The position numbers and the translations under genes are program-made. Positions 1 to 34,683 of a stretch of 34,683 nt of DNA are shown in pieces (position 1 is the first letter of the stretch; every line of letters begins with the position of its first letter). The stretch comes from an uncultured Ruminococcus sp. Its GTDB lineage: Bacteria; Bacillota; Clostridia; Oscillospirales; Ruminococcaceae. Below the pieces are notes generated by a model that made no database searches, was not told the origin of the DNA, and saw only the letters and a program-made list of their open reading frames with translations. The stretch covers positions 1 through 34,683 of the forward strand of contig ONAI01000011.1 of assembly GCA_900315755.1 (NCBI GenBank), in the 5' to 3' direction.

Positions 1-2
1 GT

Positions 3-1925
3 TCAGTAAAGGACATTTTTGAGAAGTATTCATCGTTTTTCCCGCGTATGCCAAAAGAGCTTCTTACTTCGGTAATGACGCAGGACTCGCCTGTAAAGCT
101 GTTTGAGACCGTTACATTCAATTGCAGTCTCAATTACAGAGACAAGCAGACTCTTCTCGAAGAATCAAATATAATAAACAAGCTTTCAGTTCTTTTTGCC
201 TGTCTGACATCAGAAGTCGAGATACTCGAACTTGAAAACCTTATCAATGAGCAGACCAAGAACAGCATTGATAAAGGACAGCGTGAATACTATCTCCGTG
301 AACAAATGAGGATAATTCAGGAACAGCTCGGCGAAGATGACGGAGATGATGCTTACGCTTACATTAACGACATCATGGAGCTTAAAGCCGATGAAAAAGT
401 AAAGGAAAAACTGATGAAAGAGGCTGATAAGCTTACAAAACTTCCGCCTTCTTCACAGGAAGCCTTTGTGATCAAGAACTACCTCGATACTATACTTGAT
501 CTTCCGTGGGGAAAATACACCAAAGCTAAGCTTTCAATGCCTAAAGCAGAAGCAGTGCTTGAAAAAGATCACTACGGACTAAAAAAAGTCAAGGAACGCA
601 TTCTTGAATTTCTTGCAGTCCATATGCTCAATCCCGAGATAAAGGGACAGATAATCTGTCTCGCAGGCCCTCCCGGAATCGGCAAGACATCTATCGCAAA
701 ATCCGTTGCAAAGGCTATGGGACGAAATTACGCAAGAGTATCTCTTGGCGGCGTCAGAGATGAAGCAGATATAAGAGGTCATAGAAAGACATACGTCGGC
801 GCAATGCCCGGAAGAGTCATAACTGCAATATCTCAGGCAGGTTCTATGAATCCTCTCATCCTGTTTGATGAGATAGACAAACTTTGCAGCGACATAAAAG
901 GAGATCCGTCATCAGCAATGCTTGAGGTTCTTGACAGCGAGCAGAACAACGCTTTCCGCGACCACTTCATAGAAGTGCCTTTCGACCTCAGCAAGGCTGT
1001 ATTTATCACAACTGCAAATGATGTATCTGCTATACCCGGACCTCTGCGCGACCGTATGGAGATAATCGAACTTCCAAGCTATACAGCCGTTGAAAAATTC
1101 CATATCGCAAAGGAACATCTCATTCCGAAGCAGCTTAAGGAACACGGTCTGAAAGCAAGACAGCTTAAAATAACCGATGATGCTATAAATGACATTATCC
1201 AGTTCTACACAAAGGAAGCCGGAGTTCGTTCACTTGAAAGAAAAATAGCTTCGATATGCCGCAAGACTGCTCGAATGATCGCTTCTGAGGAAGTAAAACG
1301 CGTTACTGTAAAATCTGATGACCTTCATGAATTCCTCGGTGTCAAGAAGTATCTTGAAGACATATCTTCAAAAAAGGATCAGGTCGGAGTTGTGAACGGC
1401 CTCGCATGGACAAGTGTCGGCGGAGTTCTTATGCCGCTTGAGGTACTTGTTATGAAAGGAACAGGAAAGATAGAAGTTACCGGTTCACTCGGCGATGTCA
1501 TGAAGGAAAGTGCTAAGATAGCAGTAAGCTATGTCCGCAGCGTCGCTGATAAATACGGAATTGATCAGGAATTCTACAAGAATAATGATATACACATCCA
1601 CGCACCTGAGGGAGCTGTACCTAAAGACGGTCCATCAGCCGGTGTTACAATGACAACTGCCCTTGTTTCAGCACTTTCAGGCAGCCCGGTACGCTCAGAC
1701 GTTGCAATGACGGGTGAGATAACTCTTCACGGAAATGTGCTTCCGATAGGCGGACTTCGTGAAAAAACTATGGCAGCTTACAAGGCAGAGATCAAAAAGG
1801 TCGTTATCCCGAAAGCTAATGTACCTGATCTCGAAGAGGTCGACGAAGCAGTAAAATCAGCTATTGAGTTCATACCTTGCGATAACCTGAAAAATGTACT
1901 TGATACTGCACTCATACAGTCATAA
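3..1925 (+). CDS. lon: ATP-dependent protease Lon (5' end outside window)
   Basis: Lon is the cytoplasmic AAA+ serine protease that degrades misfolded and some regulatory proteins. The reading frame is open to the left edge, so the first ATG at 48 is internal and most of the N-terminal substrate-binding domain is missing only because of the window boundary. Visible in order are the coiled-coil linker with the family string [16 protein letters not shown], Walker A GPPGIGKT (codons 666-689), Walker B ILFDEIDK (about 858-881), and the protease domain with catalytic Ser in PKDGPSAG (codon 1635) and catalytic Lys in REKT (codon 1764). About 640 residues remain of the roughly 800 usual for LonA. 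It is followed after 15 bp by ysxC, the lon-ysxC order common in Firmicutes. No reason to suspect a pseudogene. Confidence 0.97.
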
Positions 1926-1940
1926 CTGAAAGAGGTAACA

Positions 1941-2537
1941 ATGAAGCTTAATTATAACAAAGCAGAATTCACCGCAGCATACGGTAAATTTTCACAGATA
2001 CCAGCACCTGAGCGCATCGAGATAGCGTTTGCCGGACACTCAAATGTAGGTAAATCAACACTTATCAACAAGCTGCTCAACCGCAAAAATTTAGCAAGAG
2101 TGAGTTCAGTTCCCGGAAAAACTGCCACTATAAATTTCTTTGGACTCGAAAATATCTACCTTGTCGATCTGCCGGGATACGGCTATGCAAAGGTGTCGAA
2201 GTCCGAAAAAGAACGCTGGGCAGGACTTATCGAGGGCTATCTGAATTCAGAGCGTGATCTCAGACTGGTATTCATGCTTGTAGATATGCGTCATAAGCCA
2301 ACAGCTGATGACGTGAACATGATAAACTATCTTATCGACACTGAAACACCATTCGTAATAGTCCTCACAAAAGCCGACAAGCTCAACAAAACAGAACGCA
2401 GCAAACGTATGGAAGCTTTTGAAACTGAGATCCCATGCTTCAACGAGATCCATTGTATCCCGTTTTCATCCCAGACAGGTGAAGGCGCAGAAGAACTCCG
2501 CAGCATAATTGAGGACATAGCTTCTGACGAAGAATAA
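1941..2537 (+). CDS. ysxC: Ribosome-biogenesis GTPase YsxC/EngB
   Basis: This is a small TRAFAC GTPase needed for late assembly of the 50S subunit. The 198 residues match the family length. G1 is GHSNVGKST (residues 32-40), G3 is DLPGYGYAK (about 76-84), G4 is TKADK, and a G5-like SSQTG follows. The start ATG has an AGAGGTAA ribosome-binding site. It lies 15 bp after lon and 30 bp before lysA in the same direction, so the three are probably co-transcribed. Family assignment is by direct motif recognition; the role is family knowledge. Confidence 0.96.
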   Translation: MKLNYNKAEFTAAYGKFSQIPAPERIEIAFAGHSNVGKSTLINKLLNRKNLARVSSVPGKTATINFFGLENIYLVDLPGYGYAKVSKSEKERWAGLIEGYLNSERDLRLVFMLVDMRHKPTADDVNMINYLIDTETPFVIVLTKADKLNKTERSKRMEAFETEIPCFNEIHCIPFSSQTGEGAEELRSIIEDIASDEE

Positions 2538-2567
2538 AGCCTTATAATACTGAAAGGAATGATATAA

Positions 2568-3866
2568 ATGTTTATCTCAGATAACTATGACATAAATGCT
2601 CAGGGAAACCTGACTATCGGCGGCGTCGACACAACCAAACTTGCTGCTGAATACGGCACTCCGCTCTATGTTATGGACGAAGATCTTATAAGAAACAATC
2701 TTCGCCGTTTTCACGAAAGCTTCAAGAAATACTACGATGGAAAAGGCGAGGTGCATTTTGCAAGCAAAGCATTCTGCTGCCTTGAAATGTGCAGACTGGT
2801 CGCAAGCGAAGGCGACGGTCTCGATGCTGTATCTATCGGTGAACTATACACAGCAGTAAAAGCCGGATTCCCAATGGAAAAAGTCGGATTCCACGGCAAC
2901 AACAAGACTGATGAAGAACTCAGATTTGCGATAGAGCATGGCGTTGGACACATCATAGTAGACAACCTCAGTGAGCTCTCACGTCTTGAAAAGATCGCAA
3001 AGGAAATGGGCGTTAAAGCGCGTATCATGTTCAGATTAAAACCGGGCATAGATGCTCATACTCACAAGGCAGTCATGACAGGTCAGATCGACAGTAAATT
3101 CGGATTTGCTATTGAGACCGGCGAAGCATTCGATGCTGTAAAGGAAGCACTCTCGTGCGAGAATATAGAACTCTCGGGGCTTCATTGTCATATCGGCTCT
3201 CAGATATTCGATATTTATCCGTTTGAGGAAGCTGCAAGAGTAATGCTCCGTTTTATAGCCGATGTAAAGAACAAATTAGGATTCGAGATTAAAGAACTCA
3301 ATCTCGGCGGCGGATTCGGCATCAAATACCTTGAAGAGCATGATCCTGTGCCTTTTGAAGTTTACATGGAAAGAGTATCAGAAGTTGTCAACGAGGAATG
3401 TGAAAAACTCGAAATAATCAAACCATTCATATTTATCGAACCCGGACGTTCTATCGTAGCTTCAGCCGGTATAACCCTCTACGAGGCAGGTTCACGCAAG
3501 GAGATACCTGATACCAGAACATACATAATCGTTGACGGCAGCATGGCTGATAATCCGCGGTATATACTTTATGAGTCCGAATACGAAGCAGTCGTAGCCA
3601 ACAAGGCTTCACAGCCGAGGGATGAAAGAGTGACCATTGCAGGAAGATGCTGCGAAAGCGGCGACCTTATAGGTGAAAATATGCCGCTCCAGCACGCAGA
3701 GGCAGGAGACATAATCGCAGTCCTCGCAACCGGTGCTTACAACTACTCGATGTCATCAAACTACAACCGGCTTCAGAAACCGGCAGTAGTATTCGTTAAA
3801 GACGGCAAATCGAGAGTAGTCGTAAAACGTGAAAGCCTTGATGACATAATCAGTAACGATGTCTGA
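2568..3866 (+). CDS. lysA: Diaminopimelate decarboxylase
   Basis: LysA is the PLP enzyme that decarboxylates meso-diaminopimelate to L-lysine, the last step of lysine synthesis. The 432-residue protein is a fold-type III decarboxylase. The PLP lysine is K67 in HFASKAFCC; HCHIGSQI and GGGFGIKY bind the cofactor phosphate; EPGRSIVASAG and the active-site Cys in AGRCCESGD follow. The start is supported by GAAAGGAATG just upstream. It is the last gene of the lon-ysxC-lysA transcript, closed by the 16-bp terminator hairpin downstream. There is no obvious functional link to lon and ysxC. Confidence 0.96.
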   Translation: MFISDNYDINAQGNLTIGGVDTTKLAAEYGTPLYVMDEDLIRNNLRRFHESFKKYYDGKGEVHFASKAFCCLEMCRLVASEGDGLDAVSIGELYTAVKAGFPMEKVGFHGNNKTDEELRFAIEHGVGHIIVDNLSELSRLEKIAKEMGVKARIMFRLKPGIDAHTHKAVMTGQIDSKFGFAIETGEAFDAVKEALSCENIELSGLHCHIGSQIFDIYPFEEAARVMLRFIADVKNKLGFEIKELNLGGGFGIKYLEEHDPVPFEVYMERVSEVVNEECEKLEIIKPFIFIEPGRSIVASAGITLYEAGSRKEIPDTRTYIIVDGSMADNPRYILYESEYEAVVANKASQPRDERVTIAGRCCESGDLIGENMPLQHAEAGDIIAVLATGAYNYSMSSNYNRLQKPAVVFVKDGKSRVVVKRESLDDIISNDV

Positions 3867-3911
3867 TATTGATTTTTGACTGAATTTTATAACATTATTT
3901 CAACGTCTATA

Positions 3912-3960
3912 TTGGCTGCCAGACTGTTATTTTACAGTCTGGCAGCCAACTTTTATTTTT
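3912..3960 (+). terminator. Intrinsic terminator after lysA
   Basis: A perfect 16-bp stem (3912-3927 with 3934-3949), loop TATTTT, is followed by the T-rich tract CTTTTATTTTT. It separates lon-ysxC-lysA from the aconitase operon. Confidence 0.93.
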
Positions 3961-3974
3961 CTGGCAAAAATATA

Positions 3975-3992
3975 TTGTTTAATTCTTGACAA
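3975..3992. promoter_or_regulatory. Probable Rex operator over the acn-icd-rex promoter
   Basis: The 18-mer TTGTTTAATTCTTGACAA is an imperfect inverted repeat. It fits the clostridial Rex consensus TTGTTAA-N4-TTAACAA at 12 of 14 defined positions. Its right half is the -35 hexamer itself, so bound protein would block RNA polymerase. Since rex is the third gene of this operon, autoregulation is the natural reading. The site is seen in sequence; the binding is inference. Confidence 0.62.
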
Positions 3993-4014
3993 ACTTAATA
4001 AAATGTAGTACAAT
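3986..4014 (+). promoter_or_regulatory. Sigma-A promoter of acn-icd-rex
   Basis: TTGACA (3986-3991), 17-bp spacer, TACAAT (4009-4014); expected transcription start near 4021. Both hexamers are at or near consensus. The promoter overlaps a TTG codon from which the reading frame could nominally begin, which argues that translation starts at 4052 instead. Confidence 0.88.
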
Positions 4015-4051
4015 TACTTTGTATTCTTATGTATTGAAAGGAATGATCTCA

Positions 4052-5989
4052 ATGGGTTATACTTTAACTGAAAAAATCCTCAGAGCGCATCTTGTTGACG
4101 GCGAATATGTCAAAGGTCAGGAGATCGGTATCCGTATCGACCAGACTCTTACACAGGACGCCACAGGTACTATGGCTTACCTCGAGTTTGAGGCTATCGG
4201 CGTACCAAGAGTAAAAACTGAACGCTCAGTTGCTTATATCGACCACAACACACTTCAGAACGGCTTTGAAAACGCTGATGACCACCGTTTCATAGGCTCG
4301 GTTGCAAAGAAGCATGGTATTTATTTCTCACGTCCGGGAAACGGCATCTGTCATCAGGTGCATCTCGAAAGATTCGGCATCCCCGGAAAGACTCTGATCG
4401 GTTCTGACAGCCATACTCCTACCGGCGGCGGTATCGGTATGATAGCTATCGGTGCGGGCGGTCTTGACGTTGCAGTTGCAATGGGCGGCGGCGCATACTA
4501 CATAACCTGCCCTAAGGTCGTTAAGGTTGAACTCACAGGCAAACTTCGTCCGTGGGTAGCAGCTAAGGACGTTATTCTTGAAGTTCTCCGCAGACTTTCA
4601 GTTAAGGGCGGCGTAGGAAAAGTAATCGAGTACGTAGGTGAAGGCGTTAAGACACTTTCTGTACCAGAACGTGCTACGATCACAAACATGGGCGCTGAGC
4701 TCGGTGCAACAACATCTATTTTCCCATCAGATGAGATCACAAAACAGTTCCTCAAGGCGCAGCAGCGCGAAGAGGTATGGACACCTCTCGCAGCAGATGC
4801 AGATGCTGTATACGACGAAGAACTCACAATAAACCTCAGTGAACTTGTACCTCTCGCAGCCTGTCCTCATTCACCTGATAACGTAAAAAGCGTCGAGGAG
4901 ATCGGCAGACTCAAGGTAGATCAGGTATGTATCGGTTCATGTACAAATTCCTCGCTTCTTGATATGCTCAAGGTAGCATATATCCTCAAGGGCAAGACTG
5001 TTGATCCGAGCGTTTCACTTGCTATTGCTCCCGGTTCAAAGCAGGTACTCAATATGCTTGCACAGAACGGCGCGCTCTCAGACCTTATCGAAGCCGGCGC
5101 ACGTATTCTTGAAAGTGCTTGCGGTCCATGCATCGGTATGGGACAGTCACCTAACTCAAAGGGTATCTCCCTCAGAACATTCAACAGAAACTTTGAAGGA
5201 CGTTCCGGTACAAAGGACGGTCAGATATACCTCGTTTCACCTGAAATGGCAGCTGTATCTGCACTTACAGGTTATCTCACAGATCCGCGTGAGCTTGGCG
5301 ATATGCCTGAATTCAAGCTTCCTGAGATATTCACAGTTAACGATAATATGGTAGTTCCTCCGGTTTCAGAAGCTGAAATGGACAGTGTTGAGATCCTCCG
5401 CGGACCAAACATCAAGCCGTATCCGGAAACAACTCCGCTGCTTGAAACTATTGATGCACCTGTATCACTTAAAGTCGGCGATAACATCACTACTGACCAC
5501 ATCATGCCTGCCGGTGCAAAGATACTTCCTCTTCGTTCAAACATTCCGAAGATCTCACAGCACTGCTTTGCAGTATGTGACGAAAGCTTCCCTGAGAGAG
5601 CAAAATCTCTCGGCAAGAGCATTATCGTAGGCGGTTCAAACTACGGACAAGGTTCATCTCGTGAACACGCTGCACTTGCACCGCTTTACCTCGGCGTAAA
5701 GGCAGTTCTCGTGAAATCATTTGCACGTATCCACCGTGCTAACCTCATAAATGCAGGTATACTTCCGCTTACATTCGTAAACGAAGCTGACTACGATTCT
5801 ATTGCACAAGGCGACGAGCTTGTACTTGCTGATGTAAGAAAGGCTGTTGCAGAAGGCAAATCTGAACTTACCGTACTCAATAAGACAAACGGCAAGTCTA
5901 TCCCTGTTCTTTGCGAGCTTTCCGGACGTACAAAGGACATCATGCTTGCAGGCGGACTTCTTGACTATACAAGAGAATCAATGAAGTGA
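4052..5989 (+). CDS. acn: Aconitate hydratase (single-chain aconitase)
   Basis: The enzyme isomerises citrate to isocitrate through a [4Fe-4S] cluster. The ATG at 4052 is chosen because GAAAGGAATG lies just before it and the longer frame begins inside the -35 element. The resulting 645 residues suit the short single-chain aconitases of anaerobes. Cluster ligands are C297 (CIGSCTNSS) and C357/C360 (ACGPCIGMG). The C-terminal swivel domain begins near GDNITTDHIMPAG and has the substrate loop GGSNYGQGSSREH. It leads the acn-icd-rex operon. Together with icd it gives the oxidative route from citrate to 2-oxoglutarate, needed for glutamate synthesis in anaerobes. No citrate synthase gene is in the window. 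Confidence 0.95.
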   Translation: MGYTLTEKILRAHLVDGEYVKGQEIGIRIDQTLTQDATGTMAYLEFEAIGVPRVKTERSVAYIDHNTLQNGFENADDHRFIGSVAKKHGIYFSRPGNGICHQVHLERFGIPGKTLIGSDSHTPTGGGIGMIAIGAGGLDVAVAMGGGAYYITCPKVVKVELTGKLRPWVAAKDVILEVLRRLSVKGGVGKVIEYVGEGVKTLSVPERATITNMGAELGATTSIFPSDEITKQFLKAQQREEVWTPLAADADAVYDEELTINLSELVPLAACPHSPDNVKSVEEIGRLKVDQVCIGSCTNSSLLDMLKVAYILKGKTVDPSVSLAIAPGSKQVLNMLAQNGALSDLIEAGARILESACGPCIGMGQSPNSKGISLRTFNRNFEGRSGTKDGQIYLVSPEMAAVSALTGYLTDPRELGDMPEFKLPEIFTVNDNMVVPPVSEAEMDSVEILRGPNIKPYPETTPLLETIDAPVSLKVGDNITTDHIMPAGAKILPLRSNIPKISQHCFAVCDESFPERAKSLGKSIIVGGSNYGQGSSREHAALAPLYLGVKAVLVKSFARIHRANLINAGILPLTFVNEADYDSIAQGDELVLADVRKAVAEGKSELTVLNKTNGKSIPVLCELSGRTKDIMLAGGLLDYTRESMK

Positions 5990-6039
5990 TCCAAGAAAAT
6001 CGCAGTAATTGGATAAAAATATAATGGAGGTCAAACTCA

Positions 6040-7251
6040 ATGGCAAAGATAACTATGAAAACTCCGCTTGTCGAAATGGACGGCGACGAGATGACCAGAA
6101 TACTCTGGCAGTGGATCAAGGAGATACTCCTCGAACCATATGTAGAGCTCAATACTGAATACTACGACCTCGGTCTTATTCACCGTGAGGAGACAAAGGA
6201 TCAGGTAACTCTTGATTCAGCTGAGGCTACTAAAAAGTACGGCGTTGCTGTTAAGTGTGCAACTATAACACCTAATGCAGCAAGAATGCCGGAATACAAT
6301 CTCACACATATGTGGAAGTCACCGAACGGCACTATCCGTGCAGCTCTTGACGGTACAGTATTCCGTACCCCTATCATTGTTAAGGGAATCGAGCCTTATA
6401 TTCCTACATGGACTAAGCCTATCACTATTGCACGTCATGCTTACGGTGACGTTTACAAAAATACCGAAATGCGCGTAAATAAGGGAAGCAAGGCTGAGCT
6501 CGTTGTAACTGATGAGAACGGCAATGAAACCCGTGAGCTCATCCACGATTTTACAAAGTCTGACGGTATCATTCAGGGACTTCACAACCTTGACGCTTCA
6601 ATTGCAGGCTTCGCAAGAGCTTGTCTCAACTATGGTCTTGACCTCAAGCAGGACGTATGGTTCGCTTCAAAAGACACGATCTCAAAGAAGTACGACCATC
6701 GCTTCAAGGACATCTTCGCCGAGATATACGAAAAAGAGTACAAGGAAAAGTACGAAGCAGCAGGCATCGAGTATTTCTACACACTCATCGACGATGCAGT
6801 AGCAAGAGTTATACGTTCAAACGGCGGCTATATCTGGGCTTGCAAGAACTATGACGGTGATGTAATGTCAGACATGGTATCAACTGCATACGGCAGCCTT
6901 GCAATGATGACTTCTGTACTCGTTTCACCGGACGGTATATATGAGTACGAAGCAGCACACGGTACAGTTCAGCGCCACTATTACAAGTATCTCAAGGGCG
7001 AAGAAACTTCCACAAACTCTGTTGCAACTATCTTCGCATGGAGCGGAGCTCTCAGAAAAAGAGGAGAACTCGACAATACTCCTGAACTTTGTGATTTCGC
7101 TGATAAGCTTGAAAAGGCAACTATTCAGACAATCGAGGAAGGCGTAATGACCGGCGACCTTTACCTTATCTCAAAGCTTGAAAACAAGAAGAAGGTTGAC
7201 TCAAAAACTTTCCTCAATGAGATCAAGGCAAGACTCGATAAAATGATCTGA
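6040..7251 (+). CDS. icd: NADP-dependent isocitrate dehydrogenase (eukaryote-like homodimeric subfamily)
   Basis: It oxidatively decarboxylates isocitrate to 2-oxoglutarate with NADP+. The 403-residue chain starts after a clear GGAGG. Diagnostic segments are [18 protein letters not shown] at the N-terminus, the substrate loop KSPNGTIRA, the metal and substrate region around [17 protein letters not shown], and [31 protein letters not shown]. These place it in the subfamily shared with eukaryotic IDH1/2 rather than the E. coli Icd type. It lies 50 bp after acn and 35 bp before rex. It is a source of NADPH and 2-oxoglutarate. Confidence 0.95.
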
Positions 7252-7286
7252 AACGATAACCAACTCTGAAAAGAGGCAAATACACA

Positions 7287-7928
7287 ATGTCTAAGAACAC
7301 GATTTCAAATTCAGTTATACGCAGATTACCTCGTTATTACAGGTTTCTCGGCGAGCTTGAAGCAAATGGATATGTCAGGATCTCATCACGCGAGCTCTCT
7401 GAAAAAATGGGACTTACAGCTTCGCAGATAAGACAGGATTTTAATTGCTTCGGTGAGTTTGGCCAACAAGGTTACGGATATAATGTAAGTGACCTGAGAG
7501 GGGAGATCGGCAAAATACTTGGTCTCGACTGCCAGACACCAATGATACTTATAGGTGCAGGTAATCTTGGAAAAGCTATATCATGTCATCTTGATTTCAA
7601 GAGCAAAGGCTTTGATCTCATAGGAGCATTTGATGTCAATCCGGAGATCATCGGACACAGCATCGGTGATATTACAGTTGAGGATATGTCAGGTTTAACG
7701 GAATTCTGCAATAAGAACAAGCCGATCGCTGCAATACTCTGCGTTCCGACATCTGCGGCATCAAGTGTAGCAGAACAGCTTATATCACTCGGTATCAAGG
7801 CGTTCTGGAACTTCACTCATTTTGACCTCAGAATGGAACACACAGACGTACTTGTTGAAAACGTTCATCTTGGCGACAGTCTGACCACATTATCATATGG
7901 ACTCAACACAAGAATGGATACTGAATAA
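7287..7928 (+). CDS. rex: Redox-sensing transcriptional repressor Rex
   Basis: Rex is a homodimeric repressor that leaves DNA when NADH rises relative to NAD+. The 213 residues contain the N-terminal winged helix (about 1-80, with the ISSRELSEKMGLTASQIRQD recognition region) and a Rossmann domain with GAGNLGKA (about residue 92). A C-terminal domain-swap helix is expected after LVENVHLGD. It is last in the acn-icd-rex operon, which carries a probable Rex site over its promoter. A second candidate site precedes the fumarase/Hdr-Flx/fumarate reductase operon immediately downstream. This context suggests that Rex sets the balance between oxidative and reductive C4/C6 acid metabolism; the targets are inference. 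Confidence 0.96.
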   Translation: MSKNTISNSVIRRLPRYYRFLGELEANGYVRISSRELSEKMGLTASQIRQDFNCFGEFGQQGYGYNVSDLRGEIGKILGLDCQTPMILIGAGNLGKAISCHLDFKSKGFDLIGAFDVNPEIIGHSIGDITVEDMSGLTEFCNKNKPIAAILCVPTSAASSVAEQLISLGIKAFWNFTHFDLRMEHTDVLVENVHLGDSLTTLSYGLNTRMDTE

Positions 7929-7944
7929 TATGACCTGAAGATTT

Positions 7945-7969
7945 ATCGCTGCGGAATTGACGCAGCGAT
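7945..7969 (+). terminator. Hairpin after rex, weak terminator
   Basis: A 9-bp perfect GC-rich stem (ATCGCTGCG, 7945-7953, with 7961-7969) and a 7-nt loop lie shortly after the rex stop codon. The following bases are AT-rich but not a T run, so termination may be partial or factor-dependent. Confidence 0.5.
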
Positions 7970-8209
7970 ATTCAAAATATCAAATGTGAAATAATTATCA
8001 ATCTTTCTTGTGATGTATATAATATATGGAATTATTATATTCTGTATTTATATGTACATATTTGCTTTGAGCCTTTGATTTTATCTTGCGTCGTAAGAAT
8101 ATGGAATTCCTTACTGATCAATACTATCCTAATACAGCCAAAACTTCAATCGTCAAAGCGATTTGTTAAGCAAATGCAACAAAAATGATAAAATGTCGAA
8201 ACAACATGT

Positions 8210-8235
8210 ATCGCATATTTATTCAAATATGCGAT
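8210..8235. repeat. 11-bp inverted repeat with 4-nt loop
   Basis: ATCGCATATTT (8210-8220) and its exact complement (8225-8235) flank ATTC. No T run follows, so it is not an intrinsic terminator. It lies upstream of the promoter called here, which suggests a protein-binding palindrome, but no known regulator consensus comes to mind. Confidence 0.6.
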
Positions 8236-8273
8236 CAAGCACAAATATGAATATTCACCATATCGAAAATAGC

Positions 8274-8291
8274 TTGTTAAGAATATATCAA
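8274..8291. promoter_or_regulatory. Candidate Rex operator upstream of fumarase operon
   Basis: TTGTTAAGAATATATCAA: the left half matches the Rex half-site perfectly (7/7) and the right half at 5 of 7, with the proper 4-bp spacer. It ends 29 bp before the -35 hexamer of the operon. This is weaker than the site at 3975-3992. Confidence 0.45.
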
Positions 8292-8320
8292 TATTGAATG
8301 ACGATATGCTGATTGTGAAT

Positions 8321-8349
8321 TTGAATTTTGAAGCTTATACTGTTATACT
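8321..8349 (+). promoter_or_regulatory. Probable sigma-A promoter of the fumC-hdr-flx-frd operon
   Basis: TTGAAT (8321-8326), 17-bp spacer, TATACT (8344-8349). An alternative -10, TATTAT, lies at 8352-8357 without a good -35. The expected start near 8356 leaves a leader of about 60 nt before the fumarase ATG. Confidence 0.62.
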
Positions 8350-8416
8350 TATATTATAGGGCTGCATTATTTTTATGCAGTTACAAACACTAAAATTTAT
8401 CTGGGAGTGGATACGA

Positions 8417-9793
8417 ATGGATTACCGCATCGAACACGATTCTATGGGCGAAGTTAAAGTACCAGCCGACAAATACTGGGCTGCTCAGACAGAGAGAAGT
8501 CATGAGAATTTTCTCATTGGCGTCGGCATTGAAACTATGCCAAGAGAGATCACTCACGCCTTCGGAATTCTGAAAAAGGCTGCTGCAATCGCTAATCATG
8601 AACTCAAGCCTGAAAAAATGACTGATCAGAAGCTTGCTGCTATTTCACAGGCTTGTGACGAGGTCATCAGCGGTTCACTTAACGAGCATTTTCCGCTCGT
8701 AGTATGGCAGACCGGTAGCGGCACACAGTCTAATATGAACGCCAACGAAGTAATTGCCAACAGAGGCAACGAGATCGCAGGTGAACGTATCCTCCATCCG
8801 AATGATGATATAAACATGAGCCAGTCTTCAAATGATACATTTCCAACTGCCATGCACATTGCCGCAGTTATCGCTATCGAGGACAAGGTTCTTCCCGCTA
8901 TTGATACACTCATCTCTACTTTTAAGCGTCTTGAAGAAGAAAATGAAGGCATTGTAAAGAGCGGTCGTACTCACCTTCAGGATGCAACTCCTATAAAATT
9001 TTCTCAGGAGATCAGCGGCTGGAGAGCTTCACTTGAAAAAGACAGAAAAATGATCGCTGCTTCCTGCGAAGAGCTTAAAGAACTCGCTCTTGGCGGTACA
9101 GCAGTTGGTACAGGACTTAATGCTCCGGCAGGTTTTGCAGAAAAGTCCGCAGCTGCTATCAGCCAGCTTACAGGCAAGGATTTCGTAACTGCTCCAAACA
9201 AGTTCCACTCTCTCACCTCAAAAGACGAGATCGTATTTGCTCACGGCGCTCTAAAAGCGCTTGCAGCTGATATGATGAAGATCGCTAACGATGTAAGATG
9301 GCTCGCTTCCGGACCTCGCGACGGTCTTGGAGAGATATTCATCCCTGAGAATGAACCTGGTTCATCAATTATGCCCGGAAAGGTAAATCCGACACAGTGC
9401 GAACAGGTAACAATGGTCGCTGTACAGGTAATGGGCAACGATGTTGCAGTAGGTATGGCAGCTTCACAAGGTAACTTTGAACTCAACGTATTTATGCCGG
9501 TGTGTGCATACAATTTCCTTCAGTCAGCACGACTTCTTTCTGAATCTATAATCAGCTTCAATAAAAACTGTGCAGTTGGAATCAAAGCAAACAAAGAAAA
9601 AATGCACCACAACCTCTATAACTCGCTCATGCTCGTTACCGCACTCAATCCATACATCGGATATGAAAATGCTGCAAAAACTGCGAAAAAAGCTTACAAA
9701 GACAACATTTCACTTAAGGATGCCTGCGTAGAACTCGGATTCCTTACAGCTGAAAAATTCGATGAAGTTTTCCATCCAGAAAAAATGGCTTGA
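8417..9793 (+). CDS. fumC: Class II fumarate hydratase
   Basis: Fumarase C interconverts malate and fumarate without an iron-sulfur cluster. The ATG at 8417 is chosen because GGGAGTGG precedes it and the protein then begins MDYRIEHDSMGEVKVPADKY like other FumC proteins; the upstream ATG at 8375 would add 14 atypical residues. The 458-residue length is typical. Motifs are the TGSGTQSNMNANEV substrate region, SGRTHLQDATP, and the signature GSSIMPGKVNP with the catalytic serine loop. It is the first gene of a tightly packed operon ending in a fumarate reductase flavoprotein, so it most likely runs malate to fumarate as feed for that enzyme. Confidence 0.96.
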   Translation: MDYRIEHDSMGEVKVPADKYWAAQTERSHENFLIGVGIETMPREITHAFGILKKAAAIANHELKPEKMTDQKLAAISQACDEVISGSLNEHFPLVVWQTGSGTQSNMNANEVIANRGNEIAGERILHPNDDINMSQSSNDTFPTAMHIAAVIAIEDKVLPAIDTLISTFKRLEEENEGIVKSGRTHLQDATPIKFSQEISGWRASLEKDRKMIAASCEELKELALGGTAVGTGLNAPAGFAEKSAAAISQLTGKDFVTAPNKFHSLTSKDEIVFAHGALKALAADMMKIANDVRWLASGPRDGLGEIFIPENEPGSSIMPGKVNPTQCEQVTMVAVQVMGNDVAVGMAASQGNFELNVFMPVCAYNFLQSARLLSESIISFNKNCAVGIKANKEKMHHNLYNSLMLVTALNPYIGYENAAKTAKKAYKDNISLKDACVELGFLTAEKFDEVFHPEKMA

Positions 9794-9810
9794 TTTGAAA
9801 GGAAAGTGCT

Positions 9811-10608
9811 ATGGAAACTTTTACATATTATCCCGGATGTACGCTCAGAACTAAGGCAAAGGATCTTGATGTTTATGCAAGATCCAGCGCACAAGCTCTT
9901 GGCATAAAATTAGAAGAGCCAGCCGACTGGCAGTGCTGCGGAGGTGCTTACACAACAGCTAAGGACGAGATCGCTACCAAGCTTTCTGCTGTAAGAACAC
10001 TTAACGCCGCAAAGGAGCTCGGACGTCCCCTCGTAACTGTATGTTCCGCCTGTCATAATGTCATAAAGCAGACTAACTATGACATCTCAAATGATGAGGA
10101 TATGGCAGCAAAGGTCAATAATTACCTCGGACTTGCTGAACCTTACAGCGGCGAGACTACTGTTTATCACTATCTCGAACTCCTTCGTGATGTAATCGGA
10201 TTCGATGAACTTGCAAAGAAGGTAACAAATCCTCTTAAGGGCAAAAAGATCGCAGCATACTACGGATGTCTGCTGCTTCGTCCGTCAAAGGCTATGGCTA
10301 TGGACGATCCTGAGAATCCAACCATTATGGAAAACTTCATAAAAGCTATCGGTGCAGAGCCTGTCATTTATGCACAGAGAAATGAATGCTGCGGCGGCTA
10401 CATCACTCTCGAGGATAAGTCTCAGGCTGCTAAACGCAGCAATGCTGTAATGAACTCAGCAAAGGATCAGGGGGCAGATATGGTGATAACAGCCTGTCCG
10501 CTCTGTCTATACAATCTCAAAAAGAATTCAGAAGTTGATCTTCCCGTATACTATTTCACAGAACTGCTCGCCGAGGCTCTCGGACTGAAGGAGGCAAGCA
10601 ATGAATAA
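9811..10608 (+). CDS. hdrB: Heterodisulfide reductase subunit B-like protein (HdrB)
   Basis: HdrB proteins carry two noncubane [4Fe-4S] clusters in CCG domains and act as the catalytic thiol/disulfide or electron-exit subunit of Hdr complexes. Both CCG motifs are complete: C10, C42-C43, C78, C81 and C153, C193-C194, C229, C232. The 265 residues fit the family. The start has AAAGGAAAG upstream, and the end overlaps hdrC by 8 bp. The organism is not a methanogen, so CoM-S-S-CoB is not expected. In this operon HdrB could hand electrons to the fumarate reductase genes seven genes downstream, or use an unknown disulfide. Its physiological acceptor is unknown. Confidence 0.9.
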   Translation: METFTYYPGCTLRTKAKDLDVYARSSAQALGIKLEEPADWQCCGGAYTTAKDEIATKLSAVRTLNAAKELGRPLVTVCSACHNVIKQTNYDISNDEDMAAKVNNYLGLAEPYSGETTVYHYLELLRDVIGFDELAKKVTNPLKGKKIAAYYGCLLLRPSKAMAMDDPENPTIMENFIKAIGAEPVIYAQRNECCGGYITLEDKSQAAKRSNAVMNSAKDQGADMVITACPLCLYNLKKNSEVDLPVYYFTELLAEALGLKEASNE

Positions 10609-10984
10609 AAACCTGAAAGAACAAGTGCTGCGTTCAAGCGGTGTCAACGTACTTAAATGTATGCGCTGCGGAAAATGCTCCGGAACGTGTCCTTCTTATG
10701 ACGAGATGGAATACCATCCGCATCAGTTTGTTTACATGGTAGAAAAAGGCGATATTGAAACCCTTATGAATTCAAAGTCGCTCTATAAATGTCTTACCTG
10801 CTTTGCCTGCGTTGACAGATGCCCGCGAAACGTAGAACCTGCAAAGGTCGTTGAAGCAGTAAGACTTGCAGCTGTAAGAATGCAGGACAATAACCACCTG
10901 AGTCCGGACCAGATACCGGCTATGCTTGATGATGAACTTCCTCAGCAGGCTATCGTTACCGCACTCAGAAAGTATGCAAAGTAA
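10601..10984 (+). CDS. hdrC: Heterodisulfide reductase subunit C-like protein (HdrC)
   Basis: A small ferredoxin-like subunit linking HdrA to HdrB. The 127 residues hold two [4Fe-4S] motifs: C20, C23, C26, C30 and C64, C67, C70, C74, the last followed by the typical Pro. AAGGAGG gives a strong ribosome-binding site inside the end of hdrB. The gene is a soluble HdrC, without the membrane cytochrome type. It lies between hdrB and hdrA, giving the order B-C-A rather than the A-B-C order often seen. Confidence 0.9.
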   Translation: MNKNLKEQVLRSSGVNVLKCMRCGKCSGTCPSYDEMEYHPHQFVYMVEKGDIETLMNSKSLYKCLTCFACVDRCPRNVEPAKVVEAVRLAAVRMQDNNHLSPDQIPAMLDDELPQQAIVTALRKYAK

Positions 10985-10999
10985 GGAGGTCTGACACAA

Positions 11000-12991
11000 A
11001 TGCAGAGAATAGGCGTATTTGTCTGTCACTGCGGTACTAATATCGCCGCAACGGTAGACGTAAAAACTGTTGCTGAGACTCTCGGTCACGAAGCCGGAGT
11101 AGTCATCTCTCAGGATTATCAGTATATGTGTTCTGAATCCGGTCAGAACCTTGTAAAAAATGCAATAAAGGAGCATAACCTCACAGGTATAGTGATCTGT
11201 TCATGCTCACCGCGTATGCACGAGAATACATTCAGAAAAGCAGCTGCTGCTGCCGGACTTAACCCGTATCTCGTTGAGATCGCAAACATCCGCGAACAGT
11301 GCTCATGGATACATAAGGACATTGCTACTGCAACTGATAAGGCAATAATCCTTGGACGTGCCGCTATTGCTAAGGTACACCTCAATGCACCTCTTATAGC
11401 AGGTGAAAGTCCGGTTGCAAAAAGAGCTCTCGTCATCGGTGGCGGTATTGCAGGTATCCAGACAGCTCTCGATATAGCAGAAGCAGGATTCGATGTTGAC
11501 ATCGTAGAAAAACAGCCTACTATCGGCGGTAAAATGGCACAGATCGACAAGACTTTCCCGACTCTTGACTGCGCCGCTTGCATTCTCACACCTAAAATGG
11601 TAGAGGCTTCACAGAATGAACATATAACTATACATTCATTCAGCGAAGTAACAGATGTCAAGGGATTCGTCGGCAACTTCACAGTAACCATAAAGAAGAA
11701 GGCTCGCTTCGTTGATGAGACCAAGTGTACCGGCTGCGGACTCTGTACAGAGAAATGTCCGATGAAGAAAGTACCTAATGAATTCAATATGGGGCTTGAT
11801 AACAGAAGCGCCGTTTATATCCCATTTGCACAGGCTGTTCCAAAGGTAGCTACAATTGATCCGAATTACTGCATGATGCTGAAAACAGGCAAATGCGGCG
11901 TATGTTCAAAGGTTTGTTCTGTTGGCGCTATCGACTATAAGCAGCAGGATAGGTTTATTGAGGAAAAATATGGTGCTATCGTAGTTGCAACAGGCTTCAA
12001 TCCTATAAACCTTGATAAGTATGATGAATTCGCATATAATCAGTGCCCGGACGTTGTAACTTCCCTCGAGCTTGAAAGACTGATGAATGCTGCCGGACCT
12101 AACGGCGGTACTCTTCTTCGTCCTTCTGATAAAACACATCCGCACACCATTGTATTTGTACAGTGCGTAGGTTCAAGATGTGACGACAGTAAGGGAAAGC
12201 CATACTGCTCAAAGATCTGTTGTATGTACACAGCTAAACACGCAATGCTCATCCGCGAGAAGTATCCTGATACCGAGGTATATGTATTCTATATTGACGT
12301 CCGTACTCCCGGAAAGAACTTTGATGAATTCTACCGCCGTGCAGTTGAACAGTACAATGTTCACTATATAAAGGGCATGGTAGGAAAAGTTACCCCGAAA
12401 TCAGACGGAAAGATTGATGTACAGGCATCTGACCTGCTTGCAAATGAACAGCTTCACATAAACGCTGATATGGTAGTGCTCGCAGCGGCTATCGAACCGG
12501 ACAAGACTGCACGTCCGCTTGCAACGATGCTCACAACACAGATGGATACAAATGATTTCTTCACAGAAGCTCATCCGAAGCTTCGTCCGGTTGAGAGCGC
12601 AACTGCCGGAATATTCCTCTCAGGCGCTTGTCAAGGCCCTAAGGACATCCCTGAAACTGTTGCACAGGCAAGTGCAGCAGCTGCAAAGGCTATCGGCCTT
12701 CTCTGTAAGAACAGCATCACCTGCAACCCATGTGTTGCTCATTCAGATGAACTCATGTGCAATGGCTGTTCATCATGCGAAAAGGTTTGTCCATACGGCG
12801 CAATAACATACATCGACAAGGAATTCAGAATGCCTGACCGCACAACTAAGGTGCGCAGAGTTGCAAGTGTCAATCCTGCTGTATGTCAGGGATGCGGTGC
12901 TTGTACAGTAGCTTGTCCGTCGGGCGCAATGGACCTCAACGGCTTCTCTAACAGTCAGATCATGGCGGAGGTAGACGCGATATGCAAGTAA
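11000..12991 (+). CDS. hdrA: Heterodisulfide reductase subunit A-like flavoprotein (HdrA)
   Basis: HdrA carries the FAD thought to perform flavin-based electron bifurcation in soluble Hdr complexes. In the 663 residues I see an N-terminal domain with conserved CHCG, an FAD Rossmann motif GGGIAG (147-152), and the HdrA-specific cysteines C191/C194 in DCAACILTPKM. An inserted ferredoxin motif follows (C243, C246, C249, C253), then a Cys-rich segment CVGSRCDDSKGKPYCSKICC. Two C-terminal [4Fe-4S] motifs come last (CNGCSSCEKVCP and CQGCGACTVACP). AGGAGGT precedes the ATG. The stop overlaps flxD by 10 bp, indicating translational coupling. The full set of cofactor motifs argues for a working bifurcating-type subunit; whether it bifurcates here is inference. 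Confidence 0.92.
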   Translation: MQRIGVFVCHCGTNIAATVDVKTVAETLGHEAGVVISQDYQYMCSESGQNLVKNAIKEHNLTGIVICSCSPRMHENTFRKAAAAAGLNPYLVEIANIREQCSWIHKDIATATDKAIILGRAAIAKVHLNAPLIAGESPVAKRALVIGGGIAGIQTALDIAEAGFDVDIVEKQPTIGGKMAQIDKTFPTLDCAACILTPKMVEASQNEHITIHSFSEVTDVKGFVGNFTVTIKKKARFVDETKCTGCGLCTEKCPMKKVPNEFNMGLDNRSAVYIPFAQAVPKVATIDPNYCMMLKTGKCGVCSKVCSVGAIDYKQQDRFIEEKYGAIVVATGFNPINLDKYDEFAYNQCPDVVTSLELERLMNAAGPNGGTLLRPSDKTHPHTIVFVQCVGSRCDDSKGKPYCSKICCMYTAKHAMLIREKYPDTEVYVFYIDVRTPGKNFDEFYRRAVEQYNVHYIKGMVGKVTPKSDGKIDVQASDLLANEQLHINADMVVLAAAIEPDKTARPLATMLTTQMDTNDFFTEAHPKLRPVESATAGIFLSGACQGPKDIPETVAQASAAAAKAIGLLCKNSITCNPCVAHSDELMCNGCSSCEKVCPYGAITYIDKEFRMPDRTTKVRRVASVNPAVCQGCGACTVACPSGAMDLNGFSNSQIMAEVDAICK

Positions 12992-13428
12992 ATGATAATA
13001 AAGAATTTCAGCCGCTGATCGTTGCTTTCTGCTGCAACTGGTGTTCGTATGCAGGAGCTGATCTCTCCGGCACAAACAGGCTTAATTACCCGACAAATGT
13101 AAAGATCATCAGAGTGCCCTGTTCATGCAGAGTAAATCCGATGTTCATACTCAGAGCTTTCCAGCGCGGCGCTGACGGAGTGATACTCTGCGGCTGCCAT
13201 CCGGGTGACTGCCACTATACATCCGGAAACTACTTCACCAGAAGAAGAATGACTCTTCTGTTCAGTATGCTTGATTTCCTCGGAATCGAAAGAGACCGCA
13301 CAAGAGTTGAATGGGTATCAGCAGCTGAAGGTGCAAAATTTGCAGCTACTATGAATGAATTCACTGAGGCCGTAAGAAAACTCGGCCCTAACCGCAGACT
13401 GGAGGATCTGAGATGCAGGAAGCAATGA
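12982..13428 (+). CDS. flxD: MvhD/FlxD-like [2Fe-2S] electron-transfer subunit
   Basis: MvhD-family proteins shuttle electrons from a hydrogenase, formate dehydrogenase or NADH module into HdrA. The 148 residues show the family pattern: FCCNWCSYAGAD at the N-terminus, RVPCSCRV, and LCGCHPGDCHY, together supplying the [2Fe-2S] ligands. It overlaps hdrA by 10 bp and the next gene by 16 bp. No hydrogenase gene is nearby; instead Flx-type NADH oxidoreductase genes follow, so the donor is probably NADH through FlxA-C. Equivalent to the mvhD-like FlxD of bacterial Flx-Hdr clusters. Confidence 0.88.
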   Translation: MQVNDNKEFQPLIVAFCCNWCSYAGADLSGTNRLNYPTNVKIIRVPCSCRVNPMFILRAFQRGADGVILCGCHPGDCHYTSGNYFTRRRMTLLFSMLDFLGIERDRTRVEWVSAAEGAKFAATMNEFTEAVRKLGPNRRLEDLRCRKQ

Positions 13429-14384
13429 TAAACAGAGCCAAACAGCTCCTTGCCGACGGTACTGTTAAACGTGTTATCGGCTGGAAGCGCGGCGAATTTG
13501 CATATGATATAACTCCGGCTGTATTTGAAACTGCCGAAGAACTTGATAAGGACTTCGTTTTTGATGATTTCACATCTGCAAACGTATCTAAGTATCTCGT
13601 AAAGGAAAGCCAGAAGGAAGGCAAAGTTCTTGCATTCCTCAAGCCATGTGACACTTACAGCCTTAATCAGCTTACAAAGGAACATCGTGTAAACCGCGAT
13701 AATATTTACGTTATCGGCGTTCCCGGAGGTCCTAAGCTTGATGTTGAAAAGATCAAGGCAAAAGGCATAACAGGCATCACAAATCTCAGAAATGAGAACT
13801 ACACAATAAAGATAGAAACTATCTACGGTGAGGAAACTATGCCGTTCTATGAGGCTATACTTGATAAGTGCGCTTCATGTAAGAGCAAGAAGCACGTAAC
13901 TTATGATGAACTCATCGGTGAGGATGGAGATGTCCTCGAATCCAACCGTTTTGATATGGTAGAGAAGCTTGAAAACATGACCTCTCAGGAGAGATATGAC
14001 TTCTGGAGAGGCGAGCTCTCAAAGTGCATCAGATGCAATGCGTGCAGAAATGTATGTCCAGCCTGCACCTGCGAGAACTGTGTATTCGATAACCCGAAGT
14101 CCGGCATCGACAACAAAGCTCCTGCCGACAGCTTCGAGGAGAATATGTTCCACATCATCCGTGCATTCCACGTTGCCGGAAGATGTACAGACTGCGGTGA
14201 ATGTTCAAGAGTATGTCCTCAGCATATCCCGCTTCACCTCCTCAACAGAAAATTCATCAAGGACATCAACTCACTTTACGGTGAATATCAGGCAGGCGAG
14301 GATATAACATCCCGCGCACCGCTTACTGATTACACAGCTGATGACTGCGAGGCAAGCATAGTTCACGAAAGGGGTGTTGAGTAA
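13413..14384 (+). CDS. flxC: FlxC-like iron-sulfur protein (FrhB/sulfhydrogenase-beta related)
   Basis: An iron-sulfur subunit of an Flx-type NADH oxidoreductase. The 323 residues have an N-terminal domain resembling coenzyme F420 hydrogenase beta subunits (AFLKPCDTYSL, then KCASCKSKKH). Two C-terminal ferredoxin motifs follow: CIRCNACRNVCPACTCENC and CTDCGECSRVCP. GGAGG lies at 13401-13405, giving a clear start at 13413. It overlaps both neighbours (16 bp and 1 bp). The split of the names FlxB and FlxC between this and the next gene follows operon order and size only and could be reversed. Confidence 0.78.
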   Translation: MQEAMINRAKQLLADGTVKRVIGWKRGEFAYDITPAVFETAEELDKDFVFDDFTSANVSKYLVKESQKEGKVLAFLKPCDTYSLNQLTKEHRVNRDNIYVIGVPGGPKLDVEKIKAKGITGITNLRNENYTIKIETIYGEETMPFYEAILDKCASCKSKKHVTYDELIGEDGDVLESNRFDMVEKLENMTSQERYDFWRGELSKCIRCNACRNVCPACTCENCVFDNPKSGIDNKAPADSFEENMFHIIRAFHVAGRCTDCGECSRVCPQHIPLHLLNRKFIKDINSLYGEYQAGEDITSRAPLTDYTADDCEASIVHERGVE

Positions 14385-15403
14385 TGCTGAGAATCGCTTT
14401 TGATAAGTTAGACGAGCTTTTTGCAGCTGTCTCCGCTAAAAACACTCTCTATATCCCGACAAACCGTGAAGACGGCGAGGCTGAATATAAAAAGTATGAG
14501 CCTGGTATGAAGCTTACCTACAATCTCAATACACTCAGAAGTGCAAAGGATTTCTTCTTCCCACAGACCGAAGACCTTGTTGAGTTCAAAATGGAAGGCA
14601 AGAACATCGAAGTTAAGGACATCCGTAAGGAATCCGAAGATTTTGTAATTTTCGGTGTACGCCCCTGCGATGCAAGAAGCTTCACTATACTTGATAAAGT
14701 ATACCTCGTTGATCCGGTAGACAGCTACTACAAAAACCGCCGCGACCACGGAACAGTAGTTTCATTAGCCTGCACAAGACCTGCTGAGACCTGCTTCTGT
14801 CAGACATTTGGCATTGATCCTACTGCTCCCGAAGGAGACTGCGCTTGCTGGAGCGACGGCAGATACTACTATTTCAAAGCAAATACAGAAAAGGGAACAG
14901 CATTCCTTGATTCTATCGCTTCACTGCTTGAAGACGGCGACACAGCTGAGCTCGACAAGGCTATCGAAAGAACAAAGACAATAATGTCAAAGCTGCCGCT
15001 TGCAAAGCTTTCAACTGAAAACTTTGGCGGAGACAAACTCAACGAGTATTTCAATTCTGATAAATGGGCTGAACTCTCTGAAAGCTGCCTCGGCTGCGGA
15101 ACCTGTACCTTTGTATGTCCTACCTGTCAGTGCTATGACATTAAGGACTTCAATACCGGAAACGGCATCAAACGCTATCGCTGCTGGGATTCATGTATGT
15201 ATTCAGACTTTACAAAAATGGCTCACGGCAATCCGAGACTTACTCAGCTTGAACGCTTCCGCCAGAGATTCATGCATAAGCTTGTTTATTTCCCTGCAAA
15301 CAATAACGGTGAATTCGGCTGTGTAGGCTGCGGAAGATGTCTTTCAAAGTGTCCTATATCCATGAACATAGTCAAGGTCATGAAAGCATTGGAGGAAAAG
15401 TGA
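14384..15403 (+). CDS. flxB: FlxB-like iron-sulfur protein (sulfhydrogenase beta-subunit related)
   Basis: The 339-residue protein resembles the beta subunit of archaeal sulfhydrogenase/NAD(P)H oxidoreductases. It has an FGVRPCDARSF motif near residue 100, a Cys-rich CFCQTF...CACWSDG segment, and two ferredoxin motifs, CLGCGTCTFVCPTCQC and CVGCGRCLSKCP. It probably passes electrons between the FlxA flavin/[2Fe-2S] subunit and the Hdr part. Start and stop share single bases with the neighbours (TAATG at 14384, TGATG at 15403). It is a paralogue-like partner of the preceding gene, with the same two-motif C-terminus. Confidence 0.8.
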   Translation: MLRIAFDKLDELFAAVSAKNTLYIPTNREDGEAEYKKYEPGMKLTYNLNTLRSAKDFFFPQTEDLVEFKMEGKNIEVKDIRKESEDFVIFGVRPCDARSFTILDKVYLVDPVDSYYKNRRDHGTVVSLACTRPAETCFCQTFGIDPTAPEGDCACWSDGRYYYFKANTEKGTAFLDSIASLLEDGDTAELDKAIERTKTIMSKLPLAKLSTENFGGDKLNEYFNSDKWAELSESCLGCGTCTFVCPTCQCYDIKDFNTGNGIKRYRCWDSCMYSDFTKMAHGNPRLTQLERFRQRFMHKLVYFPANNNGEFGCVGCGRCLSKCPISMNIVKVMKALEEK

Positions 15404-16233
15404 TGAACAGTAACGATACATTGATACCTTATGTCGGCATTGTTACCGATATTCGTATAGATACTCCGGATGTAAAGACATTCCGCGTAGAAGCTCCGGA
15501 GGGCGGCAAGGTCTTTGAGCATATGCCCGGACAGTGTGCGATGCTTTCTATCCCTGGAGTAGGGGAGGCAATGTTTTCTATAACGTCTTCACCTACAAAT
15601 AAGGATTATATGGAATTCAGCATCAAGAAATGCGGCTGCCTGACTTCATGGCTTCATGCTATGGATGTTGGACAGATGATCACACTCAGAGGACCTTACG
15701 GAAACGCTTTCCCTGTTGAGACTGAACTCAAAGGCAAGGACCTCCTGTTCATTGCAGGCGGTATCGGACTTGCACCGCTCCGCTCAGTTATCCATTACGT
15801 AAGGGATAAGCGCGAGAATTACGGAAGCATTCAGGTAATATACGGCTCACGTTCAAAGGACGATCTCGTTGACTATCAGGAGATCATAGACGAATGGATG
15901 GCTGATGACGGCGTTGAAGTCAACCTCACGATAGATAATGCACAGGAAGGCTGGGACGGTCATGTCGGATTCGTTCCAAACTATGTAAAGGAGCTTAATC
16001 CTTCTACAAATAAGACCGTCCTTGTATGCGGACCTCCGATCATGATCAAATTCACTCTCGCTGGACTTAAAGAGATCGGCTTCACAGAAACTCAGGTCTA
16101 TACAACTATGGAACTTCGCATGAAATGCGGCGTAGGCAAGTGCGGACGCTGCAATATCGGAAACAAATACGTCTGCAAGGACGGACCGGTATTTCGTTTT
16201 GATCAGCTCGATGAACTTCCGGACGAATATTGA
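15403..16233 (+). CDS. flxA: FlxA-like FAD/NAD(P)-binding oxidoreductase subunit
   Basis: This subunit should oxidise NAD(P)H at FAD and feed electrons into FlxB/C. The start at 15403 is favoured because GGAGG lies just before it in a TGATG stop/start, giving 276 residues; the longer in-frame start at 15337 would lie inside flxB. The order is a ferredoxin-NADP-reductase-like FAD domain (GQCAMLSIPGVGEAMFSITSS), an NAD(P) domain (FIAGGIGLAPLRSVIHY, CGPPIM), and a C-terminal [2Fe-2S] motif CGVGKCGRCNIG...C like that of PyrK and sulfhydrogenase gamma. Flx-Hdr complexes of sulfate reducers and fermenters use the same subunit for NADH. Confidence 0.88.
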   Translation: MNSNDTLIPYVGIVTDIRIDTPDVKTFRVEAPEGGKVFEHMPGQCAMLSIPGVGEAMFSITSSPTNKDYMEFSIKKCGCLTSWLHAMDVGQMITLRGPYGNAFPVETELKGKDLLFIAGGIGLAPLRSVIHYVRDKRENYGSIQVIYGSRSKDDLVDYQEIIDEWMADDGVEVNLTIDNAQEGWDGHVGFVPNYVKELNPSTNKTVLVCGPPIMIKFTLAGLKEIGFTETQVYTTMELRMKCGVGKCGRCNIGNKYVCKDGPVFRFDQLDELPDEY

Positions 16234-16250
16234 TAACAGGAGGAGCAATA

Positions 16251-16934
16251 ATGGAAAATATGATAGATGTTTACCTGTTTGGTAAGAAATACAGCGTACC
16301 TGCCGGACTTACAATAATGACAGCTATGGAATATGCAGGCTACGAACTGGTAAGAGGATGCGGCTGCCGCAACGGTTTCTGCGGTGCCTGCGCTACTATT
16401 TACAGAATAAAGGGTGAATCACAGCTTCACGGATGTCTTGCCTGCCAGACAGAGGTACAGGAAAATATGTATGTTGCTACACTTCCTTTCTTCCCGCTTG
16501 AAAAGAAGATATACAACATTGAAGACATAAAACCGGATCAGCAGGTAATGATGCAGCTTTATCCTGAGATATATGCCTGCGTAGGCTGTAACGCCTGCAC
16601 AAAGGCTTGTACACAGGAACTTAACGTAATGCAGTATATCGCCTATGCTCAGCGCGGTGAATATGACAAGTGTGCTGAAGAAAGCTTCGACTGCGTAATG
16701 TGCGGTGTATGTTCATCACGCTGTCCAGCCGGTATCTCACATCCTCAGGTAGCAATGCTCGCAAGACGTCTCAACGGAAAGTACATCGCTCCTGAATGCA
16801 GACACCTCAACGACAGGGTAAATGAAATCAACGAAGGTATCTTCGATGAAAAGATCGCTGAACTCATGGCAAAATCCGTTGACGATATTGAAGAGATCAA
16901 GGCTATGTATAACAACCGTGAGATCGAGAAGTAA
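16251..16934 (+). CDS. Iron-sulfur protein of soluble fumarate reductase (FrdB/TfrB N-terminal-like)
   Basis: The 227-residue protein starts at the ATG behind AGGAGG (16239-16244); a TTG 21 bp earlier is less likely. An N-terminal plant-type [2Fe-2S] domain has C39, C44, C47 and C62. Two closely spaced [4Fe-4S] motifs follow (C110, C113, C116, C120 and C138, C141, C144, C148). That second half looks like HdrC rather than classic FrdB, which has one [4Fe-4S] and one [3Fe-4S] cluster. The arrangement matches the front part of methanogen thiol:fumarate reductase subunit B, whose back part is HdrB-like and is here a separate gene (hdrB). It is followed after 15 bp by the flavoprotein, its likely partner. 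Confidence 0.8.
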   Translation: MENMIDVYLFGKKYSVPAGLTIMTAMEYAGYELVRGCGCRNGFCGACATIYRIKGESQLHGCLACQTEVQENMYVATLPFFPLEKKIYNIEDIKPDQQVMMQLYPEIYACVGCNACTKACTQELNVMQYIAYAQRGEYDKCAEESFDCVMCGVCSSRCPAGISHPQVAMLARRLNGKYIAPECRHLNDRVNEINEGIFDEKIAELMAKSVDDIEEIKAMYNNREIEK

Positions 16935-16949
16935 GGGAGGGGAGAAGTT

Positions 16950-18554
16950 ATGTACAAAATCGAAAAACTCAACGAACTTGCAAAGGTAGTTGCTGCAAAA
17001 AGAGCAGAAAACGCTGCACTTGAGCCAAGAAGAATGACTGCCGAAGAGAAGGATGAGCTTCTCGCTTCATTCCACCCTGACTATAAAAAAGACGAATTCA
17101 CTGTACTTTCAGCCGGCGTAAACAAAGGTGAGAAAGTACCGACTCAGCTCGCTGAACTTCTTCAGGGTAAGAGCCGTATCAGCGCATCAGACGTTGATCT
17201 CAGCACTCCTGACTATGATACAGACGTACTTATAATCGGCGGCGGCGGTGCAGGTGCATCCGCAGCTATCGAAGCTGATGAAGCAGGCGTAAAAGCGATG
17301 ATCGTTACAAAGCTCCGTATCGGCGATGCCAACACAATGATGGCAGAGGGCGGTATACAGGCAGCAGATAAGCCGAACGATTCACCGGCTATCCACTATA
17401 TCGACGCTTTCGGCGGCGGACACTTCGCTGCAAAGCCTGAACTTGTAAAGAAGCTTGTAACAAAAGCTCCGGAAGCTATACAGTGGCTCAATAAGCTCGG
17501 AGTTGAATTTGACAAAGAGCCTGACGGTACTATGGTAACAACTCACGGCGGCGGTACATCACGCAAGCGTATGCACGCTGCAAAGGACTATTCCGGCGCT
17601 GAAATAATGAGAACACTCCGTGATGAAGTGCTCAACCGCGGTATACCGGTAATTGACTTCACAGCAGCCGTTGAGATAATCCTTGACAAGGACGGAAAGG
17701 CTGCCGGAGCTGTACTTATGAATATGGAGACAAAGCAGCTTCTCGTTGCAAGAGCTAAGACAGTTATCATCGCTACCGGCGGTGCAGGAAGACTTCACTA
17801 TCAGGGATTCCCGACATCAAACCACTACGGCGCAACTGCTGATGGTCTTATCCTCGGTTACAGAGTAGGCGCAAGACTTCTTTACGCTGATACACTTCAG
17901 TATCATCCAACAGGCACAGGCTATCCTGAGCAGATATTCGGTGCACTCGTTACCGAAAAGGTACGTTCACTCGGTGCAAAGCTTATCAATATAGACGGCG
18001 ATGTATTCATGCATCCGCTTGAAACTCGTGATGTAACAGCTGCTTCTATCATACGTGAATGTACAGAACGCAATAAGGGAATCGAAACCTCGCTCGGAAA
18101 AGCTGTATGGCTCGATACACCAATGATCGAGTATAAAAACGGTGAAGGCACTATCGAGAAACGTATACCTGCAATGATGAGAATGTTTGGCAAGTATGGC
18201 ATCGACATCCGTAAAGAACCGATCCTCGTATATCCAACTCTCCATTACCAGAACGGAGGACTTAACATCTCTGAGGACTGCTCAACAGATATTGCCAATC
18301 TTTATGCAGCCGGCGAAGTCGCAGGCGGTATCCACGGCAGAAACAGACTTATGGGCAACTCTCTCCTTGATGTTATCGTATTCGGCAGAAACGCAGGTAT
18401 AAATGCTGCCGCAAAGGCAAAGGAGACCGCAGAGCCTTCCGGACTTACTCTTGAGCATATTGAGAAGTTCAATAAGGAACTCTCAGACGCAGGAGTACAG
18501 AATGAAACAGCTTCACCAATGCTGCTTCCGCACTACGCAAGAAAAACAAAATAA
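16950..18554 (+). CDS. Fumarate reductase flavoprotein subunit (soluble, TfrA/FrdA-like)
   Basis: Predicted to reduce fumarate to succinate. The 534 residues start behind GGGAGGGG. About 90 N-terminal residues of no recognisable domain precede the FAD motif IIGGGGAGASAA (97-102). Family catalytic segments are present: HGGGTSRKR, QYHPTGTGY, the Arg in ETRDVTAASI, HYQNGG, and RLMGNSLLDVIVFGRNAG. Where SdhA/FrdA have the FAD-linking His of the SHT motif, this protein has N128 (GDANTMMAEGG), so FAD should be non-covalent. The C-terminal helical domain of SdhA is missing, and no membrane anchor subunit lies nearby, so a quinone partner is unlikely. L-aspartate oxidase is excluded by the iron-sulfur partner gene and context. 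Confidence 0.86.
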   Translation: MYKIEKLNELAKVVAAKRAENAALEPRRMTAEEKDELLASFHPDYKKDEFTVLSAGVNKGEKVPTQLAELLQGKSRISASDVDLSTPDYDTDVLIIGGGGAGASAAIEADEAGVKAMIVTKLRIGDANTMMAEGGIQAADKPNDSPAIHYIDAFGGGHFAAKPELVKKLVTKAPEAIQWLNKLGVEFDKEPDGTMVTTHGGGTSRKRMHAAKDYSGAEIMRTLRDEVLNRGIPVIDFTAAVEIILDKDGKAAGAVLMNMETKQLLVARAKTVIIATGGAGRLHYQGFPTSNHYGATADGLILGYRVGARLLYADTLQYHPTGTGYPEQIFGALVTEKVRSLGAKLINIDGDVFMHPLETRDVTAASIIRECTERNKGIETSLGKAVWLDTPMIEYKNGEGTIEKRIPAMMRMFGKYGIDIRKEPILVYPTLHYQNGGLNISEDCSTDIANLYAAGEVAGGIHGRNRLMGNSLLDVIVFGRNAGINAAAKAKETAEPSGLTLEHIEKFNKELSDAGVQNETASPMLLPHYARKTK

Positions 18555-18558
18555 ACAG

Positions 18559-18583
18559 CAATAGGACGCGCTGCGTCCTATTG
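18559..18583 (+). terminator. Hairpin between fumarate reductase and carrier genes
   Basis: A perfect 11-bp stem (18559-18569 with 18573-18583) with a 3-nt loop lies 4 bp after the flavoprotein stop codon. The next bases are TCGTGTTAAT, without a T run. It may be a partial terminator or an mRNA 3'-end stabiliser that lowers carrier expression relative to the enzyme genes. Confidence 0.5.
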
Positions 18584-18618
18584 TCGTGTTAATACAAAGA
18601 AAGATTGTGTGATAAATA

Positions 18619-19824
18619 ATGGAATTATTCAATGGTATCCTGTCTATAAACGGAACCGCTTTCCTGATTTTTTCAGTAATTCTCGTAGCTGCAATCGGCT
18701 ATATTTTAGGAAGAATTACTATCAAGGGCGTTTCACTCGGAACAGCCGGAGTATTTCTGATCGCCCTCGTTTACGGTGGAGTATTCTATGACAGACTTTC
18801 AGATGAAATGAACGCAAGCTTTGTAAAGAGTTCGCTCTCGATCATTGATACACTCGGACTTGTACTGTTCGTTTCAGCAGTAGGCTTTATAGCCGGACCG
18901 AATTTCTTCAGTAATTTCAAGAAGAATTTCAAATCATTCGTTACACTTGCAATGATAGTAATAGTCAGCGGTGGACTTGCTTGCATAGGATGTATGCTTA
19001 TAGGAAGAAACTTCACAAATCTCGACAATGATGAATTCACCGCACTCATGGCAGGACTTCTCTCAGGCGCACTCACAAGTACCCCTGGACTATCAGCAGC
19101 AAAAGAAGCGGCTGGACATAACCTTGAGGACGCAGTTGCAGTAGGTTCAGGAATTGCCTATATCTTTGGCGTTATCGGCGTTGTGCTCTTTGTTCAGCTT
19201 ATGCCAAAGCTTCTCAAGGCGGACATGGAAAAGGAACGTCAGCTGCTCAAATCAGCAAGTTCAGAAGTAAAGAATAAAAATTCGGATAAAAAGCTAATCG
19301 AAATGGATAGCTTCGGACTTATGCCTTTCGCACTTGCAGCCGGAATCGGTATTCTTATCGGTTCATTCAAGTTCAAGAATTTTTCACTTTCAACCACAGG
19401 TGGCTGTCTGCTCGTTTGCCTTGTATTCGGTCACTTCGGACGTGTTGCCAATATCAATTTCATGCCAAAGGATTCAACATTGAAAGTTCTCCGTGAACTC
19501 GGACTTATGCTCTTCCTTATTGGTTCGGGAATTAAAGGCGGTGCAAAATTCGTTGAATACTTCAAGCCAATATACTTTGTATACGGAATGATAATGACAA
19601 TCGTGCCGATGGTTATCGGATTCTTGTTTGCAAAGTACGTATTGAAGCTGAATCTGCTTAACAACCTTGGTTCTATCACAGGCGGTATGACTTCAACACC
19701 TGCACTTGGTACACTCATAACAACCGCAGGTACAGACGATGTTGCCGCCGCATATGCCGCAACATATCCTATTGCACTTATCTCAGTTGTTCTGACAGAG
19801 CAATTCATAATAATGCTGTTCTGA
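18619..19824 (+). CDS. AspT/SucE-family (AAE) membrane carrier, possible succinate exporter
   Basis: The 401-residue integral membrane protein has two homologous hydrophobic halves, typical of the aspartate:alanine exchanger family (YidE/YbjL duplication). Each half carries a Gly/Ser/Thr-Pro re-entrant-like stretch: GLLSGALTSTPGLSAA and GSITGGMTSTPALGTL. A charged linker of about 30 residues joins them. Most relatives are about 540-560 residues and have two RCK_C domains between the halves; these are absent here. The family includes succinate exporter SucE1 of Corynebacterium glutamicum and AspT. Lying 64 bp behind the fumarate reductase genes, it is likely to export succinate or exchange C4 acids; the substrate is inference. 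The ribosome-binding site is weak. Confidence 0.82.
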   Translation: MELFNGILSINGTAFLIFSVILVAAIGYILGRITIKGVSLGTAGVFLIALVYGGVFYDRLSDEMNASFVKSSLSIIDTLGLVLFVSAVGFIAGPNFFSNFKKNFKSFVTLAMIVIVSGGLACIGCMLIGRNFTNLDNDEFTALMAGLLSGALTSTPGLSAAKEAAGHNLEDAVAVGSGIAYIFGVIGVVLFVQLMPKLLKADMEKERQLLKSASSEVKNKNSDKKLIEMDSFGLMPFALAAGIGILIGSFKFKNFSLSTTGGCLLVCLVFGHFGRVANINFMPKDSTLKVLRELGLMLFLIGSGIKGGAKFVEYFKPIYFVYGMIMTIVPMVIGFLFAKYVLKLNLLNNLGSITGGMTSTPALGTLITTAGTDDVAAAYAATYPIALISVVLTEQFIIMLF

Positions 19825-19825
19825 G

Positions 19826-19859
19826 AAAAGCCCGGAAGAAATTCTTCCGGGCTTTTATA
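19826..19859. terminator. Bidirectional intrinsic terminator
   Basis: A 12-bp stem beginning AAAAGCCCGGAA (19826-19837 with 19845-19856) with T and A tracts on either side. It serves the convergent carrier gene (+) and the pyrE-linked membrane gene (-). Confidence 0.9.
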
Positions 19860-19870
19860 ATGCAAAGAGT

Positions 19871-20305
19871 TCAGTTTTCTTTTTTGCTGAACCTGATATA
19901 GCGTATTGAGGTTGCAATTACTGTCAGAATAAGAATGTGCAGGATAGTGTGATAGATATCAGGTATATATCTTCCTTCAATTTTGAGCCAGAAAAGCGAG
20001 CCTGAGAAGAATTTTTCCTTTCCTTCGAGAGTACCCATGAAGCCCTTTCCGAAAATAGTATACCACTCATGACAGAGAAACTGAATTGCAAACCATATCG
20101 ATGTCCAAACCAAAACTACCCATTTTCCGGCTTTTTCTCTGAAGATGAATAGTAGTACAGTGAACAGATAAATAAGGAAGAAGAGTCCGTCATCCTTATA
20201 TGAGCGTGTGACAAGATAGCGTTCTCCGAAATACACGCCCGTCATATCAAGAAAGAACCAGAAAAGCAGAACAAGCTGAGTGATAATGCAATATTTTTTC
20301 TTCAT
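19871..20305 (-). CDS. Small integral membrane protein of unknown function
   Basis: I do not recognise the family. The 144 residues have about four hydrophobic segments (roughly residues 7-25, 40-58, 62-80 and 118-136) and basic ends (MKKKY..., ...RFSKKEN), suggesting an inner-membrane protein with cytoplasmic termini. An aromatic-rich loop, HEWYTIFGKGFMGTLEGKEKFF, lies between segments 3 and 4. It starts 38 bp after the pyrE stop and has no promoter of its own that I can see, so it is probably read from pyrE. Nothing in it points to pyrimidine metabolism. Confidence 0.75.
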   Translation of the reverse strand: MKKKYCIITQLVLLFWFFLDMTGVYFGERYLVTRSYKDDGLFFLIYLFTVLLFIFREKAGKWVVLVWTSIWFAIQFLCHEWYTIFGKGFMGTLEGKEKFFSGSLFWLKIEGRYIPDIYHTILHILILTVIATSIRYIRFSKKEN

Positions 20306-20343
20306 TATAATGTGCCTCTGGGAATAAACAGAACCGTGTCTTA

Positions 20344-21000
20344 TCAGCCGGTAATGCCGTAGGCTTTTCTGTATTCAAGCATCTTATCAAGGTATTCTTT
20401 ACCTGGAACTATATCGTTTCTGATAGCGTCAATAATGTCCTCCATAGTAACGATAGGGTAAACAGTAACGCCGAAATCGCGCTTTACTTCCTGTACAGCT
20501 GAAAGCTCGCCTGTACCTTTTTCCATACGGTCAACAGTAATTACCATACCTGTAACATCAACATCAGCAGCTCCTTTAAGCTTAGGCATTGACTCACGAA
20601 GCGCCTTGCCGGAAGTCATGACATCATCAATGATAACTACCTTTTCACCGTCTGTGAGAGTCTTTCCTACGAACATACCTCCCTCGCCGTGATCCTTAGC
20701 TTCTTTACGGTCAAAACAGTAAGAAACATCAATACCGAATTTATTACTGAGTGCAACAACAGCAGAAACGGCAAGTGGGATTCCCTTGTAAGCCGGACCA
20801 AAGAGAGTTTCAACAGGTATATTGTTTTCATGAATACATTCTGCGTAGTATTCACCAAGCTTTGCGAGCTGAGCACCAGTCTTGTAGTTACCGCAGTTTA
20901 TGAAATATGGAGCTTTTCTGCCGCTTTTAAGTGTAAATTCACCAAAAGTAAGAACACCGCAGTCCACCATGAATTTTATAAAGCTTTCTTTGTAAGTCAT
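20344..21000 (-). CDS. pyrE: Orotate phosphoribosyltransferase
   Basis: PyrE transfers the phosphoribosyl group from PRPP to orotate, forming OMP. The 218 residues include the PRPP-binding signature VVIIDDVMTSGKALRES and the N-terminal FTLKSGRKAPYFINCG segment that binds orotate. The catalytic loop region is DRKEAKDHGEGG. GGAGG precedes the ATG. It is transcribed leftwards from an extended -10 promoter at 21053-21081. No other pyr gene is adjacent. Confidence 0.95.
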   Translation of the reverse strand: MTYKESFIKFMVDCGVLTFGEFTLKSGRKAPYFINCGNYKTGAQLAKLGEYYAECIHENNIPVETLFGPAYKGIPLAVSAVVALSNKFGIDVSYCFDRKEAKDHGEGGMFVGKTLTDGEKVVIIDDVMTSGKALRESMPKLKGAADVDVTGMVITVDRMEKGTGELSAVQEVKRDFGVTVYPIVTMEDIIDAIRNDIVPGKEYLDKMLEYRKAYGITG

Positions 21001-21052
21001 TATGTGTACCTCCGAATAGTAATTGGTTTAAGACTGTAAAAGTCCAAATATA

Positions 21053-21081
21053 ATTATAGCATATTATTACAGAAATAGCAA
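21053..21081 (-). promoter_or_regulatory. Proximal pyrE promoter (extended -10)
   Basis: On the minus strand: TTGCTA (21081-21076), 17-bp spacer, TATAAT (21058-21053) with TGC directly before it. The transcript start is expected near 21046, about 45 nt before pyrE. Confidence 0.82.
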
Positions 21082-21120
21082 GATGCGCGGAAAAAAAGCA
21101 GCGTTTCTTACACTTACGCC

Positions 21121-21148
21121 GCGAAAAAGCCAGCGGGGGCTCCCCGCT
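21121..21148 (-). terminator. Terminator-like hairpin between the two pyrE promoter copies
   Basis: Read leftwards, a 7-bp all-GC-core stem (21148-21142 with 21138-21132, loop AGC) is followed by GGCTTTTTC. It would stop or attenuate transcripts from the distal promoter copy before the proximal one. Confidence 0.55.
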
Positions 21149-21175
21149 TATAGCATATTATTACAGAAATAGCAA
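21147..21175 (-). promoter_or_regulatory. Distal copy of the pyrE promoter
   Basis: Minus strand TTGCTA (21175-21170), 17-bp spacer identical to the proximal copy, TATAAG (21152-21147) preceded by TGC. The last -10 base is non-consensus, so it should be weaker. Confidence 0.55.
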
Positions 21176-21245
21176 GATGTACGGAAAAAAGCAAAGTTTC
21201 TTACACTTACACAGCTAAAAAACTGCACAAAATATAAAAAACCAC

Positions 21246-21274
21246 TTGCAAAAATAAGGAATACAGGGTATAAT
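21246..21274 (+). promoter_or_regulatory. Sigma-A promoter of the SGNH-like gene
   Basis: TTGCAA (21246-21251), 17-bp spacer, TATAAT (21269-21274); start near 21281, about 47 nt before the ATG. Confidence 0.82.
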
Positions 21275-21327
21275 AATAAATAGTGTTTGCCAGGAAGCAA
21301 ATCATAAATAACAGCAATGGAGTAAAT

Positions 21328-22215
21328 ATGGAAAAAAAGCATACAGTACAGAGAATATCTAATAAAAAACGTGTAAAGCCGAAAGTAAGATTCAGTTTCA
21401 TGATGCTTATCATTATAACTTTTCTCACATTTCTTGTCTGCTTTATACTATATATGATAAATGCAAATGTAAAAGGTGATCTTCTTGATGATGATGACGA
21501 TGATAAATCTGCGGTAACTACTGCGATAACTACTGAAGCTTTAACCGATGAAGAAGGCAACACCCTCTCATCCGAAGACTCAACAGCTGAAAACAATGTT
21601 TCAGAAACTCAAGCAGCAGCAAGCAGCGGTACAATAACATACCCTCTTGCACAGTCGGCAGCTGTTGATTCATCATATTTTGATAACTGCTGCATCATAA
21701 CAGACACAATACTGCTTTCCATATCCAAATATACTGATTTTGAAGATGTAGTAGGAAACTCTCTGCTAAACGCCAAAAACTGCAACGAGACCACTATCTC
21801 TTCCTCATACGGAAACATCACAGCATATCAGACTATGCAGCTGAAAAAGCCCGAAAATATCTATATAATGCTCGGAAGCGACCTTGGTACCAACACAGTA
21901 AGTGACATGATAGCAAGCTACACAACTCTTGTTACAAGTCTGCACAATTATCTTCCTGATACCCACATATATGTAATGCAAGTGCCGCCTGCTCCGGCAG
22001 AAAGTACAACAATCACAAGCGAACTCGTAGACGAATACAACACAAAGCTTATGGACATGGCAAAGAGTGTAGGAGTGTACTGCTTAGACACAAATACAGC
22101 ACTCCGTTCAGCAGATGGAACTATCTCTGATAACTACTGGTCAGACGATGATTCTACACTGACCGAAGAGGGCTATAAAAAAATAGAATCCTACATTTTA
22201 ACACATACAATATAA
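21328..22215 (+). CDS. Membrane-anchored SGNH/GDSL-like protein with degenerate active site
   Basis: The ATG at 21328 behind ATGGAGT gives 295 residues; an in-frame start at 21283 lies at the expected transcription start and is rejected. The protein has a basic cytoplasmic tail, one membrane segment (about 23-45), an acidic run of six Asp, a Ser/Thr/Glu-rich linker to about residue 110, then an SGNH-like domain. The fold is suggested by the order of blocks. The catalytic residues are not standard: TDT (125-127) stands where GDS is expected, LGSDLG (162-167) where GxND is expected, and DDSTLTEEGY where DxxHLTxxGY carries the His. It is probably a non-enzymatic or altered cell-surface domain. 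It is a single gene with its own promoter and terminator. Confidence 0.72.
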   Translation: MEKKHTVQRISNKKRVKPKVRFSFMMLIIITFLTFLVCFILYMINANVKGDLLDDDDDDKSAVTTAITTEALTDEEGNTLSSEDSTAENNVSETQAAASSGTITYPLAQSAAVDSSYFDNCCIITDTILLSISKYTDFEDVVGNSLLNAKNCNETTISSSYGNITAYQTMQLKKPENIYIMLGSDLGTNTVSDMIASYTTLVTSLHNYLPDTHIYVMQVPPAPAESTTITSELVDEYNTKLMDMAKSVGVYCLDTNTALRSADGTISDNYWSDDDSTLTEEGYKKIESYILTHTI

Positions 22216-22221
22216 CTAATT

Positions 22222-22253
22222 TGCACCACTATATATAGTGGTGCAGTTTTTTT
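22222..22253 (+). terminator. Intrinsic terminator after the SGNH-like gene
   Basis: A 24-base perfect palindrome (22222-22245, centre TATATA) is followed by G and seven T. Confidence 0.9.
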
Positions 22254-22323
22254 AATACAAGTAGTAGATTTGAGTAACGTAATATAGCCAACAACTAATT
22301 TTTAACACATTTTATATACATTT

Positions 22324-22337
22324 CTTACAATTGTAAG
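22324..22337. promoter_or_regulatory. 14-bp perfect palindrome upstream of nrdD
   Basis: CTTACAATTGTAAG lies 35 bp upstream of the nrdD -35 hexamer, a typical activator or operator position. I do not match it to a known regulator. Confidence 0.4.
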
Positions 22338-22372
22338 TCCTATACTCAGATTCTGATTGTTAATTTCCACAA

Positions 22373-22401
22373 TTGACTTTATATGAATTTTGTTCTATAC
22401 T
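22373..22401 (+). promoter_or_regulatory. Sigma-A promoter of nrdDG
   Basis: TTGACT (22373-22378), 17-bp spacer, TATACT (22396-22401); start near 22408. Confidence 0.85.
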
Positions 22402-22424
22402 AATATAGTAACATAGAAACGGAG

Positions 22425-22440
22425 ACACTATATATTGTGT
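22425..22440. promoter_or_regulatory. NrdR box
   Basis: ACACTATATATTGTGT matches the 16-bp NrdR-box consensus (acaCwAtATaTwGwgt) almost perfectly. It lies just after the predicted transcription start, ending 18 bp before the nrdD ATG. NrdR boxes usually occur in pairs about three helical turns apart; the only nearby candidate is an imperfect palindrome over the -10 (about 22397-22412). Confidence 0.8.
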
Positions 22441-22458
22441 TTGGAGGTAATGATATAG

Positions 22459-24777
22459 ATGATAATCCACATTATCAAAAGAGACGGCAGAAAAGTGCCG
22501 TTCAATATCGAAAAAATCGCAAACGCAATCTTCAAAGCAGCACAAGCCAAAGGCGGAACAGATTTTAACGCCGCTATGGACGTTGCCGTAGAGGTTTGCA
22601 GATTATATGAAGAGCAAAACCCCGGTAAAGTGCCGACAGTTGAAGAGATTCAGGATCTCGTTGAAAAAACCCTTATCGAAAAAGGTCACGCTAAAACAGC
22701 TAAGGCTTACATTCTCTACCGCTATGAGCGTACACGCTCACGTGAGATGAAGACTAATCTGATGTGCGTACTCAACGAACTGACATTCAGTCCTGCTAAG
22801 GACAGCGACATCAAGAGAGAAAATGCCAATATCGACGGCGATACTGCTATGGGTACTATGCTCAAATACGGCTCGGTATCTGCAAAGGAATACTACGAGA
22901 TGTACGTTCTCGATCCTAAACACGCAAAAGCACACCGCGAAGGCGATATTCACATCCACGATCTTGATTTCTATACCCTTACAACTACCTGCTGTCAGAT
23001 TGATCTCAAGAAGCTCTTTACAAATGGTTTCTCCACCGGTCATGGCTATCTCCGTGAGCCTAATGATATATCAAGCTACTCAGCACTTGCTTGTATCGCT
23101 ATACAGTCAAATCAAAACGATCAGCACGGCGGACAAAGTATCCCTACTTTTGATTACGCAATGGCTGACGGCGTAAAAAAGACGTATGCTTCAAGATACA
23201 TTCAGAACGTCGGAAGAGCATTATCACTTATCGCTGATGTTGATAATGAAGACGAAATAGTAGCTTCTATCAAAAAGGAATTATTTGAAGGCAAGAACCT
23301 TAAACCAATCCTTGCCAACGATAACGGCTATCAGGAAAAGGAAAAGGAAATCCTTCTTAAATATACAAGCGAAGACATCGTTGACAAAATACAGGCATTC
23401 GCAAAGAAGAATGCCGAAAAAGAAGCCGACAGAGCAACATATCAGGCTATGGAAGCACTTATCCATAACTTGAATACCATGAACAGCCGTGCAGGTGCTC
23501 AGACTCCGTTCAGCTCCATAAATTACGGTACTGACACTTCACCTGAAGGAAGAATGGTAATCAAGAACGTCCTGCTCGCTCAGGAGGCTGGTCTCGGTAA
23601 CGGCGAGACACCTATCTTCCCGATACACATTTTTAAGATCAAGGACGGTATCAACTATAATCCAACTGATCCGAATTATGATCTTTTCAAGCTTGCCTGT
23701 CGGGTATCAGCAAAGCGTCTGTTCCCGAACTTCTCTTTCATTGATGCACCTTATAATCTTCAGTATTACAAGGAGGGCAATCCTGATACTGAGATCGCAT
23801 ACATGGGATGCCGTACAAGAGTTATCGGAAACAAGCATGATCCTTCACGCGAAATAGTAACAGGACGCGGTAACCTCAGCTTTACATCTATCAATCTTCC
23901 TCGTCTTGCCATCAAGGCAGACCATAACGTAGGACTGTTCTTCGATATGCTTGATGACATGATGGATCTCGCAATAGATCAGCTTATGCACCGCTTCAAC
24001 ATTCAGTCGCAAAAGCGTGTAAGAAACTTCCCGTTCCTTATGGGACAGGGGATCTGGATTGATTCGGACAAGCTTTCTCCCGATGATACAGTAGGGGAGA
24101 TACTCAAACACGGAACTCTTTCAGTTGGATTTATCGGACTTGCCGAAGCTCTCAAGGCACTCATAGGCGCACACCACGGTGAAAGTGAAGAGGCTCGTGA
24201 GCTTGGTATCGAGATAATAACCTCAATGAGAAAACGTCTCGACGAGGAATCAAACAGAACAGGTCTCAACTTCTCACTTCTTGCAACTCCGGCAGAAGGT
24301 CTCTCAGGACGTTTTGTACGTATGGACGCTAAGAAATTCGGTATAATCGAAGGCGTTACAGACCGTGATTATTATACAAACTCATTCCATGTACCTGTAT
24401 ACTATCCGATAAGTGCATTCGACAAGATCAAGATAGAAGCTCCATATCACGAGCTCACAAATGCCGGTCATATCAGTTATATTGAGCTTGACGGCGATCC
24501 GCTCGAAAACCTAACAGCATTTGAAAAGATAGTACGCTGCATGAAGGAATCCGGTATCGGATACGGTGCGATCAATCATCCGGTAGACCGTGATCCATGC
24601 TGCGGATACACAGGCATAATCGGCGAGGTGTGTCCTTACTGCGGAAGAAGAGAGCACACAAACAATGTCGCTTTCGATCGAATCCGCCGTATAACAGGCT
24701 ACCTTGTTGGTACGCTCGATCGTTTTAACAACGGCAAACGCTCAGAAGAGCACGACAGAGTAAAGCATAATGTTTAA
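22459..24777 (+). CDS. nrdD: Anaerobic (class III) ribonucleoside-triphosphate reductase
   Basis: NrdD makes deoxyribonucleotides under anoxia using a glycyl radical. The 772 residues begin with an ATP-cone allosteric domain (IKRDGRKVPFNIEKIANAIFKAAQAKG, about 3-90). Near the C-terminus is the zinc site (DPCCGYTG and CPYCGRRE), followed by the glycyl-radical loop RITGYLVGTLDRFNNGK. GGAGGTAA sets the start. It is followed 9 bp later by its activase nrdG. The NrdR box over the leader indicates repression when dATP is plentiful. Length and motifs are complete. Confidence 0.97.
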   Translation: MIIHIIKRDGRKVPFNIEKIANAIFKAAQAKGGTDFNAAMDVAVEVCRLYEEQNPGKVPTVEEIQDLVEKTLIEKGHAKTAKAYILYRYERTRSREMKTNLMCVLNELTFSPAKDSDIKRENANIDGDTAMGTMLKYGSVSAKEYYEMYVLDPKHAKAHREGDIHIHDLDFYTLTTTCCQIDLKKLFTNGFSTGHGYLREPNDISSYSALACIAIQSNQNDQHGGQSIPTFDYAMADGVKKTYASRYIQNVGRALSLIADVDNEDEIVASIKKELFEGKNLKPILANDNGYQEKEKEILLKYTSEDIVDKIQAFAKKNAEKEADRATYQAMEALIHNLNTMNSRAGAQTPFSSINYGTDTSPEGRMVIKNVLLAQEAGLGNGETPIFPIHIFKIKDGINYNPTDPNYDLFKLACRVSAKRLFPNFSFIDAPYNLQYYKEGNPDTEIAYMGCRTRVIGNKHDPSREIVTGRGNLSFTSINLPRLAIKADHNVGLFFDMLDDMMDLAIDQLMHRFNIQSQKRVRNFPFLMGQGIWIDSDKLSPDDTVGEILKHGTLSVGFIGLAEALKALIGAHHGESEEARELGIEIITSMRKRLDEESNRTGLNFSLLATPAEGLSGRFVRMDAKKFGIIEGVTDRDYYTNSFHVPVYYPISAFDKIKIEAPYHELTNAGHISYIELDGDPLENLTAFEKIVRCMKESGIGYGAINHPVDRDPCCGYTGIIGEVCPYCGRREHTNNVAFDRIRRITGYLVGTLDRFNNGKRSEEHDRVKHNV

Positions 24778-24786
24778 GGTGATATA

Positions 24787-25287
24787 ATGGAACTCAGGAT
24801 AGCCGGAACTGTCAATGATTCTATCGTTGACGGTCCCGGAATCAGATTTACAATTTTTACACAAGGGTGTCCGCACGACTGCAAAGGATGTCACAACCCG
24901 CAGACGCACTCATTTGACGGCGGAACAGTAGTCGATACAGACGAACTGCTTGAAAAGATCAAGTCTAATCCGCTTCTTGACGGTGTAACATTCAGCGGCG
25001 GAGAACCATTCTGTCAGGCAAAGGCACTCTCAGTGCTTGGAAAGCAGATCAAAGCACTTGGCATGAACGTCATTACCTATACTGGTTATACATTTGAGCA
25101 TTTATGGCACGACCGCTGCGACAGCAGCTGGATAGACCTACTTGAAGTTACCGACTACTTAATTGACGGACCTTTTATCCTTGAACAAAAGGACTGGGAA
25201 ATCAAATTCAGAGGAAGTTCAAACCAGCGCTATATTGACTGCCAAGCAAGTATAAGAGAAGGTAAAGTTATAGAAACCGAACCATAA
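24787..25287 (+). CDS. nrdG: Anaerobic ribonucleotide reductase activating enzyme (radical SAM)
   Basis: NrdG uses S-adenosylmethionine and a [4Fe-4S] cluster to put the glycyl radical on NrdD. The 166 residues carry the radical SAM motif CPHDCKGC in its CxxxCxxC form, preceded by the NrdG-typical DGPGIRFTIFTQG. The glycine-rich SAM segment FSGGEPF follows. It is co-transcribed with nrdD (9-bp gap) and closed by a terminator directly downstream. Confidence 0.96.
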   Translation: MELRIAGTVNDSIVDGPGIRFTIFTQGCPHDCKGCHNPQTHSFDGGTVVDTDELLEKIKSNPLLDGVTFSGGEPFCQAKALSVLGKQIKALGMNVITYTGYTFEHLWHDRCDSSWIDLLEVTDYLIDGPFILEQKDWEIKFRGSSNQRYIDCQASIREGKVIETEP

Positions 25288-25290
25288 AAA

Positions 25291-25326
25291 AGCAGCCGGA
25301 AGGGAAGTCTCCCAACCGGCTGTTTT
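25291..25326 (+). terminator. Intrinsic terminator after nrdG
   Basis: Stem CAGCCGG / CCGGCTG (25293-25299 with 25316-25322) with an inner GGGA/TCCC helix and an AGTC loop, followed by TTTT. Confidence 0.88.
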
Positions 25327-25341
25327 AGTTTATAAAACGGT

Positions 25342-25535
25342 AAAAAATATCCGCCTTGCCGTCATATAGTGAATGAAACCCGCACTCAGCAGGTGGGTAA
25401 ACGCCCGAGTGTTTCTCGCTCCCTTCTTCCCGTGGGGAGGTCTGCAGTCCACAAACGGAGCTGAATTCCCTTTAAAAATGTGTTGGATCAAATGAACTAT
25501 ATTTCACCGAACAAGGCAGATTATTTACTTTTGCT
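25342..25535 (-). ncRNA. ssrS: 6S-like small RNA (candidate)
   Basis: This is a transcript of about 190 nt with no reading frame. It has its own consensus promoter and ends in a run of T (read leftwards ATATTTTTTA). The 5' and 3' parts form a 10-bp closing stem (25521-25512 with 25358-25349, one G-T pair). Inside it a second helix pairs ATATAGT with ACTATAT. The middle is GC-rich and partly unpaired. Size, rod shape, an open centre and a 3' arm ending in GACGGCAAGGC all resemble 6S RNA, which binds sigma-A RNA polymerase. I recall 6S-1 of B. subtilis lying near rarA (yrvN), and rarA is about 1.3 kb away here. It could instead be another stand-alone RNA. Confidence 0.52.
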
Positions 25536-25541
25536 AATTAT

Positions 25542-25570
25542 ATTATATCACTATTATAAGCAAAAGTCAA
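25542..25570 (-). promoter_or_regulatory. Promoter of the 6S-like RNA
   Basis: Minus strand TTGACT (25570-25565), 17-bp spacer, TATAAT (25547-25542). It faces into a non-coding stretch, which is the main evidence for an RNA gene. Confidence 0.8.
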
Positions 25571-25609
25571 TACCTTATTAAAGATTTTTTGTGATTTTTT
25601 GTCAAGATT

Positions 25610-25909
25610 TTACATTTCTTCACTTTCAAAAGCTTCCTGCATACGCTGAAGGAAGAATCCTGATACTTCTTCAAACTCATCATCATCATCAATAGAAGCA
25701 AGTATCTCCTCACCGTTATCGTCGATAGTTTTAAGTATAACAATATCGCAGTCAGAGTTAAGGAAGTCCTCGTCCTCAACAGCTGGAACCATACAATAAT
25801 ATTGCTCACCATTGATTTCAGCAGCATCGATCAATTCAAAATTCTTTTTGTTGCCATCATCATCAATGAGTTCAAAAAGCTCAGGGGTGTATTCATTCAT
25901 TTCTGACAT
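25610..25909 (-). CDS. DUF1292 family protein (YrzB-like)
   Basis: A small acidic cytoplasmic protein of unknown function. The start at 25909 is behind GGAGATAACT and gives 99 residues beginning MSEMNEYTPELFELIDDDGN. The longer frame to 25966 overlaps the promoter and adds an unlikely N-terminus. The core matches DUF1292: ELIDDDGNKKNFELIDAAEINGEQYYCMVPA. It ends with an Asp/Glu-rich tail (SIDDDDEFEEV). In many Firmicutes this family lies with yrrK or rarA-region genes, in keeping with rarA nearby. Confidence 0.85.
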   Translation of the reverse strand: MSEMNEYTPELFELIDDDGNKKNFELIDAAEINGEQYYCMVPAVEDEDFLNSDCDIVILKTIDDNGEEILASIDDDDEFEEVSGFFLQRMQEAFESEEM

Positions 25910-25948
25910 AGTTATCTCCAATCCGGCTAAGCGCCATGTAATATAAAT

Positions 25949-25977
25949 ATTATACAATGAATACACAAAAAATGCAA
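25949..25977 (-). promoter_or_regulatory. Promoter of the DUF1292 gene
   Basis: Minus strand TTGCAT (25977-25972), 17-bp spacer, TATAAT (25954-25949). Start near 25942, giving a leader of about 33 nt. Confidence 0.78.
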
Positions 25978-26088
25978 GTGGAAATGATAACCGCCTTCTG
26001 CTTTATTAAATATGCACTAAATGCTAATCTCGTTTTTGTGCACACCAACGATTTATACCAAATTGTGATACATCTTTATAATTTTATA

Positions 26089-26117
26089 TTGACATTTCAC
26101 AAAATGTGTGGTATTAT
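26089..26117 (+). promoter_or_regulatory. Sigma-A promoter of the ~640-nt RNA
   Basis: TTGACA (26089-26094), 17-bp spacer, TATTAT (26112-26117). A consensus -35 and good -10 drive a region with no long reading frame. Expected start near 26124. Confidence 0.85.
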
Positions 26118-26123
26118 ATAATC

Positions 26124-26767
26124 AAGATAAAGGAAGAACCAGAATTGAGGTTCTCCAAGCTGTAATTTACTTGGACTGAGGCACAAACCTCAATGTAAAT
26201 TATTAAAAGCGGAAGGGGTGGTGAGTCCAATGGAAGAAACTATCGGACAGCAGCGTGAAGCCGGCGGGCTTGCTGAGTAATTGAAACGCATCAAGAGGGA
26301 ATATAAGCTTGTATCAGCTTGTTCCAAAGCGTGAAGTTGCAAATGTTAAGATTTCAATTATAAAGCGGACGTATTGCTGACTGAAAACGGCTTCATGTCT
26401 AAACTCAATTTGGATACAGGATTATCTGAAATTTCGACAATGAGTCTTTAGATAAATTCAATCGAAAATAAATGGTAAAGGTTGAGTCCAATGAGAATTT
26501 AGTACTTTATTCTATGGTATCGGTGGCAGACGTTACAGTCTGTACGGAATGACCGATAATATTCTAAGTAATAAGGTGAGTCCGATGAGAAATTAATTTG
26601 CTTAATTACTTTTTGAAAGAATGTGGTGCTATAAAAAAAGCAATGTATTCTACAAATATCTGAACCGAAAGGGTGAGTCCAAAGGGTAATTTAGCTAAGT
26701 GATGAAAGTCGCTTTACGATTGTAAAATTGAATATGATAAAAGCCCCGAAGGTCTCTCGGGGCTTTA
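26124..26767 (+). ncRNA. Large free-standing structured RNA with four GAGUCC repeats, family unknown
   Basis: The region has a consensus promoter, an intrinsic terminator and many local helices, but no reading frame over 16 codons with a plausible start. A motif of the form AAGG(k)TGAGTCC(r)ATGAGAAT recurs with GAGTCC at 26223, 26484, 26578 and 26675; the last three are 94 and 97 bp apart. Between the repeats are hairpins: CAGC/GCTG with AAGCC/GGCTT (26249-26274), TATCGGT/ACCGATA with CAGAC/GTCTG (26518-26558), and AGAAT/ATTCT with TGC/GCA (26619-26652). Equivalent outer helices recur with different bases: ACTTTATT with AATAAGGT, then ACTTTTT with AAAGGGT. Size and layout resemble large ornate RNAs such as ROOL, but I cannot confirm membership. 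Function unknown. Confidence 0.72.
26740..26767. terminator. Terminator between the large RNA and rarA
   Basis: 10-bp stem AAAGCCCCGA / TCGGGGCTTT (26740-26749 with 26757-26766). It is flanked by A and T tracts on both sides, so it probably works for the RNA (+) and for rarA (-). Confidence 0.9.
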
Positions 26768-26793
26768 TATTTGCATAAAACATCATCGAACTA

Positions 26794-28065
26794 TTATTTG
26801 CTTTCAGCTATGATTTTTTTACGATATTGCAGTGCAGCCTGCTCCTGCTTGTTATCTGCAAACTCATAATAGACGTGATCCTTCAAAGCATCCGGAAGGT
26901 ATTGCTGCTTAACATAGTGATTCGGATAATTATGCGGATATAGGTAATGCTGTCCTACAATCTTAGCACCTGCTCCGTCGCAATGCTTGTTCTGAAGATG
27001 ACGTGGGAAGTCAAGTGCATCACAGCTTCTGAGGTCGCTCAAAGCAGCGTCAATAGCAGCACAAGCACTGTTAGACTTTGGAGCTGTCGCCATAAGTATT
27101 ACAGCCTCAGCAATAGGCAAACGCGCTTCCGGCAGTCCTAACTGCAAAGCGGAATCAACACAAGCCTTCACGATTGGAACAGCCATAGGGTAGGCAAGTC
27201 CCACATCCTCAGAAGCTATGCAGAGCATTCGTCTGCACAACGAAATAATGTCACCAGACTCGATCAGCCGTGCTGCGTAATGCAGTGCGGCATTTTCATC
27301 TGAACCTCGAACCGACTTGTGAAATGCAGAAAGAATATCATAGTGCTGATCCCCGTCACGATCATATCGCATATTGCTGCGCTGTGCAAGTATTTCAAGC
27401 GAACTCTCAGTGATGCTGACAGTATTCTCAGAAGCTTCGCCGCATAACACAGCCAGTTCCGCTGTATTCATAGCTTTTCTTACATCTCCGCCGCAACTGT
27501 AAGCAATTTTCAGGATTATCTCATCGGAAGCATTGATCTCATTTCCGCTTTCCTCTGACATGATCCTGAAAGCACGTCTTATTGCCGGAACGAGCTGTTC
27601 AGCACTCACTGGCTTAAATTCAAAAACTGTACTTCGACTGATAACAGCATTGTAAACAGCAAAATATGGATTCTCAGTAGTTGAAGCAATCAACGTAATA
27701 TCGCCGTTTTCAATGTATTCAAGTAAACTCTGCTGCTGCTTTTTGTTAAGGTACTGTATTTCGTCAAGGTAAAGCAGAATGCCGTTTTCGCTACCAAAAG
27801 TACCAATATCGGCAACAACATCCTTGATGTCAGAGAGCGAGGCGTTCGTGCCGTTGAGCTTATAAAGTGACATACCGCAATTATCAGCTATGATACGGGC
27901 AACTGTTGTCTTGCCGACTCCGGAAGGTCCGTAAAAAATCATATTAGGCACAGTACCGCTTTCAATAATCTTACGCAAAGGTTTTCCATCGGCGAGAATA
28001 TGCTCCTGACCAACAACATCGGCAAGAGATTTCGGACGTATTTTATCAGCTAACGGTGCAGACAT
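26794..28065 (-). CDS. rarA: Replication-associated recombination ATPase RarA (MgsA)
   Basis: RarA is an AAA+ protein related to clamp loaders that acts at stalled replication forks. The 423 residues begin with the family opening PLADKIRPKSLADVVGQEHIL. Walker A is YGPSGVGKTT, Walker B LLYLDEIQYL, and the sensor region STTENPYF; a C-terminal tetramerisation domain holds the string VGQHYLYPHNYPNHYVKQQYLPD. It is the last gene of a three-gene leftward operon, 11 bp after the membrane protease gene, and ends at the shared terminator. Confidence 0.95.
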   Translation of the reverse strand: MSAPLADKIRPKSLADVVGQEHILADGKPLRKIIESGTVPNMIFYGPSGVGKTTVARIIADNCGMSLYKLNGTNASLSDIKDVVADIGTFGSENGILLYLDEIQYLNKKQQQSLLEYIENGDITLIASTTENPYFAVYNAVISRSTVFEFKPVSAEQLVPAIRRAFRIMSEESGNEINASDEIILKIAYSCGGDVRKAMNTAELAVLCGEASENTVSITESSLEILAQRSNMRYDRDGDQHYDILSAFHKSVRGSDENAALHYAARLIESGDIISLCRRMLCIASEDVGLAYPMAVPIVKACVDSALQLGLPEARLPIAEAVILMATAPKSNSACAAIDAALSDLRSCDALDFPRHLQNKHCDGAGAKIVGQHYLYPHNYPNHYVKQQYLPDALKDHVYYEFADNKQEQAALQYRKKIIAESK

Positions 28066-28076
28066 AACAACTCTCC

Positions 28077-28739
28077 TTAAAATAACATATCAGTATTATT
28101 TCTCAACGGACTTTTCAGCGATTTCCAGCATTGGTATCCGGCATAGCATAAAACAACGGAAATCAAAGTACGCAATAAAATAGCAACAGGCTCAATAAAA
28201 ATACCGACAGAAGCATTAGAAACAGTGTGTGTAAGTATAGCTGCGGACAAAGTTACAAAAGATTTTTGTTTATGTATGCCATAAAAAATTATGACAGCCA
28301 CAGCAGCATCTGAAATTACTTCTGTGGATACAGAGAATAACTGAAAAAACAATATATCAGGTGCTGCATTACCAGTACCTATCAATCCAAGACAAGTAAT
28401 GCCTATACCAAATTCCTCATAAGCTCCGTGACCTATGGAATAAGTAACAGCATCCTTACGGTTATCGTATGAAGTCAGAAAATAGCGCATCATCAGGTAC
28501 TTGGTGCTCTCTTCAAGAATTCCGAAAAGCAGCCCTTGCTGTATGTAAAAAAGGATAGGGGAGCTATGATCGAATCCCGAACGTATAGCGTTGCCGGCGA
28601 TAAAAACCGGAAAGCATACTAAAAACGCCGCAATAGCAGGGAAGGGCTTCGCGCCCGTTTTTTTATACCAGAATATCAGCAGAATGGTCGGGGTGCAAAG
28701 ATTCAGCAATCCGGCAAGCAAACAGCTCAGATCTTTCAT
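28077..28739 (-). CDS. YhfC-like predicted intramembrane metalloprotease
   Basis: A 220-residue protein with about six hydrophobic segments. The motifs of the YhfC/CPBP-type intramembrane protease group are EES-TKY at about E76/E77, GHGAYEE (H104, E108/E109), and a later His in ILTHTVSNAS (about 170). Together these form a plausible zinc site within the membrane. Its start overlaps the stop of the upstream DUF3795 gene (ATGA), so the two are translationally coupled, and rarA follows 11 bp later. Substrate unknown. A PrsW-like assignment is the main alternative. Confidence 0.72.
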   Translation of the reverse strand: MKDLSCLLAGLLNLCTPTILLIFWYKKTGAKPFPAIAAFLVCFPVFIAGNAIRSGFDHSSPILFYIQQGLLFGILEESTKYLMMRYFLTSYDNRKDAVTYSIGHGAYEEFGIGITCLGLIGTGNAAPDILFFQLFSVSTEVISDAAVAVIIFYGIHKQKSFVTLSAAILTHTVSNASVGIFIEPVAILLRTLISVVLCYAGYQCWKSLKSPLRNNTDMLF

Positions 28740-29134
28740 AGCTTACCTGTCTTTATAAAAGCTATCAAGGTCTCAATATCGTCAAAGCTGTCATAATCTC
28801 CGATAATACCTTCTCTATGATAGACGATACCGGCTTTTTCGTTGCTTTCGAGATGATCTAACAGATCGTCCAGACCGTATCTTCTTGCATACTCTGCAAA
28901 AGCTCGCGGCTTTATCTTATCCGCATACAGACCTTTTTTGCAGTTTAATGGCTCACATTCATAGCAGCCGTTTAAATCCTTTTCAATGACGCATTTTCTG
29001 TTTTCGCACCATTCTGCATCCTTGCACCACGAAAGTTCAAGAAATCCGTCGCGTTTACAGCCTTTACATTCAACATTTTCAGAGCATAAGCAGCAAGCCA
29101 GTCCACATCTTGCTATTCCGAGTTCGCGTTTCAT
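28736..29134 (-). CDS. DUF3795 Cys-rich protein
   Basis: A 132-residue soluble protein whose N-terminal half has eleven cysteines in CGLACCLC, CKGCKRDG, SWC, WCENRKC, CYECEPLNC. This is the pattern of DUF3795, which probably binds zinc or an iron-sulfur cluster. The C-terminal half is helical and ends in an Asp-rich segment, FDDIETLIAFIKTGKL. No enzymatic role is established for the family. It is first of the DUF3795-yhfC-rarA operon. A GGGGGTG ribosome-binding site precedes the ATG. Confidence 0.78.
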   Translation of the reverse strand: MKRELGIARCGLACCLCSENVECKGCKRDGFLELSWCKDAEWCENRKCVIEKDLNGCYECEPLNCKKGLYADKIKPRAFAEYARRYGLDDLLDHLESNEKAGIVYHREGIIGDYDSFDDIETLIAFIKTGKL

Positions 29135-29160
29135 AGCACACCCCCATAACTATAAAAATC

Positions 29161-29187
29161 AAGGGACGGACAGAACGTCCGTCCCTT
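29161..29187 (-). terminator. Intrinsic terminator after glyA
   Basis: An 11-bp perfect stem (29161-29171 with 29177-29187), loop of 5. Read leftwards it is followed by TGATTTTTATAG. It separates glyA from the DUF3795 operon. Confidence 0.88.
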
Positions 29188-29197
29188 TCGGTAATTC

Positions 29198-30454
29198 TTA
29201 CTTATAAAGCGGGAACTTCTCGCAGATAGCATTTACGCCTGCACGAATCTCATCAGCCTTGTTCTCGAAATCAGTAGCGCAAAGATAAATGTACTCAGCG
29301 ATCTTTTCCATTTCCTCAACACCAAGACCTCTTGTAGTAACAGCCGGAGTACCGATACGGATACCGCTTGTTACAAACGGCTTTTCAGGATCATTGTGGA
29401 TAGCATTCTTATTTACTGTGATATAAACCTCATCAAGTCTGTGCTCAAGCTCCTTACCGGTGATGTTGAACGGACGGAGATCAACAAGCATGAGGTGATT
29501 ATCAGTACCGCCTGAAACGAGGTTGAAGCCTCTCTTGAGAAGACCTTCAGAAAGAGCCTTAGCATTAGCAACGATCCTCTGCTGATAGTCCTTGAACTCC
29601 GGCTTGAGAGCCTCACCGAAGCAAACAGCCTTAGCAGCGATAGTGTGCATAAGCGGACCTCCCTGAGTACCAGGGAAAATAGCGGAATTGATCTTCTTAG
29701 CAAGAGCCTCGTCATTTGTGAGGATAAGACCGCCTCTTGGACCGCGAAGAGTCTTATGTGTAGTAGTAGTGGTGATGTCAGCATAAGGAACAGGTGACTC
29801 GTGACAGCCAGCTGCAACGAGACCTGCAATATGAGCCATATCTACCATAAGAAGAGCACCGACAGAATCTGCGATCTGGCGAAGTCTCTTGAAATCAATT
29901 GCTCTTGGATAAGCACTTGCACCAGCAACGATAAGCTTCGGCTTATTTTCGTCAGCCAGCTTCTGAACTGTATCATAGTTTATCATTTCTGTTTCATCGT
30001 CAAGACCATATGAAACGAAATTGAAGTATTTACCTGAAAGATTTACAGGTGAACCATGTGTAAGATGACCGCCGTCAGCAAGGCTCATACCGAGAACAGT
30101 ATCACCGGGTTGGAGTACAGCAAAGTAAGCAGCTGTATTAGCCTGTGCACCAGAATGAGGCTGAACATTAGCAAATTTAGCACCAAAGAGCTTGCAGGCT
30201 CTTTCGATAGCAATAGCCTCTACTTCATCAACGCACTGACATCCGCCATAGTAGCGCTTTCCCGGATAACCTTCAGCGTATTTATTAGTAAGAACACTTC
30301 CCATAGCAGCCATAACAGCAGGGGAAACGATATTCTCGCTTGCAATGAGTTCAAGATTTCTCTGCTGACGAGCAAGTTCCTTATCCATAGCTTCGCCGAC
30401 AGCCGGATCATAACCCTTGACAAAGCCGATTGAATCCATAAGATCGTTATACAT
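29198..30454 (-). CDS. glyA: Serine hydroxymethyltransferase
   Basis: This PLP enzyme interconverts serine and glycine while loading one-carbon units on tetrahydrofolate. The 418 residues match the family. The PLP lysine lies in [24 protein letters not shown] and the [11 protein letters not shown] substrate region are present; the C-terminal domain has [13 protein letters not shown]. The start has AAAAGGAGTG upstream. It is a single-gene transcript with its own promoter and terminator. No riboswitch is visible in the short leader. Confidence 0.96.
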
Positions 30455-30508
30455 TTTTTAGCACTCCTTTTGATTTTAATGTCTTATATGCACGAGCATT
30501 ACTATATT

Positions 30509-30537
30509 ATTATACCTCAAACCGGAAATAATTTCAA
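30509..30537 (-). promoter_or_regulatory. Promoter of glyA
   Basis: Minus strand TTGAAA (30537-30532), 17-bp spacer, TATAAT (30514-30509); start near 30502, leader about 48 nt. Confidence 0.82.
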
Positions 30538-30561
30538 TAGGGAATCGCAAAAAACACGAAA

Positions 30562-31419
30562 TTATTTTACTTTTACTATTTTTCTCCAGTCCGGAGCATT
30601 CTGGCGTGAAGCGATCATAGCACAGAATTTCAGAATACAAGTCGCATCATAAGTAGTAATTCTTCTGTTTCCGTCAACATCGCCATACATAAATAAATCG
30701 TCACTGACATCAATATTTATATTAGGATTCGAGAGATTAGAGCATACCTTAAGCATATATGTAGCATCAGTAACATCATATCTATTGTTATGTGTCACAT
30801 CTCCAAACTTTGGAACGTAATATATCTTATATGTAAACAGTTCCTGATTATTCCTTGTGTAAACAGTAACATCAGCTGACTTAGTGCCATAGCTGTCAAT
30901 ATCCTCAGCGCCTGCAAAAGCTGTTTCAAGGGAATCCGGCTTGCAGTAGCAGCTTTCTCCGATATTTTCAACGTTGCTTTCTGTTTTGTATTCGCCGTTT
31001 TCATCACGTTCAGCGATCTGATTTTCTTTGACTATTTCCACATTAAGCCCTTCAAGAGTAAGCGGATCATCCATATACACATAACGTCTTACAATAGGAG
31101 CCTCCTTAATAGAAAGTGTGTAAGTCTGACTCAGTGCCTGAACAGTTATATCGCTTGTAATAGTATCAGGAGTTTCACTCCATTTATAAAATGAACGCTC
31201 AGTATAATTATCAATATGTTTATCAAGTGAAGAGGTATCCACTTTGGAATAATTGATCTTCTTTCCGTCTTCAACTTTTAATCTTGTCATAACATTTCCA
31301 TCAAAATCAAGGAAAGTAATGGTATGAGTTACAGTGTCCTGAGCATTGGCATAGAACGGCATAGATGCCGAAGTCATTATCAGTGACATAATCGCAGCAA
31401 CTATCTTATTTTTTTTCAT
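30562..31419 (-). CDS. Secreted dockerin-bearing protein
   Basis: The start at 31419 behind GGGAGGATATT gives 285 residues with a signal peptide (KK, hydrophobic core, cleavage after YANA near 26). Next comes a beta-grasp repeat of the InlB/Flg_new kind (about 30-95: ITFLDFDGNVMTRLKVEDGKK), then a bacterial immunoglobulin-like region (about 98-200). The C-terminus is a dockerin: two EF-hand-like repeats, GDVTHNNRYDVTDATYMLK (206-224) and GDVDGNRRITTYDATCILK (246-264), with calcium ligands D207/N211/D218 and D247/D249/N251/D258. Dockerins plug proteins into cohesins of cellulosomes or cell-surface scaffolds. No catalytic or carbohydrate-binding domain is seen, so the role may be structural or adhesive. 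Third of three overlapping genes. Confidence 0.86.
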   Translation of the reverse strand: MKKNKIVAAIMSLIMTSASMPFYANAQDTVTHTITFLDFDGNVMTRLKVEDGKKINYSKVDTSSLDKHIDNYTERSFYKWSETPDTITSDITVQALSQTYTLSIKEAPIVRRYVYMDDPLTLEGLNVEIVKENQIAERDENGEYKTESNVENIGESCYCKPDSLETAFAGAEDIDSYGTKSADVTVYTRNNQELFTYKIYYVPKFGDVTHNNRYDVTDATYMLKVCSNLSNPNINIDVSDDLFMYGDVDGNRRITTYDATCILKFCAMIASRQNAPDWRKIVKVK

Positions 31420-31708
31420 AATATCCTCCCTTTGTCCTTTTGAGGTAAAACAATCTGCAATAATCCGAAAGTGACTGGCAAGAATCAACAAGATCAAGGT
31501 AATTCATGCGATAACACACGAAATTTGCAGAAATGATCTTCTCTGAATCTGATGAATAGGTATATACAGCATATAATATAACTTCATCATCCTCAATTTC
31601 ATCCAGTAAACCGGCCGCTTCCTGTTTATAGTCCTCGAAAAAATCTTCTATGACTGAAGCAGGATAAAAGCCGCAATACGAAGAATCAATATAAAGATCA
31701 ATGTCCAT
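31406..31708 (-). CDS. Small hypothetical protein overlapping the dockerin gene
   Basis: I do not recognise it. The start at 31708 behind GAAGGAG gives 100 residues (MDIDLYIDSSYCGFYPASVIEDFFEDYKQ...), acidic at first, without a signal peptide or membrane segment. The tail is basic (YLKRTKGGYYEKK). Its last 14 bp overlap the dockerin gene's start, and its first 11 bp overlap the end of the preceding small membrane protein. The close coupling suggests a shared transcript. Confidence 0.7.
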   Translation of the reverse strand: MDIDLYIDSSYCGFYPASVIEDFFEDYKQEAAGLLDEIEDDEVILYAVYTYSSDSEKIISANFVCYRMNYLDLVDSCQSLSDYCRLFYLKRTKGGYYEKK

Positions 31709-31910
31709 TGTTTTCTCCTTCAGACGATACAGCATCCTCATGTGCTGATTGTTCCAGGTCAGCATTTCCGGAAACGCTTTTCTGCTTACGCAAGCAATAC
31801 GTTAGAACACCAGATACGACAAAAGTCACAGTAAACAGAGCGAGTATTACAACAACACTCAAAGCATCGCCTCCGCCCGACAACATAATTGTAAGCATCC
31901 GCATATCCAC
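31698..31910 (-). CDS. Small single-pass membrane protein
   Basis: 70 residues starting at a GTG preceded by AAAAGGGG (8 bp spacing). A short outside segment is followed by one hydrophobic helix (about 17-40: ALSVVVILALFTVTFVVSGVLTY) and a positive stop sequence CLRKQK. A polar, acidic tail ends in SSEGENNGH. Family unknown. It is first of the three overlapping genes ending with the dockerin protein, directly behind a strong promoter. Confidence 0.66.
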   Translation of the reverse strand: MDMRMLTIMLSGGGDALSVVVILALFTVTFVVSGVLTYCLRKQKSVSGNADLEQSAHEDAVSSEGENNGH

Positions 31911-31932
31911 GAAATCAACCCCTTTTCATTAA

Positions 31933-31961
31933 ATTATAACACATTTAAGAATGAATGTCCA
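31933..31961 (-). promoter_or_regulatory. Promoter of the three-gene dockerin operon
   Basis: Minus strand TGGACA (31961-31956), 17-bp spacer, TATAAT (31938-31933) with an extended TGT before it. Confidence 0.82.
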
Positions 31962-32005
31962 TAGCTTTGAAAAAATAATTTTGTACTACAAAAAAATTAA
32001 AGTCC

Positions 32006-32034
32006 TTGACAAATAAGAAATCATGTGTTATAAT
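32006..32034 (+). promoter_or_regulatory. Promoter of tRNA-Leu
   Basis: Full consensus TTGACA (32006-32011), 17-bp spacer, TATAAT (32029-32034); start near 32041. Confidence 0.9.
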
Positions 32035-32047
32035 AAATAAGTTGATT

Positions 32048-32134
32048 GCCGCTGTGGTGGAATTGGCAGACACAAGGGACTTAAAATCCCTCGGTAGCAA
32101 TACCGTACCGGTTCAAGTCCGGTCAGCGGCACCA
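32048..32134 (+). tRNA. tRNA-Leu (anticodon UAA)
   Basis: 87 nt including an encoded CCA. The acceptor stem GCCGCTG pairs with CAGCGGC, the discriminator is A, and the anticodon arm AGGGA-CTTAAAA-TCCCT gives UAA at 32082-32084. A long variable arm (CGGTAGCAATACCG) marks a class II tRNA, and the T-arm is GTTCAAGTC. It is a single-gene unit with its own promoter and terminator. Confidence 0.97.
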
Positions 32135-32146
32135 GCGCAGAGCCTG

Positions 32147-32176
32147 CGCCCCCAATTCACGGGGGCGTTCGTTTTA
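32147..32176 (+). terminator. Terminator after tRNA-Leu
   Basis: Stem CGCCCCC / GGGGGCG (32147-32153 with 32161-32167), 7-nt loop, then TTCGTTTTA. A smaller hairpin, GCGCAGAGCCTGCGC, directly precedes it. Confidence 0.82.
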
Positions 32177-32196
32177 TACTCACAGCATTAATATAC

Positions 32197-32234
32197 AAAA
32201 AGGTGTGATGCCGCTAAGTGTATCACACCTTTTT
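32197..32234 (-). terminator. Terminator after the anti-sigma gene
   Basis: 13-bp stem AAAAAGGTGTGAT with its exact complement (32197-32209 and 32222-32234), 12-nt loop. Its U tract can serve either strand, but it sits 16 bp past the stop codon of the leftward gene. Confidence 0.85.
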
Positions 32235-32249
32235 ACTTATATCAGCATA

Positions 32250-33887
32250 TCAGCCGCCGAAATACAGTATTCTCCACTGATAATCTGTGTTTTTGCATAA
32301 TACGAAATATCCAGGTTCTGTTGAACCGTTATCATAGCCGGTTTGAGCTTTATAGGTATCGCCGTCAACATCAACTTTAGCTGTATCAGAATAATTATCG
32401 ACATAGATATTGAGTATCTCAGGATCATGCAGCATTTTCACATAATCAATACTGTTAAAATCATTGTCATTGGTATTAGTCAGTAAATACAGCTTGCCAT
32501 TATGCTGGATATAACGTGAAATATTAAGTTCATCATCATTGAACTGTTTCATCTCAAATTCATGACCATCGGGATACGCACTCCAGTCAGACGTAAGAGA
32601 TGGAGAATTGTGACTTTCATTCAGGCATGAATAATCCAGTTTTGTAAGCATGACGCTCGTTATATCATTAATGGATTTGAATCTGTCACTTTTAACCTTC
32701 GTGTATTCAAGTCTTATAGAATCAGACTGCTTATCACCGTTGATCTTAAATGAGATCTTGTCATTGTTATCAACTGCAACTCCGATACCTCTGAACAGAT
32801 TATAAACAGTTGCATAGCCATTAAACAACTGATTGATCTCCTGAATATCCTCTGCCGTAGCATCTCCGGAAGAAGTGCTGCTGTTCGGATCCTTAGGCTG
32901 GGAATTTGATGTAACATTACCGATGCGCCAATCTCCTGCAGCATTATCCCAAACAATGTTGAACGTCATATTTCCCGGCGAATCAGGTATCTGAGAATGA
33001 TAAATCCAAGTAGCAGTAATGCTGTTAGCATCCGCATCATATTCACCTGAGATCAGGATAGTATCTCCGAAATTAGGTCCTACTATGCCAGCTGTCACAT
33101 AGAGTTCGCCGTTATATTTCAGATATGCTGGAAATTCTTCACTCTTTATTTGCATAGAATCAAGCTCTTCTGTCAAATCACCGCCGTATACTTTATTATA
33201 CAGCTCATCAGCATGATCTTTTATCAGAGTATTTTCAATAGATTTTCTGATATTCTCAGGGTCAGAATAGACAGCATCAGTAACTTTGTAATACTCCATG
33301 AAGCTATTATCGTCGAACTGCGAAGTGTAATAAAAAGCCTTAATGTTACTGTCATGGTCAATAATATCACGCGTATAGCAAACTCTGAACATTGTAATGT
33401 AGTTGTTTACAAGTTCATTTGCAATAACGTCAGCGTCGATATTATCTTTGTTTACATTATTTGTAACTATCTCATTTTCAGAAACAGCTGTCGTAACATT
33501 TTCCGACACTGACTGAGTTGTTATTCTGCTCTCATCAGAAGTAGTTTCAGTTACAATTGCAGAGGCATTCTGCGATGTAGTATGCTTCGGATCAGATTTA
33601 GACATACTCCTGCCAAGTGCAAGACTTCCGCCTATACCGCCTGCAAGGAGCAGGAATGCTGCTGCAACCGCAGCATATTTGCTCCATATAGGTCTGTTGC
33701 AGCGTTCCACGCCTCTGACTTCTTCACTGAATTCATCTTCGTATCCTTTATTTATATTGTACTTTCTTTCACTCATAGCAAACATCCTGTCTTTTTCTTC
33801 TTCTGTTAGGATGGGGTAATTTGATGCTATACTATTGATGGTCTCATCATCAGGATCATCAAAAATATTGATTCTGTTTTTATTCAT
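32250..33887 (-). CDS. Membrane protein, probable anti-sigma factor and extracytoplasmic sensor
   Basis: 545 residues: an acidic cytoplasmic N-terminus (1-69), one membrane helix (about 70-92, YAAVAAAFLLLAGGIGGSLAL), a Ser/Thr-rich linker (to about 150), then a large outer region. The outer region appears to be two related domains of about 170 residues. Each has a hydrophilic tyrosine strand (AYLKYNGELYVTAG and RYIQHNGKLYLLTN) and ends in an FxxxxxxxxxxWRI strand (FNIVWDNAAGDWRIGNV and FVLCKNTDYQWRILYFGG). It lies 12 bp behind an ECF sigma factor gene, the usual arrangement for a cognate anti-sigma factor. No zinc-binding HxxxCxxC motif is present. The signal sensed is unknown. No RsgI-type carbohydrate-binding module is recognised. 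Confidence 0.72.
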   Translation of the reverse strand: MNKNRINIFDDPDDETINSIASNYPILTEEEKDRMFAMSERKYNINKGYEDEFSEEVRGVERCNRPIWSKYAAVAAAFLLLAGGIGGSLALGRSMSKSDPKHTTSQNASAIVTETTSDESRITTQSVSENVTTAVSENEIVTNNVNKDNIDADVIANELVNNYITMFRVCYTRDIIDHDSNIKAFYYTSQFDDNSFMEYYKVTDAVYSDPENIRKSIENTLIKDHADELYNKVYGGDLTEELDSMQIKSEEFPAYLKYNGELYVTAGIVGPNFGDTILISGEYDADANSITATWIYHSQIPDSPGNMTFNIVWDNAAGDWRIGNVTSNSQPKDPNSSTSSGDATAEDIQEINQLFNGYATVYNLFRGIGVAVDNNDKISFKINGDKQSDSIRLEYTKVKSDRFKSINDITSVMLTKLDYSCLNESHNSPSLTSDWSAYPDGHEFEMKQFNDDELNISRYIQHNGKLYLLTNTNDNDFNSIDYVKMLHDPEILNIYVDNYSDTAKVDVDGDTYKAQTGYDNGSTEPGYFVLCKNTDYQWRILYFGG

Positions 33888-33899
33888 CTCTGCACCTCC

Positions 33900-34463
33900 T
33901 TAATAACTGATACCGGATTCAAGCAGCAACGACCGCAGTTTTTCTCTTGCACGGCTGCTGCGCTTCTGTACATTTCCGGCTGTAAGTGAAACTGTTTTTG
34001 CGATCTCTTTAGCAGTTCTGTTGTAGAAATACTGTTGAATTATAATAGTTGAGTCAGGCTCTCCGAGTTCACTGATCTTACGCATAATTATACGATTCCG
34101 GTCACGATTCTCAGCATAGACATCAATTCTTTCATCAGACTGCGGTTCACGAAAATCATCGTCATCAATTGAAACTGATCTTCCATATCTAACCAAAAGT
34201 CTTCTGAAAGCGTCGATAGCTCTTCTTTTAGCAATTACACCTATAACCGGCTTGATATTTCCGTTTGTATCATTATCTTCCAAAAAACGGTAAACATCGG
34301 CAAAAACATCGCTGACACATTCTTCAATGTCCTCACGGCTGCCGCAGCTTCTCAGTTTACCGGCTGCGATAGCATAAACATAGTTACAGTATTCATCAAA
34401 CAACGCTCTTCTGCCCTTATCAGGAGATTGTTCAAGCAGTATACTTATCTCGTTATCAGTCAT
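33900..34463 (-). CDS. ECF-type RNA polymerase sigma factor
   Basis: 187 residues with sigma region 2 (about 10-90: ALFDEYCNYVYAIAAGKL, DIEECVSDVFADVYRFL, IGVIAKRRAIDAFRR) and region 4 (about 125-180: QYFYNRTAKEIAKTVSLTAGNVQKRSSRAREKLRSLL). Regions 1 and 3 are absent, as in ECF sigma factors. The linker (YGRSVSIDDDDFREPQSDER) is acidic. AGGGGTGAT precedes the ATG. It is co-transcribed with the downstream membrane protein, its likely inhibitor. The sequence upstream (34464-34589) shows no sigma-A promoter I would trust. Confidence 0.92.
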   Translation of the reverse strand: MTDNEISILLEQSPDKGRRALFDEYCNYVYAIAAGKLRSCGSREDIEECVSDVFADVYRFLEDNDTNGNIKPVIGVIAKRRAIDAFRRLLVRYGRSVSIDDDDFREPQSDERIDVYAENRDRNRIIMRKISELGEPDSTIIIQQYFYNRTAKEIAKTVSLTAGNVQKRSSRAREKLRSLLLESGISY

Positions 34464-34589
34464 TTATTTATCACCCCTATGACCACTGTTCTTAAAGCAG
34501 GATACGTATCAATTGCTTTCATAACACATAATCGAAGCCTTAACACATTATCAGACATATTTTTCAAAAAATCCGGCAAAAATAAAACC

Positions 34590-34618
34590 CATAAAAAATC
34601 TCCTCATATTGAGGAGAT
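34590..34618 (-). terminator. Intrinsic terminator at right edge
   Basis: 9-bp stem ATCTCCTCA / TGAGGAGAT (34598-34606 with 34610-34618). Read leftwards it is followed by six T (34598-34593), 4 bp after the stop codon of the partial gene. Confidence 0.85.
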
Positions 34619-34621
34619 CTT

Positions 34622-34681
34622 TTATCTGCGAAGATACTTTGATGTCTTCTTTTTCTTTTTTCTTTCATACATGATCTCATC
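34622..34681 (-). CDS. 3' end of an unidentified gene (cut by window edge)
   Basis: A frame open from the right edge ends in TAA at 34624-34622, just before a strong terminator in the right orientation. The visible tail is 19 residues, DEIMYERKKKKKTSKYLRR, strongly basic. Too little remains to name it. The terminator placement is the main evidence that it is a real gene. Confidence 0.5.
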   Translation of the reverse strand, partial: DEIMYERKKKKKTSKYLRR

Positions 34682-34683
34682 AG

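Follow-up and report, generated by a model that had tools for sequence, protein, structure and literature searches.

Several described systems resemble parts of the locus analysed here. FlxABCD-HdrABC of Desulfovibrio vulgaris, reportedly the subject of Ramos et al. 2015, whose title is said to tie the system to ethanol metabolism, has all seven subunits in common with it, each with the expected domains here, but in our locus Flx-Hdr is joined to fumC and frdBA. The MvhADG-HdrABC complex of methanogens shares the HdrA/B/C hub, and our FlxD is of the MvhD type, although an NADH module stands in place of the hydrogenase. Methanogen thiol:fumarate reductase (TfrAB) provides the best match of FrdA, to TfrA, and FrdB and HdrB match parts of TfrB, all below the TfrA and TfrB cut-offs. 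However, TfrB is one chain, whereas its halves here are separate frdB and hdrB genes, accompanied by HdrA, HdrC and Flx. SdhABE (8-methylmenaquinol:fumarate reductase) contains SdhE, an HdrB-like partner of fumarate reductase and the best profile for our HdrB, but the score is far under the SdhE cut-off, and HdrA, HdrC and Flx are present here. Quinol:fumarate reductase (FrdABCD) of E. coli and Wolinella shares the catalytic fold and residues of FrdA, but our FrdA has no match to the C-terminal helical domain and lacks the covalent FAD histidine, carrying Asn at that position, and our FrdB has two ferredoxin-type Cys sets in contrast to a [3Fe-4S] pattern. Unlike in FrdABCD, no membrane anchor gene was found among the neighbours scanned around the block.

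The coupling of fumarate reduction to Flx-Hdr bifurcation is not new, having appeared in print as a hypothesis for another bacterium. The passages of PMC7282089 that describe the 'succinate operon' of Pseudoclostridium thermosuccinogenes list fumarate hydratase, Flx-Hdr (RS03360-30), two fumarate reductase genes and a candidate transporter, and propose that fumarate reduction is coupled to ferredoxin reduction (citing preprint 10.20944/preprints201912.0288.v1). When CO2 was limiting, expression of the operon went up about 4-fold, although the change was not significant for every subunit. Its gene content and order are the same as here, as compared by published description rather than sequence, although it belongs to another lineage than our rumen Ruminococcus. 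Our literature searches found no biochemical test of this coupling. Judging from its genes, the block reported here probably encodes a soluble, quinone-independent NADH:fumarate/ferredoxin oxidoreductase in which fumarate would be the high-potential acceptor of bifurcation.

The locus and its genes

The window, which is the whole stretch of 34,683 nucleotides that was analysed, carries fumC-hdrB-hdrC-hdrA-flxD-flxC-flxB-flxA-frdB-frdA as one tight ten-gene block, with cluster motifs and FrdA active-site residues intact. The FlxABCD-HdrABC set is complete in this one operon (HdrA, two-CCG HdrB, HdrC, FlpD-type FlxD, NAD/FAD FlxA, FlxB and FlxC). The features are:

7287..7928, + strand: rex, repressor that senses the NADH/NAD+ redox state; lies upstream of the block and may regulate it (Pfam PF06971 and PF02629; NCBIfam Rex NF003990, 282.7 bits, cut-off 233)
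8274..8291, + strand: Rex-box-like site about 100 bases upstream of fumC (2 mismatches to the assumed consensus)
8375..9793, + strand: fumC, class II fumarate hydratase, supplying fumarate (TIGR00979, 703 bits, cut-off 664.75)
9811..10608, + strand: hdrB, two CCG domains, i.e. two noncubane [4Fe-4S] sites; proposed high-potential exit (PF02754, two stretches)
10601..10984, + strand: hdrC, two [4Fe-4S] clusters (dicluster; TIGR03290 match)
11000..12991, + strand: hdrA, FAD/[4Fe-4S] subunit, proposed bifurcation site (NF040770; 5odc_A)
12982..13428, + strand: flxD, MvhD/FlpD-type [2Fe-2S] protein, predicted to dock the donor module to HdrA (PF02662, 186.5 bits)
13413..14384, + strand: flxC, two [4Fe-4S] clusters (Fer4_8)
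14384..15403, + strand: flxB, sulfhydrogenase-beta-like Fe-S protein (PF17179, Fer4_22, 106.7 bits; NF040829, ShyB-like, below cut-off)
15403..16233, + strand: flxA, FAD protein that carries a DHODB-type [2Fe-2S] cluster and is predicted to oxidise NAD(P)H (PF00175, PF00970, PF10418)
16251..16934, + strand: frdB, [2Fe-2S] domain (Fer2_4) and HdrC-like two-[4Fe-4S] domain (domain profiles)
16950..18554, + strand: frdA, FAD fumarate reductase flavoprotein (FAD_binding_2) with an 85-residue N-terminal extension (PF00890, 242 bits)
18619..19824, + strand: AspT/YbjL-family permease, candidate dicarboxylate (succinate) exporter (PF06826; TIGR01625, 141.2 bits, cut-off 71.95)

All nine genes from hdrB to frdA that the first-pass annotation had placed at 9811-18554 are found there, on the + strand and in the expected families, and fumC comes first, as it had said, ending 17 bases ahead of hdrB. 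Domain matches and invariant cluster cysteines bear out its intact cluster and flavin motifs. The tight packing it described (overlaps of 1-16 bp, gaps of at most 17 bp) holds once two starts are corrected, which a mechanical list of open reading frames had put at 15337 (flxA) and 16230 (frdB). The flxA start is ATG 15403, preceded by GGAGG and overlapping the flxB stop by 1 base; that of frdB is ATG 16251, with AGGAGG ahead and a 17-base gap upstream. The permease gene had been left out of the operon.

Rex-box-like sites were scored against what we take to be the Rex consensus. The window contains five with up to 3 mismatches against 3.27 expected, which is not significant on the window alone. 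At up to 2 mismatches, a site is found in 8 of 63 loci against 0.2 expected (mononucleotide shuffle), and these eight include all five tested loci of the window's genus group.

Conserved sites and similarities of the subunits

FrdA carries the catalytic residue set of fumarate reductase flavoproteins of the FrdA/SdhA/flavocytochrome c superfamily. H319, E336, R339, R360, H432 and R466, whose catalytic His/Arg/Glu roles towards dicarboxylates we assume from E. coli FrdA, are invariant in all 167 aligned rows. The predicted model (pTM 0.80) best matches E. coli FrdA (1kf6_A) in the PDB, and the best NCBIfam match is TfrA (349.1 bits, below the cut-off of 718). Asn128, likewise present in 167/167 rows, occupies the position of the SdhA His that presumably links the flavin, and Asn there presumably favours the reductive direction. 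L-aspartate oxidase (NadB) was considered and rejected as an identity for FrdA: the score is 278.5 bits against a cut-off of 452.75, and THGGGTSRKR is found where NadB has REGGHS, which we take to hold the NadB-specific Glu (E. coli Glu121). Apart from FrdA itself, the genome gave a single FrdA-like match, and that gene is NadB-like.

The 12 cluster cysteines of FrdB are invariant (165/165 rows), and a domain profile search gave no match to a CCG domain in this protein. In a low-confidence model, its fold best matches HdrC (8rvu_C) and then FrdB (6awf_F). Cluster cysteines are also invariant in HdrB (all ten, in 90/90 or 91/91 aligned rows), HdrC (eight, 91/91) and FlxC (91/91). Solved chains matching HdrB are HdrB of methanogens, and its best NCBIfam profile is SdhE (151.7 bits, cut-off 500); plain HdrB scores 140.9 bits. 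HdrA scores 798.3 bits with NF040770, below the cut-off of 1100 of a profile that spans the FlxD part too. It is a full-length HdrA, and its alignment with methanogen HdrA 5odc_A, which we take to be a bifurcating protein, runs from one end to the other (E 8.7e-209). Most cysteines of our HdrA are invariant and a few vary.

FrdB matches residues 19-93 of TfrB and HdrB residues 264-487, both below cut-off, and together the two proteins look like a methanogen TfrB split in two. This resemblance suggests that electrons may follow a path HdrA-HdrC-HdrB-FrdB-FrdA.

Distribution and rearrangement across genomes

Comparing genomes for hdrA-frdA co-occurrence, a check the first-pass annotation had proposed, revealed a near-perfect association within the window's order. 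Among 295 genomes, FrdA is present in 55 and HdrA in 54, with both in 52, Frd only in three and HdrA only in two (Fisher p 1.3e-51, a statistic that ignores kinship). One of the HdrA-only genomes has a different HdrA (G096, 46-48% identity), and the other meets a contig end (G142). All nine genes occur in 91 of 174 FrdA-bearing loci, window included, with one gene order in 90 of the 91 and a span of 8.2-9.1 kb; because of this recurrence, a chance arrangement is excluded. The complete set reaches into Spirochaetota (five loci, one belonging to an isolate, Treponema sp. Marseille-Q4130) as well as Synergistota (one MAG). Distances between FrdA proteins go along with those between HdrA proteins (r = 0.83, 91 loci, without species-tree control). 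fumC accompanies 62 of the complete loci and the permease gene 47. Among the 38 loci that have the full set of 11 genes, r is 0.67 for FrdA-HdrA against 0.33 for FrdA-permease, again without species-tree control, and permease distances hardly track those of other genes (r 0.06-0.33), so the permease gene appears loosely linked to the block.

Routine separation of the Flx-Hdr and Frd parts had been named in advance as a refutation of the coupling; separation is seen to some extent outside the order and twice within it. Altogether, 21 of the 174 loci, those two included, show no recognised Hdr or Flx gene around frdBA, with no less than 5 kb visible on the upstream side and 2 kb on the downstream side. 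Locus L211, one of the 21, does have a distant HdrB-like neighbour (27% identity), and 16 more of the 174 are too short to judge. Two genomes of the window's order, both 99% complete (G179 and G286), keep frdBA with no match to HdrA (E <= 1e-100) or HdrB (E <= 1e-5); FrdBA can therefore draw on a different donor. Eight genomes outside the order were hand-picked for an HdrA far from frdA, and in each of them Flx-Hdr-type genes lie in an operon separate from frdBA. Two of these eight (G545 and G338) have an hdrCB of their own adjoining frdBA, and hdrCB adjoins frdBA in several different gene orders.

Three loci, from two Thermoplasmata and one Anaerolineae MAG (L213, L216 and L228), read hdrA-mvhD-mvhG-mvhA-hdrC-hdrB-frdB-frdA: a [NiFe] hydrogenase replaces the NADH module and hdrCB-frdBA is kept. 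All three contain both NiFe motifs, and L213 and L216 also encode a maturation protease. HdrA is of double length in a third group, made up of L120 and its relatives. We tentatively suggest that FrdBA and HdrBC, as a split TfrB, could be an acceptor module that plugs into HdrA bifurcation hubs in general, with the donor exchanged: NADH via FlxABCD (gut Clostridia, Treponema, Synergistaceae), H2 via MvhADG (some Thermoplasmata and Anaerolineae), or another donor with the double-length HdrA. Bifurcation to fumarate might then be a widespread soluble alternative to quinol-dependent fumarate reduction, and the succinate route of R. flavefaciens.

Proposed reaction and its alternatives

In the proposed complex, FlxA would take electrons from NADH, and FlxB and FlxC would pass them to FlxD and then the FAD of HdrA. 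HdrA would split each pair: ferredoxin would receive one electron, and HdrC would carry the second to the noncubane clusters in HdrB. HdrB would then reduce FrdB with no need for a disulfide substrate. The [2Fe-2S]/2x[4Fe-4S] chain of FrdB would lead to the FAD of FrdA, where fumarate would become succinate. The net reaction would be 2 NADH + fumarate + Fd(ox) -> 2 NAD+ + succinate + Fd(red), and reduced ferredoxin could then drive Rnf or hydrogenase. We infer complex formation, electron path, bifurcation and direction from sequence; for bifurcation the basis is the homology of HdrA. Ferredoxin has a potential of -420 mV. E0' is +33 mV for fumarate and -320 mV for NAD (PMC5861303). By arithmetic on these three values, the net reaction yields about -49 kJ/mol, or about -18 kJ/mol with the NADH (-280 mV) and ferredoxin (-500 mV) values given in the abstract of PMC9304861.

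Gene content, intact sites, co-occurrence in the order and feasible thermodynamics favour fumarate as the high-potential acceptor for Flx-Hdr; the loci with frdBA alone and the separate operons of the picked genomes weigh against this role. The best profile for HdrB is SdhE, a fumarate reductase subunit in its own right, which we count for bifurcation to fumarate; that the SdhE enzyme is quinol-linked, and that HdrB keeps all ten cysteines, also needed by a true disulfide reductase, we count against.

It is unlikely, in our estimation, that the operon encodes two enzymes, a Flx-Hdr that bifurcates electrons from NADH to ferredoxin and, at HdrB, to the disulfide of a small thiol or of a thiol protein, and a separate soluble fumarate reductase, FrdBA, fed by the dithiol or another carrier. 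The complete cysteine set of HdrB, the 21 loci and the eight selected genomes are consistent with such a division. So is the title under which PMC7282089 lists Ramos et al. 2015: it calls the D. vulgaris system an NADH dehydrogenase/heterodisulfide reductase. However, HdrA rarely occurs without frdA within the order (52 of 54 HdrA genomes have both), the entire block is present in other phyla, FrdB has no CCG match for thiol oxidation, hdrCB adjoins frdBA in several orders, and two of the selected genomes have an hdrCB next to frdBA (loci L134 and L139). Less probable still is a complex without bifurcation, in which HdrA would relay both electrons to FrdBA and the potential difference would be wasted. 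Since passing electrons from NADH to fumarate is a steeply exergonic step (about -68 kJ/mol, computed from the E0' of PMC5861303), coupling is not required, but the full-length HdrA with its mostly invariant cysteines argues against a simple relay.

We give very little credence to two further readings. Succinate and reduced ferredoxin might be oxidised jointly to make NADH, as HdrA systems are presumably reversible in principle; the invariant Asn128, which presumably favours reduction, and the flanking fumC and candidate exporter speak against this, as does the production of succinate by the host group. Alternatively, HdrB could be an SdhE-type subunit, as its best profile would have it, of a quinol-linked (SdhABE-type) fumarate reductase formed with FrdBA. 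However, that score is under the SdhE cut-off and near the plain HdrB one, hdrB stands with hdrC and hdrA in 91/91 complete loci, and menD had no match over cut-off in a profile search of the genome for this gene, with the futalosine route outside the search.

A bifurcating NADH:fumarate/ferredoxin oxidoreductase would have partners in this host. The genome is near Ruminococcus flavefaciens, a known succinate producer, and contains an RnfC match (rnfC, 424.7 bits), four [FeFe]-hydrogenase matches of large size plus a short fragment, and a GTP-PEPCK (529 bits). Products of R. flavefaciens according to PMC8865330 are formate, acetate and succinate. In gnotobiotic sheep, transcription of fumarate reductase was high for an organism abbreviated "F.", which we count against bifurcation. 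R. flavefaciens FD-1 (L155) has all nine genes at 81-95% identity.

Our analysis adds to the earlier proposal the view of FrdB and HdrB as a split TfrB and the [NiFe] hydrogenase in place of the NADH module in three loci. If the proposed reaction is correct, the cultured strain FD-1 would allow direct tests of a coupling that we have seen proposed only from genes and transcripts. R. flavefaciens-like bacteria of the rumen and gut would need neither quinones nor a membrane enzyme to conserve energy in fumarate reduction, with each succinate they would also gain reduced ferredoxin for Rnf or H2, and the energy and hydrogen balances of rumen fibre and succinate fermentation would change.

Gene arrangement and predicted subunit chemistry

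The first-pass annotation reported a tight hdr-flx-frd gene block following fumC, and this observation is right. The genes are arranged as follows.

7287-7928, plus strand: rex, separated from fumC by 446 bases
8375-9793, plus strand: fumC, directly preceding hdrB
9811-18554, plus strand: hdrB, hdrC, hdrA, flxD, flxC, flxB, flxA, frdB and frdA
18619-19824, plus strand: AspT/YbjL-type permease, a candidate succinate exporter, after frdA

With the starts of flxA (ATG 15403) and frdB (ATG 16251) set by ribosome-site context, the spacing is also as claimed, with overlaps of 1-16 bases or gaps of at most 17. Genes for aconitase and NADP-isocitrate dehydrogenase lie upstream of the rex-fumC-hdr-flx-frd region and were excluded from the operon parts. 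A hairpin with perfect 11-bp arms (18559-18583), located between the frdA stop and the permease gene, is possibly a partial terminator or processing site. Farther along the window, genes for a 545-aa protein and an adjoining sigma-70-family protein (regions 2 and 4) occupy 32250-33887 and 33900-34463 on the minus strand; the 545-aa protein has no match in Pfam or NCBIfam.

A weak Rex-box-like site upstream of fumC (8274-8291) is not significant on the window alone, nor is that of Ruminococcus flavefaciens FD-1 (L155) when this locus is taken alone. Such sites also occur upstream of fumC, beside a rex gene, in L154, L155, L157 and L032, and their support is comparative, the eight loci with a site stemming from few lineages. 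Together with the adjoining rex gene, these sites suggest operon control responsive to NADH.

FrdA residues H319, E336, R339, R360, H432 and R466, counterparts of the catalytic residues in the E. coli enzyme, do not vary across the 167 aligned rows. Asn128 occupies the position of the covalent-flavin His in all 167 rows, so the FAD should be bound non-covalently, as is usual in enzymes that work only towards fumarate reduction. All 12 proteins aligned share an N-terminal extension of ~85 residues, though some of them start a few residues later. The best structural match to the predicted FrdA model (pTM 0.80, mean pLDDT 72.8) is E. coli FrdA (1kf6_A). We rejected NadB as the identity of this protein, as well as a membrane-bound FrdABCD, whose anchor gene is absent among the neighbours scanned. 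A second FrdA in the source genome was also rejected: the single other match has L-aspartate oxidases as its own best matches (a 406-aa piece scoring 455.5 bits, narrowly under the 472-bit cut-off). In two loci from genomes of different families, frdA is broken into two reading frames, in both cases close to residue 310 (L083 near 13855 and L084 near 14073), which may reflect assembly error or decay.

The 12 cluster cysteines of FrdB are kept in 165/165 rows, and because the last eight form two ferredoxin-type sets, the protein lacks a [3Fe-4S] pattern. Its single-chain model is of low confidence (pTM 0.46), so that the fold matches, best to HdrC (8rvu_C) and second to E. coli FrdB, are weak. 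All ten CCG cysteines of HdrB are kept (90/90 or 91/91 rows), and HdrB should therefore carry both noncubane clusters. Against the NCBIfam profile of TfrB, from the thiol:fumarate reductase of methanogens, FrdB matches positions 19-93 (38.8 bits) and HdrB positions 264-487 (41.1 bits), both below cut-off; the pair thus resembles a TfrB cut in two, although in the window the parts are separate genes. In NCBIfam, HdrB scores highest against SdhE, a subunit of 8-methylmenaquinol:fumarate reductase (151.7 bits, below cut-off), and next against plain HdrB (140.9); HdrB-like partners of fumarate reductases thus have precedents. From these profile matches we infer that electrons would pass from HdrC to HdrB, FrdB and finally FrdA.

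The SdhE match bears also on a rival reading, in which HdrB and FrdBA form a quinol-linked fumarate reductase. The source genome (2.45 Mb) is 92% complete, which makes absences from it soft. Its best menD match reaches 48.1 bits, below cut-off, and its one UbiA-family prenyltransferase (38.5 bits against a Pfam cut-off of 34.2) is a partial 226-aa piece that is PRK13592-like but below the NCBIfam cut-off; classical menaquinone is therefore unlikely. We consider the quinol-linked reading very improbable. Possible outlets for ferredoxin electrons in the same genome are an RnfC (424.7 bits) and [FeFe]-hydrogenase, with four large matches and one short piece. GTP-PEPCK is present, and no ATP-PEPCK was found in this genome.

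Distribution of FrdA and HdrA

We searched 295 genomes of the window's taxonomic order, drawn evenly from a larger group, for FrdA (E <= 1e-90) and HdrA (E <= 1e-100). FrdA occurs in 55, HdrA in 54 and both in 52 (Fisher p 1.3e-51, with genomes counted as independent and relatedness uncorrected). The genomes with FrdA only are G202 (77% complete, its frdA locus L085 at a contig end) and G179 and G286 (both 99% complete), the latter two without an HdrB match at E <= 1e-5; gene order in G286 is fumC-frdB-frdA. HdrA alone is found in G096, where it is of a different type, and in G142, where hdr genes and flxD stand at a contig end. In a wider sample from the phylum, FrdA is present in 39/398 genomes, HdrA in 141/398 and both in 35, so FrdA accompanies HdrA here too, whereas HdrA mostly occurs without FrdA. 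Many distant HdrA genes in this search have one in-frame TGA, presumably marking the selenocysteine-containing kind of HdrA.

We classified 174 FrdA loci (window 1, order 54, phylum 39, named 80), recognising genes by BLAST against window proteins, so that distant relatives can be missed. All nine hdr/flx/frd genes are present in 91. The other Flx-type loci are nine that are cut or partial and one (L172) that lacks a called flxB ORF. In 24 loci HdrABC is present but flxA is not, six have HdrBC only, and six have HdrA-like or FlxD only. In 21 loci visible for 5 kb or more upstream and 2 kb or more downstream, no Hdr or Flx gene was recognised, although a neighbour in one of them (L211) is distantly HdrB-like (27% identity over 177 residues); none is visible in 16 loci that are cut. 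The window's gene order is kept in 90 of the 91 complete loci, the exception (L149) having hdrC ahead of hdrB. By source, complete loci number 1 (window), 47/54 (order), 1/39 (phylum) and 42/80 (named), the last being the best 80 of 442 candidates and so leaning to the window's kin.

Beyond the phylum, complete loci occur in five Spirochaetota, among them the isolate Treponema sp. Marseille-Q4130, in one Synergistota and in one MAG labelled Bacteroidota (L165, a contig from a horse MAG labelled Bacteroidaceae), a label that may be wrong; from this we infer transfer of the block between phyla. FrdA and HdrA pairwise distances correlate at r = 0.83 over 91 loci and at 0.67 when the 38 loci that have all 11 genes are taken; in these, permease distances correlate weakly with those of every other gene (r 0.06-0.33). 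Being distances with no species-tree control, these values indicate no more than that the hdr, flx and frd genes have a closer common history than the permease has with them.

Separate operons and putative exchange of electron donors

Twelve HdrA loci were picked by hand, four in the order (L247-L250) and eight outside it. In all eight of the latter (L241-L246, L251, L252), which are not a random sample because they were chosen for HdrA far from frdA, a Flx-Hdr-type operon stands apart from frdBA. Six (L241-L246) have the window's hdrB-hdrC-hdrA-flx order, except that flxA is lost at the contig edge in L242 and no flxD was called in L243. The remaining two genomes (G545 and G338) hold frdBA next to an hdrCB of its own (L134, L139). 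We read the window operon as a fusion of two older operons, and the separate parts may work together in trans. Lone frdBA genes neighbour pyruvate carboxylase (L115), malic enzyme and CoA-transferase (L116), or an FMN-binding Fe-S protein and a protein without a Pfam match (L142); no common donor was found among these five neighbour proteins.

Elsewhere, the Flx donor is replaced by hydrogenase genes in the order hdrA-mvhD-mvhG-mvhA-hdrC-hdrB-frdB-frdA, and a third context has a double HdrA.

L213, 3034-11650: hydrogenase-type operon, Thermoplasmata MAG
L216, 2926-11614: hydrogenase-type operon, Thermoplasmata MAG
L228, 3039-11623: hydrogenase-type operon, Anaerolineae MAG
L120 and kin, 5173-13501, minus strand: hdrC-hdrB-hdrA, a 1092-aa double HdrA, flxD, a 471-aa protein and frdBA

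In L213, L216 and L228, the hydrogenase small subunit is closest to VhuG (205, 209.8 and 213.5 bits; cut-off 450) and the large subunit, with both NiFe motifs intact, to VhuA (394.1, 369.5 and 393 bits; cut-off 800). In L213 and L216, mvhA and hdrC are separated by a hydrogenase maturation protease gene (78.2 and 87.2 bits; TIGR00072, cut-off 47.45); none was called there in L228. The enzyme encoded by this operon is a candidate for bifurcating fumarate reduction driven by H2. In L120, the 471-aa protein, which is flxC-like, matches nothing in Pfam or NCBIfam. The donor between FlxD/MvhD and HdrC differs across lineages while hdrCB-frdBA stays constant, and no other comparative result points as strongly to HdrBC as the place where electrons would enter FrdBA.

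Energetics, host physiology and precedent

The ferredoxin potential is -420 mV. Combined with the E0' values of fumarate (+33 mV) and NAD (-320 mV) given in PMC5861303, it yields by arithmetic ~-49 kJ/mol for 2 NADH + fumarate + Fd(ox). Values of -280 mV for NADH and -500 mV for ferredoxin, from PMC9304861, give ~-18 kJ/mol, so the bifurcating reaction is feasible with either set.

The closest FrdA proteins are those of Ruminococcus sp. RGIG8566 (L154, 93% identity) and R. flavefaciens FD-1 (91%), whose nine hdr/flx/frd genes are all present and 81-95% identical to those of the window. The start of fumC in FD-1 matches as two pieces (L155, near 1454-1572), and the called ORF has 423 aa versus 472 in the window; its N-terminus may be frame-shifted or start differently. 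According to PMC8865330, R. flavefaciens produces formate, acetate and succinate, whereas R. albus makes formate, ethanol and acetate, certain strains adding a little succinate; a table in PMC9785684, its columns matched by content, agrees. However, a gnotobiotic-sheep metatranscriptome reports high fumarate reductase transcripts for an organism "F.", which counts against a role of the operon in the animal.

The central idea of the first-pass annotation is not new, because PMC7282089 already proposes it for Pseudoclostridium thermosuccinogenes. That paper describes a "succinate operon" of fumarate hydratase, Flx-Hdr (CDQ83_RS03360-30), fumarate reductase (RS03325-20) and a possible succinate transporter. 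The operon was up ~4-fold when CO2 was limiting, though the rise did not reach significance for every subunit, and headspace H2 almost abolished succinate. A CRISPRi tool has been reported for P. thermosuccinogenes (PMC9044749). Excerpts of PMC7325909 report an actinobacterium with hdrA-mvhD-metVF-hdrCB and with frdAB lacking membrane subunits, not said to be joined; those of PMC12542636 contain frdAB and mvhADG with no linkage described, and those of PMC9751042 hold nothing on Hdr. Among titles and abstract openings, a scope outside which most subscription journals fall, we found neither a biochemical test of fumarate-coupled bifurcation nor such coupling in Ruminococcus or with hydrogenase. 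Judging by its title, Meyer et al. 2014, a reference cited in PMC5861303, reportedly linked fumarate reduction in Desulfovibrio alaskensis with Hdr-Flox and Rnf.

The proposal that fumarate is the acceptor of Flx-Hdr thus gains support within the order, where co-occurrence of hdrA and frdA is seen in 52 genomes, but the coupling does not hold for the FrdBA family as a whole, given the 21 loci without recognised Hdr or Flx (two of them within the order) and the eight picked genomes in which the parts lie apart. Within the order, a bifurcating fumarate reductase is better supported than it was from the sequence alone and, if not proven, is plausible.
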